Assembly: GCF_025766255.1 (NCBI RefSeq)
Contig: NW_026516730.1
Coordinates: 1-64,000, forward strand
Length of the DNA: 64,000 nucleotides
From: Zychaea mexicana
Taxonomy: Eukaryota > Mucoromycota > Mucoromycetes > Mucorales > Lichtheimiaceae
Reading direction: 5' to 3'
Shown: positions 1 to 64,000 of the stretch, piece after piece
Layout of the letters: the number at the start of each line of letters is the position of its first letter
Position numbering within the stretch: the first letter of the stretch is position 1
The notes under the pieces: generated by a model
Databases searched by the model: none
Told to the model about the DNA's origin: nothing
The model's input: only the letters and a program-made list of their open reading frames with translations
Translations under genes and position numbers: made by a program

Positions 1-1907
1 TTCGGATTCTGTCGGTGCACTGTATATGACAATCAATAACCTACCAAGATCTGAACGATTCAAGTCATCAAATGTCATATTAGTCGGTATAGCACCGGGA
101 CCCCATGAAAGTTCTAAAGGTACCAATTTGATTACACTGTTACTTATCTTTTTGCTCGTTGATTCTGGAGTCTCGCATGTGTGGTTCTGATTTCCTTTCT
201 TTTTTTTTGTATTGATAGAGCAAATCAATAATTTCTTGCGTCCAATGGTCGACGATCTGTTACAATTATATCACGGCAAAGATATGGTTATTGATGACGG
301 CTCCTTGGTCAAAGTGCGAGCAGCTCTATTGTTCGTAGCATCGGACATACCGGCTTCAAGAAAGGTTTCTGGCTTTACAGGTCCAAACTCATTCTACGGA
401 TGTAACCATTGCGACATTTCCTGGCCATCGCAAGCAGAGAATCCAAGGCTGCGCGATTACTCCAACTTTGACTTTTCTTGGAGATTGCGGACAAAGGCAA
501 AGAACTTGGCAGACGCAAAAGCTTGGAAGGCAGCAAAAACGGCTACCGAAAGGACACAGTTAGAGAAGTCAAATGGAACATGCTGGTCCGAGTTGCATCG
601 TCTTCCATACTTTGATCCCGTTTCGCAGACAATAGTCGACTGTATGCACAACATGTTCTGTGGGACAGCCGAGCGCATGGCCACCATATGGAAAGATGAC
701 GGAACCTTGACCAAGGAGCATTTGACCGATATGGAGAGTTGCCTCGAAAAGATGGTGGTGCCCCCATCATACAGCATCGCTCGCGGCTGTATTGCGATTG
801 GATTTGCTGGAATGACGTCGGATGAATGGAGGTCGTGGACTGTTGCACTCTCGCCGTCGTTGTTGAAGGGAAGATTGCTTGGAGAAAAGATGGCACACTG
901 GTTGCTCTTTGTCGCAGCAGCACGTCTCCTGTGTAAGCCATCCATCACCATCGCCGAAAACGAGGAAGCCCACCAACTGCTGCTCAAATTTGGCCGCGAC
1001 TTTTCAAGATTGTACTCTAGAGATCAAGTCACGCCAAATATGCATTTGCATGTTCACCTTCGCGACATGGTACTCAATTTTGGCAGCTGCTATAACATGT
1101 GGGTATTCAGCTTTGAGCGGTTCAACAAGATCATCAAGAACCAGCACACCAACCAAAAAGACCGTTTCGAGCTTACGTACATGAAGAAGTTCTTGAGTGT
1201 CGTGTTCGCTGATGATATGGTCCGACGAGTCGTGGTCGAGCGGTGCGGCAACAGCACGATTGCCAAACAGATTGCTGAGCTGTTGCTGCCACAATCAGAA
1301 GCCATGCAAGAGCATTACGATTGTCAGCCGTTCTTGGATCAATCAGATTTCGACTATGCCGCGGGAGTAAGTGTAGTTGGTTGGGAGCCGCTGCCACCAT
1401 CATGTCTTCCCCTCAAGACGGCAAAAAGGTGTACATGGATACGCGCCACTACCACTGTCTTGTCGAGTATTACCAATCGATGTTTCCAGACATGAACTTT
1501 GTGTCACTCGCCAGCACTAGTGGTAATCAGGTCAGCGATCACCTCTACAAATTTGCAACAGTCGATCTCCTGGGCCAAACGTTCATTTCCGAAATGTCTC
1601 GCCACATCAACACCAGCACCTATGTCCGAGTCGTTTGCCCAAGTACTCAGTTTCATACTGAAGCGATCGTTCGTCCTGGGCGCATTTTATATTTCTTTGT
1701 CCACAACCTGCGCAATCCCACCGACGGTAATTTCTGCCAGTTCGTTTTTGCTTTTGTTGAGTACCTACACCAAATACGCAAGTCTTTGAGTCGTTTAGGA
1801 TGCTAGGCATGGACGTCTACCATTTGAAATCGAACCGTATACGTGGTAGTGTGTCGTTCCTTTGGGGAGGCTCCATTCCGGCGTTGTTGTTACCCCTATT
1901 CAAATAG
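1..1907 (+). pseudogene. Tnp2/Plavaka-like DDE transposase, 5'-truncated by the window edge
   Basis: Transposase of the Tnp2 (CACTA/Plavaka) type, which cuts and inserts a DNA transposon. The frame is open from base 2 and reads GALYMTINNLPR and GIAPGPHESSK, both typical of the N-terminal part of the domain. A 101-bp GT-AG intron (120-220) joins this in phase to QINNFLRPMVDDLLQLY. Further marks are a Cys pair (YGCNHCDISWP), DCMHNMFCGTAERM, and the C-terminal block HLHVHLRDMVLNFG then FSFERFNKIIKN, whose Asp and Glu are plausible catalytic residues. A 62-bp GT-AG gap (1367-1428) restores the frame to VYMDTRHYHCLVEYY. The next segment ends at a stop near 1806, but another frame carries on to a TAG at 1905-1907 (GSVSFLWGGSIPALL), so the 3' end is frameshifted or spliced in a way I could not resolve. 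No terminal inverted repeat was seen. The family call is firm; intactness is doubtful. Confidence 0.75.
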
Positions 1908-2489
1908 ACAATAGCTGTGCTCTTACATATTTACCACGAAAATAAAAGTAATCTACTCTTAAAAGCAAAATACCTCAGGTCAGGTCTTTTTCTTTTTTGG
2001 CTTCACGCTGCTGTAGTTGTAGTAGAGAATAAAATAAAAAACAAGTTTTGAATTATAGAAATCGCTTCAGATTTGAAAAGCATTTTGAAGGAATCTAATG
2101 CGATGGCGAATCAAGAAACTTGTAGATGGTCAAATAAATAAAAATGTTGAAGAATTTGATTTAGTAATTGGCAAAAAAAAAAAAAAAAAAAAAGGAGAAA
2201 AAGCAAAGTGGTAGAGACAAGCATAGTGGCGGTAAAAGTCTCAGAGTGGGAAGAAGCACAGCAGTCCAGGTGGTGTAAAAAAGGGGTCATCCCAGATGGT
2301 TTTGGGGGAGAAGGATTTTAGTGGGGGAGCCAATTTTTATCCATTTACTGCATCACGGCTCTGAAAGTGCACTGAAAGCGCTCTGAAAGAAGATTCTCAC
2401 TGAAAGCACACTGAAAGCACACTGAAAGAAAAATTTCAGAGTACACTGAAAGCACTCTGAAATCGGGTTTTAACTCCAGTGCAAAAGGA
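1908..2489. other. Non-coding stretch with A22 tract and CTGAAAG repeats
   Basis: No gene seen. A run of 22 A lies at 2173-2194. From 2359 to 2463 the short motif cactgaaag/ctctgaaag recurs about nine times with irregular spacing, giving a low-complexity satellite. This stretch separates the transposase from the tRNA-like array and could be the tail of the transposon, but no terminal repeat supports that. Confidence 0.5.
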
Positions 2490-2533
2490 ATGGTTGTGCG
2501 GTATAGCAGCAGTGCAATGGCTAAGATATATCA

Positions 2534-2620
2534 GTAGGTTGCCGTGGTCGAGTAGACTAAGGCGCCTTCCCAATCCTGTTGAGGCTTGGGAAGGCGTAGG
2601 TTCGAACCCTGCAGCCTGCT
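2534..2620 (+). ncRNA. tRNA-like pol III cassette, copy 1
   Basis: An 87-nt cassette that can fold as a cloverleaf. The 7-bp acceptor pairs GTAGGTT with AGCCTGC (two G-U). The T arm GCAGG-TTCGAAC-CCTGC contains a perfect B box (GGTTCGAACC); in this copy one stem base is U. A D-arm-like segment TGGTCGAGTAGACTAAGG resembles a Leu/Ser-type A box. Between them, a 10-bp hairpin (GCCTTCCCAA pairing with TTGGGAAGGC, 12-nt loop) replaces a normal anticodon arm plus variable arm. A run of seven T follows, as expected for pol III termination. In copy 1 the D stem is CCGT against AAGG, weaker than in the others. It could be a decayed tRNA gene, the head of a tRNA-derived SINE, or a novel tRNA-like RNA. 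It is not a canonical tRNA, because no 7-nt anticodon loop with U33 is conserved. Confidence 0.6.
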
Positions 2621-2828
2621 ATCTTTTTTTCAGCAGCCAATATCTTGTTTTATTGAGCTATAAAGTAAAACTAGACTCTTTTGTTCAAAAACTATTACTA
2701 TGCAGTGAGACTAGTACAACTACACTCTATATTTAAACTATAAAAGAGGATATGAATAGCAGTAGCACTATCATTCAAAAGAGAATGATTGTGCGGTATA
2801 GCAGCAGTGCAATGGCTAAGATATATCA

Positions 2829-2915
2829 GTAGGTTGCCTTGGTCGAGTAGACTAAGGCGCCTTCCCAATCCTGTTGAGGCTTGGGAAGGCGCAGGTTCGA
2901 ACCCTGCAGCCTGCT
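2829..2915 (+). ncRNA. tRNA-like pol III cassette, copy 2
   Basis: Same fold as copy 1, with a perfect 4-bp D stem (CCTT with AAGG) and a perfect T stem (GCAGG with CCTGC). The loop of the central hairpin is tcctgttgaggc. A TATAAAAG box lies about 90 bp upstream and a T7 run follows. Confidence 0.6.
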
Positions 2916-3124
2916 ATCTTTTTTTCAGCAGCCAATATCTTGTTTTATTGAGCTATAAAGTAAAACTAGACTCTTTTGTTCAAAAACTATTACTATGCAG
3001 TGGGACTAGTATAACTACACTCTATATTTAAATAATAAAAGAGGATATGAATAGCAGTAGCACTATCAATTCAAAAGAGAATGATTGTGCGGTATAGCAG
3101 CAGTGCAATGGCTAAGATATATCA

Positions 3125-3211
3125 GTAGGTTGCCTTGGTCGAGTAGACTAAGGCGCCTTCCCAATCCCGTTGAGGCTTGGGAAGGCGCAGGTTCGAACCC
3201 TGCAGCCTGCT
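3125..3211 (+). ncRNA. tRNA-like pol III cassette, copy 3
   Basis: As copy 2, with one change in the central loop (tcccgttgaggc). The acceptor, D stem, 10-bp hairpin, T arm and T-run are unchanged. Confidence 0.6.
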
Positions 3212-3419
3212 ATCTTTTTTTCAGCAGCCAATATCTTGTTTTATTGAGCTTTAAAGTAAAACTAGACTCTTTTGTTCAAAAACTATTACTATGCAGTGAG
3301 ACTAGTACAACTACACTCTATATTTAAACTATAAAAGAGGATATGAATAGCAGTAGCACTATCATTCAAAAGAGAATGATTGTGCGGTATAGCAGCAGTG
3401 CAATGGCTAAGATATATTA

Positions 3420-3506
3420 GTAGGTTGCCTTGGTTGAGTAGACTACGGCGCCTTCCCAATCCCGTTGAGGCTTGGGAAGGCGCAGGTTCGAACCCTGCAG
3501 CCTGCT
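3420..3506 (+). ncRNA. tRNA-like pol III cassette, copy 4
   Basis: Most diverged copy. The D region reads TGGTTGAGTAGACTACGG, so the D stem has one mismatch (CCTT against ACGG). The B box, hairpin and terminator are intact, and the loop is the copy-3 form. Confidence 0.55.
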
Positions 3507-3702
3507 ATCTTTTTTTCAGCAGCTAATATCTTGTTTTATTGACATGTAAAGTAAAACTAGACTCTTTTGTTCAAAAACTATTACTATGCAGTGGGACTAG
3601 TATAACTACACTCTATATTTAAATTATAAAAGAGGATATGAATAGCAGTAGCACTATCATTAAAAAGAGAATGATTGTGCGGTATAGCAGCAGTGCAATG
3701 GC

Positions 3703-4118
3703 TGTTGTATTCAACATGATCAATAACACATATTCTTTAATTGGTCATTAACGATTGCTGTTATTTCCCTCATAACCTCACTTGTGCAGACATTTCTTTA
3801 TTCATACACATCTTGGTGAAACACCGATCAGCTATGCTCAGGAAGAAGTTGTCATTATTCGGATCATGTAATTCACATTAGTTACTATCTGAGGCATTTA
3901 CCCGGATGTACCTTTTACTCACGCATCATACATTACTTAATCCTATATAATTGATTTGTAACATCAATTCATCCGTTCAATGCACACGCTGTGGTAGTTG
4001 CCAAGGATAAGCCATTTCTTATAAATAGTGAGAACTTTTGTTATCATAATAAACCAGTTTCAATTCCTTTCAGGTCTCGTTGACTTATTCTGTCTCTTTT
4101 GGTTTATTGGATATTACA
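3703..4118 (+). repeat. 5' LTR of chromovirus 1
   Basis: 416 bp, starting TGTTGTATTC and ending GATATTACA. It matches 14692-15107 over its full length with about six substitutions. It interrupts the fifth unit of the tRNA-like array. A TATAAATAG-like box lies near 4020. Confidence 0.95.
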
Positions 4119-7100
4119 TTTTTTTCAACGAATTCCTTTTCTCTATATTACTACTTTATTTCACTACCTTACTTACCATATCTACTCATATTGATTTCGG
4201 TTCTCCCATCAACTCGTCTGCTGGTTCTCCGGCTGCTGCTACTGCTTCGGTTCAAGAGGTCCAGGCCACATCCGTCCATAGTCATCAAGCTGGTTCTCAA
4301 GAAGTCCATCAAGCACCCCACGCTGTCAAGCAGGGAAGTTCCTTTGTTAATCAAGTTGCTAGCTCAACTACTGGTGTGCAAGGTCATTCGTATGCTAGTG
4401 TCGCCGGTGCCGCTGGTTCTGCTGTTTTTGCTGCTGGTGGTGTGCCACAATTGTCGTTGCCCAACGTTCCTGACGTGGTGATGCAAGAATCCGATTCCAT
4501 CGCTGCTGCCACTAGGATTTCGTCCGCTGCTCGCTCTCAGGCTGCCATTGATCAACTAGGTGAACACTTAGCCTCTTTAGCTGAATGTCTTGCTCTCGGT
4601 GGTCTCACCAACCAAGAACATGCTCGTGTCCAAGCCGACTACCTCTCCGCTTCCAAGGATTTGGATATCTTGCTCTCGGTGCAAAAGAGGTTGTTCAAGA
4701 CTGATGCCACCAACACCGCTTCCAAAATTGTTGTCCCGTCCGACTTACCTCTACTCCAATGGTCAGGCAATATTTTCGATCAAGCCAAGCCAGTCTTTGC
4801 CTCGGTGCAAGAATGCCTCGACCGCTTTGAGGACATCGTTGGCTCGTATAGCTAAGACATGGATTCCAACTGGTGCCGCTTGCTCCCACGCATGTTGTCT
4901 CCAGATCAACGCTCCTGGTTCACCAACCACCTCAAGCCCCATGGTGAGTTCCCTTGGTCGTTCGCGCGCAAAGCCATCATCGCCAAGTATGGAATCCAGG
5001 ATGCCGAACGTCAAGCCCAATGCATGCAAGAGTTGTTTAACTTGCGCATGAGCCGTAATGAATCGGTGGAACGGTACACCGACCGTTTTCACAAGATCCG
5101 CAGAGAAGCTGGCTGTGAGGACAGCAAGGTCATCGCCGCTCTTTACATCAATTCGTTGCTTCCGGAGCTCGCACAGCATGTTGCTCTGAGCCAAGCTCAT
5201 CTGCCAGCCAGCCAACGGGCTTCCACTGACCAAGCTGCAAACTTGGCGCGCACGCTGTACGGCAAGGTAGTTGTGTCAAAACACAGCAAAGAAGCTGCTT
5301 CTCTGGATACTACTTCCGTAGTAGGTTCAAGTTCCCCTTGGTCCTCGCCTGTCGCTGCTAAAAACAACAAGGGAAAGAAGAAGGTCTCTGCTGGCAAGGT
5401 CTGCCGTTTGCACGGTGCTGGCCGCCATTCGACGGAAGAATGCCGCATGCTGATAGGTGTTCGCAACAATGGTTCGTCTGGCAAGGTTTCGAAGCACTCG
5501 AGTGCGTCGTCGTCTTCGTCTAGTGTGGTTCCGAGTACTGGTTCTGCTGGTTTGGGAGGCTTGTCGTCGCCATCGTCAGGTGGTAAGAAGTGTTTCCGCT
5601 GTGGTGCCCCTTGGGACAAAACGCACAGATGTCAAGTCAACCATTTGGCTATTCGTTCAGCAACTTTGGCTTCCGAGTCATTGTCTGCTTCTGGCTCCGC
5701 ACCAGTCACCCCGGCTTCTGAGCTAATCCCTTCTCTTCCTTCTTCGGCTCCTGCGCTGATCGCTGCTGCTGTTGCCTCCGTGGCTCACACGGCACCATCA
5801 CCATCTTCTGCCCCGTTCTCGTCTCTTTCTCTGGAAGACGCGGTCATGGAAGAGGTCGATGCTTCACTTCACAAAGCTTGTTATGATTGTAAGTCTTCAC
5901 ATGATTTTTCACGTCATCTTTACAAGAATACTAAAGCTTTTTATGTACCGGTTACTATACAGGAGTATGAAACCTGGGCGTTTGTTGATCCGGGTGCCAC
6001 ATTTTCGGCAATCAGTCCTTCGCTGCGGTCGTTTCTGGGTCTATCTGTCACTCCCATGAAAGGAAAGGTCAACTTGGCTGCTCCTGGCCCGAGCATTAGT
6101 AGAATTGGTCATACAAACGAAATAAAGATTTTACACAACGGAATCACTGCCTCACATTCTTTTGAAGTCTTTGAATTCAATGCTGATGCCGAAGTATCTA
6201 TTGGCTCAGATCTCATGCCTCTTATTGGTATTTACTTGAAAGGGCTCGCCTCTTGCTGGCACCGCTCTTCTCGTCCTAGCTTGCCTGAACCAGAAGATTT
6301 ACCTGAACCAAACAATTCTCCTGCTGGTACACCAGAGCAACACAAACAATTTCTTGAATCTATTCAACCTTACATACAGGAAAATATAAACATTCCTCCT
6401 TCTGCTTTTTGCACTCTTCCCGAATCGGTTGTTCGTATTCACACACCTGAAGGAAAAGTTGTAAATCGGCGTCAATATCCTTTAGTGGACAAATTGATTC
6501 CTATTCTTCAAACACAGATAGATCAATGGTTAGCTGATGGTATTATCAAACACGCTCCTCCTGGTAATGCATGGAACAATCCTATGACATTTGCACCCAA
6601 AAAGGATCCGAAAACAGGATTGCCTACATCCTATCGACCTTGTATTGATACTAGGGCACTGAACGCCTTATGTACAACTGAAGAGTCCTATCCAATCCCT
6701 CTTTGCTCCGATATTGCAAGACGGATGAAAAACGCGACTGTCTTCACTTGTCTTGATTTGAAATCTGCTTTCACACGCTTCAAAGTACACGAAGAAGATC
6801 AAGCAAAACTCTCATTTACCTTTAACGATCGACAATATTCCTTTGTGGGATGTCTGTTTGGTATCCGTTTTTTGAGCAGTTTATTTATGAAATGTGTTCA
6901 TATCATCTTTAATGGTGTGAAGCACGTGGATTCTTATATTGATGACATCATTGTCTTCTCTGACACTATGGAAGAACACGTACATCACGTACAAGACGCT
7001 ATTAGTCGTCTCTCCAAGGTCAATCTCGTGCTCAATAGTGACAAATGCTCCTGGGCTCAAAAGTCAGTCTACCTCCTTAGTTACTGTCTTCATGCTGGTG

Positions 7101-7248
7101 GTATTTCTCTGGATAAACGCAAAGTTGCTAACGTCCATGACTGGAAATTACCTCAAACTGGCCATAACATACAACAATTTCTTGGATTAGTGAACTTCTT
7201 CCGACAATCCATTCCCAAGGTGGCTATGCTCACAGCTCCCCTTGACAA
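4119..7248 (+). pseudogene. Chromovirus 1 gag, protease and first part of reverse transcriptase
   Basis: Gag packages the element's RNA; protease and reverse transcriptase mature and copy it. One frame runs from the LTR through gag (an Ala/Ser-rich N-terminus, then a capsid-like segment DRFEDIVGSYS and NWCRLLPRMLS). It is broken by an in-frame TAA at 4853-4855 and reopens at once. No in-frame ATG lies between the LTR and about 4480, so the gag start is unclear. A zinc knuckle (CFRCGAPWDKTHRC) sits near 5590. The protease site reads VDPGATFSAI in place of the usual D-S/T-G. The RT shows TCLDLKSAFTRF and the catalytic SYIDDIIVFS, then LGLVNFFRQSIP. The frame runs into the MULE inverted repeat and stops at 7276. 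Reading past the MULE, the protein continues in phase at 12490. Confidence 0.9.
7240..7248 (+). repeat. Left 9-bp target site duplication of the MULE
   Basis: CCTTGACAA directly before the left terminal repeat, identical to 12481-12489. Confidence 0.95.
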
Positions 7249-8420
7249 CAATTCCCTTATTCCGGCCTGGAAATAAGAGTTGGGTGTTCCCCCCCACAAT
7301 TTTTTTGGGATTTCAAGGTCAGCCACTAGAGGCACTGTGCTAGGCAGCAATGCAGTATTTCAGAGAGGAAAATTTCACCAAGTGCATGTGCTTCTTATAT
7401 AAAAAGTTTTTTTTTCTCTTGAGTTCATCTCCAAGCATTCTTCAAGCTCTAGCTACAACAACCCTTTCCAAATTGAGGATTTGCACAAAAAGATCAACTT
7501 GGTGACGGATTCAAATGGTAAATGTCTCAGATGGAGGAAGGAAAAAGACAGAAAAAGTTTTTTTTTCTTCACTTTGTATAACACGGCAGTAACAGCGTGA
7601 TTGACAGTTGCTTTTTCTACGCTTTACAGAACACGTTCATCGTCACTGCACGCCCATTCGCAAGGCATTTGACAGTAGCAGCATTATTGGCATCTGTCCA
7701 CAGCTCATTTACACACGAAATCAGGATTATTGACTTGGTACAAAATGGAACAAGCTTTTTCTCTTTGCATATGTATAGCACCGTAAACAAAAAGTAACAC
7801 TCGTTTGTTAATATATTTCCCGTCTATAGGACATACAGTCGAGGCATCACAGGTCATGGCATTACTGATGGATCCTTTGAACTCATTCAATGCAATGGCT
7901 CAAGACTAATAACATGGTGAAATGGAAGAGGTAAGGGTTATTCTTTTCTTTATGCTTTGCAAGGCGCTGCAAAAAAAAACCAACGCCGTTCTTGCTTATC
8001 TTCAACTAGTCCTACCAACTATTCAGTACATGGAGCATGCACAACTACTGCTAGCAGCACAGTTTGGACTCATTATGGTAAAATGGTTAAAGTGTTAAGG
8101 AGGGGGGAATATGTAGCACTTGCGTTTTTTCTTTCTTTTAGTGTTCCTGGCTGCTGCACTGTGATTATCCCTATCATCCTTGCTTTATTCAATACCACAC
8201 TACAGCACATACACATATATCCATGGACGATTGGAAGTTTGCATAAGCAAAAAGCGAAATTGTAGGTAAGGACAATAGGAATTGGGATGCTGTTCTATGC
8301 TGGAGAAATTAGAAAATACAGGGACGTCGTTTTACACCACGATCCACCTTGTTGTATCCGCTATTACAAGCTATCAGGCTCTATGCTGTCGCCTTCGATA
8401 ACCATCCATATGTGTACATC
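7249..8420 (+). repeat. Left terminal inverted repeat of the MULE (1.17 kb)
   Basis: Inverted copy of 11311-12480, near-identical by eye. The two diverge after gtgtacatc at 8420. Short open frames inside it (7597-7797, 7705-7890, 7957-8265) recur in the other repeat and show no protein-family signal, so I treat them as chance. Confidence 0.93.
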
Positions 8421-8565
8421 TGCTTATCGGTTGATCAAGGATTATGGATATACATGATATAGATGGGATGATAATCGCTTTATTGGGTGGAGATATTTAT
8501 GGGATAGAGATGGAGTGTATTCGATAGGAGATAAAATAAAGGTGATTCAGAAATAGAGAAGAAAT

Positions 8566-10875
8566 TCAATTGTTTTGACGTTGGAAATTGGAATTAGAAG
8601 GTGTGGATAGGATGCTGTTGAGCTCAGTGCCAATATCTGCGGTTTCTTCTATCATTTTTTGCACTCTAGTAATTAATTGAGCAACCTTGTCAGCTTTGTT
8701 ACCATCAATAGTAGATTTACTAATGCGACGATAATTAACATTTGACCCGTCAATGAGTTGCTTAAAAACGCGCCTTAGGCTTTCCTTAGGTCCATCCTCG
8801 CGTGGCGGTTGCTCTTGCATAGGAGGACGTGCAAAGGTGCTGCTGTTGCTTGATCGATTGTTGGTATGCTGAATGGCTGCTATCCAGTTCTCTAGAGATG
8901 GTCGCACTGTTATAGTCTTGGCGTACCGCTCAACAAGAAACATATGTTTGCACGGGAAGTATTCTTTTTTAAACTGGGCACAGGAGCAAGAAACGATCTG
9001 ACTGCTTTCGGTAATTACCTGCAATGTAATAAACAGACAACAACATTAACCAAACAATCACAGTAGCTATTGATCAAGCAACTAGTTCTTATACCGTATA
9101 AATCACGCGCTCTGCCGAAAACGAAGAACACAGATATTCTCTAGATGAGAACTCTTGAACCATATCGCGCAATACCGTGCGGTCAATGGCTTCAGCCTTT
9201 ATCTCTTGTTTGCGCAAAGCATGCTCATATGGACCCATACGGCCAACGTTGGCTACAAGGCGTTTGATCTCTTCGGTGACATCGAATGAAACGTCCTTGA
9301 CAAGTACATGGACTAGTAAGTCCAAGCGATGCATTCTCTTGCGCTTCAAGTAATATGTCTTCAACTGGTTATGCCAGGACTCAACGTAATTGTTTGTTTG
9401 CATATTGGTAAAGGCTTCTGGCTGGAAACATGCTGCCCACCGTTCAACGCCTTCACCCCCAATGCTGTCTATCCATTGGCGCCGGAAGTAGGAGACAAAG
9501 TCTGCTTGAGATCCACTTAAGTCAGATAGGAATGCATCTAGAAGGAGCCTGAACTGATTTTGATCGCCTTCATACAATAATTCAGTTAAGCGTTCCCTGA
9601 TAGTATACTTGATCTCCTCTGCTGATTGATTATCTGTTTCGACCACTTTGGAATGCACATTCTGCATCCAAGCACGCATAACATGCCAGATACAGAATTG
9701 GATTGTACAATCTGGCCAAACCTGGCAGATCGCATTGTTTTCAGGCAAACTGCAATCAATGGTAATGCGCGAAGGGTTAACACAAGAGACGCCAAGTAGT
9801 GGAACCAGTTGGCCAATGGTGCAGCAGACAAGTCGTCAGTTATCATATAGGCAACAGGCGCACCTCTACCAGCAATGGGATGACGTATGACCATAGTATA
9901 AAGTACACCATTATTGTAATGGCACACATCATGTGTGGCATCTAGTGAAATGAATTCCGCATTGCACAGGAGGGCTTTTTGCCATGGTGCAAGGAAACCA
10001 AAGGCGAAACCGTCTCTGCTAAGTAGCCTCTTGTATAGCTGATCACTCTGGCTAGAGGTGGTGTTTTCTGTCCCAATCCATACATAGTAGCCTGTGGATT
10101 GCAGGTCGTCAAGCCATTTGCCAATAGAAACAAAGTCGTTCTCGTCCTTTGCACACTTTTCTTGCCGCATCTTAAAAAAGATATTGTAGACATCGGCAGT
10201 CGTGATATATGCTGCGCGCTGGTGGTCAGGAGAGTTGTGATATTCGTGCTGCAGGTATACCCTTACATCCCGAACATTGTATCCCTTGCGAAGCTCTTGG
10301 TGGATACGCTCCTTTACTTCTTCGGGATTGGGCAGATGCTGAACATCTTGGATGCTGCCAGGTGTATGGCCCGTGTGTTCTCCTTTATACTTAAGAACAA
10401 CCTTGGTAGTATCCTTGATATAGCAAGTGGCTACCAAATACGCTTTACAGCCAACCTGCTTAGATCTCTTTTGGACCGGACGGCGTTTAACATTGTTGCT
10501 ACTACCGGCAGTATCTTCGTCCACAAGATCTGTCTGACTCTTGCGGTTTTTCCCTCTGTTGTCAACTTGGTGAGCGCGATGGCAATAGTAGCGGGCAGTC
10601 CACGCAATTCTTGGTTGGGTATTACGCTTCTTTCTGGGACGTTCATCTTGATCTTTTATATAATGCTTAGTGATATGAACTATATCTAGACAGATCCTAT
10701 ATAATCGTTTCTTACCAGTGCGTTCCTTAGGCTTATATTTGGTAGTGTCATAGTGGACATAACACTCACCAGTACTTTGAGGAAGTTTGCTGATAACAGC
10801 CTCGTATTCCTCAACACTAACAACTTGTTCTTGGTTTTGCCGAGGAGGAATGAGAAGGGGGTTTGCAGATTGCAT
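8566..10875 (-). pseudogene. MULE transposase with SWIM zinc finger
   Basis: Transposase that would mobilise the surrounding MULE. The start is taken at the ATG at 10875 (MQSANPLLIPP). The basic N-terminal part resembles the DNA-binding region of MULE transposases (GCKAYLVA, YKGEHTGHTPG). The DDE core follows: Asp in FISLDATHDVCHYNNG, Asp in ITIDCSLPENNA, then CIWHVMRAW and Glu in NNYVESWHNQLK. A 76-bp intron (9019-9094) joins this in phase to the SWIM finger, SCSCAQFKKEYFPCKHMF (CxC...CxH). One nucleotide is missing near 9783, so the frame shifts between the first and second catalytic Asp. That makes this copy defective unless it is a sequencing error. The spliced product would be about 740 residues. 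It lies between the two long terminal repeats, which probably supply its promoter from the right side. Confidence 0.9.
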
Positions 10876-11310
10876 ATTGCTAATGTTACAAGTTGGAATT
10901 TGAAATTTAATTCGAGATGGAGATGGAAATGTAAGTTTGGAAACGTAAAAAGCAAGAATAGCTTCAACACGCGATTTTCCGATTCAAAAGCGACACAGTA
11001 TAGTTACAAATAGACGCATACGTTTTTTAAGACAGTTTGTAAATAATACTTGTCATGTATTCAAGGACGATATAGCTGCACTTAGTAGCAAACGCATTTC
11101 TTATAAGAGCAGCACATTTTGCTCACTGACTTCCATTTCTTCATCTCCTCTTCCCATCGTATTAAGCTTTCCTCTCAACAAAAACTGGTTTATTAGGATA
11201 TTCCATCTTCGATGCAACTACTGTCTAAAATCACGAAGTACACAGATCGGATGATAGGTGCAAAATAATGGTATATATACATACTTGCTGCATTAACGTT
11301 GTTGGACATC

Positions 11311-12480
11311 GATGTACACATATGGATGGTTATCGAAGGCGACAGCATAGAGCCTGATAGCTTGTAATGGCGGATACAACAAGGTGGATCGTGGTGTAAA
11401 ACGACGTCCCTGTATTTTCTAATTTCTCCAGCATAGAACAGCATCCCAATTCCTATTGTCCTTACCTACAATTTCGCTTTTTGCTTATGCAAACTTCCAA
11501 TCGTCCGTGGATATATGTGTATGTGCTGTAGTGTGGTGTTGAATAAAGCAAGGATGATAGGGATAATCACGGTGCAGCAGCCAGGAACACTAAAAGAAAG
11601 AAAAAACGCAAGTGCTACATATTCCCCCCTCCTTAACACTTTAACCATTTTACCATAATGAGTCCAAACTGTGCTGCTAGCAGTAGTTGTGCATGCTCCA
11701 TGTACTGAATAGTTGGTAGGACTAGTTGAAGATAAGCAAGAACGGCGTTGGTTTTTTTTGCAGCGCCTTGCAAAGCATAAAGAAAAGAATAACCCTTACC
11801 TCTTCCATTTCACCATGTTATTAGTCTTGAGCCATTGCATTGAATGAGTTCAAAGGATCCATCAGTAATGCCATGACCTGTGATGCCTCGACTGTATGTC
11901 CTATAGACGGGAAATATATTAACAAACGAGTGTTACTTTTTGTTTACGGTGCTATACATATGCAAAGAGAAAAAGCTTGTTCCATTTTGTACCAAGTCAA
12001 TAATCCTGATTTCGTGTGTAAATGAGCTGTGGACAGATGCCAATAATGCTGCTACTGTCAAATGCCTTGCGAATGGGCGTGCAGTGACGATGAACGTGTT
12101 CTGTAAAGCGTAGAAAAAGCAACTGTCAATCACGCTGTTACTGCCGTGTTATACAAAGTGAAGAAAAAAAAACTTTTTCTGTCTTTTTCCTTCCTCCATC
12201 TGAGACATTTACCATTTGAATCCGTCACCAAGTTGATCTTTTTGTGCAAATCCTCAATTTGGAAAGGGTTGTTGTAGCTAGAGCTTGAAGAATGCTTGGA
12301 GATGAACTCAAGAGAAAAAAAAACTTTTTATATAAGAAGCACATGCACTTGGTGAAATTTTCCTCTCTGAAATACTGCATTGCTGCCTAGCACAGTGCTT
12401 CTAGTGGCTGACCTTGAAATCCCAAAAAAATTGTGGGGGGAACACCCAACTCTTATTTCCGGGCCGGAATAAGGGAATTG
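11311..12480 (-). repeat. Right terminal inverted repeat of the MULE (1.17 kb)
   Basis: Inverted partner of 7249-8420. It begins after gttggacatc on the inner side and ends aagggaattg at the chromovirus junction. Confidence 0.93.
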
Positions 12481-12489
12481 CCTTGACAA
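12481..12489 (+). repeat. Right 9-bp target site duplication of the MULE
   Basis: CCTTGACAA directly after the right terminal repeat. Confidence 0.95.
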
Positions 12490-14539
12490 GCTCCGCAACA
12501 TAAAGGATTTATCCGGGCACTGGACAGAAGAACACACCATCGCTTTTAACAATATCAAAGCTGCTTTGGAATCTGCTCCTGTCTTAAGCCAACCTGATGA
12601 ATCTTTGCCTTATTATGTGGCAACGGATGCTTCTGACACTGGTATTGGTTGCTGTCTTTACCAAATCAAAAACAACCGATATCAATACATTGGTTTCATG
12701 GCACGTGCTTTAAACAAAGCTGAAACGTCATATAGTGTCACAAAGCGTGAACTTTTAGCAGTTGTCTTCAGTTTTCGCAAATTCCACAAGTATCTATGGG
12801 GTAACAGATTCACACTCTTTACTGATCATAAAGCTTTAACTTATCTGCACACACAAGTTGTAGCAAATCCGATGATGGTTACCTGGTATGACACTATCTT
12901 TGACTATGACTTTGAAGTGGTTCATCTACCTGGTATGCAAAACATCTTACCGGACACGCTCAGCCGTCTTTTTATGCCAAAGAAGCTGGCGGGGGATAAT
13001 ACTACAGGAAAAAGAATCGCTCCTTCACTATATTTGGGTGAACTCAAAAAGTCACACCAAAACAAAAACGGCTTTTCTTCTTCTTCTCAATCCCTCACTC
13101 AACGTGCTGCAACACTCGTTGAATACATGACACCACCCGAGAATGAACGTGCTAATCTCCTAGTACAAGCGCATCTCAATGGCCATTTCGGTACTGATTC
13201 AATCATCAATGAAATGCATAGCCAAGGCCTACACTGGTCAACTATAAAGAAAGACGCTTTAAACACCGTTGCTAATTGTCCAGACTGTCAACGTTTCAAT
13301 ATTGGCAAACACGGTTATCACCCACTTCGTAGCATCGCTGCAGATAAACCTGGCGATCACTGGGCTATTGACCTAGGCGATTTAAACTGCACTACACCTC
13401 GTGGTAACAACTATATTTTGGTCATGGTTGATTTATTTTCTCGCTACGTTATTTTACGTGCTCTTCCTAACAAGACCGCACTTACCATTGCTATGAATCT
13501 CGTTCAAATCTTTGGAGACTTTGGTTACCCAAAAATCCTACAAATGGATCGTGGTTCGGAATTCAGCAATGAAGTCGTTCGTCATCTATTGGAAAACTGT
13601 GCCGTAGACAGACGCCTCATTACGCAATACAATCCTAGAGCAAATGGCTGCGCAGAAAAATGGGTTCATACGACGAAGAGCGTGATCGTTAAATGTTTAC
13701 ACGGAAAAAAGGATGATTGGGATCTGTTCCTTCCAAGTACACAACTTGCTATCAATAACAAGCATGCTGCCTTGCATCATTCCCGTCCGTTTTCGGTCAT
13801 GTTCGCTCGTCAACCTAATCTCTGGCAAGACTACAGCAATATGATACAGGAAGGCATTGAGGATCAGATTCGTTACACTGACAAAAGAGAGGAACAGATG
13901 GCTGAGGTTGTCATTCCTGCTCTTCGTGACCGGATCAAAGCTCTACACCAAGCACAAGAAGGGAAATTCGCAAAGAAGTTCCGTATTTTGAAGGAATTCC
14001 CTATCGGCAGTAAGGTTATGGTCGTCAGCATGAATCGTCGATCCAAGACCGATGCTCGTTATGAAGGTCCTTACACTGTCCATGGCAAAAACAAAAGGAA
14101 TGGTCAATACGTTCTTACGGACTCTACAGGCGCCCTTCTGGGTCGTGATGTTTCTCCTCATTATATCAAACTGATTTCTCAGGACACCATCGCTTCTGGT
14201 GAAGATTTCTTTGAAGTTCAGTCTATTGTGGATCACCAAGGTTCTCCTGGCAATTATAAGTATCTTGTTCGTTGGAAAGGATATGGGCCTGAAGACGATA
14301 CCTGGGAACCCATCGAGCATTTCAATGACTTGACGCTGATTGAAAAATATTGGCAACGTCGAGACGATAGCAATTCAAATCAGGGTAAGTGATTGCCTCC
14401 TCGGCTTCGTAACACTCACAACCAAGCAAAGCAGGTAAAACAGGCACAGCCACCTCAGCCTCGCCAAACGCAAAGCAAACGCAAACAAACTGCATCACTA
14501 CGTCGTTCTGAACGCAACGTTAAACGCAGACGCACTTAA
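12490..14539 (+). pseudogene. Chromovirus 1 pol: RNase H, integrase, chromodomain
   Basis: Second half of the same polyprotein, in frame with 7248 if the MULE and one copy of its 9-bp target duplication are ignored. RNase [19 protein letters not shown] and [10 protein letters not shown]. Integrase: an HHCC zinc domain (the two Cys in NCPDCQRFN), then the DDE core with Asp in HWAIDLGDL, Asp in [11 protein letters not shown] and Glu in [11 protein letters not shown]-terminal chromodomain follows ([19 protein letters not shown]), which in this family directs integration by binding chromatin marks. An in-frame TGA at 14390-14392 ends the long frame. The same frame then codes a very basic tail (KRKQTASLRRSERNVKRRRT) to TAA at 14537-14539, so the TGA is probably a lesion or a readthrough site. 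An isolated ATG at 12566 is not the true start. Confidence 0.9.
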
Positions 14540-14691
14540 AGACATCGTCTTTCTCCATATCTTTTTCCCATCAAAGTTCCCTTGGGTTTTTACATAACTG
14601 GAGTTTTCTGACACCGTCACTTCTCTTAATACCGAAGGCTAGTGCAATGCAACAACTTATCTTACGGTTGTTCCAACCTGGCAGGGGGCAA

Positions 14692-15107
14692 TGTTGTATC
14701 CAACATGATCAATAACACATATTCTTTAATTGGTCATTAACGATTGCTGTTATTTCCCTCATAACCTCACTTGTGCGGACATTTCTTTATTCATACACAT
14801 CTTGGTGAAACACCGATCAGCTATGCTCAGGAAGAAGTTGTCATTATTCAGATCACGTAATTCACATTAGTTACTATCTGAGGCATTTACCCGGATGTAC
14901 CTTTTACTCACGCATCATACATTACTTAATCCTATATAATTGATTTGTAACATCAATTCATCCGTTCAATGCACACGCTGTGGTAGTTGCCAAGGATAAG
15001 CCATTTCTTATAAATAGTGAGAACTTTTGTTATCATAATAAACCAGTTTGAATTCCTTTCGGGTCTCGTTGACTTATTCTGTCTCTTTTGGTTTATTGGA
15101 TATTACA
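14692..15107 (+). repeat. 3' LTR of chromovirus 1
   Basis: Full-length partner of the 5' LTR, preceded directly by the polypurine tract. It is followed at once by the interior of a Harbinger-type transposase gene (15108 onward). Confidence 0.95.
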
Positions 15108-15760
15108 AATATCACTAACGATTTGTGTTCTTAATCCATTTTTTTAAAATTTGTAAGAATATAATCTGCTATGCAGAATTTCTGTATCCATATAATTGAT
15201 TCTTGAATCGTGACCGTCAAGAATTTAAGTAATATGTTTAAACAAATCAGGATTGTATTTATGTGCTGATAATATTCTTAATCTTATATTAGAAAACATA
15301 GTATCTAATGACTCATTAACAATTTTGTTTAACCTTTTATAATTATCTTCATCCATCCAAAATTTTCTATAAAAGCAATGAAATGTAGTTTGCGGAAGAT
15401 ATTTATCTATTTCTTCTTTCCCAGCAATCCCCGAAACTAAATGGTATAATAAGAATAAACCTTTTTCAATTTCATAGTAAGGTCCAGGGTACTCCTTATT
15501 GCCATATAATACTATATAAAAGAAAAATACAGCAATATATCCTAATTTTTCTACTAATTTTTTTTAATAATGTCTATATAAACTATATGTTTTAATTCAG
15601 TTCTATGTTTATATTTATGATTAATAACAGGCCAATTATTATTCAAAAAAATCCAATGATTTATAAGAATTGAATTAATCTCATTTGTTATCAAGCTATT
15701 AACATCCATCATTATTACTTTTTTAATAAATAGAGATTCAATTTTTTTTTGGAAATACAA
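15108..15760 (-). pseudogene. Harbinger-type DDE transposase, N-terminal fragment (copy X)
   Basis: Near-identical to 37932-38584, the 5' part of the fuller transposase described at 36475-38584. It includes the small frame at 15554-15760 and the segment coding EYPGPYYEIEKGLFLLYHL and HCFYRKFWMDEDNYKRL. A stop interrupts it before ILDGHDSRINYMD. The gene is cut at 15107/15108 by the 3' LTR of chromovirus 1, and the part coding the rest of the catalytic domain is absent here. Clearly a dead copy. Confidence 0.75.
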
Positions 15761-15833
15761 TAGTAATTATAAATTTATAAATAATCTCCTTATTTATAAA
15801 ATTATTCTTACTGATGGCTACGAATATATCCGC

Positions 15834-16396
15834 TTACTGCTCAAATTCCGTCTTCTCAACGTGATCTGCCAGAATATTTTCAACAAATGCAGTCTCACCA
15901 TTATCACGAACAAAGTTCCATTTTTTGTTGTCGTCCAATCTTCTCAACAAATCAATAATAGGCTGTTTCTCCTCGGGTTCCAATCCAGACGAATCTGATT
16001 TACTGCTTCTTTTCGTGCCTCGGGAAGTTGACTTTGATTTTGGAACTATCGAAAAATTAGTATCAAATAACAGTAAGTGATCCTCAAACTGAAACCAACC
16101 TTTTGTAAGCTGAACCGCATGCACTAAAATGGCATTCCAATTAGGTGGTTTTCTAACCTTGATCTAATAATCAAAGATATTAATATAGAACCTTTCTTAT
16201 TACCCATATATCTATTGATTCTTACAGCACGGACGCCATCATTTTCAGTTACTTCTTCGAACAGGTATGACCAATACTGATCTAGTGTTTTAATATCATC
16301 AGGAAGATTGTTTGCAATGAATTCCACGTTTGAATCCACAAAGTTAGCGAGACTTGGTCGCCTAGCAACCTTGAGGTAGTCAGAAATAGCTACCAT
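15834..16396 (-). pseudogene. Truncated N-terminal part of an unrecognised Mucorales-type multi-copy gene (copy X)
   Basis: Two overlapping minus-strand frames. The first begins at the ATG at 16396 (MVAISDYLKVARRPSLANF) and codes 80-90 residues to IIRSRLENHL. The second runs from about 16124 to a stop at 15834 (KGWFQFEDHLLLFDTNF, a Lys/Ser-rich stretch, WNFVRDNGETAFVENIL). They overlap in different frames, so a small intron or a frameshift must join them; I could not find a phase-correct splice. The order of hydrophobic, linker and WNFV..NGE blocks resembles the N-terminal half of large multi-copy proteins of unknown function that I associate with Mucorales. That link is inference. The gene ends before any C-terminal domain and is almost identical to 38658-39220. 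Confidence 0.5.
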
Positions 16397-16779
16397 GGTT
16401 AATTTGTTGCTATGTTAGTTACATACAAACAAAAATTTATATCCCGTTATGTCTTGCTTAGCAACGTACCTTTGCGATGTAATTCCATGGCAACTGAAAC
16501 TTAACAAACGTGTTGCTTCGGAAGAAGGTGGCGATTGGAAGCTGCGGAACGCGTTTCTTAACTTCTGCTTTTTTTTTGTTGCTCAGCAACCAATTATTGC
16601 TCAGTCAACTCATAGAAACAGGTAAATATTTTTTTCTTCCATCCTTTCACATAAACTATAATAACAACTGTTGGTTTTGTTCATCAATTTAATTATTATA
16701 TTGCTAACTTAATTGTCAATCTTTACTATATATTATTACTCATAGTTTCTCAATGAATTTTTTTTTATTAGAGTGAAAC

Positions 16780-17190
16780 TATCGTCTTAGCTGCTCGAGT
16801 GGACGTTGTTAACTCACGTTTCTTAGACGATGTTACTTTTTCAATTTGCTCGAGTGGCCGTTGTTCACTTTCTTTCAGGGTGACGCTATTCACGCTCGCC
16901 CGAGTGGCCGTCGTTAACTCACGTCGCGCATTTTCTTTTTTGGGATTGCTGTTGCACTTAGCTTCCTCGAGTGGCCGTTGTTCACTTTCTTTCAGGGTGA
17001 CGCTATTCACGCTCGCCCGAGTGGCCGTCGTTAACTCACGTCGCGCATTTTCTTTTTTGGGATTGCTGTTGCACTTAGCTTCCTCGTCGAGTGGCCGTTG
17101 TTCACTTTCTTTCAGGGTGACGCTATTCACGCTCGCCCGAGTGACCGTCGTTAACTCACGTCGCGCATTTTTTCATTTATTTTATTGTTA
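16780..17190 (-). repeat. 117/120-bp coding-like minisatellite (copy X)
   Basis: The landmark cacgctcgcccgagtgg recurs at 16891, 17008 and 17128 (spacings 117 and 120, both multiples of three). A degenerate further unit lies on the left. On the minus strand the array is open as a 39-40-residue repeat, VNSVTLKESEQRPLEEAKC then NSNPKKENARRELTTATRAS. The plus strand is also open. Copy Y (39665-39880) keeps only part of it. No start or partner exon is evident, so whether it is translated is unknown. Confidence 0.75.
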
Positions 17191-17603
17191 TCACTACATT
17201 CTCTGATCTATTATGTAGGATTTCGAAAACGTGTTTAAAGAACTAAAATTATTCCTTTCCTTTCCAAGGTAATTTTCAAGAATTTCAATTCAATGCTCGC
17301 TATCTGCTAATATATCATATATTTTTTGATTTATTCCAGTGACACGATATGTACTTCTTTTCAAAAGGCCAATAACTAGGAATTATTAGTAGTGCTGTAC
17401 ATAATAAAGCTTCAAAAATTGTTTATCTATAGTATATGGGGAGAAAAGTTTTCCTAATAATCTTCTTAACTTTTTATAACCAGATTAGTTCCACTATGTT
17501 AAACTCGGCTTTATCGTTGCTCTTTTTGGTGGTACCAAGAAGCCATGCACATGATTTATATGAATCAATCCATTTAGTTGCTGTCTACTCAAGGCTTACT
17601 TTC
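17191..17603 (+). other. Duplicated AT-rich flank with a short signal-peptide-like ORF, cut by an LTR
   Basis: Matches 39880-40311 of copy Y. In copy Y an ATG at 40204 opens 46 codons starting MLNSALSLLFLVVPRSHAHD, which looks like a short signal peptide. In copy X the same frame runs into the LTR at 17604. A further inverted copy at 32900-33178 has a one-base change that breaks the frame. I would not call it a gene without transcript evidence. Confidence 0.4.
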
Positions 17604-17973
17604 TGTAAGGTGCGGACAGGAACAAGACAAGACAAGGACAGAAAGACCGGACGAGAATGTGCTAGGTGCTTTCAGCAAGAACAGGACAAGACAAGAAGGA
17701 AAGCTGGAGGTAGGAGAGCAGATGATGAGAGAGATATAAGGAACAAGATATATGATGGAAACAAGATATCTGACTGATGTTTTATTATTCAAAGACTATG
17801 GTGTTTATATATCTTTTACTATGGAATTTAATAATGCGAATAAACGGAAAGATTGGTATTAGGGTTGTTAATTCGGACGATGATGATGGATGATATTGTT
17901 ACTTGGGGATTTAATAAGTGATCATCGAGGTTGAGGGTGATCACTTAGTAGAGGTCGAGGAATGTTCATAACA
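17604..17973 (-). repeat. 3' LTR of chromovirus 2
   Basis: 370 bp, TG...CA on both strands (plus strand tgtaaggtgcgg to ttcataaca). It matches 22859-23090 and, in inverse orientation, 25207-25315. Confidence 0.9.
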
Positions 17974-17985
17974 TTACCTCCCCTC

Positions 17986-20772
17986 TTAGGCTCGAGTAAC
18001 ACGAGAGCGGGTCGAACGCCGAGGTGATGGTGGTGGAGCAGGCTTGGTCGGATGCTGCATATGAAAGTCACGAACTACGTCAGCGGCGTTCCAAAGATTT
18101 GAAGCTGGTTCCCAGGTGTTTTCTGAGGGATCTATGTATCCCTTCCACGCAACTAGATATTGCAATTGACCCCGACGACGGCGACTGTCAAGTATACTGT
18201 CGACTTCGAAATGCTCTTCGCCCTGAACTTCTACAGGAGGCAATGGCGCAGGTACACGGTCTTGAATGTCCGGAGTCGCCGGGTTATCGCGAGGCGTTAA
18301 CAGGGCAACGTGGAACACTGGGTGAACCCGTAGTGCAACAGGCAAGTTCAACTTGTAGGCATGGGAGCCAACACTCGCAATGATTTTGAATGGGCCCAAG
18401 CGAGTATGGTCAAGCTTCGAAGATGGCCTAACAGTCTTGATATTTTTGCTAGAGACATAAACGAAGTCGCCTATATTGAAGACTGGTGTGGGTCGATGGT
18501 GCGCGTTGTAGAACACGGCTTGCTGTTGCTGGGCGAGGCGAATTTCACTTTTCAACGATTCATGAAGTTCTTTCAACTCCTTACAAAAATCTTCGGTAGC
18601 ACCAGAGAGACCTGAACCCTGGGGCGTTGGCAACAAAGAAAAACGTGGGTGGTAACCGTAGGTGGCCTCAAAAGGAGTATGGCGCGTGCTTGACTGGACA
18701 GAATTGTTGTAGCTGAATTCGGCAACAGGTAACAAGGAAGACCAGTCGTCCTGCTGGTAATTGATATACGCGCGAAGATACTGCTCCAATATTGAATTTA
18801 CTACCTCAGTTTGTCCGTCGGTTTCGGGCCTGAAAGCTGTTGACATATTTGACTTGATCTGGAGCAACTCGAGTAATGAACGCCAGAAACGCGACGTGAA
18901 CAGTGCGCCACGATCCGAGACAATATCATTGGGTAGACCATGCAAACGGAAAACTTCCGTGACAAAAAGGTGGGCTAATTCGCTGGCCGTAATGGTGTCC
19001 TTGCATGGGACGAAGTGCGCCATTTTTGTCAATCGATCAACAACAACCCAAATTGCATTGTGACCTGACGAGGATGGCAAACCAACAATGAAGTCCATGC
19101 TGATGGAAGACCAGGGACGAGGAGGTACTTGTAAGGGCTTGAGCTCACCGAGAGGGGCTTGACGGGAGTGCTTCGAGCGTTTGCAGGTGCGACAATTGGA
19201 GACGTAACGTTTGACGAATTGACGTAGTCCCGGCCAGAAGAAACGCCGAGCCAACAGTTCGCAAGTCTTAGCGATACCGAAGTGGCCTGAGACTGGGTGA
19301 TCGTGGTGTAGCCGCAACAATTCTAACTTCAACGCATCAACATCAGGTACATAGATGCGGTCATCGAGGAACAACAATCCTGAATCATCGTCGAAGCGAT
19401 ACCGGCTCATCTTGACGTGAAGCTGCCTGGGTATGCTGGAAGGGTGTTGTACGAGATTCAAGATTCTTGCGGTCTTAGCATCGTCATCGTATTTATCGCG
19501 TATTGCTGATATCAGGTCGTCATCAACAGGGCAACTAGAGACAGCCCCAAGAACGACTTGATCCTCACGAAATATGGATTTTATTGGCTGTTTATCGCTA
19601 TCGTCCCCCTTCCGGAAGGCCATGTCCGAGCGACGGGAGAGGGCATCGGCCTTGGGGTTCTTGGTGCCTGGACGGTACGTGATCGTGAAGTTTTCAACTT
19701 CGGACAGCTTAATAGCCCAGCGGGCATGACGACGACTAAGGGTGCGGGCACTGGATGACATGAAATACTCGAGGTTCTTGTGGTCAGTTAGGACAGTAAC
19801 TTGGTGCTGGGAGCCTTGGAGATAATGGCGCCATACACGGAAACTGTCAACAATGGCAAGCATCTCTTTGTCATAGATGTCATAATTGACCTCGGCAGGA
19901 TTCAACTTGCGACTATGGAAGGCTACAGGATGATGCACACCAGTAGAGTCGGGCTGGCTAAGCACCGCAGCAATGGCAAAGTCGGATGCATCAGTTTCAA
20001 CAAAGATCGGTTGAGAAGGCACGAAATGCTGCAGAACTGGCGCAGTAGTGAAGCTCTGCTTGAGTGCTGAGAACGCGGTATCTTGTGTAGTAGTCCAATC
20101 GAACGGAACATCCTTCTTCAGCAGCGAGGTAAGGGGGGCAGTGATGCGAGAGTAATGGTGGATGAAACGGCGATAGAAATTGGCGAACCCAAGGAAAACC
20201 TGAATGTCATGAGTGTTTTTGGGGGTAGGCCAATCCAAGATGCAGGTTACCTTGGTTGGATCCATGCTGACACCCGAGCGACCCACGCGGAAACCAAGGA
20301 AATCAACCTCATCGACGTCGAAATTACACTTGTCAGCTTTGGCATAAAGGGCTGACTCACGAAGTTTTTGCAAGACTAGCTTGACATGTTCATCGTGCTC
20401 TGCTTGATTGTCGCTGAAGATCAAGATGTCATCCAAGTACACGATAACGAACTGGTCAAGATACTCGTGCAGGGCATTATTAATAAGTGCTTGGAAGGAA
20501 CCCGGCGCATTGGTCAAACCGAAGCTCATAACATTATACTGAAAATGACCGTATCTTGTGCGGAAGGCGGTTTTCCATTCATCACCCTTGGCTATACGGA
20601 TACGATGATAAGCATTGCGGATATCAAGCTTGGTAAAGACGGTGGCAGATGAAAGACGGTCGAGCATTTCGTTGATCAGAGGCAATGGGTAACGATTCTT
20701 GATGGTGATCTTGTTAAGCCCACGGTAATCAACGCAAAGGCGTAGGGAACCGTCCTTTTTCTTGACAAACAA
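17986..20772 (-). pseudogene. Chromovirus 2 pol: reverse transcriptase, RNase H, integrase, chromodomain
   Basis: A 928-residue open frame that begins inside the RT. Upstream sequence coding [18 protein letters not shown] belongs to it, so the ATG at 20772 is not a true start. [31 protein letters not shown] and the catalytic [10 protein letters not shown]. RNase [18 protein letters not shown] and [10 protein letters not shown]. Integrase: zinc domain [16 protein letters not shown] with CRTCKRSKH, then Asp in [11 protein letters not shown], Asp in [10 protein letters not shown] and Glu in TDGQTEVVN. The chromodomain ([19 protein letters not shown]) is C-terminal. The frame itself is undamaged over its whole length, but it is out of frame with the protease. 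The element is therefore defective or needs a frameshift. Confidence 0.93.
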
Positions 20773-20831
20773 GATGGGGGCTCCAGCAAGACTAGTCGAA
20801 CGACTGATGAAACCGTTATCCAGGTTGGTCT

Positions 20832-21710
20832 TTATATATTCACGTAGGACGCCGAGTTCTTCTTGTGATAAGGAATAGATCGGCCCAAATGGAACTTGAG
20901 TATCTCAGCAATCGGGATAGCATGATCGATGCCTGGACGAGAAGGGGGAAGGGCATCAGCTTGGTCCTTATTGAACACATCAGCAAAAGCGCGATATTTG
21001 GATGGCAGCGAGGAATTAGCAGTGGATCCTTCAATCGTGACGGAAGCGATGGATGACAGGGACCCTAAGGGGTCGACATGAACTGAAAACGCTTGGGCGC
21101 CCTTTTGGATAAGTGACTTGATAGTAAGTGCACTAACCAGTCGGATATCCGGTGGATGCTTAGCAGTAGGTGGTGAAGGATGTGAATTGCTGCTGCAAGG
21201 TGCTGGCAAGCAATCTGTGGTGCAGGTGGTGGAAGTCAGGTCGATGTGGCCGGTGCGCCAATTGATAGATGGATTATGCTTGATCAACCAGGGCATACCA
21301 AGAATGATGCTGTATTGTCCCAAGGACGTTGGATACAGCAAAATTCGTTCATGGTGTTGGCCAACGAACAGATCGACTGGACATTCGTCAGTGATAATAC
21401 CGGAACGAAGAGCTCGACCGTCGACTGTGCGGACCAAGAGTGGGTTATTACTTTTGATGGACGGCAAGTTATGATGGCGTGCGAAGGATTCATCGACAAA
21501 ATTCTCCATGGCACCCGAATCGATCATGGCATGTGTTTTTACTATACGACCCGAAATATCGATGGATACCGACATTTTGAGAGGATGGTGCAAGGAAGGT
21601 GAGGATTTCGGAGAAGATGAAGCAGGCAGAGGTGGAATAACAGAAGAGCAGAGAGGTTTGGTTTCAACAGTTGTTTTATTTGAAGTTACTTCTGATGATA
21701 GGGAGCCCAT
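20832..21710 (-). pseudogene. Chromovirus 2 protease region
   Basis: Frame coding a retropepsin-type domain, with the active-site motif AMIDSGAMENFVDESF then ILGMPWLIKHNPSINW. It cleaves the polyprotein. It ends in a frame offset from pol: near 20890-20900 the sequence must shift by one to reach [14 protein letters not shown]. It is also offset from the zinc knuckle upstream, where a stop follows GKGTSHGL near 21720. Whether the second offset is programmed, a lesion, or the GTAAGAG there acts as a splice donor cannot be told from sequence. Confidence 0.8.
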
Positions 21711-21719
21711 GGTATACTC

Positions 21720-22756
21720 TCTTACAGGCCATGGGAGGTGCCTTTTCCCGACTTCTTAGGGCGAGTGCGGGCCTCATGACCTTCACCACCGCAGTATAAG
21801 CAGAGACCAAGCTGACGTCGACGAGCCTTTTCCTCTGCCGACAATGGGATGAACTTGGTTTTAGCTGCATCCAGGTCCATGGGCTGCACAGCGCTTGTGG
21901 TGTTGGTGGGGGAAACTGTGACCGGTGCCGAAAATCTTTAACGAGGGCGGAACGGCTGATTGCGTCGTTGCCCTTCTCTTTCGCGCATTCTGTTGTCGAG
22001 TTCGATTACCTTCGTTACATACAACCACAGCTCAACTGGCATGTCGCGAGTGGCGAGCTCATCCTTAAGGCGATCGCAGAGGCTTTTGCGAAAGATGGCA
22101 AGGAGGGCAGCATCATTGAACTGAGTGCGTAAGGCGAAGCGGTGGAAGGTGGCGGCGTGCTCAGAAGCTGCAGTCGAACCCTGACGTAGGTCTAGCAAGC
22201 TGTTTTCGATTTCCAGTAGTTCGTTGACCTGTCCAAAAGCCAAACGAAATTCATCAAGGAAGAGCGAAAACGAAAGCATGCACGGATCAACCTCGTCCGT
22301 ACCGATGTCATCGAGATAAGGCTGAGCCCAATCGAACGCAGGTCCAGCCATGAAAGAACACATGAAACAAATTTTTGAAAGGTCGTCAGCAAACCTGTCC
22401 TGATTCATGTGTATGGCCATCTTGACGTGGGTGATGAACGAGCGGATGTCCTCAGTGTTGCCCTTAAAAACTGGTGGGTCATTTACACGGAAGGCTCGGC
22501 AGTACGCGGGTGCTTGTGAATCCAGGGAGAGGTTTTGGAGACCCTCTGCGATGCTGGCAGCATTGATCGAGGATTCCGGAGTTTGGGCACGGACGTATTT
22601 AGGGCATATGGATTGACAAGGGAAAAAATAGGAGATAGGAAGTACAAGAGAGTCAGTGGGGAAACGGAGTATCTTAAAAAGAAAATATCGAAAAATGAGA
22701 GGGAATGTAGGGTGACAATAAATAGATAGAAATGGTAAAAGTGGTATAGAGATCAA
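21720..22756 (-). pseudogene. Chromovirus 2 gag with zinc knuckle
   Basis: Gag capsid region: FRVNDPPVFKGNTEDIRSF, FAFDWAQPYL-like core, then QGSTAASEHAATFHRFAL. An in-frame TAA at 21938-21940 interrupts it, after which the frame continues to a zinc knuckle, CLYCGGEGHEARTR. The knuckle's fourth ligand is Arg instead of Cys. The true N-terminus is unclear: the first 50 residues from 22756 are hydrophobic and may be leader sequence rather than protein. Confidence 0.75.
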
Positions 22757-22858
22757 GGGGCAGTAATGAATCAGAAGAAGGTAAAGTGGATTTACTGGAA
22801 TGAAGTATTAGAGTCAGAGAAGGAAGAAAGCAGGTAACACTGAATGAGTCAGATATGA

Positions 22859-23090
22859 TGTAAGTTGCGGACAGGAACAAGACAAGACAAGACAGAAAGA
22901 CCGGACGAGAATGTGCTAGGTGCTTTCAGCAAGAACAGGACAAGACAAGAAGGAAACCTAGAGGTAGGAGAGCAGATGATGAGAGAAGATATAAGGAACA
23001 AGATATCTGACTGATGATTTATTATCCAAAAACTATGGTGTTTATATATCTTTTACTATGGAATTTATCAATGTGAATAAACGGAAAGAT
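22859..23090 (-). repeat. 5' LTR of chromovirus 2, partial
   Basis: Matches the first two thirds of 17604-17973 (plus-strand order) and stops abruptly after cggaaagat. The missing third is found inverted at 25207-25315. The adjacent bases on the element side (tcatatctgac, minus strand) would hold the primer-binding site. Confidence 0.88.
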
Positions 23091-24387
23091 CGATGAAACT
23101 AATATCTGAAAGCTTTCTCACCCCGTTATATATACAATAAAATGATAGCATATCGTGTAAAGGCGACAATTGCATTAGTCGAACAACAGGAAAGTAGCTT
23201 CGATGATGGTGAAATTGGTAATGTTTGGAAGTGATCGTACACTTATTATACCTTCCGCATTGAATGACAACAATTTCCCCTCCACAATGACACCCCAAAA
23301 ACGCACATACAATGAATCTGAGCAGGAATAAAACCCTTCCTTCTTACTGGACGATTGTGTGTATTGTAATGTAATTCGTAAAAGCTTGAGTTAAGGGTTT
23401 AATAAATCTGATTATAATTAGCTGCGTAACACGCTAACTTTAAATTCAGTACTCAAATGACCTTGTCAATTTGGCTTACTTTCACGTACCATATATGCAC
23501 GTCAACAGCAATCTTTAGTTTCCGGAAAAATAACAGACTTGACAATTTAGAACATTAAAGAACTAGTCTGTCGTTGTATGCGTGCTGTCCAGCGAATTAT
23601 AATATTATAATTGTTGTTTGGCTAGGTTTTGTAATCAAAGTATGATCAGGACACGGAACCTAGATTTGCCTGTTGATGGTGAAGAAAAGTGAATCGGTTA
23701 CATTCATCCTGTGAATTACACGCTTGTCTCATCAAGTCTAAAGCTGTACCTGCATCCAATCACAGGCAACCATCATTCTTATCATATATCACTTCCTCGG
23801 TTTCTCAGGTAATCCAAATAAATCCAGGACTCATCACTGAATGATACCTAGGTCCCTCAGTTTCTTCATACTTGCATAGATATAGCCAACCCCTTTCATT
23901 ACGAATCTGTCAAATAGCAACTTTACTAATACACCTTTAACATCACCAAGTTAGCTAGCAAATTACTGTAAACTGAAGTTCAGGCTAACAATCATTCATA
24001 TCTTTTATGTACTTTATTTTATAATATCGGGTGCAGGCAGCAAATATAACAGCGGGAATTAACAAGGGATAATTTTGATATCCTCAAGAATAACTAAGAT
24101 CCAAAGTCTATCACTATGATCCAGATACGTCCTGGTTGCAAGACATCATTCTTATCCAATTCCCATCACCCACTAGTACGCTGTCATCGTTTAGGCTTAA
24201 ATTTTTTTGACAGTACTAAATCTCGCATTTTCTCTATCCACAGATTGGACATTTATGATATTTAATGTGCTTTGGGTTAGTTTTTTGATAAAAGTTTTGC
24301 TAGACCGTGTCGCCCATCTAAAGATACTCACATGAAAGTCAATTGTATTTGATACTATAAATGGAACCCCTAAGTAACACACACTGA

Positions 24388-24814
24388 GGTTGCTCCGAAC
24401 AGAGAACACCATACCCCAATGTAGTAATGGAAAATAAATTTTCCGTTTTCCTTCCAAAAGAGGGCTTCTCGGAGGCCTCCAATTTTGGTAACGGCTTCTC
24501 CGATGGGAAGGCCTCCGTGGTGGCTCGCTCGGATCGATATAAAAGGAAACTGTCACTTCATGAATAATAAAAGATTGAAAGAAAAATACACCTCTATTTT
24601 TCATCTATTCTATCTGCTTTTATCAAAAAATGAACGATATTCCACCATCAGCTATTATTCGCAATCGCGTTGTTATTCATGCAACACCTCGGGGTATGTA
24701 CAGAAAAGGAAGTTTCTCGGCGCGTTGCGCCTTTATCTCGATCCGAGTAGAGAGGACTTTAAATTTTTGCAAAACTGTTTTGGGTTCTCTGTTCGGAGCG
24801 AAATGAGAGCAACC
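24388..24814 (-). mobile_element. 427-bp Harbinger-like non-autonomous element
   Basis: Present in copy X, absent from copy Y. Ends are GGTTGCTCCGAACAGAGAAC and, inverted, GTTCTCTGTTCGGAGC...GAGCAACC. A 3-bp duplication TGA flanks it (24385-24387 and 24815-24817); the empty site in copy Y (near 41145) has one TGA. A 3-bp TNA duplication suits PIF/Harbinger. Inside lies a TATAAAAGG box (near 24537) and a short frame from an ATG at about 24630 (MNDIPPSAIIRNRVVIHATP). That frame could be the remnant 5' end of a transposase. Confidence 0.8.
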
Positions 24815-24830
24815 TGACTATAACCACTTA

Positions 24831-25011
24831 GAGCTTCCCCAGCAGACTCGTCAAATAAAATAATAGCGAGTCCGGTTATCACTCGTCATTTTGGCGAGGT
24901 TCGACGAAAAAAATAGCCGGTCCGCAAAATAGCGACAGCGAGTCTGTTGGGAAAACAAACTCGCTAGTTTTGTCGCTAAAATAGCTTTTAGCGAGTCTGC
25001 TGGGGATGATC
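24831..25011 (-). mobile_element. 181-bp MITE (copy X)
   Basis: Terminal inverted repeats CCCCAGCAGACTCG and CGAGTCTGCTGGGG, with GAGC-type outer ends and TTA/TAA at the borders. Internal sequence is built from short inverted segments of tagcgacaaaa type. It is the same length as its partner at 40955-41135, so it was inserted before the duplication. Confidence 0.75.
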
Positions 25012-25206
25012 TAACACTAAGCGCAAGTATTTTCGATTATGTGAAAGGTAGGAGGATTATTAAGTAAAGAAACAGTTGAAGGAAAATCGCGAATGGACGC
25101 TGAGGGACCAGCAGCAGTGCTATCTAGTTTTCCACATCCACCACTTGGACAGCCAGGCAGCGGTCCTTTTTTAGTTAAAGGAAGATGAGACGCAAATGGA
25201 CGCTGA

Positions 25207-25315
25207 TGTTATGAACATTCCTCGACCTCTACTAAGTGATCGTCATCAACCTCGATGATCACTTATTAAATCCCCAAGTAACAATATCATCCATCATCAT
25301 CGTCTGAATTATCAA
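25207..25315 (+). repeat. Displaced third of the chromovirus 2 LTR
   Basis: Starts tgttatgaacattcctcg and runs through gaattatcaactactgacc. It equals the part of the LTR missing after 23090, in opposite orientation. It marks the second breakpoint of the 2.2-kb inversion. Confidence 0.85.
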
Positions 25316-25343
25316 CTACTGACCTTCATTTGATAGAGTTGTT

Positions 25344-27318
25344 TCAGAAATTTGATGTATGTTTTGTAGAAGTTTTGTAGAAGTTTTGTAACTCGGTTGG
25401 AATGCGTAATTCTTGCTGGTGTTCGATCTTGCAAACATAGCCCGCCGGCGCATCCATCACCGAAGTCACGACACGTAGATCTATATGAAATCGATCAACA
25501 CAATCTCTTTCGTCTGTTGCAGCACAAAAGAATAACTTACGTGTGTGTGAATAGCCCACAACACAAATTAAACGGATTTTTCGTTCGTCGTTGTTTACTT
25601 CGGCATCAATACGAAACAACATATCCTTTATCTTTTTGGGCAACTTCAGGAGTTTCTGTACAAGCTCCTTCGCTCCGACGCCTGCTTCATCCGAATACCC
25701 ATGTTCGGCCGAGGCAAATTTTAACATGTTTTTCGCGCGATGATAAGGTCAGGCTTGGCGTTGTGAACCTTCTGTTTTATAAGTCCATTAGCTGCACGTC
25801 TTTCTTCGTTGTGCTGTGCTGATATGCAGCAGATTGTGGGTCGCTTCTGAATGACAAAAATACTGTAAGTTTGAATTCTTATATCAATGCTCTTTATACT
25901 GTTACTTCGATCAGTACCGTTGGACAGCCACTGCCAAATCATCAAAGGAATCGTTGATAGCTCGCCACAGCCGCAGCATATCGCGTTCTTTACCTTTGAA
26001 TCCCAGGTTTGCAATAGCGCCACAAGGACTGACCGCATCGCGATGGGCATGAACAGCGATATGGCGGATATCGTTGATGTCGGCCTATTGTACGGGTTCT
26101 TCAAAGTTAATAATCTAACACTGAATTTTCATTAAAGCTTATATGACCAGACGACATACCATATTGATTAAAGTAGTTTTTCTTAAAGTAGTTGACGTTA
26201 AGAGTGATCATTTTCTGAACCAACGAACGGATTGCAACTCGGATACTCATCCTCTCTCTCTGCATTAATACTAAGTAAGCATAAGCCCGGTTTTGATCTA
26301 TACGAAACGAGTTGATACTGTAAAGCACTTTACTTTGTCTCGAACACGAAGAAGAAGGAAGGCTATCTATGCTCATTTCCATTCGTTTACCTGCAGCCTC
26401 GCTGAAAGCTGATGTGAACGGCTTAACAGATATGTGTACTGTAATTATAACTAATTCACTGTGAATTGATGTTTTTTTCTCCGTGAAACATCGTAACTAT
26501 CACATAAGAAACCTTCAGACAGATAATCTTTTTCCCCGTTTTCTTTTGCCGGCTCAATATTTTTGGTGGTCGATGTTGATGATATTGTCGGATTCGCAGC
26601 AAGAGCTAAAGGGAGTGATATCCGCGAGTACATTTATTGGTCTCAACAAATGTGCATCTCAAAGCAAGAATTCGGTATCCTGAAATACTAGCGTTAAACA
26701 AACCAAATATCTTTCAAACTCCTGAATATTAGATGTCACTTTGAATTTTTTATTTTTTTGCTTATTGGGAATGAGGTGTCTTGTAAGAAGAAGTGATGGT
26801 GGCTGATGGTGAACTTGGGGCGGCTGTTGCAGGTACCTGCTCGTTGCGCTGTATGATAATACAATTAGTACTGAGCTTGTCAAAATCCAGTAGGAGACCG
26901 TACCTTGACCAGCTCTTCCAGGATTTCTATCCAATTTGGCTGCTGCTTGGTCCATTTCTTCAATGGCATTATCAGTAAACGGCCTTAAACCGCAGACATT
27001 TATACATTTTCAACTTACTGGAACTTGGAATTCTTTTATAGCTTTGGTGAACAAATAGTTCCATGTTCCTTTGACATCTCTTAAGTTGCTGTGGCTGTAC
27101 ACGAACTCGGGATCGAACTGATAAAAATTCCTTAAAGTAACTGCACCCTGTTCGACGGCAAGGTACTTTTTGAAAGCTACGAATTGCAGTAATATGAGAC
27201 GCATGTTGTCAAATTTCTACATGTTATTGATTTTAAAGAACATGTAAAGTACCTTCTTTAAAAGCTTCTACGTCTGAAGCGTGCGAGTGCGTTTTAGGAG
27301 TGTTGCGAGAAGACATCT
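25344..27318 (-). pseudogene. Multi-exon Mucorales-type multi-copy gene with nuclease-like C-terminus (copy X)
   Basis: Minus-strand gene of unknown function. Exon 1 begins at an ATG near 27315 (MSSRNTPKTHSHASDVEAFK, then EG at a GT donor). Exon 2 codes NFYQFDPEFVYSHSNLRDV and GTWNYLFTKAIKEFQVP. Exon 3 codes EMDQAAAKLDRNPGRAGQG. Weaker exons follow at 26451-26633 and 26107-26382 (SIDSLPSSSCSRQSKVLYS). The last part has KPDLIIARK (25721-26104), then in another frame FASAEHGYSDEAGVGAKELV and ELRIPTELQNFY (25344-25727). A Pro-Asp followed by a Glu-Gly pair and a Lys-rich helix recalls a PD-(D/E)xK nuclease-like core in large multi-copy Mucorales proteins. That is inference from memory of the fold. 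The frame shift between KPDLIIARK and FASAEHG also occurs in the other copies, so the gene was already broken or is spliced unusually. Confidence 0.5.
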
Positions 27319-27404
27319 GAAATTGGGAATGGGGAAGCAACAAAGAACAATTGCTCGCAGACGATCGGCATGATAATAATATTCGCTGCGCAACGCGTCA
27401 CAAC

Positions 27405-27560
27405 ACGCTTTTTTTGAACCCCGATGAAGGGGCAATGGCTTTTCCGATAAGGTTTGCTTTATGCATTTTTGACCATGCGTTGACCCAAACCTCATCCATC
27501 ACCAGTGTATACCGTTCCTGATTTAACATGTCTCTAACCAAATATCGTTCGGTCCTTATA
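27405..27560 (-). pseudogene. Unrecognised coding remnant
   Basis: Minus-strand frame YLVRDMLNQERYTLVMDEVW then NAWSKMHKANLIGKAIAPSS and GFKKSVL, ending at a stop near 27405. Amino-acid usage looks protein-like, but there is no start codon of its own and I do not recognise the family. It lies just upstream of the multi-exon gene of copy X and could be an exon of a different broken gene. Confidence 0.25.
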
Positions 27561-27815
27561 TTTTTAACCGATGTCAACCACGTCTCTCGTTACTAGATCC
27601 AACTCTCGGACACAGCCGTCCACAACAGCGCCATCTGTAGCTGCACAAGTTGTTACGCTACTTGCTCAATACTGAATGGCTTGCAACCTATTCTGTTATG
27701 CCGTCTCAATAACCATCGTGGCAACTTGTGTCTGCTGGTAATATGCAACAAACGTTGGTGTTGTCCTTATCAGCTTTTGTGTCTCTTTTTTAATTATTAC
27801 TATTATTTATTTTGT

Positions 27816-29232
27816 GAGAATTAGTACGCGGGCTGAAAAATTGAGACCTTTGGGCTGAAAAATTGCCGGCATTTTAGTATCATTCAGCCCGCTTTGTTAA
27901 TGTCGAGGGCTCGAGCACTACGCGGGCTGAAGGATCTTATATGGTGTATTGTCTTCAAACTACACCGCCTTGATATCTGCTACAGATATACATCTCACTT
28001 AAAATAAACTTATAGCTTACAGTCACTTATTCCAATACTTGAATTTTGATGCAAAAGACAAATTCATGTGGCCACAGCAATTCTGATCTGGGCCACTGTA
28101 ATAGCAATGACAGCAAGCTTTTAAAAAAAAAGAAGTGACAACGCGATGGCCAACAGCAATTCTGACGTGGCCAATATAATAGTAATGAGAGCAATCTTTT
28201 AAGAAAGAAGCATCGCGATGATCAACTAAATGCGACATATGGTAGTGAATGCATCCAGTATACACTTAGCCACTGTACTTCTAACTGGAGCAATTTAAAC
28301 ATATCAACAGTGACCAAGTTCTCAGAGAAAAGAATAATGCCAAGAAGATGCAATGAGCGTTTGGCGGTCAATCAAATTTATATAGAAAAGGGGCACGCGA
28401 AAGAAGAGTAATGAAGGAGTGACTATAATTGTATCGGAAAGAAGATGAATCATGGGTCATTAAGTACATGTACTTCAAAATCCCTTTTGATTTTGTACAC
28501 GTACCAACAGACAGACTTATGAACGACTTTTGGGCTCGGGATCAGCCCTTTAGTTTATCAACGATTTGGCTAATTGGATTATGAGCGCGCTTTGACACGT
28601 TTGGAGGGCGTACGTTCCAGGCATTACAGTTGTTTCCGGCCATGTCCAGGAAGTTGCGGTTAATAAAGATAATTTAATACCGTAAGAAGCAGCGTTAGGA
28701 CTAGAAATGCACCATCTTTCAAAGAATCAAATGTTGTATTTGATTTTCAGGGACAGGGCATAAGCGGTGGAGAGGCCAAAGGCGCCTGCTCTGACAATGA
28801 TGATTATGGAGTTAGGTGCTGGTGTATGATTACATTCGTTGATTTGAACCTACTGTGGTGTTACCCAATGCCAGTACTTTACGAGCCATCAAATTTATCT
28901 ATAAAGATACATTATTTATCTAGCGTTACATATATTGAGCGTTCTGGCTGTGCATTCCGTTGAGAATTATTGAATAATAAGAGATGTACTTTCAAATCAG
29001 AGTTGCTGGACATAGGACACGCACTTTAAGTAAGCGTGAGATAGGTGCTACGTATTCTACTATTAAATATGGTGGGATGTGTCACAGAAATGGATATGAG
29101 TAGAGTACAAAACCGTTCAGCCCACGTAGTGCTCGAGCCCTTAACATTAACAAAGCGGGCTGAATACTACTAAAATGCCGGAAATTTTTCAGCCCAGCTG
29201 GTCTCAATTTTTCAGCCCGCGTACTAATTCTC
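27816..29232. mobile_element. 1.4-kb non-autonomous element with about 125-bp terminal inverted repeats
   Basis: Both ends read inward as gagaattagtacgcgggc, followed by repeated gggctgaaaaatt motifs and cagcccgctttgttaatg. The arms (27816-27945 and 29105-29232) match over about 125 bp with a few differences. Flanks are AT-rich and give no clear target duplication. No transposase is inside. The interior has a 70-bp imperfect tandem pair (about 28060-28230) with the motif caattctgaYSTGGcca. It belongs to a TIR superfamily I cannot name. Confidence 0.75.
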
Positions 29233-29252
29233 TATTTTTTTTGCAGTCGCAG

Positions 29253-29657
29253 TTAATCCGTCAAGCCGTTGATATTGCCCAAAATTGTTGTTTTACGAAG
29301 GCGGTGCGCTGCCTTCATCACAATGTGTGGGTGCAAGGTGGTTAAAGCAGGTGTTCTTGTGGCTGTGGCTACGGCTGCGGCTGTCGGGGCTGTTGTGATG
29401 ATTACTGTTGTTTTTCTTAGTGACGAATGTTCTGGGGAGTCATGGTGTTGGCGTTGTTGTTGTCGTTGTTGCTGGTCACGGTCTTGAAGTAATGGTGCTG
29501 CTGCTGGTGTATGATCGTAAGGGTTAGAGCCACTACTGTCAGAATCGTCAACTATACTGTCATCGTGGTTATATTTGTCACCGTATTGACTAGGAATTAT
29601 GAGCCGCCGCAGCTTCCGTGATAATCGATCCAGTTTGCCATCCATGTGTTGTAACAT
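29253..29657 (-). CDS. Hypothetical low-complexity protein, doubtful
   Basis: A 134-residue minus-strand frame, MLQHMDGKLDRLSRKLRRL then an acidic Ser/Asp segment, a Gln-rich run and an Ala/Thr-rich tail. The first 60 residues look like a coiled-coil plus linker. The rest may only reflect GTT/GCT triplet bias. It ends 20 bp from the right end of the 1.4-kb TIR element and may be a gene interrupted by it. No family recognised. Confidence 0.3.
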   Translation of the reverse strand: MLQHMDGKLDRLSRKLRRLIIPSQYGDKYNHDDSIVDDSDSSGSNPYDHTPAAAPLLQDRDQQQRQQQRQHHDSPEHSSLRKTTVIITTAPTAAAVATATRTPALTTLHPHIVMKAAHRLRKTTILGNINGLTD

Positions 29658-30120
29658 GCGTCGACTCTAGCTGCCTCGGGTACATCGGTTTGCCTTGCAC
29701 TGTTGGGCCTAAAGACAACGCCTCGTCTGGCTATTGATCCTTCATGTGTAGTAGAATCCGTTTCGAATGGGAACCAGTTTACTAGTAGGGGTCAAGGCTG
29801 TGGCTGCTGCCACATCACTTAATAGAGAAACTGCTACTGTACTGGTTAATACGTCGAACAGGAATGCGAAATATTTGCTCATTGTATTTAATGACCTTGT
29901 ACTTCCCTTTTGAGACCGATGATTCGCTGTTGTTCATGAGATATATGGATAGTGTGTGTGTGTGTGTGTAGTACGTGTATGTATTATTTAAATTAGGCTC
30001 CAACGAACTTGGGACTCCTTTCTTCCTTCGATAATCCAATCAGTATACGTCAATGGGTGTTCTAGTTTTGACTAGTATAAGTTGGGAATCATGATGAAAT
30101 ATACAAACAAAATATTGGTT
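29658..30120. other. Intergenic, (GT)n microsatellite
   Basis: No gene seen. A short (gt)n run lies at about 29951-29969. Confidence 0.5.
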
Positions 30121-30920
30121 TGTTAACTATGAAAAAGAAAAAGGATATCTGATCCAACTGTGGCGTATTCTAAACTATGTCTACCACGATCAGATGGTAG
30201 TATCCGCTTACTCTCCAGTGATTCAACAGAATGCCCTCCGGCTGGGGTGGATTCAACCTATGCTGGAGGAATCTGGTACATATATATCCACACCATATTC
30301 TACTTTTGATCCATCAAATACTCGCCACCACCATATTTTGTGCGACTACCGGTTGCTGCTGGCGGACCCACAGGCAAGGAAAATAGGCGCCGTCCATGCA
30401 TCACGCGGTAGGATTGGGAGGAACTGCGGATCACCAAAGCAACAACATTACAATCACCTCTAAAAAGCGTTATTGGCAACTTTTGTGGGAAATACCTATG
30501 GAACACACTACCAGGAACATTTATACTGGATCTTTTATAGGACTTCGCCCACCGCAAGATTACTCTATCAAGGCATCACCAATCTCCTGCCAAACTACAT
30601 ATGTTCTATTTATCGCCAGGAGGAAGACTCCATTGACCATTTATTGATGCCATGCCCTGCTAAACGAGCGGTTTAAATAATTACTTGGCAGCACTTAACA
30701 CATACCGATTCACATCGAGAATCTACCCTTACTTTCATCACAACATGCAAGAAACCGTATCACCACTTTACTACCAAGCAACTACTTTGTTTTCTCTCAT
30801 ATATCATGCTACAGATACGGCGCGTCCACTGGAACCCTATCTTTAGTAACGTCTGTTTCTTCTCTTTACATGTAGTCGCAGATGCCATATATGCGGTACA
30901 AACTCGTATGAGCCTTTAAA
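30121..30920 (+). pseudogene. LINE 3' fragment (RT zinc-binding domain)
   Basis: Plus-strand remnant of a non-LTR retrotransposon. Across three frames it codes LRLGWIQPMLEESG, YWIFYRTSPTARLLYQGI, then LLPNYICSIYRQEEDSIDH and LLMPCPAKRAV. The last matches the zf-RVT pattern (C...C...DSIDH...CP..RAVW) found at the C-terminus of many LINE reverse transcriptases. The first expected Cys pair is partly lost. The reverse transcriptase proper is absent, which fits 5' truncation. It is related in type to the LINE at 50943-54294. Confidence 0.65.
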
Positions 30921-31049
30921 AAACCGCTGTGTATATGTTCCTTTTCGCTCAACAGTAGTGGAGGACGCAGGCACATTACTTCTTTTGAACATATGACTTG
31001 TATTTTGATAGAATTTAAAAGGCTATTAACCTCTCATACAAAAGAAGAC

Positions 31050-32625
31050 TGCAATTGTCGCCTTTACGATATGCTATTATATAATTGTATATATAAACTG
31101 GTCCCTCCGCTTCGCTTCCGGACGATGTGAGCCCCACCGCTCCGCTGCGTGTCAGCATCTGTCCTCCAGGGACTAGTTTATTATTGTATATATAACGGTG
31201 TGAGAAATGCAAAAACTTTCAGATATTAGTTTCATCGTTTTACTTACCTTCATTTGATAGACTTGTTTCAGGAATTTGATGTATGTTTTGTAGAAGTTAT
31301 GTAGAAGTTTTGTAACTCGGTTGGAATGCGTAATTCTTGCTGGTGTTCGATCTTGCAAACATAGCCCGCCGGCGCATCCATCACCGAAGTCACGACACGT
31401 AGATCTATATGAAATCGATCAACACAATCTCTTTCGTCTGTTGCAGCACAAAAGAATAACTTACGTGTGTGTGAATAGCCCACAACACAAATTGAACGGA
31501 TTTTCGTTCGTCGTTGTTTACTTCGGCATCAATACGAAACAACATATCCTTTATCTTTTTAGGGCAACTTCAGGAGTTTCTATACAAGCTCCTTCGCTCC
31601 GACGCCTGCTTCATCCGAATACCCATGTTCGGCCGAGGCAAATTTTAACATGTTTTTCGCGCGATGATAAGGTCAGGCTTGGCGTTGTGAACCTTCTGTT
31701 TTATAAGTCCATTAGCTGCACGTCTTTCTTCGTTGTGCTGTGCTGATATGCAGCAGATTGTGGGTCGCTTCTGAATGACAAAAATACTGTAAGTTTGAAT
31801 TCTTATATCAATGCTCTTTATACTGTTACTTCGATCAGTACCGTTGGACAGCCACTGCCAAATCATCAAAGGAATCGTTGATAGCTCGCCACAGCCGCAG
31901 CATATCGCGTTCTTTACCTTTGAATCCCAGGTTTGCAATAGCGCCACAAGGACTGACCGCATCGCGATGGGCATGAACAGCGATATGGCGGATATCGTTG
32001 ATGTCGGCCTATTGTACGGGTTCTTCAAAGTTAATAATCTAACACTGAATTTTCATTAAAGCTTATATGACCAGACGACATACCATATTGATTAAAGTAG
32101 TTTTTCTTAAAGTAGTTGACGTTAAGAGTGATCATTTTCTGAACCAACGAACGGATTGCAACTCGGATACTCATCCTCTCTCTCTGCATTAATACTAAGT
32201 AAGCATAAGCCCGGTTTTGATCTATACGAAACGAGTTGATACTGTAAAGCACTTTACTTTGTCTCGAACACGAAGAAGAAGGAAGGCTATCTATGCTCAT
32301 TTCCATTCGTTTACCTGCAGCCTCGCTGAAAGCTGATGTGAACGGCTTAACAGATATGTGTACTGTAATTATAACTAATTCACTGTGAATTGATGTTTTT
32401 TTCTCCGTGAAGCATCGTAACTATCACATAAGAAACCTTCAGACAGATAATCTTTTTCCCCGTTTTCTTTTGCCGGCTCAATATTTGTGGTGGTCGATGT
32501 TGATGATATTGTCGGATTCGCAGCAAGAGCTAAAGGGAGTGATATCGGCGAGTACATTTATTGGTCTCAACAAATGTGCTCTCAAAGCAAGAATTCGGTA
32601 TCCTGAAATACTAGTGTTAAACAAA
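31050..32625 (-). repeat. Third partial copy (Z) of the duplicated unit, with truncated multi-copy gene
   Basis: Matches 42363-43840 of copy Y in direct orientation, including the 3' half of the multi-exon gene. The minus-strand frames are at 31268-31483, 31645-32028, 32031-32306 and 32375-32557. It carries extra one-base indels (near 31503 and 31560) that shorten the terminal frame. The match ends at about 32625, where copy X and Y continue with further exons. It is joined on the left to the LINE fragment. Confidence 0.8.
31095..31179. mobile_element. 85-bp miniature inverted-repeat insertion
   Basis: Present in copy Z, absent at the same site in copies X and Y. Ends are AAACTGGTCCCT and AGGGACTAGTTT (inverted repeats with one mismatch). 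The sequence attgtatatata is duplicated on both sides, while the empty sites hold it once. It is far more GC-rich than its surroundings. Confidence 0.7.
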
Positions 32626-32899
32626 CCAATTATCTATCGCTATAGCTCCAGATAATTGAGGGAGTCCATCGGACTTCCCGAACCTGAACTGCAGAGGGTC
32701 CCACCCACCCTCCGCTATCGGCTACGCTCATTAAAGATCAAGGATTCGATAGTTGACACTCTTGGCACTTTATAGACAAAAATTTTCTTTTACCCAAATT
32801 TCATTTGTAATGTTTCTCTGATATATTCGACCAATAAAGCAGAAAAGATGATCACAGCACTCGGCAGTTCAGGTTCGTTCAGTCCTCCGGACTGAACTC
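32626..32899. other. Intergenic, no gene seen
   Basis: Contains two GC-richer patches with inverted motifs (agtccatcggacttcc; cagtccggactg). They may be remnants of miniature elements like that at 31095. No coding signal. Confidence 0.4.
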
Positions 32900-33178
32900 A
32901 CAAATAATTGTATAATAAGTAACGAGGCAAACAACATCATTAACATAACCAAGAGACGATACAACACGCCACCATAAGAAAAACACGTAATATGCAAACA
33001 AGAAAATAATATTATTAAAAGAAAATGATAACTTACAACCATGTCAGTTGCTTGAACGAATGAATGAAAGTAAGCCTTGAGTAGACAGCAACTAAATGGA
33101 TTGATTCATATAAATCATGTTGCATGGCTTCTTGGTACCACCAAAAGAGCAAAGATAAAGCCGAGTTTAATAACAGTA
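32900..33178 (-). repeat. Inverted copy of 40204-40475
   Basis: The reverse complement matches copy Y across the short signal-peptide-like ORF and the region downstream of it. One-base differences break the ORF here. Confidence 0.75.
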
Positions 33179-33184
33179 CACGTT

Positions 33185-33700
33185 GTAGGCAAAGTATTTT
33201 TTTGGAAGTTAGAAATAAAAAAGAAAAGAAGTAGTGTTGTTACATTTTGAATGGATGACGAATTGTTGATAGATGGAATAGTATATACAGGAATAAAAAA
33301 AGAAAAAAAAAGTAGCGTTGTTATACTTTGAAATGAATGAGGAATTGCTAATAGTTGGAATGGTATATACAGGAATAAAAAAGAAAAGAGTAAACATGAT
33401 GACTGACTTGTAAGTCATACTGTGCTGCTATCTGTCGTTGATTTTTGCTTTTTATTTTGAAGAGTGAAACACGAAGGGATCTTCACCACGTTTACACCTG
33501 GAGTATCCTCTAATTGGAAATCTGGTTCTTAGGTACCTCGATCATTCGTGTATTTTTCCAGAGTTGAGATTGATTCTTGGACCATGATCTGATTTGTGTG
33601 AAAAATGAAGTAGTCAAAAATAAAGTAGCGAAAAATAAAGTAGTCAAAAATGAAGTAATCAAAATAAAATAGTCAAAACTGAAAGAGCCAAAAATGGAAT
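33185..33700. repeat. Two small tandem arrays
   Basis: About 33200-33400 holds two copies of a 97-bp unit (ggaataaaaaagaaaa...tggtatatacag). About 33598-33700 holds six or so copies of a 16-18-bp unit (aaaaataaagtagtc). No gene is supported; frames here are repeat artefacts. Confidence 0.65.
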
Positions 33701-33937
33701 CAAGTAAAAAGATACGTAAAAAATATTTTACCTTGGCTTTTAAGACCAGTTTCAAAATAGGTATTGTCGTGGCTGACTTACAGCGGTTTCGATTAGAAAC
33801 CAGCGTCAAGAAGTATTGGTCAGGTTGCTGAGCGGATCTATCATTTATCTGGTTTTTCTTTTCATCGTCACAGACCCTGGTCGTGTATAAATAGCTGTAG
33901 AAAACAAGTGAAGGATAGATGATGCATTCTTTTTGAA

Positions 33938-35081
33938 TTAAACAGCAATCTCGAAGACTTCTAGTCCCTTTCTATTGTTGAACACCACAGGTATGACACC
34001 AGCAGAAAAATTTGCAGCATCTTTTGGTATTTCATATTCCTGCGAGGTTCGCACACGACACACAATTTCTTTTGGACAGTCCAACACCGACGTGGTCATT
34101 CTCATGCCTACATATAAGATGTTATTACCTGTTGAATAATAATTATCTTTTTTTAGATCGAACAAAAAATGAACCTCCTCATACATACATGTTTGATTAA
34201 AGGATACTATTTTGAAGCTACGCACGAAATCCTCATTGTCCCCGGCAATATGTGCTGCACGAACAAACATATCCTTCATGATTTTTGGGCCATGCAGCTG
34301 CGTTTCGACCAACTCTTTTTTACCAACGCCAGTAACGTCATCCTTTCCACACTCGCCTGTTCCAAACTCTACATTATTTTTTATCAACACTAGATCAGGA
34401 CGAACGCTCTTATTTTGATCCTTGATTGCTTTTAAACCATCAACTATTCTGCTTTCGTTAACTCGTGTAAGGTTTGCGACACAAGGAACATCACTACAAA
34501 ATCCAGTTATTTGTAAGCAAGCATGTAATAAGGTAATAGTTAGTTTCTAGGCCCATATATTATTTTCTTTGTTTTTTTATTTCCGCTTTTAAATATTTAC
34601 CGTCTTGTATCCATGTATAAATCATCGAAACACCGGTCAAGTCGACTCCAGAATAGATTGATGTAGTCCATTTCTGACGAATCCTTTGACATGCGACCAG
34701 GGATATGCCATCGGTATAAAGAACAGAATTCTTTCAACTGTTCGATAAGCCAGTGCTCGTTAAAATCGATGTACAGGTTATAAGGGGGGAATTGGAGGAG
34801 ACGTTGGTACAACCCGTCGACGACTGCCTTCTGTTTCTCATACCAGTTCATGTTTATGGACTTTTCAACAATATTTTCAAGGGCCAATTGACATTCATCA
34901 AAGATTTGTTGCAATGAGTGAGGAAGAGAGGGCATTTTTCCCGAGCCAGCTCTACCAAGTCCAGCCAATTCTTGATCTGACAGGTAAGATTTCCACACTT
35001 TATCACCAATATTGAAAATACCGGAGATTGCAAAGCTGTAATTTGAACATATTTAGTAAAGAAACGCAGCTTACATTGCAC
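33938..35081 (-). CDS. Diverged paralogue of the nuclease-like multi-copy gene
   Basis: Minus-strand gene of unknown function. The upstream exon region (34597-35081) codes ELAGLGRAGSGKMPSLPHSL and EFCSLYRWHIPGRMSKDSSE, ending CFDDLYMDTRR. After a probable intron (about 34460-34597) the C-terminal exon codes ESRIVDGLKAIKDQNK, VRPDLVLIKNNVEFGTGECG, then KKELVETQLHGPKIMKDMF and a tail ending VFNNRKGLEVFEIAV at 33938. The RPDL...GECG...KIMKD order parallels the KPDL...AEHG...KIKDM order of the genes at 25344 and 42476, but here it stays in one frame. Pro-Asp plus Glu suggests a PD-(D/E)xK-like fold. The expected Lys after E-x is Gly, so catalysis is uncertain. The start codon is not certain. Confidence 0.5.
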
Positions 35082-35253
35082 TCTACTTCAATACTTAGGC
35101 GGTATACTTATAATTATAAGTATTTAATAAAACTATTAGTAATCAATTACTCATAGGTAATTAAAAATTTTTTAAGTAAAAAAAAAATTAATTTTTTTTT
35201 AATTAAAAAAATAAAAATATCCAAGTTCTCTTACCATTTCAATAAATTTTTAA

Positions 35254-35736
35254 AATGGTAATTTTAAACACAGAAATTCTTGTATCTACTAAATCCTTAA
35301 CTAAAAGTATAAGAAATCTTATGGAAGAGCTTATGAAGGAATATTTTGATGATGAAGTGTTAGTAGAAAAAAAAGAAAGTAAGATGAAGATTATAGAAAA
35401 TATGATAAAGATAAATAATTTTGGTACTTAAATAGTAGTGAAAATGTTTGCACTTTCATACATACAAGAGGTAAGAAAGAAGGTCACATGTGCCACAGGA
35501 AGATTAGAACTAATATTGGAGATAACAAGCTTGATTATCTATGTTCTAGTCATAGTAAAATTCATGTACCCAAGAAAAAAAATAAAAAAATTGTTTTACC
35601 ACCTTACATATCTATTGATAATGGTAATCCTAAAAAAGATTTAAAAAAAGTAAAAAAAAGAAAATCAAAAACAATATATGTATATAATAGCGGCAACCTT
35701 AGCCTGGAATATTTTATAAAAAGCTTATTACATTAA
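35254..35736 (+). pseudogene. Small zinc-binding protein remnant
   Basis: Two plus-strand frames. The first, from an ATG at 35254, codes 59 residues (MVILNTEILVSTKSLTKSI, then an acidic/Lys-rich helix) and stops after NNFGT. In a shifted frame the sequence goes on with NVCTFIHTRGKKEGHMCHRK and DYLCSSHSK, a C...H...C...C..H pattern typical of small zinc-binding modules (rG.k.G..C...yC..H). A Lys-rich tail ends at 35736. One frameshift or an intron near 35430 separates them. Function unknown. Confidence 0.4.
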
Positions 35737-36474
35737 CTGCGGACGTCATACATACAACAATATATCCTATATAGATATTCATTTATATATAGGAGGGGGA
35801 ATTTATCAAATTATTTCTAATGTACTAAGATTATTATTTTTAATATATTCATTTAACATTTCCTTTTCATTAAATTTTTCTATTGTTAGCCAGCTATTAT
35901 CACTATAGGAATAATCTTTTCATTTAACTAAAAATGTATGTGGTGAACCACATTAATACACTGCTTAAGATATCAACAATAAGATATTCGGTTAAACATT
36001 ATAGCACACACGTATGAATACTACGGCATTTCGGCTAAGCACTATTGAATAAAATCTCTCACTCAGATGATCCACCTTACGTGAACAGGACAATGAACCT
36101 ATCAACAGGTACCTCAGCCATTACATCAGCTAACGCCGGTTTCAAAGATGTGCCCGATTAACATAGCGACTTCAATAGAAGTTCTGATACGTCCTTGATC
36201 CATCCTCTATCACATAGTTTATCCATTAGTCGGATGAATTGATATCGCCGTCTTAATAGCTAGAATATAAAAGAGCTTTATCTTTTGTTGGAATAAAACA
36301 TCATCTCAAAGATAAAAATGTGATGATAGAGCTTTAAAAAAGATACTTAATCTTGTCCCTTATTATCTTTATTAAAGCTCTATCATCACAATGTATATAA
36401 ACCATCTTTAAGTTTATGGTCAACAACAGCTTCAATTTGATAGGATTTATAATTTTTTTCCTTTTGTTTTCCTT
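35737..36474. other. AT-rich intergenic region with a perfect 19-bp hairpin
   Basis: No gene seen. At 36319-36337 and 36372-36390 lie perfect 19-bp inverted arms (tgtgatgatagagctttaa), extendable to about 26 bp with two mismatches around a 20-nt spacer. Confidence 0.5.
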
Positions 36475-38584
36475 TTAATTTTCTTTTTTTAGACCTTTCA
36501 TTGAATTTAGGGACATCTTCACCTTCACTGAAATATCTTTATAATTATTAGAATCTTCATCTGAAAACTCATCAATAACCATATTATTTTCTGATACATT
36601 CATATTTAAGAAATTCATTTGTAATTCAAGCATTTTATCTAATTTATCTTTATTTTGCTTATCATTACTTACTACAATATCTAATAATTTTTTTTCAACA
36701 GGAAATTCAAATCCATCTGATTCCCATAGTTTATGATGGGGTAAAATTGGTACATTAAATTTATCTACAAAAATACTGATATTTTTTAATAAACAGGCAA
36801 CCTTAAATTGTAAATTGTAAAACTTTATATTATCCATTCTAACAACTGATTTATTGTTATTAAATCTATAAAATTTATTACCTAACTCTGAAAACTGATT
36901 TTCTATTTTTGAACGAAAACTTCCAAAGGTCTTATTAAAATGGTTTTCAGTTATAGATAAACTTTCATTAACATTTTTTCTAATAGGATAAACAAAATTA
37001 GAATCACTATATGTATAACCTTTTTCAACAGCTATGGTGCCCGCCACCTAGAAACGTAAATTTTTGGACCAATTTTCAATGTTTTATTTCAACTTTTTTC
37101 ACTTATACAACCCACTTTTTTGGCTTCATAGAACGATGAAGAGAGGCTCAAAGAGTAATTCTATGAAACGTTTTTGTATATATACAAGCAAAAAAAAATG
37201 AGAAATAAAGTGTTGAAGTTGGTGTCGATTTCAAAATTTAGCAGAGGATTTTGTCAGAATGTCCACCCTACTATACACTATAGTATATGACATTGAATCG
37301 GCGATTTCCATATTAAGAAGGTAGTGTAACATTAGTGGTAAGCATTGGTGCAATATATACCTCAGCCTTCCAATCAACATTGACTGTAATGGTGCCAGGT
37401 AAATTATAAGTAGGATGACAGTTTTATTATTCCTTCTTTTTCCAAAACATTCTATACAATGGGGAGACTCAACAAGTACCAGAAGAACCTTAAAATTGTG
37501 CAAGAGTCAAAGAACACAATTAAGTAAGTTTCTTGTGCGTTCCAAGAGAACTGTCAGTTTCTAATAATCATGTAAGAAGAATCATGCGAGAGTAGTTTGT
37601 TTATTTGAGTCATCCTCTGAGAAAGGACTCACTGGATGAAAAGCAGAAAAAATATAAGTCCCACTAGCAAATTTTCGATGAATAAATATCACTTAACTAA
37701 AAATGGAAATTTATAAAGGCGAAATCTTAAATTTTTGAAATGTCCACTTGTTGTTTCTAGGTGGCAGGCACCATAAATCTACAAATTGGTTTACAAACAA
37801 AGTATATCTGCCGTCAATAGCAATAGTATCTTTATCATCCATTTTGTGATATAATTTCATATTAAGAAACATTAACCATCTGAACTATCTGAACAATAAT
37901 TACTTTTGGATATAAAAAGTATCATATCATTAATATCACTAACGATTTGTGTTCTTAATCCATTTTTTTAAAATTTGTAAGAATATAATCTGCTATGCAG
38001 AATTTCTGTATCCATATAATTGATTCTTGAATCGTGACCGTCAAGAATTTAAGTAATATGTTTAAACAAATCAGGATTGTATTTATGTACTGATAATATT
38101 CTTAATCTTATATTTGAAAACATAGTATCTAATGACTCATTAACAATTTTGTTTAACCTTTTATAATTATCTTCATCCATCCAAAATTTTCTATAAAAGC
38201 AATGAAATGTAGTTTGCGGAAGATATTTATCTATTTCTTCTTTCCCAGCAATCCCTGAAACTAAATGGTATAATAAGAATAAACCTTTTTCAATTTCATA
38301 GTAAGGTCCAGGGTACTCCTTATTGCCATATAATACTATATAAAAGAAAAATACAGCAATATATCCTAATTTTTCTACTAATTTTTTTTAATAATGTCTA
38401 TATAAACTATATGTTTTAATTCAGTTCTATGTTTATATTTATGATTAATAACAGGCCAATTATTATTCAAAAAAATCCAATGATTTATAAGAATTGAATT
38501 AATCTCATTTGTTATCAAGCTATTAACATCCATCATTATTACTTTTTTAATAAATAGAGATTCAATTTTTTTTTGGAAATACAA
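36475..38584 (-). pseudogene. Harbinger-type (DDE superfamily endonuclease) transposase, interrupted (copy Y)
   Basis: Transposase of the PIF/Harbinger-like DDE family common in Mucorales genomes. Minus-strand order: 38378-38584 (MYFQKKIESLFIKKVIMMDV, NNNWPVINHKYKHRTELKHI), then EYPGPYYEIEKGLFLLYHL and HCFYRKFWMDEDNYKRLNK. Next are the catalytic segments ILDGHDSRINYMD, DINDMILFISKSNYCSDSSD and AIDGRYTLFVNQFVD. A TA-flanked 739-bp insertion follows (37035-37773). The C-terminus is at 36475-37034 (EKGYTYSDSNFVYPIRKNV, HFNKTFGSFRSKIENQFSEL). Several stops and frame changes lie between 38050 and 37800, so the gene is dead. The fN..fgs.Rs.iE..F block is characteristic of the family. The 5' third is duplicated at 15108-15760. 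Confidence 0.85.
37035..37773. mobile_element. 739-bp TIR element with TA target duplication
   Basis: Ends TGGTGCCCGCCACCTAGAAAC (first 20 bases) and the inverse GTTTCTAGGTGGCAGGCACC plus A, one mismatch in the arms. TA lies on each side (37033-37034 and 37774-37775). TA duplication fits a Tc1/mariner or pogo-like non-autonomous element. It splits the Harbinger transposase between its second catalytic segment and the FGSFRSKIE block. No coding content recognised. Confidence 0.85.
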
Positions 38585-38657
38585 TAGTAATTATAAATTT
38601 ATAAATAATCTCCTTATTTATAAAATTATTCTTACTGATGGCTACGAATATATCCGC

Positions 38658-39220
38658 TTACTGCTCAAATTCCGTCTTCTCAATGTGATCTGCCAGAATA
38701 TTTTCAACAAATGCAGTCTCACCATTATCACGAACAAAGTTCCATTTTTTGTTGTCGTCCAATCTTCTCAACAAATCAATAATAGGCTGTTTCTCCTCGG
38801 GTTCCAATCCAGACGAATCTGATTTACTGCTTCTTTTCGTGCCTCGGGAAGTTGACTTTGATTTTGGAACTATCGAAAAATTAGTATCAAATAACAGTAA
38901 GTGATCCTCAAACTGAAACCAACCTTTTGTAAGCTGAACCGCATGCACTAAAATGGCATTCCAATTAGGTGGTTTTCTAACCTTGATCTAATAATCAAAG
39001 ATATTAATATAGAACCTTTCTTATTACCCATATATCTATTGATTCTTACAGCACGGACGCCATCATTTTCAGTTACTTCTTCGAACAGGTATGACCAATA
39101 CTGATCTAGTGTTTTAATATCATCAGGAAGATTGTTTGCAATGAATTCCACGTTTGAATCCACAAAGTTAGCGAGACTTGGTCGCCTAGCAACCTTGAGG
39201 TAGTCAGAAATAGCTACCAT
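38658..39220 (-). pseudogene. Truncated N-terminal part of an unrecognised multi-copy gene (copy Y)
   Basis: Same two overlapping frames as 15834-16396, differing at one residue (Val to Ile in ILADHIEKTEFEQ). See that entry for motifs. The identical overlap in both copies shows that the break or splice predates the duplication. Confidence 0.5.
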
Positions 39221-39664
39221 GGTTAATTTGTTGCTATGTTAGTTACATACAAACAAAAATTTATATCCCGTTATATCTTGCTTAGCAACGTACCTTTGCG
39301 ATGTAATTCCATGGCAACTGAAACTTAACAAACGTGTTGCTTCAGAAGAAGGTGGCGATTAGAAGCTGCGGAACGCGTTTCTTAACTTCTGCTTTTTTTT
39401 GTTACTCAGCAACCAATTAAACTTATCGAAGCTGAAAATATATCCCTCAGTAAAAAAAAAGTTCCTCCTTTTACATAACTACTGCCGTTGCTCAGTCAAC
39501 TCATAGAAACAGGTAAATATTTTTTTCTTCCATCCTTTCACATAAACTATAATAACAACTGTTGGTTTTGTTCATCAATTTAATTATTATATTGCTAACT
39601 TAATTGTCAATCTTTACTATATATTATTACTCATAGTTTCTCAATGAATTTTTTTTATTAGAGT

Positions 39665-39880
39665 GAAACTATCGTCTTAGCTGCTCGAGTGGACGTTGTT
39701 AACTCACATTTCTTAGACGATGTTACTTTTTCAATTTGCTCGAGTGGCCGTTGTTAACTCACATTTCTTAGACGATGTTACTTTTTCAATTTGCTCGAGT
39801 AGCCGTTGTTCACTTTCTTTCAGGGTGATGCTATTCATGCTCGCCCGAGTGACCGTCGTTAACTCACGTCGCGCATTTTT
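39665..39880 (-). repeat. Coding-like minisatellite, contracted (copy Y)
   Basis: Same family as 16780-17190, but with a duplicated tcgagtggccgttgttaac segment and only one partial 117-bp unit, so repeat number changed after duplication. Confidence 0.65.
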
Positions 39881-40484
39881 TCATTTATTTTATTGTTATT
39901 ACTACATTCTCTGATCTATTATATAGGATTTCGAAAACGTGTTTAAAGAACTAAAATTATTCCTTTCCTTTCTAAGGTAATTTTCAAGAATTTCAATTCA
40001 AAGCTCGCTATCTGCTAATATATCATATATTTTTTGATTTATTCCAGTGACACGATATGTACTTCTTTTCAAAAGGCCAATAACTAGGAGTTATTAGTAG
40101 TGCTGTACATAATAAAGCTTCGAAAATTGTTTATCTATAGTATATGGGGAGAAAAGTTTTCCTAATAATCTTCTTAACTTTTTATAACTAGATTAGTTCC
40201 ACTATGTTAAACTCGGCTTTATCGTTGCTCTTTTTGGTGGTACCAAGAAGCCATGCACATGATTTATATGAATCAATCCATTTAGTTGCTGTCTACTCAA
40301 GGCTTACTTTCATTCATTCGTTCAAGCAACTGACATGGTTGTAAGTTATCATTTTCTTTTAATAATATTATTTTCTTGTTTGCATATTACGTGTTTTTCT
40401 TATGGTGGCGTGTTGTATCGTCTCTTGGTTATGTTAATGATGTTGTTTGCCTCGTTACTTATTATACAATTATATATCAGTAAA

Positions 40485-40905
40485 ACGCACAAGTGAAGTG
40501 AAATGCAAAGCTAGTAACGCAAAGCTGGTAACGCAAAATCACTGGCGCAAATTTATTGGTAACGCAAAATCTCATACTCACTGGCGCAAAATTATATCTG
40601 CCTGGCGCAAATAATTTGGAAAAAGCCTGTATTATATTCCGTGTGGTTGATGTGGAAAACTAGATAGTAATGCTGCTAGTCCCTCAGCGTCCAATCGCGA
40701 TTTTCTACTTTCTTCCATGTGGTGGATGTGGAAAACTAGATAGTAATGCTCCTAGTCCCTCAGCGTCCATTTGCGTCTCATCTTCCTTTAACTAAAAAAG
40801 GACCGCTGCCTGGCTGTCCAAGTGGTGGATGTGGAAAACTAGATAGTAATACTCCTAGTCCCTCAGCGTCCATTCGCGATTTTCCTTCAACTGTTTCTTT
40901 ACTTA
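40485..40905. repeat. Short tandem motifs and three copies of a roughly 90-130-bp unit
   Basis: 40485-40615 has alternating ggtaacgcaaa and ctggcgcaaa motifs. 40630-40890 has three copies of gtggatgtggaaaactagat followed by agtaatgctcctagtccctcagcgtcc. Copy X retains only the last part, inverted at 25085-25206. No gene supported. Confidence 0.7.
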
Positions 40906-40954
40906 ATAATCCTCCTACCTTTCACATAATCGAAAATACTTGCGCTTAGTGTTA

Positions 40955-41135
40955 GAGCATCCCTAGCAGACTCGCTAAAAGCTATTTTAGCGACAAAACT
41001 AGCGAGTTTGTTTTCCCAACAGACTCGCTGTCGCTATTTTACGGACCGGCTATTTTTTTCGTCGAACCTCGCCAAAATGACGAGTGATAACCGGACTCAC
41101 TATTATTTTATTTGACGAGTCTGCTGGGGAAGCTC
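40955..41135 (+). mobile_element. 181-bp MITE (copy Y)
   Basis: Partner of 24831-25011. Ends GAGCATCCCTAGCAGACTCG and CGAGTCTGCTGGGGAAGCTC, with TTA and TAA at the borders. It resembles PIF/Harbinger-type MITEs by its TWA border and GAGCAT-type end; this is inference. Confidence 0.7.
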
Positions 41136-42475
41136 TAAGTGGTTATAGTCAGTGTGTGTTACTTAGGGGCTCCATTTATAGTATCAAATACAATTGACTT
41201 TCATGTGAGTATCTTTAGATGGGCGACACGGTCTAGCAAAACTTTTATCAAAAAACTAACCCAAAGCACATTAAATATCATAAATGTCCAATCTGTGGAT
41301 AGAGAAAATGCGAGATTTAGTACTGTCAAAAAAATTTAAGCCTAAACGATGACAGCGTACTAGTGGGTGATGGGAATTGGATAAGAATGATGTCTTGCAA
41401 CCAGGACGTATCTGGATCATAGTGATAGACTTTGGATCTTAGTTATTCTTGAGGATATCAAAATTATCCCTTGTTAATTCCCGCTGTTATATTTGCTGCC
41501 TGCACCCGATATTATAAAATAAAGTACATAAAAGATATGAATGATTGTTAGCCTGAACTTCAGTTTACAGTAATTTGCTAGCTAACTTGGTGATGTTAAA
41601 GGTGTATTAGTAAAGTTGCTATTTGACAGATTCGTAATGAAAGGGGTTGGCTATATCTATGCAAGTATGAAGAAACTGAGGGACCTAGGTATCATTCAGT
41701 GATGAGTCCTGGATTTATTTGGATTACCTGAGAAACCGAGGAAGTGATATATGATAAGAATGATGGTTGCCTGTGATTGGATGCAGGTACAGCTTTAGAC
41801 TTGATGAGACAAGCGTGTAATTCACAGGATGAATGTAACCGATTCACTTTTCTTCACCATCAACAGGCAAATCTAGGTTCCGTGTCCTGATCATACTTTG
41901 ATTACAAAACCTAGCCAAACAACAATTATAATATTATAATTCGCTGGACAGCACGCATACAACGACAGACTAGTTCTTTAATGTTCTAAATTGTCAAGTC
42001 TGTTATTTTTCCGGAAACTAAAGATTGCTGTTGACGTGCATATATGGTACGTGAAAGTAAGCCAAATTGACAAGGTCATTTGAGTACTGAATTTAAAGTT
42101 AGCGTGTTACGCAGCTAATTATAATCAGATTTATTAAACCCTTAACTCAAGCTTTTACGAATTACATTACAATACACACAATCGTCCAGTAAGAAGGAAG
42201 GGTTTTATTCCTGCTCAGATTCATTGTATGTGCGTTTTTGGGGTGTCATTGTGGAGGGGAAATTGTTGTCATTCAATGCGGAAGGTATAATAAGTGTACG
42301 ATCACTTCCAAACATTACCAATTTCACCATCATCGGAGCTACTTTCCTGTTGTTCGACTAATGCAATTGTCGCCTTTACACGATATGCTATCATTTTATT
42401 GTATATATAACGGGGTGAGAAAGCTTTCAGATATTAGTTTCATCGCTTTACTAACCTTCATTTGATAGAGTTGTT
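41136..42475. other. Duplicated non-coding block
   Basis: Matches the inverted block of copy X. No gene seen. Frames at 41139-41339 and 42238-42465 are short and not protein-like. It ends with a TATA-like tgtatatataac near 42400. Confidence 0.5.
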
Positions 42476-44815
42476 TCAGAAATTTGATGTATGTTTCGTA
42501 GAAGTTTTGTAGAAGTTTTGTAACTCGGTTGGAATGCGTAATTCTTGCTGGTGTTCGATCTTGCAAACATAGCCCGCCGGCGCATCCATCACCGAAGTCA
42601 CGACACGTAGATCTATATGAAATCGATCAACACAATCTCTTTCGTCTGTTGCAGCACAAAAGAATAACTTACGTGTGTGTGAATAGCCCACAACACAAAT
42701 TAAACGGATTTTTCGTTCGTCGTTGTTTACTTCGGCATCAATACGAAACAACATATCCTTTATCTTTTTGGGCAACTTCAGGAGTTTCTGTACAAGCTCC
42801 TTCGCTCCGACGCCTGCTTCATCCGAATACCCATGTTCGGCCGAGGCAAATCTTAGCATGTTTTTCGCGCGATGATAAGGTCAGGCTTGACGCTGTGAAC
42901 CTTCTGTTTTATAAGTCCATCAGCTGCACGTCTTTCGTTGTGCTGTGCTGATATGCAGCAGATTGTGGGTCGCTTCTGAATGACAAAAATACTGTAAGTT
43001 TGAATTCTTATATCAATGCTCTTTATACTGTTACTTCGATCAGTACCGTTGGACAGCCACTGCCAAATCATCAAAGGAATCGTTGATAGCTCGCCACAGC
43101 CGCAGCATATCGCGTTCTTTACCTTTGAATCCCAGGTTTGCAATAGCGCCACAAGGACTGACCGCATCGCGATGGGCATGAACAGCGATATGGCGGATAT
43201 CGTTGATGTCGGCCTATTGTACGGGTTCTTCAAAGTTAATAATCTAACACTGAATTTTCATTAAAGCTTATATGACCAGACGACATACCATATTGATTAA
43301 AGTAGTTTTTCTTAAAGTAGTTGACGTTAAGAGTGATCATTTTCTGAACCAACGAACGGATTGCAACTCGGATACTCATCCTCTCTCTCTGCATTAATAC
43401 TAAGTAAGCATAAGCCCGGTTTTGATCTATACGAAACGAGTTGATACTGTAAAGCACTTTACTTTGTCTCGAACACGAAGAAGAGGGAAGGCTATCCATG
43501 CTCATTTCCATTCGTTTACCTGCAGCCTCGCTGAAAGCTGATGTGAACGGCTTAACAGATATGTGTACTGTAATTATAACTAATTCACTGTGAATTGATG
43601 TTTTTTTCTCCGTGAAGCATTGTAACTATCACATAAGAAACCTTCAGACAGATAATCTTTTTCCCCGTTTTCTTTTGCCGGCTCAATATTTTTGGTGGTC
43701 GATGTTGATGATATTGTCGGATTCGCAGCAAGAGCTAAAGGGAGTGATATCCGCGAGTACATTTATTGGTCTCAACAAATGTGCATCTCAAAGCAAGAAT
43801 TCGGTATCCTGAAATACTAGCGTTAAACAAACCAAATATCTTTCAAACTCCTGAATATTAGATGTCACTTTGAATATTTTATTTTTTTGCTTATTGGGAA
43901 TGAGGTGTCTTGCTAGGAGAAGTGATGGTGGCTGATGGTGAACTTGGGGCGGCTGTTGCAGGTACCTGCTCGTTGCGCTGTATGATAATACAATTAGTAC
44001 TGAGCTTGTCAAAATTCAGTAGGAGACCGTACCTTGATCAGCTCTTCCAGGATTTCTATCCAATTTGGCTGCTGCTTGGTCCATTTCTTCAATGGCATTA
44101 TCAGTAAACGGCCTTAAACCGCAGACATTTATACATTTTCAACTTACTGGAACTTGGAATTCTTTTATAGCTTTGGTGAACAAATAGTTCCATGTTCCTT
44201 TGACATCTTTTAAGTTGCTGTGGCTGTACACGAACTCGGGATCGAACTGATAAAACTTCTTTAAAGTAACGGCACCCTGTTCGACGGCAAGGTACTTTTT
44301 GAAAGCTACGAATTGCAGTAATATGAGACATATGTTATCAACTTTCTACATGTTACTAACTTTAAAAAAAAACATGGAAAGTACCTTCTTTAGAGCTTTC
44401 TACGTCTGAAGCGTGTACCTTGAACAGCTCTTGCATAAAAGTTTCCCAACCTGGCTGCTGCTTGTTCCAGATCTACAAAAGCATGATCAATAGACAGCCT
44501 TAAACCGCAGACATTTATTCATTTTTAACTTACTGGGATTTCGAAGTCTTTTACAGCTTCGGTGAACAAATAGTTCCATGTTCCTTTGATGTCTTCTAGG
44601 TCTATGATTTACATGAACTCAGAATCGAACTGGTGGATTTCTTTATAGAAACAGTGTCCTGTTAAGCAGTAAGGTACAATTCGAAAGCTACGAATTGCAG
44701 TAAGTGAAACGCATGTTAACAACTTTCTACTTGTTACTAACTTTGAAAAATCAAGGAAAGTACCTTCTTTGAAGCTTTCTACGTCTGAAGCGCGTGAGGG
44801 CATGTTAAAGTGTTG
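42476..44815 (-). pseudogene. Multi-exon nuclease-like multi-copy gene (copy Y)
   Basis: Partner of 25344-27318 with the same exon order and the same frame break between KPDLIIARK (42853-43233) and FASAEHGYSDEAGVGAKELV (42476-42859). Exon 1 here starts at an ATG at 44803 (MPSRASDVESFKE). Between exon 1 and exon 2 an extra diverged copy of the exon 2-3 region is present (about 44400-44790 repeats 44030-44390), an internal tandem duplication of about 370 bp absent from copy X. Function unknown; see copy X for the fold argument. Confidence 0.5.
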
Positions 44816-45285
44816 GGGTTAAGACATGCTGGAATTAGGGACGGGGAATGTTATGTCGAGGATCGGAAATAAGACGAGCAGTGCGTGCGAGTCTTGACAG
44901 TCAAGTTTTTATTACGAGAGAAAGAGAGAGTTCCCCAAACTTTCGGCTGAAATTACCCTCTGCTGTGAGGACAACAACAGTCAGTGATAGAAGCTTGCGG
45001 TTGAGACTGTTTTTGTCGAACTGCAAAAACCGCAGGAATAGTACGTATGAGGCTGGGCGAGCCAATGAAATTAGACCTTAATATTTGAGTTCGCCAATAA
45101 AGCTGAGCTTTTTGAGTGCAGACAATGACATATCGAAAATACTCGTTCAGTAAATGAATGACAATGAAGCACATACAGGCACTAAATTATGAAACGTACT
45201 TATTCGTCTTTATCCCACTCCCAGTACTATAATAACAGAAGACTTTTATTCATCCAAATTCATAGATTTTTGTGACAGGACTAAT

Positions 45286-46100
45286 CTAACTCTTTTCACT
45301 TGTTGGTCTTGCTTGTTGGGTGTTCCTCTTTTTGTTGGTAGCTGTTTCAAAAACAAGAGAAGCGGCTTTAGCTTTTTTCAACAAAATGGGCACGTCTTTC
45401 TTTGGACGTACGGGTCGATGGGCTGGAGCTGGTGGTATTTTGAAATCAACTGGCAAGCCATTTGTTTGTAGTTCGACTGCTTGTCTGGCCGCTGATGTTG
45501 ATGTCACTTGGCTTCGCGTTTCCAGGACAGAACGTTTTAGATTATCATACTCTTAGTTTATCGAAACCCCCGGTAAATAACAGTACCTCTTTCCATGCGA
45601 TTGCTGATCAATGCAGTCGATGTGGTTCTCGAGTTGTCGTGTTTCCTGGGTTCCCCACGATTCGGATAATTCAGTGTCAGGCAGTGCCGCAGTAGTTATG
45701 GATGAAGATTTGTTTGAACTGCTTGTATACCCTTCCTTGACCATGTTTTTGTAGCGTTCGCGGCACTGTACTCCAGTCCTGCCTGGTATTGAAAGAGAAA
45801 ATGCCCCCCCACGCAGAACTCTGGACGAGATTTCTCTCCTCCCATTCGTGAAGCCTTTCTTGAAAATGTTTTTTCTCTGCAACATTTAATTGTCCAATGT
45901 TAATCATCGTGCCTGGATCCACTTGGTGAAGATAATACTGTTCCGCATTCTAAAAGAGATGTATGAGTGAGCACAAGTTTTTGTGATTTCCTTTTTCTTA
46001 CTCGTACCATATGCCGTTGCTCCCAGGCGCGAGCCTTTTGCGACTTCCATGCAGTCACTTCTTGATCAGCGAAAGGATCTTTGGTAGTTGACTTGGTCAT
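45286..46100 (-). pseudogene. Myb/SANT-like DNA-binding protein, frameshifted
   Basis: Probable DNA-binding protein. Exon 1 starts at the ATG at 46100 (MTKSTTKDPFADQEVTAW) and ends at 46002. A 52-bp intron (45950-46001) joins it in phase to NAEQYYLHQVDPGTMINIGQ, then EKKHFQERLHEWEE and a Myb-like helix pair: Trp in SSAWGG, then IPGRTGVQCRERYKNMVKEG. The IPGR.G.QC..RY signature is the recognition helix of a Myb/SANT-like family widespread in Mucorales. The two halves are in different frames, joined only by a shift at a run of seven G (plus-strand C7 at 45804-45810), so one base is missing or extra. A further exon (45286-45545) codes ETRSQVTSTSAARQAVELQT and a Pro/Lys-rich tail. The gene is divergent from the Fanzor gene, 576 bp between the two ATGs. 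Confidence 0.65.
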
Positions 46101-46602
46101 CTGGGAAAAAAATACAGAGGGTTACTGTCTACTACTTGGGAAGTCCTCATTTGCTTCTATTGTAACTTACCATGCATTCTACTTGAGCAAAACGAAGCTG
46201 GCGTGCGGTGGGCGATTGGGAAAGAGTAAAGAGCAACACTCGGCATGACTTGATATAAACTCGGATTGAAGTGGACCTATTTATCACTGAAAGAACAACA
46301 ACTTGTTCTTATTCTATTTGCCATCACGGATGATAACAGGCATTCGTCGAAGCTCATTCCAGTGCGGATACATTTCTCTATTGTTTGATGGTTTTCTGTC
46401 TTAATAGCCGAACCCTCGTGGATGACAATGAGGACACTTTGTGTACCAAATCATTCATGCGCGCTGCACTTCCTGCTCTGCATGGTAAGCCGCTAACATG
46501 AATATTCAAAGCATGCCTCTGAGCTAAATCAACACGTCATATGATATACATATACAATGGTCCCATGAGAATGACAATTTGCATGAAACCATCACCTCAC
46601 CG

Positions 46603-46610
46603 TATAAAAG
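46603..46610 (+). promoter_or_regulatory. TATA box of the Fanzor gene
   Basis: TATAAAAG, 67 bp upstream of the ATG at 46677, followed by a CT-rich leader (tttctttttctttctttc), a common fungal core-promoter layout. Confidence 0.5.
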
Positions 46611-46676
46611 CATCAGTTTCTTTTTCTTTCTTTCTTTTTCGGCTCATTCCAAATCTCTCCCATTCTTAAAAGAAGC

Positions 46677-49600
46677 ATGTCATCAGTTGTTGAAGAGCCT
46701 CCACAGATCCCTGAAGAACCCCTCCTCCCGCTGTCCAAGAGCCTGTTCCCGCTCTCCCAGAGCCGTTTGTAGAGTTCAACGGCTTTGGCGAGAGAACGCG
46801 GGTCGTAACTCGACCTTGCTCGGTCAGAGCATTTCTTCATGGCGAATACCACTTTTTCCGAGTACGTTCACTTTTACCTTCCTTAGCTTATTATTATCCT
46901 TCCTGAATGTTGAGGCTTATTATTGTACATCTTTTTTGTAGACGATCCTCAGACAAACATCAGAAATGGTTTCTTTACGAAAACAAGATGTTTACAATCT
47001 TGTTTCTTTGCACCTCAGGCGTCACTTTGAGGGTTATTATCATATTGCACCTCCGTTGTTTTTGCAAGGCTTTTGGGTCATTGCGTCCAAAGTGCTTTCG
47101 TACGGATTACACGACGAATTACCAGGATTCTTTTTTAACGTGAGTTTTTCCTGTATGTTCAATACATATTTACATATTTATTCCAAATATTCGTGCTAAC
47201 ATCCGATAATTCAATAGCTATTATGGAAAGAAGACCTAATGCGCACGGCAGCAATCTTTGTCGCAGAAAGAACTAACCCGCACAATAATGAACGTAAGTG
47301 ATTGCAACATTTCAATTTAAAAACTAACAGAGCAGTATATCAGTGACTTCAGTAAATGGTTTAAACGTTGTTTTATTTGATGCATGTGTACTGTATATGA
47401 TATATAAGAATACTTCGAGCCAGAGGATATTGTTCCTGGGTCATTGAGAGATTCGTTAGCAAACATTTTGCTGTCATGGCGCTGCAAAGTATGACTCAAG
47501 TACAGAATATAAAAGCACTATGAAACTAAGGAAAATAGATATGATAGCTCATCGTTCTTATTTTATGCCAGATATGAGAGAGCATGTCCTAAATATCAAG
47601 GATTACATGAATCGAGTTTGGAAGGGTGCTTTACAACAACTCCTACACAACCGAAATCAATTGGAAAGAGCAGGTAGAAAGAATCCTACATATGCATATT
47701 ATTGTGCTTACTAATCAATATGGTACATTACGAATCTTGTTGTCCTAATATTATGTCGGAACAGCACGAGTATTAACAAGTAACATTTTGAACCATGAAG
47801 CCGAATATCCCAACAATGTAGTTCATAATCAATCATTGGGAAGATTGTATCGGTAAGCTTATATTATACAGGATAACAGTTTGCGATATATATGCTGATT
47901 CTTTGTTGTGAACTGGTTGATAGCTTCATTCATGGTCGCTTTCAAGAGCTGCTCCATGACACAGACATAACTCGTTTGCGGTCTCGCAACATGGGAGAAA
48001 ATTTATGCATCTCCCTTCTGCATTTGTCGTACAACCTGCTTCAATATTCCGAACGAACTTATCCACGAGCACGCCCTTGGCCACTATTGCCATTAGGTTC
48101 CCATCAAACAGGTTTCTTTCGGTTGGATACCCGTACTTTGTATTTGTTGGTGAGAAGAGCACGAATTGCGAATCGAAATAATCCGGCACCGCTCATATTG
48201 CTCGCAGAGGTATTGGTCAGCTTTTGTATTTTTGCTTCTCACATACAATAGTGTTTGTAATCTTACTCTTACATTTCTGTATGTGTATAGGGCGGGTCAC
48301 CGTTGTCGATTTCAAGATGCAGACAACTCGAAAGCAATCCGCTCTGGTGCCAGGAGCTATGGGAAACGGTTTTCGATACTGATCACATAAAACCAAACCG
48401 CCGCCGATACGGTCAAGATTGTGAGTGCTTTTAGTGATGGCTAGCGGAAAATATTATACATTCTATGTATATCCGCATCCTGATCCTTTTTATACGATTT
48501 TTTTATAGATCAAAACCCCTTTGCATACAACGCGCTAAGCTTCAAGCATACAGCGACTACGGATGGATGTATGGTACACGTCCAGTTCGAAAAGTTTATC
48601 GGGAATAGTCCAGGCAAGCATAAATCCTGCTTTAATAATTTGGAGTTTGTAAGCTAAAGCTGAATGTCACGCTGACGACAAAACAATACTATGTACACGC
48701 CATGAAGAATTATTTCCTAGTACACACGATGAAATTAGACGCCTTCCCGAAGGTCAAGACTTAACAATTTGGAGCCATGGTGTATACAGACTCGAGTTGA
48801 ATCCGGATGGCCTAACTCAGCAGCGTGCAGAAGAAAGTCGAATTGTTGGAGTCGATCCTGGTATGGCGTACTACGGAGAGTACAATAGTTTGCGGGCTTG
48901 TTGCATCATTTCTTTCCCACTGATTTTTACGTTTGTAATTGATGATATAGGTGTGTCGTCGATGATCACAGGAGTATCGACTGCTGAAGTTGTCTTGAAA
49001 AAGAGTATATAATAGATAAGCCTCACACTACATTGAGCTCTTGACTAAAAAAAATCAATGCAAAGTGCGGAGACGGGTGTCTTTTGGGAATATAAATTAG
49101 AAAACAAAAATCGGCAGAAAGCCGAAATCCAAGAGGATTATGACTCCATCGCAGAGAACTCGCCCTATGTCTCACGTTCAGAAGATTTTCTTTTCTATAT
49201 CGCTAATCTGAATCGAATTCGGCTTCGGTAAGTAGCAGGAAGGAGAAGAAGGGCTAATCAATGCTAGGCGAGTTGGTGACAAGGCATATAATAACGGCAA
49301 GAATAACAAGTTTGATATGTATAGAATGCGTCGTTTCTCGTCTGGGTTCAAACACAGAGAAATTAGGAGCTTGTTATTATCAAGCCGGCAGAGAAAACAA
49401 GATCTTGTCAAAGATGAGCTGCTAGGTGTCACTCCTCCTCACCCAGCTGTAAGCGATTCCCTTTTTCCATTTTTCTCGCGTGATATCTGATGATACTCTT
49501 TTTTCTTTTTTTTTTGCTGATGACCTATTTTTGAAAAACTGAAACATAGGGAGAGCCTATCAAATGGATACACAAATCGTCGCACCGATCTCGCAAAAGA

Positions 49601-50600
49601 GCTGCCCGCTTGAGGCGAGAACGCGAGCGTTGGCACCCAAATCAACAACCAACGATTGTGTTCTATGGTTCCAGCAGAATGCCGCATTTCCCGGGATGGG
49701 CCCCGATCCCCCATTTGGTTAGTATATTTACAAGAGAGAATGCGCAAAGAGGTTGCTACACACACTTATGAGTGACGTATATTTTAGCGAATAATTAAAA
49801 AATTGGCTTCACACATGCTGCTGATACTGACGGACGAGTACAACACTTCTCAAGCTCACGCAGGGTGTCAGCAACGGCTAACAAGTATTCCGTATGACGG
49901 GGAGGTTTGCGGACACAGGTGCGTAATAATATAAAATCTGATTGCTATACATAATTCCCACTTTAAGAAGAAGCCCATTTACAACGACTGACGGGATCAT
50001 TTTTACCTATGTATCCATGCAGAAAAACAAGAGAACGTGCAACGTACTGGGTTCAAGGACCTCAAGGCCGCTTCATTCCAAAGAGAGGAAGGTAAATAAA
50101 GTACCGTCGAGACCAGGATGGCCATTTGCTGAATCCGGCAAGTGACTGTATACAGGCACGCCCACCACCGCCAGGTAAAGGCAAATTTCTACTAATAAGG
50201 TATATAATCAGTAGTTGTGTTCTGCTGTACTAAATTGGCATGAAATACCATAATAGATTGGGTGATGTGGAAGATTAAAGCTTGTAATAACCATCCAGAG
50301 CTTTATCCAGAGGCTGTGGTATGTTTTCACCCTTTAAACCCACGAAGGATTCTGCCTAGTTATATACTAAAAGAGTTTTGTTTTCTCTTCTAGATTGTAG
50401 ACCGGGATAAAAATGCGGCATTGAACATAAGAAGCATAGGCATAGCCTATATGAATAATGATAGACATCCAGACTTTCGACCAGAGGCATTCCTACCACC
50501 AGGTGGACAGCTCCCTCAACAAGCGCAATTTCAAGAAGATCAAGAAGAACAGGAGGAACCAGAAAACAATATTTTAGCATTAGAAAATGATAGGAATTAG
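46677..50600 (+). pseudogene. Fanzor (eukaryotic TnpB-like RuvC nuclease), about 17 exons, with frame lesions
   Basis: Fanzors are RNA-guided DNA nucleases related to transposon TnpB and Cas12. Exons that fit in phase: 46677-46861, 46942-47139, 47218-47293, 47409-47673, 47765-47852, 47924-48209, 48291-48420, 48509-48613, 48654-48879, 48951-49227, 49268-49448, 49550-49717, 49788-49918, 50023-50091, 50143-50174, 50257-50318, 50394-50600. Markers: RTRVVTRPCSVRAFLHGEYH; PWPLLPLGSHQTGFFRLDT; FKHTATTDGCMVHVQFEK; RuvC-I RIVGVDPGM; FDMYRMRRFSSGFKHREIR; PTIVFYGSSRMPHFPG; LTDEYNTSQ with a Cys/His zinc-ribbon region after it; RuvC-III IVDRDKNAALNI. The Glu of DEYNTS may be the rearranged RuvC-II residue reported for Fanzors (recalled, not checked). 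Lesions: one base short near 46720, one extra near 47489, TGA at 48985-48987, and shifts between 49000 and 49075. Probably a recent pseudogene. Confidence 0.78.
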
Positions 50601-50942
50601 TCGAAAATTCCACTACGATTGTATCTTGGGGCCAAGAGGACAGTGCTTTTACTCAGCGCGGAAGCCACGGACTCTGGAGTAAGTATTAAATCTATTTTCT
50701 ATGACTGTTTTGAAACATTTGAAATCATCACTAATACACTGTCTACATGTGTGGAAAAATTATTTTGACCAACCTCATTCATGTTACCCAAGCCCAAAAA
50801 CCGCAAACCGCATAAGTTCGGCTAATGATTAAATTGTCTCAGACCATCGCAGCATTATTTCATACCCTTCATTTCGATGCTTCCCGAAACTAAAACGGGA
50901 AGGAGAGCCCGCTTCCTTTGAGCAGATCATTCCAACAAAAAG
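50601..50942. other. Fanzor 3' flank with a small hairpin
   Basis: No coding sequence. At 50880-50902 a 7-bp stem (cttcccg with cgggaag, 9-nt loop) sits in a GC-richer patch. It could be part of a guide RNA scaffold or of the transposon end, but nothing else supports either. Confidence 0.3.
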
Positions 50943-53900
50943 TTATAGCAGTAGCTTTTGTTTAAACAGTCGAACGATAACTATGCTTTTTTTAGGCGTC
51001 AAAAATGAGCGGTGGAGAGAAGGGTACGAAGCATACAACATTGAAATTAGGGGAGCATTAGCTAAACTACGGGACATGGTTTTTTGAACGGAGTGCGTAA
51101 TACTGTAGAAGTAGTAGTAAAGGCTGGTTGTCAAAAGGTTAGGGCCCAATGACCACGCCATAATCCATGTATAATTGCTTCGATGATGATGGTACTGGGA
51201 GGTTGGGTGGGTCTTGTGGAAATTGCATGTGAAATAATCTGCGTGTTGCCAACAGGAAGAAACAATAAATCCTCCAAAAGCAATGCCAAACAAGTCTTTT
51301 CTTAGGACGATCAAATAAGAAATGCCAAAAATCATCAATACCATAAACACATATGGGACATTTGTCCGAGTCGAATATGTCTGGTAACAGTCGATGTACG
51401 GTCGTGCGGCAAGAAAGTGTCCGGTGAAGCGCACGGAACCAATAAGATTGTGTACCGGTATGGCCATCATGGTGGACCAAAAGCGCTGCCATTCTCCCTT
51501 GGTAAGATAGTCAGTTAGGCCATCAATATAGAAATTGTGTTGAATAGCGGTATTTTGGAAAAGCTCATTAGTAGCCTTGCAAAGACCAAAGTCACCAAGT
51601 TTGAACCAATGAAGGAGTGGCCGGACGTCGTGTGGCGCTGATGCTTGATCAGAGTCACCAAGTGCTGCTAAGCCAGGACCGAAGCATGCTCGATAGAAGA
51701 ATGCGTGGTGCAGGAGTGCATAGGAGTCAAGTAAAGAAAAGAGGCGAGAGATGATGCGCGGGTAGCTCCCAAGCTCATCCCTAGGTTTGCAGCGAAGGTG
51801 CCCCAAGTGCAGATCTAGAACAAAGGCATCAGCGACGAGAATACGATGTCGTGATATAGCTGATGACGCTTTATGAATTGTCAGGGTATGTGGACTGGGT
51901 GGTGGTGCGATCGTGTCCACGATATGCAGCTTGAGGATTGTGGCAGTGGCAAGAGACATACATTTAATGTTACAAGGAAAGCTGTCAATTGTTTTGCACA
52001 GAGAGCCTATTATGCTGACAGGTGCTGTGAACTGGGCAGTACGTAGGCGCGCGAAAAGAAGACACAGCAACGGATCTTGTCTTTCACTCTAGCAAATTCA
52101 GGACTTGATAAATCCAAGCATGTATATAAGAACGATGGCGGTGCTGTGGATCAAACAGTGGCTGGATCCATCAGAGCTGTAGAGCTGCTGCTGCACCGGT
52201 GGATGGAGAAGTGACAGACCACCGAATTGGCGCGGTTGTTGAAGTGCTTGATAGGAGACTTTAGGCCACATTCTAGTCGTAAGAAAAGAATGGCTAAAAG
52301 CTTGTAGGCTAGACATGAACTTGACTGGGCAGGACATACGCGTAAACATGCTACAACGCTGTCAGGATCAAGACATCGAGAAGGTTTGCCCATCCGCGAA
52401 CAGAAAGATTGCGCTGTAAGTACTTTGACATGCAGACCGAACTTTGCCGAGCAATGATCCGAGAAACTGGTCGCGTTGATCGACGTTGGAATACAGTGGG
52501 TAGCTTAGATACAGTATATAAGCGCCCCAGAGGCTGTGCGATCGTACCATGAGGTGATGTTATGTTGTGCGAGTTCTTGTTGCCAGGAGGAGGAGTGGGC
52601 CTTAGATAGAGATATTGCATGCGTTTTTTCAAAGCTTATGCGACCATTTGACGTGCGAGACTATGTGTCCAAATGTTCCACAACTTGCTTGAGATCATTG
52701 TGTGATTAAAGAACGCGAAACAATCATAGGCGTATGCAAGAATTTTAAATGTGATTTTCAGCCGTTGCCGATGGCACTGTCGTTTCAAGCCTAAAGCCTT
52801 GGATGGTTTCGTCATGCAGTATACGTTGTAGCAGTGGCTTTAGAGCGACGTTGGAAAGGATTGAATACAGAAAATCACCTTGCCGTACACCTCGCTGTTG
52901 TTCGATAGCCAGTGGTAGTGCGCCAATCATGTTAATCTTGACAGAAGTACCGCAGTATTATTATAAATACTTTGTATAATCGACCATGGGAAACACGAAC
53001 GTTCAAGGCATCGCTGCAGGTAGGCCATATTAAGCATGTCATAAGCTTTGGCATTATCAAGTGCCAAGCCTATGTCGTCAGAGTGGAGCTTTGCTGCGTA
53101 ACCCATAGAGAGCGTTACAGCAAGGCTATTGTCTGCAATATACCGTCCGTGTAGAAACCCAATTTGATGTCGATTGATGAACTTATGGCCAACAGAGACA
53201 ACACGAGCATCCAAATTTGATGAAGACTTTAAAGTCAGTGTTGATAAGAGCAATTGGACACCAGTTGGCTAAGGAGGACAGATCGTCTATGTTCGGTAGG
53301 AAACATAGATATGTCTCGGACCATTATCTGGGAAAGACCCCATGCTGGAGAGCAACATTGTACTGTATCATATACGCGCAAAATAAGAGTCAAACACTGG
53401 TCATGGTAAAAGTGCAAAGACAGGATCGCGTAAGGCAGCCAACCAAAACCGGACTACTTCGCTTTGGTGACGTCCAACTGCAAGTTGCAGTTCGTCTAAC
53501 GCAAATTTTGTCGGTAAAATTTTTTTATCCTCGGTTGAAAGGACGCACGATGGTGGAATATGGTCGAGAAGATCACTGATAGCAGATTTATCAGCTGGTG
53601 ATGGGGTTTCATATAGAGCTGGCAATAAAATGACCAAGCTGCGTCTTGCATATGTTCTAAGGAGGTACCTAGAACAATGGTGTCCGGATACTGAAGCTTG
53701 GCTATGTTGCGTTGTGCTTGACGCTGATGGATAGTTTTCTTGAGATAACTAGCAGAGGGTTCGCTCTGCTCACACCAGCGGATACCAGCCTTGAGAGATT
53801 GGAAATATGCCGATTCTTCTTGAACCACTCCTAATTGGTAACAGACAGAAGCTAAGCGGTCGGGTGTGTAGCTAATGAGCTTTTGCGTCCTTAGCATCTT

Positions 53901-54294
53901 GTGGTGCAAACGTTGCAAATGGTTCTCTTAACACTTTCGTCGCATTACTTTATAGCGCCCATATTTACGACAAGTTTGATGTAGTAATTGAAGTCTACTA
54001 CGATTATAGTTTGTTCAAGAGTAGAAGCACGTCGTTGATCGAAACAAGCAGTGATAAATTGTTGCGGAAAAAGGTATGTTACTCGCATCGTGTTGCTGGT
54101 GCATAGATAAGATCAAAGTCTTTGTTGGCATGTACTGCTTTGACCTGAAGTTCTCTTCCATCCTGTAGAGAAAGAAAGGGTTCGAGCCGAATGTATGAGA
54201 TAAAGTGATCAGGAAGCAATAGCGACTCCATGGAGTTGAGAGTAAAGAATCGTGTCGGGCGTGATGTTCGGTAAACAGGTGTATTGTATGGCAA
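50943..54294 (-). pseudogene. Decayed LINE (non-LTR retrotransposon)
   Basis: Minus-strand non-LTR element whose reading frame is broken many times. From the 5' side: an endonuclease-like tail (54079-54294, FISYIRLEPFLSLQDGRELQ and LIYAPATRCE); the pre-RT linker RWCEQSEPSASYLKKTIHQR (53496-53918); RT with INRHQIGFLHGRYIADNSLA and GLALDNAKAYDMLN (52927-53253), then QQRGVRQGDFLYSILSNVAL (52745-52930). The catalytic YADD box is replaced by ILAYAYDC at 52703-52714. Next come a thumb-like GGLSLLHPP (52098-52349) and a C-terminal zinc-binding region LHRTLSCRTTVHRLLPDIF then DKCPICVYGIDDFWHFLFD (51139-51492). Element 5' and 3' ends and target duplication were not found. It cannot be active. Confidence 0.8.
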
Positions 54295-54421
54295 GTATGT
54301 GAAGAGATTGTTGGGTGAGATGTTTTATGTATTTACAATGCTTGTTTTTCTGGCTCGCCAACTTTCACCATTAATTGTGCCGACATTAACTTTCGTCATA
54401 TTGATGCGATTTGATCATCAA

Positions 54422-55103
54422 TTATGGGATGTTTGAGACGTCAGAATCTGTAAATTTTTGTGAAAGATTCTCCACTTGACAGTGTCTAACATCTGACATC
54501 AATGCGTGCACTACTAATAATTTTGCCGTTCCTTTCATGCATGAAGCAAGATCGATGTATTTTTGCTTTAGTAGTATGGCAGAAGTCACTGTAGTTATAG
54601 GCTGGTAGGTAAACAATGTATTTCCCCATATTCGTTCTTAGCTAAATGACCCCCACCCCCGGCACTGAAGTACTTTTAGTAATGGTTCATTGCTTTTATT
54701 GATTCTGTTTTACTTTGAATAGCACCGATTTTGTCAAGTCAGAAGTTACAGAGCTATCACTTCAATCACACCCTGGATAAACGACCACAACGAAACTGTT
54801 TGTACTTTGTATTACACGATATTTTGTGCAAGTCAAGTTGATAATTGTGAGCGACTATATAGGACGGTCTGATAAGTGAGTTAAGGAAACCCGTCGGTAT
54901 TGCAAAATAAGTTCAGAAAATTTATTTGCTTTCCATTCAGATAAATGTATCATCTCGTTACTAGCATTCGCAGTGGATGACAGGGCGTCCAACACTTTAT
55001 TCTTTATAAGTTTCAAAGGGCATCTGTCTGAAGGCCTTTTATAAGCTTTAACCAAGCGGGATTTGGGGTTTGGGGTAGATATGCCATTCTCCACTATTCT
55101 CAC
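54422..55103 (-). pseudogene. Two unrecognised coding-like exons
   Basis: Minus-strand frames at 54855-55103 (MRIVENGISTPNPKSRLVKA, CPLKLIKNKVLDALSSTANA) and 54422-54616 (QPITTVTSAILLKQKYIDLA, KGTAKLLVVHALMSDVRHCQ). Codon use looks protein-like and both run in the same direction, so they may be exons of one small broken gene. No family recognised and no phase-correct splice found. Confidence 0.25.
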
Positions 55104-55492
55104 ATTTCCTCAAGCTGTTGCTCGGTAAATTGATCTGAGCTCATGTCTCATATAGAAAAAGTGTGTAGTTTGCGCTTGGAAAGCTTTTTGGTTAAGGTAT
55201 ACACATATAATGATACATTATATCAAATGCTACTCGATTTTTACGCCATGAATGAATATCGTCACACAACTTATCAATTAATAGCAATTTGGGCTCTCAT
55301 ATTAAAATTGTCATTCCTTAGAAAAGACAGTACTGTAGCAAGATCGACCGCCCGGGATACCACCGTTTCTCTAGACACATCGGATGTAATATAATTTTTG
55401 TTTTCGGATGTCTAATATACGTTGTAAGAGCCTTTTCTCAAAAAAAGTTGCAGGGATAACAAAAATTATTGATACGTAAAAATGATTATGGC

Positions 55493-55986
55493 CGCATATA
55501 CCCAAAATACTTATTCTGCCCCAAATTTAACTTTGAAAGTCAGTTGGGAGAGAGTGTAAAGACAGTTAAAAAAGTGTTAAAGTGTACTTGTCATCTTGTT
55601 TCATAAGAGAATTATATATTTCGGCCATATGAGATTGTAAGCAAAGAGAGAACGGGAGAGGCAAGATCTTACTACTACAATAGGAGAAACAAAAATGGAG
55701 GTGAAAAACAAACCACTTTTCATACAAGAAATAAACTCGGTTTGTTATTATTACTTCTTTACAACTTCCTTTTTCACCTCCATTTTTGTTTTTCTTATTG
55801 TAGTAGTAAGATCTTGCCTCTCCCGTTCTCTCTTTGCTTACAATCTCATATGGCCGAAATATATAATTCTCTTATGAAACAAGATGACAAGTACACTTTA
55901 ACATTTTTTTAACTGTCTTTACACTCTCTCCCAACTGAATTTCAAAGTTAGATTTGGGGCAGAATAAGTACTTTGCGCATATACCT
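55493..55986. mobile_element. Foldback (long inverted repeat) element, about 0.5 kb
   Basis: Arms at about 55493-55707 and 55770-55986 are near-perfect inverted copies of about 215 bp around a 62-bp spacer. Outer ends read gcatataccc/gcgcatatac then tacttattctgccccaaat. There are a few mismatches and one or two indels. No coding content, and the target duplication is not clear. It looks like a foldback MITE or a snapped-back insertion. Confidence 0.75.
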
Positions 55987-58039
55987 AGTGCCTGACATAT
56001 GGATCATAAGCTTTCGTGTCGAATTCCATGTCTGTCGTCTGTTGTTACATCGTGGCTGTGCGAACATCTATATATACATGCATATACTTAGCGTTAATAG
56101 AGAGGATAAAATAATTGTCATTATATAGGTATGTTGCTTACTGTATTTGTATCGCTTCTTTCTCCGTATGAGGGTCATCAAATGATGTGTTTGACCATCC
56201 GAGATGTGTATTTTTCTTGATAACTTTCCATATAATGGAAAACGTCGCACATATACAGAAATTCTAACCATAATGGCCATTTTTGAAGATGACACGGCAG
56301 AATATTTTGTCGAAAGCTTATTCTCTTCTTTTTTTTATGCTACTTATCTTCCCAAGCATGAATTTTAGGTTTTAAGCTTTTACTCGCAAAGATTTAGGGA
56401 GCTGCAGCTCCTCATTATGGAGGAGCTGGGAGGGAGGGCTTCTTTCTACGTAATCGTACAGCGATTTATGCGCTGAGATTCATATACTATATTATATATA
56501 TCGGTGTAAGCTTAAATAGGGTATTTACATCCTTTTCCAAAAGAAACCATGAAGTTTCATACTAGGCAGTAGCACAGCAACAATTCGGTGCAAACTAGAC
56601 CGCATTTTCGATTACGTGCACATAAAGTGCGATAACTCCCAAATCACTCTGTCGAGCATACACGGTCACAGCGAGGAGTGAAAAAGCTGGTGCTGCTGAG
56701 GAAGTGTGAGTGCGTGAATGAAACTCTAGGTAGGGCCATTATCATGATAACTTTATCCATCCAAATTTCACAGCAGGAAAAAAAGGCACAGATGTAGACT
56801 TAAAAGGTCCAGCATTGTAGTTGCTGTAAAAAATATGACATCCCTAACAATTGCCGGGCCAGCTACTGCCGTATGATATGTCAGAAAATGAGTTGCTGAT
56901 GATTTGAAGACGATGTTATTTCTGGGTATATGTACTCAATCACTTTGCAAGACATTTTCCGACAGCCCTTGTTCGATGAACTCCTTAAAAACCATCAGGA
57001 ATCTGCAAGGAAAAGCTAGAACTGATAAACATGAGGCTCTTCTCTCACTTTTTATCACTCCATCTATATCTCTTATTACATCATGTTGCATTTGTTGACT
57101 GGAAAAGCTTGATGACTTCATTGACGCCGCCAACTCATTGTCACCATTATTTCAACATAAAGCCGATATTGTATAACAACGTATCATAATTGCTATTGAT
57201 ATAGCTGTTGTGTGGGAAAAAGAGATTTGAAACCATCCCTTACTTCGTACATTACTATGTACTTCGGCTTCGCTGCATACTTAAGCAATAACCACAGCAT
57301 CATTATTACAGCCCATTGCTATGTTGCATGAAAGAATTAGCGACAAAATTTTTGTTGTAGAAAAAATATCGCTTTGGCTTCTCGGACAAGACCAAAGAGA
57401 TGTTGCTTAAATTGCCAAACGCAATAGAAAATGTTTATTGTGTTACTGCACAAAATAAGAGATATATTTGCCAATGTAGTACGATGATGAATAAAAACGA
57501 TTATTATTATTATTATTATTATATTATTTCTCTAGTGATAAAACGAGAGATGAAAATGTTTGCCGTTGCCATATGAAAAATAAACATGTACGTTTTAGTT
57601 ATTGTCCAAGTAAAAGGGAGAAGGATGATGATGGTGCTATTGCGTTTCTTCAAACTTGTACTAAAAATAAATAAAGGGATCAGAAAAATAAGAAGGCGGG
57701 GGCATGATAGTATCAAAAGATGGGATGAGGTGCAAGCACGCTCACTGAGGATTGTGCGTGTAGATAGTGAGTGTGAGTGAATGCATAGAAGTATATATGA
57801 GAATAGCTAGTAGTAATTAACTTTTTTTTTGTTTGTAGATGTGAACGAAGGAAGAGCACAGTTTTGTGAGTGGGCTGGGGTGTAATTTTACTAAAAGTAT
57901 AACGGATGTGATGGGGGTAGTAGTAGAAGTTGTAAATGTCTTTGAAAGATTGATGCAACGAGAAGATATTAGGTGTGTGCGGTATGTACAAAAGATATTA
58001 GTGTTAAAAGAAAAAGGGAGGTCGAGAACGAGGAAAAGC
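55987..58039. other. Intergenic region upstream of the transcription-factor 3' end
   Basis: No gene I can support. An (att)n microsatellite lies at about 57498-57530. A frame at 56936-57133 (minus, MQHDVIRDIDGVIKSERR) is coding-like over 60 residues but has no family match or neighbouring exons. The last few hundred bases should hold the 3' UTR of the gene at 58040. Confidence 0.4.
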
Positions 58040-59390
58040 TTATAAGAAGAATTGCCAAGAGTCGGTCATGGATGTAGTTGGCATGCTCATGTTGGTCATT
58101 TGCTCAACTTGCAAGAACTGTTGCTGCTCTTGCTGTTGCTTCGTAAAGAAGAGTTGCTGTTGTTGCTGCTGTTGCTCTCGCAGTTGCTGTCGCTGCTCCT
58201 CCTCCTCCTGCTGCTGCTGCATCGAGAGCATAATCTGCTGTTCGATCGCCTTTTGCTGCTCCATGGTTCTTTGCTGACGCTTTTGAAGGAGAGCAATTTG
58301 CTGAGTATACGATTGCTGCGAGGGGACAACAGGAAGGAGAGTATTAGCTGCTGGAGGTGGTGGAGTGGCGGGCGAGCAAGGAGAGTAGGCAGTCGTCGAG
58401 GAAATTGAAGGGGATTGACCGAAGCCATCGTCCGAAGAAGAGCTGGGGTATGACATGGTGTTGTTGTTATTGTTGTTGGATGGAACGAAGGAGGTCATGT
58501 CATGCGTATTAGTTATAGTGACTGGATAGCAGGGCTGCTCGAAGAAGTTGCCAGCGGCAACGAGCGAATCTTGCTGCTCCATGGAGACGTATGGTTGCTG
58601 ATGCTGCTGATTCCATGACGACGATAAAGAAGAAGTAGGGCTTGACGACAAGGATGGTCCGCGGTATTCCATGTTGTCATACCATTCTGCATGCAACATC
58701 ACTATAAAGGCCGCGGTTTTAGTTATAAATATACCTTTTACTTAATTTGCAGAAGATGTTTATAATAAACTTACATTGTGGTTCCTGCTGCTGCTGCTGC
58801 TGATGCTCACTGCGAGGTTGGCGCTTCTTGTAAGGTCCACGCTTGATGCCCTTCCGTCGTTCTTTGCGAGGTGAGTCGACACAGGTGGCAGTGAGGCCGA
58901 GTTTGATACAGCGTTGACAGGCTCTTCCGTCGTCACACTTTTTGCATGCTTTTTGACAATTTACTACATTTGCGGAGATTTGTGTCAAGATCACGTAAGG
59001 AAATTTCGTTTGTGCAACACAAATTAACAAATTGTTGTTAAACTTACCACAGGCATTTTTCACTTGTTTTCTCTTGGGCTTCTTCTTTTGGGCATCCTTG
59101 CTGCTGTTGGTGTGGTTTGAAGGAGTGGCTGGAGCTGCTGGGATAACGGTTGTGGTGGTGGTGGTGGCTGCGGTGGGCATGGCGAGCTGATCTTCGAAGT
59201 AAGCGAGTGACTGTGATTGTTGAGAAGGAAGCTGATAGAAGTCGGAAAGATTGTGATGGGTGGTGTGCACAGACGTGGTGGTGGGTACAGAAAGCTGGTC
59301 TACAAACTGTTCTGATTGAGGATGGAACATTGGAGCACCGATCGGTAATGGCATGCTGTCGTATGAAGTAGTAGCAACGTTGAAGTCCAT
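58040..59390 (-). CDS. Zn2Cys6 (Gal4-type) transcription factor, Q-rich
   Basis: Nuclear DNA-binding regulator. Three exons join in phase: 59390-59048, 58963-58775, 58701-58040, with GT-AG introns of 84 bp (58964-59047) and 73 bp (58702-58774), giving 397 residues. The start is the ATG at 59390 (MDFNVATTSYDSMPLPIGAP). Residues 1-105 are Ser/Thr/Gln-rich. The Zn cluster spans the first splice: KNAC-VNCQKACKKC then DDGRACQRCIKLGLTATC, six Cys in the expected C-x2-C-x6-type spacing, followed by the basic linker RKERRKGIKRGPYKKRQPR. The C-terminal half is disordered with long Gln runs (LREQQQQQQQLFFTKQQQEQ), a likely activation or coiled-coil region. No fungal-specific TF middle homology domain is present. 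This cluster type (CxNCQKACKKCD) is common in Mucoromycota and basidiomycetes. The gene appears intact. The targets cannot be told from sequence. Confidence 0.9.
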
Positions 59391-59528
59391 GATGGGAGAT
59401 GTGCGTGTGTGTATCGATAAAAGCAGTGGTGGTGCTGGTAGTGGCGATAATATAGTGATAATAGAAGCGAGAAAAAATAAAGTAGAGAAAAAGCGATAAG
59501 TTTTGGTCTGACCGCTTGAGAAGCATTT

Positions 59529-59537
59529 CTTTTATAT
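59529..59537 (-). promoter_or_regulatory. TATA box of the Zn2Cys6 gene
   Basis: ATATAAAAG on the minus strand, about 140 bp upstream of the ATG at 59390. The intervening leader is purine/pyrimidine-skewed and contains GT repeats. Confidence 0.45.
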
Positions 59538-59639
59538 CAGTTGTCAATTTTCGCACACAGACGGTGATTGGCTTATCACGTTCTGTCGTTTCCCTACTTG
59601 GAAGATGCATCGTCATCAGGGCTGTCGTTACACTCATTT

Positions 59640-61501
59640 TTTAGAGCTTGCCTTCCTTAAGTGAATTTAAGGCACTCAAATCCGACAAGGCAAACCTTCA
59701 AAAACAACACTTTTTTGTTCTTTGCGCACACCCACCTTACCCCCTCCCCCAAACTCCTGGCTTTTGATGATCTGACGAACCTGTTGCAGAATTACGTGAT
59801 GGTAAGTGAATTTAATCCCGAAAATTGCTATTACTCCTGAGAGACAGAGAATAGAGGAAGCAGCAGCATAGTGAAAAGTGTTATAGGTGGTCTAATAGGC
59901 GGATCTTCATTTCTACCCTTTAAAAGCATAAGATTGGCTACAAGAATCAGTGCCGCATCGATAATAAAATAGACATGCCCAGGTGCATAGACATGCATAT
60001 TCATGGTCTTACCGGGATATCGGAGTGACGAGTGCAACTTTCCTCACTAAACAGGCCCTTCTAGGCTGCTGCTGCAATTTCCATCAGCTAGATAGCCCAC
60101 TTGACAACTCTGTCGCCGTAACAAACGGCTCCACCCGACTCTGCCACCTTCAGATACAACAAAACAACCTGTACAGACACCAAATAGGTATCGTTGCTGT
60201 CGATCTCGGCATTTGAACTGCTCTCATTTTCCCTGGTCTTGCTCTACAGACCCTATCCCGATTTCACTCGTTCTTTTGACTTTCCCTCCTCTCCCTCCTT
60301 TATCGTGGAATTTAACCAAAAATGCAGGTCATCGAATTTTGTCCTCCCCCCCCCCGAGAATTATACACATCTGTCCCTTATTATCCTTGCAGGCCGAAGG
60401 CGTCTATGCACTTTATGTTACACAAAGGTTGTCCATTTGCCACGTTTCCCTCTTTTTTGGCTGCATGATTGTCAACCTAGCAGCATCCTCATCTTCACTC
60501 CAAGTTTCTCACACACAGAATAATACCTGTGCCTATTAGTTTGTGCACGCTTACCCCTTATTGTGTTTCCTTTATTTGAAATGTGAGTTATTTTAACCTG
60601 GTGCAGATTTCCTTACTTGGCTTCAAACGTTATTTGTTCGAGGTGACGCTTACTAAAGCCGCCAGTATGTTTAGTCGTAGCTCGGGTGAAGGCCGCCTAA
60701 TTCCTTTCACTGCCACTGCATTGATTTGGCTATAAATGTTTATATTGCAAAGATATGTAATAATGAAGCGAAGAAAGAGTACATAGTTTCTATATTGCTA
60801 TATTGCCCGCATGATACTGCTGTCTCCTTTCTTCTACACCTTCTTGTTCCGCTCTTGCTTCCGATATGATGATGATGAAACCCAGCTTAACAAATACTTG
60901 TGCACTGGACGAGTCTAGACACTTTAGACCTTCAAGTCGGATGTACATGCGCGAGAGTAAAGAAGACGCAAAAAACCCGACAACAACAATTAGTTGTCGT
61001 CGGTTATCAAAGAAGTAGAATTAAAGCTGGATTATAAATATCTGCTTCACAATTTCATATAAAAAAGACAGGTAAGAGAAAAAAAAATAGAGTCGGATTT
61101 CTATTTCTTACTTCTTTACCTGCCCAAAGCTTTCCTTTTGGACGGCTAACATAGCTCAACGATAATAAGCTTTCTCAAGAGCCGATGTACAAGAAAGCAA
61201 GGAGGACTGGGAGTGGGTGGCTAATCATTTTATTTCTAACCTTGCTCTCAATCATTATGTCATAGGTAATGCTCCATCAGGGAAGATTTTCGATCGTACA
61301 TAGTACTTAGCCTCTAACACATACTGTACATGACACATATGCTATGCTAACATAATACTGTCTCGCCAAAAAGCTGAACATGCCTCGCATGTTATCCTGA
61401 TGTGCTATACATACACGCACAGGCTTACACATGTAGGCTAATTGTAGATTATCTAGTTTCATCACCGACAGCATTCCAAACACTATAGTAGACTAATAAT
61501 A

Positions 61502-61538
<37 letters not shown>

Positions 61539-64000
61539 GCAATTATACACTCCCGTTTGTCTTACCACCGCCGGCGAATACATCGTTACCATATAGTGAT
61601 GAGTATGAATGAAGGGGGTTGTGCGCAGAAGCAAGAAAGAGATAGTGACATAGCGGGTTTGGACTCTGAGAATATGGGGGCACTAGCAATTTTTTTTTGA
61701 GAGAATTGGGAGCAGCTAATGTTTGCTTAGAACCAGTAGAAATGCACACGTCAGAAACACGAGAGGGCACAATTAAGCGCCTGTATTGGGGGTTTGGGGG
61801 GCTGTTTATTCGAACGCTCAACACAACAAGGAGCAAAGAAAAAGATTGCCTTATTTTGGTGCTTAGGTGCTGCTACTGCTGTTGTTGTTGTCACCATTCT
61901 GCACTCGCTCTCACACATACATTTTTGGTATTAGCCAAAACTTCTGTCTTTGTCCGGATGAAATCATGTTGCGTAAGCGCCTGAAATGATGTGATCTTTT
62001 TCTGTTGTTTTTCCGTTCGCCTCCCTTTCCCCATCGGAGAAAAGCATGATCATAATGATCAGCGCATACAAATGCGCTGTGCAGCATCTAGAGTAGAACA
62101 TATGGAGCCAGAACGATGATGTAAGTAGCATAACGGGTAATCAGATGTTAAAGGCATCTATTCGTTCTAGTAGAAAAGTAGCACTAACAGGGAATGATGC
62201 ACATCAATTTTGGCATTGTTTATTTTGACGGGGGAATGGAGATCAATGTTCTAGATGGTGAAAAGACTGGTGTTCTTTCTCTAATTTTCTTCCCCACACA
62301 TGCATGTATGCCCGGTTACATCATATGCTTCTTTTTACGGTAATTGACTCTGTACAGCCTCATCTGCCCTCCCCCTTCACTCTTCCCTACTAAAATGAGT
62401 ACTGCTATATGTACGGGCGGGAAACCAAAAAGGCCTATCTCCTTATTACACATTCCTTTTGAGGCATCCAGTCCCCTTCAGTCGTAATACTTACAAAGCA
62501 CAGCAACAAAGTCTCTAATTGGTAATTGGACCAAGCAAACCTTTTTTTGAAAGGTAGTTCATTATTGTTTCTGTCGTTGGCCTTACCACAACAAACAATC
62601 ACATGTGTACTGCCCACTACTGAATATGCTACTATCCTGCGTTTGGTGATCCACACAAATGAATACTATCAAATATGCAAATATCATCTCCTTTTTTATC
62701 TGTCAGATTTTTCTCCCATGTTGAAGATATGTTTATGATGTAATAGCAATTACTTTCTTTCAAATGAGATAACCTCGAGAAGTTAGAACGAAGAAAGCAG
62801 CACTGACTTACAAAAAAATTTAACAGCTAGCTTCTTTTCGCTATAATGAAACCCAAATATCTGGAAAAAGCAATCGAAGGAGGGGTGTGCACGTGGCACA
62901 ATATACCGTACTTACATACACACATACACTACGTAATTGTCGTCGTCATCACCTCTTTTCAAAGTATAAACATAATAAACTTTGTTGCCATTCCTATTGA
63001 AGGTCAAAGAACTCGTGAATTGAATTTCATTTTGGTGATTTCCATGCTTACCACATAGAAACCGTAGAATCCGAGCGCCTTTTTATCCTTCTAATAGAAG
63101 TACCCTGTTTTCATTTCTTCAATTAAATGGGTGTGTATGTGCTAGTATTCTCTACAGAAGGTAGTACAATCTGCTGTCCTACCCTTGCCGTCTCCTTAAA
63201 AATAGTTTCTTTTATGAATAGCCACATAATTGCTGAAGACAAGCATCAGGTTGATGAATTTTTATCCAGAGTAACAACATGCTCTGTGTAGTACTTCTGG
63301 GGATGTCTGAACCCTCTGCCAAAAATGTCTCATCATATGCGGATGTAAAAAGCGGCGGCTAAATATTCTGGAGGAAGATGTACGAGAGTTTTAGTTCACT
63401 TTCTTAATTTTTGTACTACGCTGTGTACGACTGTAGAAGTAAAGAGCTACACTCCTGGATTGATTGGTCGTAATCAGACACATCAAAGCAGAGTCGCCGC
63501 TTGTTTTGATAACATTAAATGAACAGACATACCATGGCTTGGTAAGCAGTTTTCTTCAGTCAGATCAGGTTATCTAATAAACAAATGTACAAGACAATGG
63601 AGGGACTATCAATCCTTGGTCGTATCCACGTTGCACAAAGATCTTTGACGCCTAAAGATTACTACACTTCTGCACGACAGCTGATATACTCTGACTAAGG
63701 ATACTTGCAGAGCACGCGAGACAAGAAGTTTGAAGTTAAATATGCAGCTCTCCCTTGAGCTCCTACTCACCGCCATTATGTATAATCGATGTTTGTACCA
63801 TACCGCATACTATCACAACGATATGTAGTAACAGCGACATACAATGTCTTTTATAATGCTTTGATTTTTTGCTATAGCAACCATGCTCATTGCCACGCGA
63901 AAAAAAAAAGGGAAAACCGCCCTGTCTCCCTAATTGTGAGGGCTCACCGACATGGTTTGTTGCTGTCCAAGAATACTATCAGAGAAACTTAAGGATGATA
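59640..64000. other. Long intergenic region, no gene supported
   Basis: No frame here shows a protein-family signature or phase-consistent exons. Notable features are a C10-type run at about 60345-60355, a (ct)n microsatellite at about 61503-61538, and a partial hairpin (gacaggtaag against cttctttacctg) near 61065-61130. Frames at 60194-60539 come from pyrimidine-rich sequence. The region is probably upstream regulatory DNA of the transcription factor plus the flank of a gene beyond the window. Confidence 0.45.

Follow-up and report, generated by a model that had tools for sequence, protein, structure and literature searches.

A strongly diverged and dying gene, most likely Fanzor1-like, carried as cargo by a DNA transposon of Zychaea mexicana

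The window, i.e., the whole stretch of 64,000 nucleotides that was analyzed, corresponds to contig 270 of the genome of Zychaea mexicana, a mould of the Lichtheimiaceae (Mucorales); this genome of 50.34 Mb in 305 contigs was searched for related sequences. The window carries a whole copy of a DNA transposon with two divergently oriented genes, of which the larger had been singled out in an earlier note on this DNA. The unit is larger than the 46677-50600 delimited there, as this gene sits inside the mobile element 45032-50794. The features are as follows:

45024-45031, no strand: left target-site duplication CAAAAACC (identical to 50795-50802)
45032-50794, no strand: complete copy of the DNA transposon, about 5.76 kb (borders shared among copies; eight empty sites)
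45032-45058, plus strand: left terminal inverted repeat (end pattern; likeness to the C102 element)
45286-46100, minus strand: broken Myb/SANT-like gene, oriented away from the Fanzor-like gene (PF00249 match in the C112 copy)
46677-50600, plus strand: probable Fanzor1-like gene relic of 18 exons (exon-by-exon reading, pN/pS, lesion scoring)
50767-50794, minus strand: right terminal inverted repeat, imperfect (end pattern)
50795-50802, no strand: right target-site duplication CAAAAACC (flank comparison)

The element ends start with GGC and form imperfect inverted repeats, and copies elsewhere in the genome share the sharp borders at 45032 and 50794. The family comprises 14 loci: 18 of the 28 rows recovered in the genome search are pieces of the element, with identities of 87-98% (except short or diverged end pieces at 79-80%), and the other 10 correspond to flank only. 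Seven copies have both ends, and their flanking 8-mers agree at 8/8 positions in five cases, 7/8 in one and 6/8 in one, counts that allow one missing terminal element base in the window and C267 copies. The duplication begins with CAA at every left end (8/8) and every right end (12/12) that was read, in the right end of C267 one base earlier. When the two flanks were joined, the resulting query was crossed by eight other loci (C251, C62, C143, C207, C146, C78, C61 and C190), i.e., by related empty sites, and their existence confirms the insertion. The Fanzor-like gene lies at the same place in the five long copies. Four others (C81, C255, C258 and C305) have a common internal deletion joining 45381 to 49055 and so represent derivatives in which the 5' portion of the gene was already gone when they spread. 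The terminal inverted repeats and the 8-bp duplication do not fit a Helitron or an IS607-type Fanzor element. As to the class of the transposon, Helitron, hAT and MULE were set aside, and our claim is limited to the 8-bp duplication and the kinship with DUF6729 elements described below.

The second gene of the element was recognized through the C112 copy, where it matches the Myb domain PF00249 with an E value of 4.9e-5 and 23.8 bits, just below the cut-off of 24.4. In the window copy there is a frameshift inside this domain.

The larger gene is divided into the following exons, 18 by exon-by-exon reading instead of the 17 segments counted previously:

46677-46861, plus strand: exon 1, frameshifted
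46942-47139, plus strand: exon 2
47218-47293, plus strand: exon 3
47331-47488, plus strand: exon 4, frameshifted
47539-47673, plus strand: exon 5
47765-47852, plus strand: exon 6
47924-48209, plus strand: exon 7
48291-48420, plus strand: exon 8
48509-48613, plus strand: exon 9, TDG motif; GC-AG intron next
48660-48860, plus strand: exon 10, RuvC-I GVDPG
48951-48990, plus strand: exon 11, truncated with loss of the donor; right limit approximate
49066-49227, plus strand: exon 12
49268-49448, plus strand: exon 13; later acceptor apparently used in other copies
49550-49717, plus strand: exon 14, FYGSS region
49788-49918, plus strand: exon 15, RuvC-II Glu (DEYNTS) and HxxC
50023-50174, plus strand: exon 16, in-frame stop
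50257-50318, plus strand: exon 17, CxxH
50394-50600, plus strand: exon 18, RuvC-III VDRDKNAALNI

All the introns of the window gene are GT-AG, with the single exception of the GC-AG intron 3' of exon 9. That most of the introns were in phase had already been proposed, and this holds: when the window junctions are transferred to the C267 copy, their phases agree across exons 1-12 and 14-18, and a public gene model made independently for this copy (P0071, BDB00DRAFT_521048) has the same junctions 7/8, 8/9, 10/11, 11/12 and 12/13. However, the model disagrees with our reading at the exon 9/10 junction, and exon 13 is an exception, since a longer exon is read through in the window copy and C112, C267 and C13 appear to take a later acceptor.

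The coding sequence bears the marks of a protein that was once maintained. In the ten pairs of copies compared pN/pS was always between 0.45 and 0.59, with pS close to the divergence of the introns, a result that supports both the reading frame and past constraint (Fisher p 0.006, 0.005 and 0.035 for the three pairs tested). Hence the constraint on the protein dates from the time of the family's spread, and decay came later. The damage to the window copy is greater than the "about four small lesions" of the earlier note: exons 1 and 4 are frameshifted (exon 4 repeatedly), the end of exon 11 is gone together with its splice donor, and exon 16 contains a stop. Among the other long copies, a single stop is present in C112, the loss of an acceptor and an insert in exon 13 in C267, and many lesions in C13 and C273 (the copy-wide scoring left out exon 13). 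Intact paralogues of this family, which the note had suggested looking for in the genome, were thus not found, none of the five long copies being intact under the 18-exon model. The window gene differs from its three best copies at 108-114 of some 3870 sites.

The protein encoded by these exons has the motifs named before, GVDPG, DEYNTS with a Cys/His region and VDRDKNAALNI, present and in the order then given. On the 882-residue reading of the C267 copy we located TDG at 434, DPG at 517, the FYGSS region at 679, DEYNTS at 715, HAGC at 723, CNNH at 803 and VDRDKN at 816, so that the candidate RuvC D-E-D residues would be D517, E716 and D819. Wherever the corresponding segment is held by a copy these residues are kept (D in 5/5, E in 10/10 and D in 11/11), as are the ribbon pairs HxxC (10/10 copies) and CxxH (10 of 11). 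RuvC-I reads GVDPG in the window, C267, C13 and C239 and GADPG in C112. A DPG at RuvC-I is described as a Fanzor feature in the texts of PMC10711439 and PMC3627910, the former adding that six residues lie between the catalytic Glu and the zinc ribbon; this is also the distance between E716 and H723 of the HxxC, counting this His as the first ligand. The TnpB/Fanzor pattern D-X(125,275)-[TS]-[TS]-X-X given in PMC3627910 was found, with 201 residues from D517 to T719 (including a three-residue placeholder in the C267 reading), and so was its X(5,50)-RD after the finger, with 11 residues between H806 and R818. The C4 zinc finger of the same motif is absent, its place being taken by a HxxC...CxxH ribbon with the pairs 76 residues apart; the text of PMC10711439 describes the finger as present in many, not all, proteins of the family. 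The strict pro-Fanzor/TnpB pattern DPGx(120-160)Ex6CxxCx(12-18)CxxCx(4-8)D of that source is not matched by the C267 reading, which deviates in the distance from DPG to E (196 residues), in the 76 residues between the pairs and in having His for both the first and the last Cys.

A TDG motif in the WED domain is given in PMC10711439 as characteristic of Fanzor1. We searched for it on this published prediction only after the sequence had been read, and for this reason it can be taken as an outside test. The motif was found at residue 434, 83 residues upstream of the DPG, and is kept in four of the five long copies; TDG x(40-150) DPG occurred in 17 of 20000 shuffled sequences. By motif it fits Fanzor1, its placement within a WED domain being putative. 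The full motif chain, a pattern composed after the sequence had been seen and allowing C or H as ligand, was matched by none of 20000 shuffles, and a looser version by 5 of 5000.

Similarity to described proteins was weak. The comparison with Fanzor and TnpB profiles that had been recommended gave no match above a curated cut-off, the best being PF07282 with 15.6 bits (E 0.019) against a cut-off of 26.3. The PHROG_506 "transposase" profile was also sub-threshold (E 0.0053). Both of these best Pfam and PHROG matches are weak and confined to the RDKNAALNI stretch, yet both are of TnpB type. Searches of the NCBIfam and PADLOC profiles with the protein of the family gave no match, no Fanzor was matched among PDB chains by sequence up to E 10, and an earlier Pfam search with three C-terminal pieces from a rough reading (one of them partly misread) also gave no match. 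With hhalign, alignment to a profile of 69 TnpB/pro-Fanzor-type proteins scored 33.8, with a probability of 20%; none of 150 shuffles reached this score (best 24.0), and the reversed sequence gave 26.7, above every shuffle. In a database of 5.8 billion proteins the full-length spliced protein found no match at E ≤ 0.001 among 7995 scored candidates, and the C-terminal half gave a single one at E ≤ 10 among 3170, which was the family's own gene model and no relative from outside the genome. Five stretches in viral contigs fitted the pattern and none was confirmed, and Rfam over the whole window had no match. A structure prediction for P0071 only, a model that does not include RuvC-II and III, had a pLDDT of 33. 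Formally, the window gene falls outside the Fanzor group on two points, the C4 finger and the curated profile cut-off. The description of the locus as a Fanzor-type RuvC gene in a fungal transposon stands as regards the DPG, the repositioned Glu and the TDG, but not as regards the profile matches and the C4 ribbon. Because profile homology is weak and outside relatives were not found, we use the label "Fanzor1-like" rather than plain Fanzor, and the spliced protein most likely acted as a Fanzor does.

None of the genes of the window element encodes a recognized transposase. By means of the end pattern we located a related element on C102, whose left end matches that of the window element with 79% identity over 81 bp and which encodes a DUF6729 domain (E 1.4e-7) together with DNA_pol_A_exo1, a 3'-5' exonuclease (E 1.6e-8). 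The MULE transposase PF10551 appeared in a piece of this protein only at E 0.14 and 13 bits, below its cut-off of 27.6. The C102 duplication, CAATCTCT/CAACCTCT, agrees at 7/8 positions. A relative on C16 has ends of the same type and a perfect 8-bp duplication (8/8), GAAATCTT, that starts with GAA, not CAA; CAA is not universal within this group of transposons. At C19, C241 and C291 the same end type is found about 1.5 kb beyond a transposase-like coding stretch related to that of C102. Since they are found at C102, C16 and their kin, the 8-bp duplications and these ends were assigned to the DUF6729/exonuclease group. The C102, C16 and kindred elements thus share with the window element the GGC... 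terminal repeats, the 8-bp duplications and the left-end identity. In contrast to it, the C102 element encodes what is presumed to be the transposase, and the stretch examined there showed no Fanzor-like gene. The protein with DUF6729 and 3'-5' exonuclease, a presumed transposase, is the likely mobilizer of the Fanzor-like element, which is best read as a passenger moved in trans by the DUF6729/exonuclease group.

Taken as a whole, we regard as quite probable that the window holds a dead copy of a non-autonomous transposon of the cut-and-paste type, with a Fanzor1-like RuvC gene and a divergent Myb-like gene as cargo. Other explanations have been considered. The protein might be another RNase H-fold protein with convergent motifs, e.g., the element's own transposase; the sub-threshold profile matches limited to the RDKNAALNI stretch, the hhalign probability of 20% and an element that has no other recognized transposase all point that way. 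However, DPG, the Glu spacing of six, TS, the ribbon and RDxNAA appear together in order (0/20000 shuffles), the TDG was found on an outside prediction (17/20000), and a candidate transposase family for these very ends exists elsewhere in the genome, all of which makes this quite unlikely. Even less credible, indeed very improbable, is that a random host or foreign gene without any role was captured by one element. Some derivative copies without the 5' portion of the gene, and the putative nature of its candidate role in transposition, would fit such a capture; against it stand the same position in five long copies and the constraint during the spread of the family.

We give hardly any credence to the idea that the lesions are errors of the assembly and the gene is alive. 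The window copy has several independent lesions, all four other long copies have different ones, and a pN/pS of about 0.5, not near 0.1, suits copies that decayed after insertion.

Regarding the dead, non-autonomous element, its ends would have been recognized in trans by the DUF6729 and 3'-5' exonuclease protein of related elements. The living Fanzor1-like protein may have cut DNA at the direction of an RNA from the right end of the element, using the RuvC D-E-D residues as its active site, and such cutting could have favored the element's retention or spread, as has been proposed for other TnpB/Fanzor elements. The Myb-like protein may have bound DNA, perhaps the element ends or the shared promoter. 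We looked for an omega RNA in the 3' non-coding stretch. It is not hyperconserved, with a mean difference of 2.7% among 12 copies (one of them partial), a value inside the spread of the introns (1.6-4.0%) and that of the exons (1.3-5.8%); among four long copies it is better kept (0-3 differences in 192), which was not counted as a signal. Neither was a folding signal detected there (z +0.89, with 166 of 200 shuffles folding as well; controls z -0.02 and +1.20). A bolder version, rather unlikely in our opinion, would be a fast-evolving Fanzor1 lineage of its own, with Cys and His swapped in the zinc ribbon and with a Myb partner, riding on non-autonomous kin of the DUF6729-exonuclease elements, in which the oriented CAA found at all copies examined would be both the preferred target of the transposase and the target-adjacent motif of the nuclease, or part of it, and cutting of the emptied site would restore the element.

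In the open-access literature searched, no paper was found for Fanzor together with Mucoromycota, none for Zychaea mexicana and none for DUF6729. The closest systems are ROr-4, PBl-3 and MCi-4, MuDR-like elements of a report of 2013 that described Fanzor1 genes in transposase-less elements with terminal inverted repeats and 9-bp duplications in Rhizopus, Phycomyces and Mucor (PMC3627910). By that description, they resemble the window element in carrying Fanzor1 in a transposase-less element of a mucoralean fungus and in the C-terminal order D...TS...ribbon...RD. They differ in the 9-bp duplications, against 8 bp here, while the window element has ends of the DUF6729/exonuclease type and the HxxC...CxxH ribbon, and for its Myb-like second gene no counterpart is mentioned in the text searched. 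With SpuFz1, GtFz1 and PpFz1 the window family shares a RuvC with a DPG-type RuvC-I, a TNB region and a location in transposons (PMC10432273, PMC11423790), and PpFz1, from Parasitella, whose structure has been solved, is also mucoralean (PMC11423790). Those three are characterized Fanzor1s; for the window family a guide RNA and cleavage are putative. A second Fanzor/TnpB family lives in the same genome (L039-L042; P0001). It has the DPG, the repositioned Glu and the RD, and its copies are also broken, but it differs in having a C4 ribbon and PF07282 above the cut-off. Its protein matches the TnpB-like L79 of PDB 9b0l at 1.8e-15 and, its own entries excluded, 69 database proteins, and it was not matched in the genome search with the protein of the window family.

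The Fanzor1-like family was thus invisible to profile libraries and to a search of 5.8 billion proteins, which implies that surveys built on those methods would undercount eukaryotic RNA-guided nucleases. Also, a transposase-less Fanzor element is here tied, by shared ends and target duplication, to a candidate mobilizer, so that the mobilization of such elements, and a possible contribution of the nuclease to it, can be tested within one genome. The general picture of what a Fanzor is remains unchanged, no working copy having been found among the five long ones. The window gene is a diverged variant of the kind reported in Mucorales since 2013, an extension of a known kind of system and not the first of a new one.

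Around the Fanzor-like element, the window carries the following features:

191-1803, an ORF like the transposase family tnp2 (PF02992, E 1.1e-6, 28.5 bits against a cut-off of 28.6 bits)
4025-7273, 12473-14389 and 17989-21755, long ORFs that by eye resemble the polyproteins of Ty3/Gypsy-type retrotransposons
8569-10983, minus strand, ORFs containing a SWIM zinc finger (E 0.0014)
25347-26128, 31294-32052 and 42479-43257, three occurrences of a repeat unit of ~0.8 kb
50943-53927, minus strand, fragments resembling non-LTR retrotransposon reverse transcriptase (by eye)
58043-59531, minus strand, a probable host gene (by eye)

The SWIM ORFs look like a Mutator-type transposase. The ORFs of the three repeat units are almost identical to each other. 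The reverse transcriptase-like fragments adjoin the Fanzor-like element. The probable host gene contains a Cys-rich cluster similar by eye to that of a fungal Zn2Cys6 regulator.

Elsewhere in the genome, two copies of the Fanzor-like element (L027 and L033) hold short insertions of ~190 bp each, with inverted repeats at their ends and TA- or TG-like flanks, a MITE-like structure. Transposons coding for DUF6729 and a 3'-5' exonuclease were found on contigs C102 (L043), C16 (L045 and L046), C19, C241 and C291, accompanied by 8-bp duplications. The name DUF6729 was absent from the open-access papers searched.

The genome also contains a second Fanzor/TnpB family (L039-L042, on contigs C57, C246, C79 and C295), which has a C4 ribbon and which we take to be possibly of the Fanzor2 type. 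The copies read are apparently broken. This family is closer to TnpB (PDB 9b0l), and also to a Dunaliella protein and to cyanobacterial proteins.
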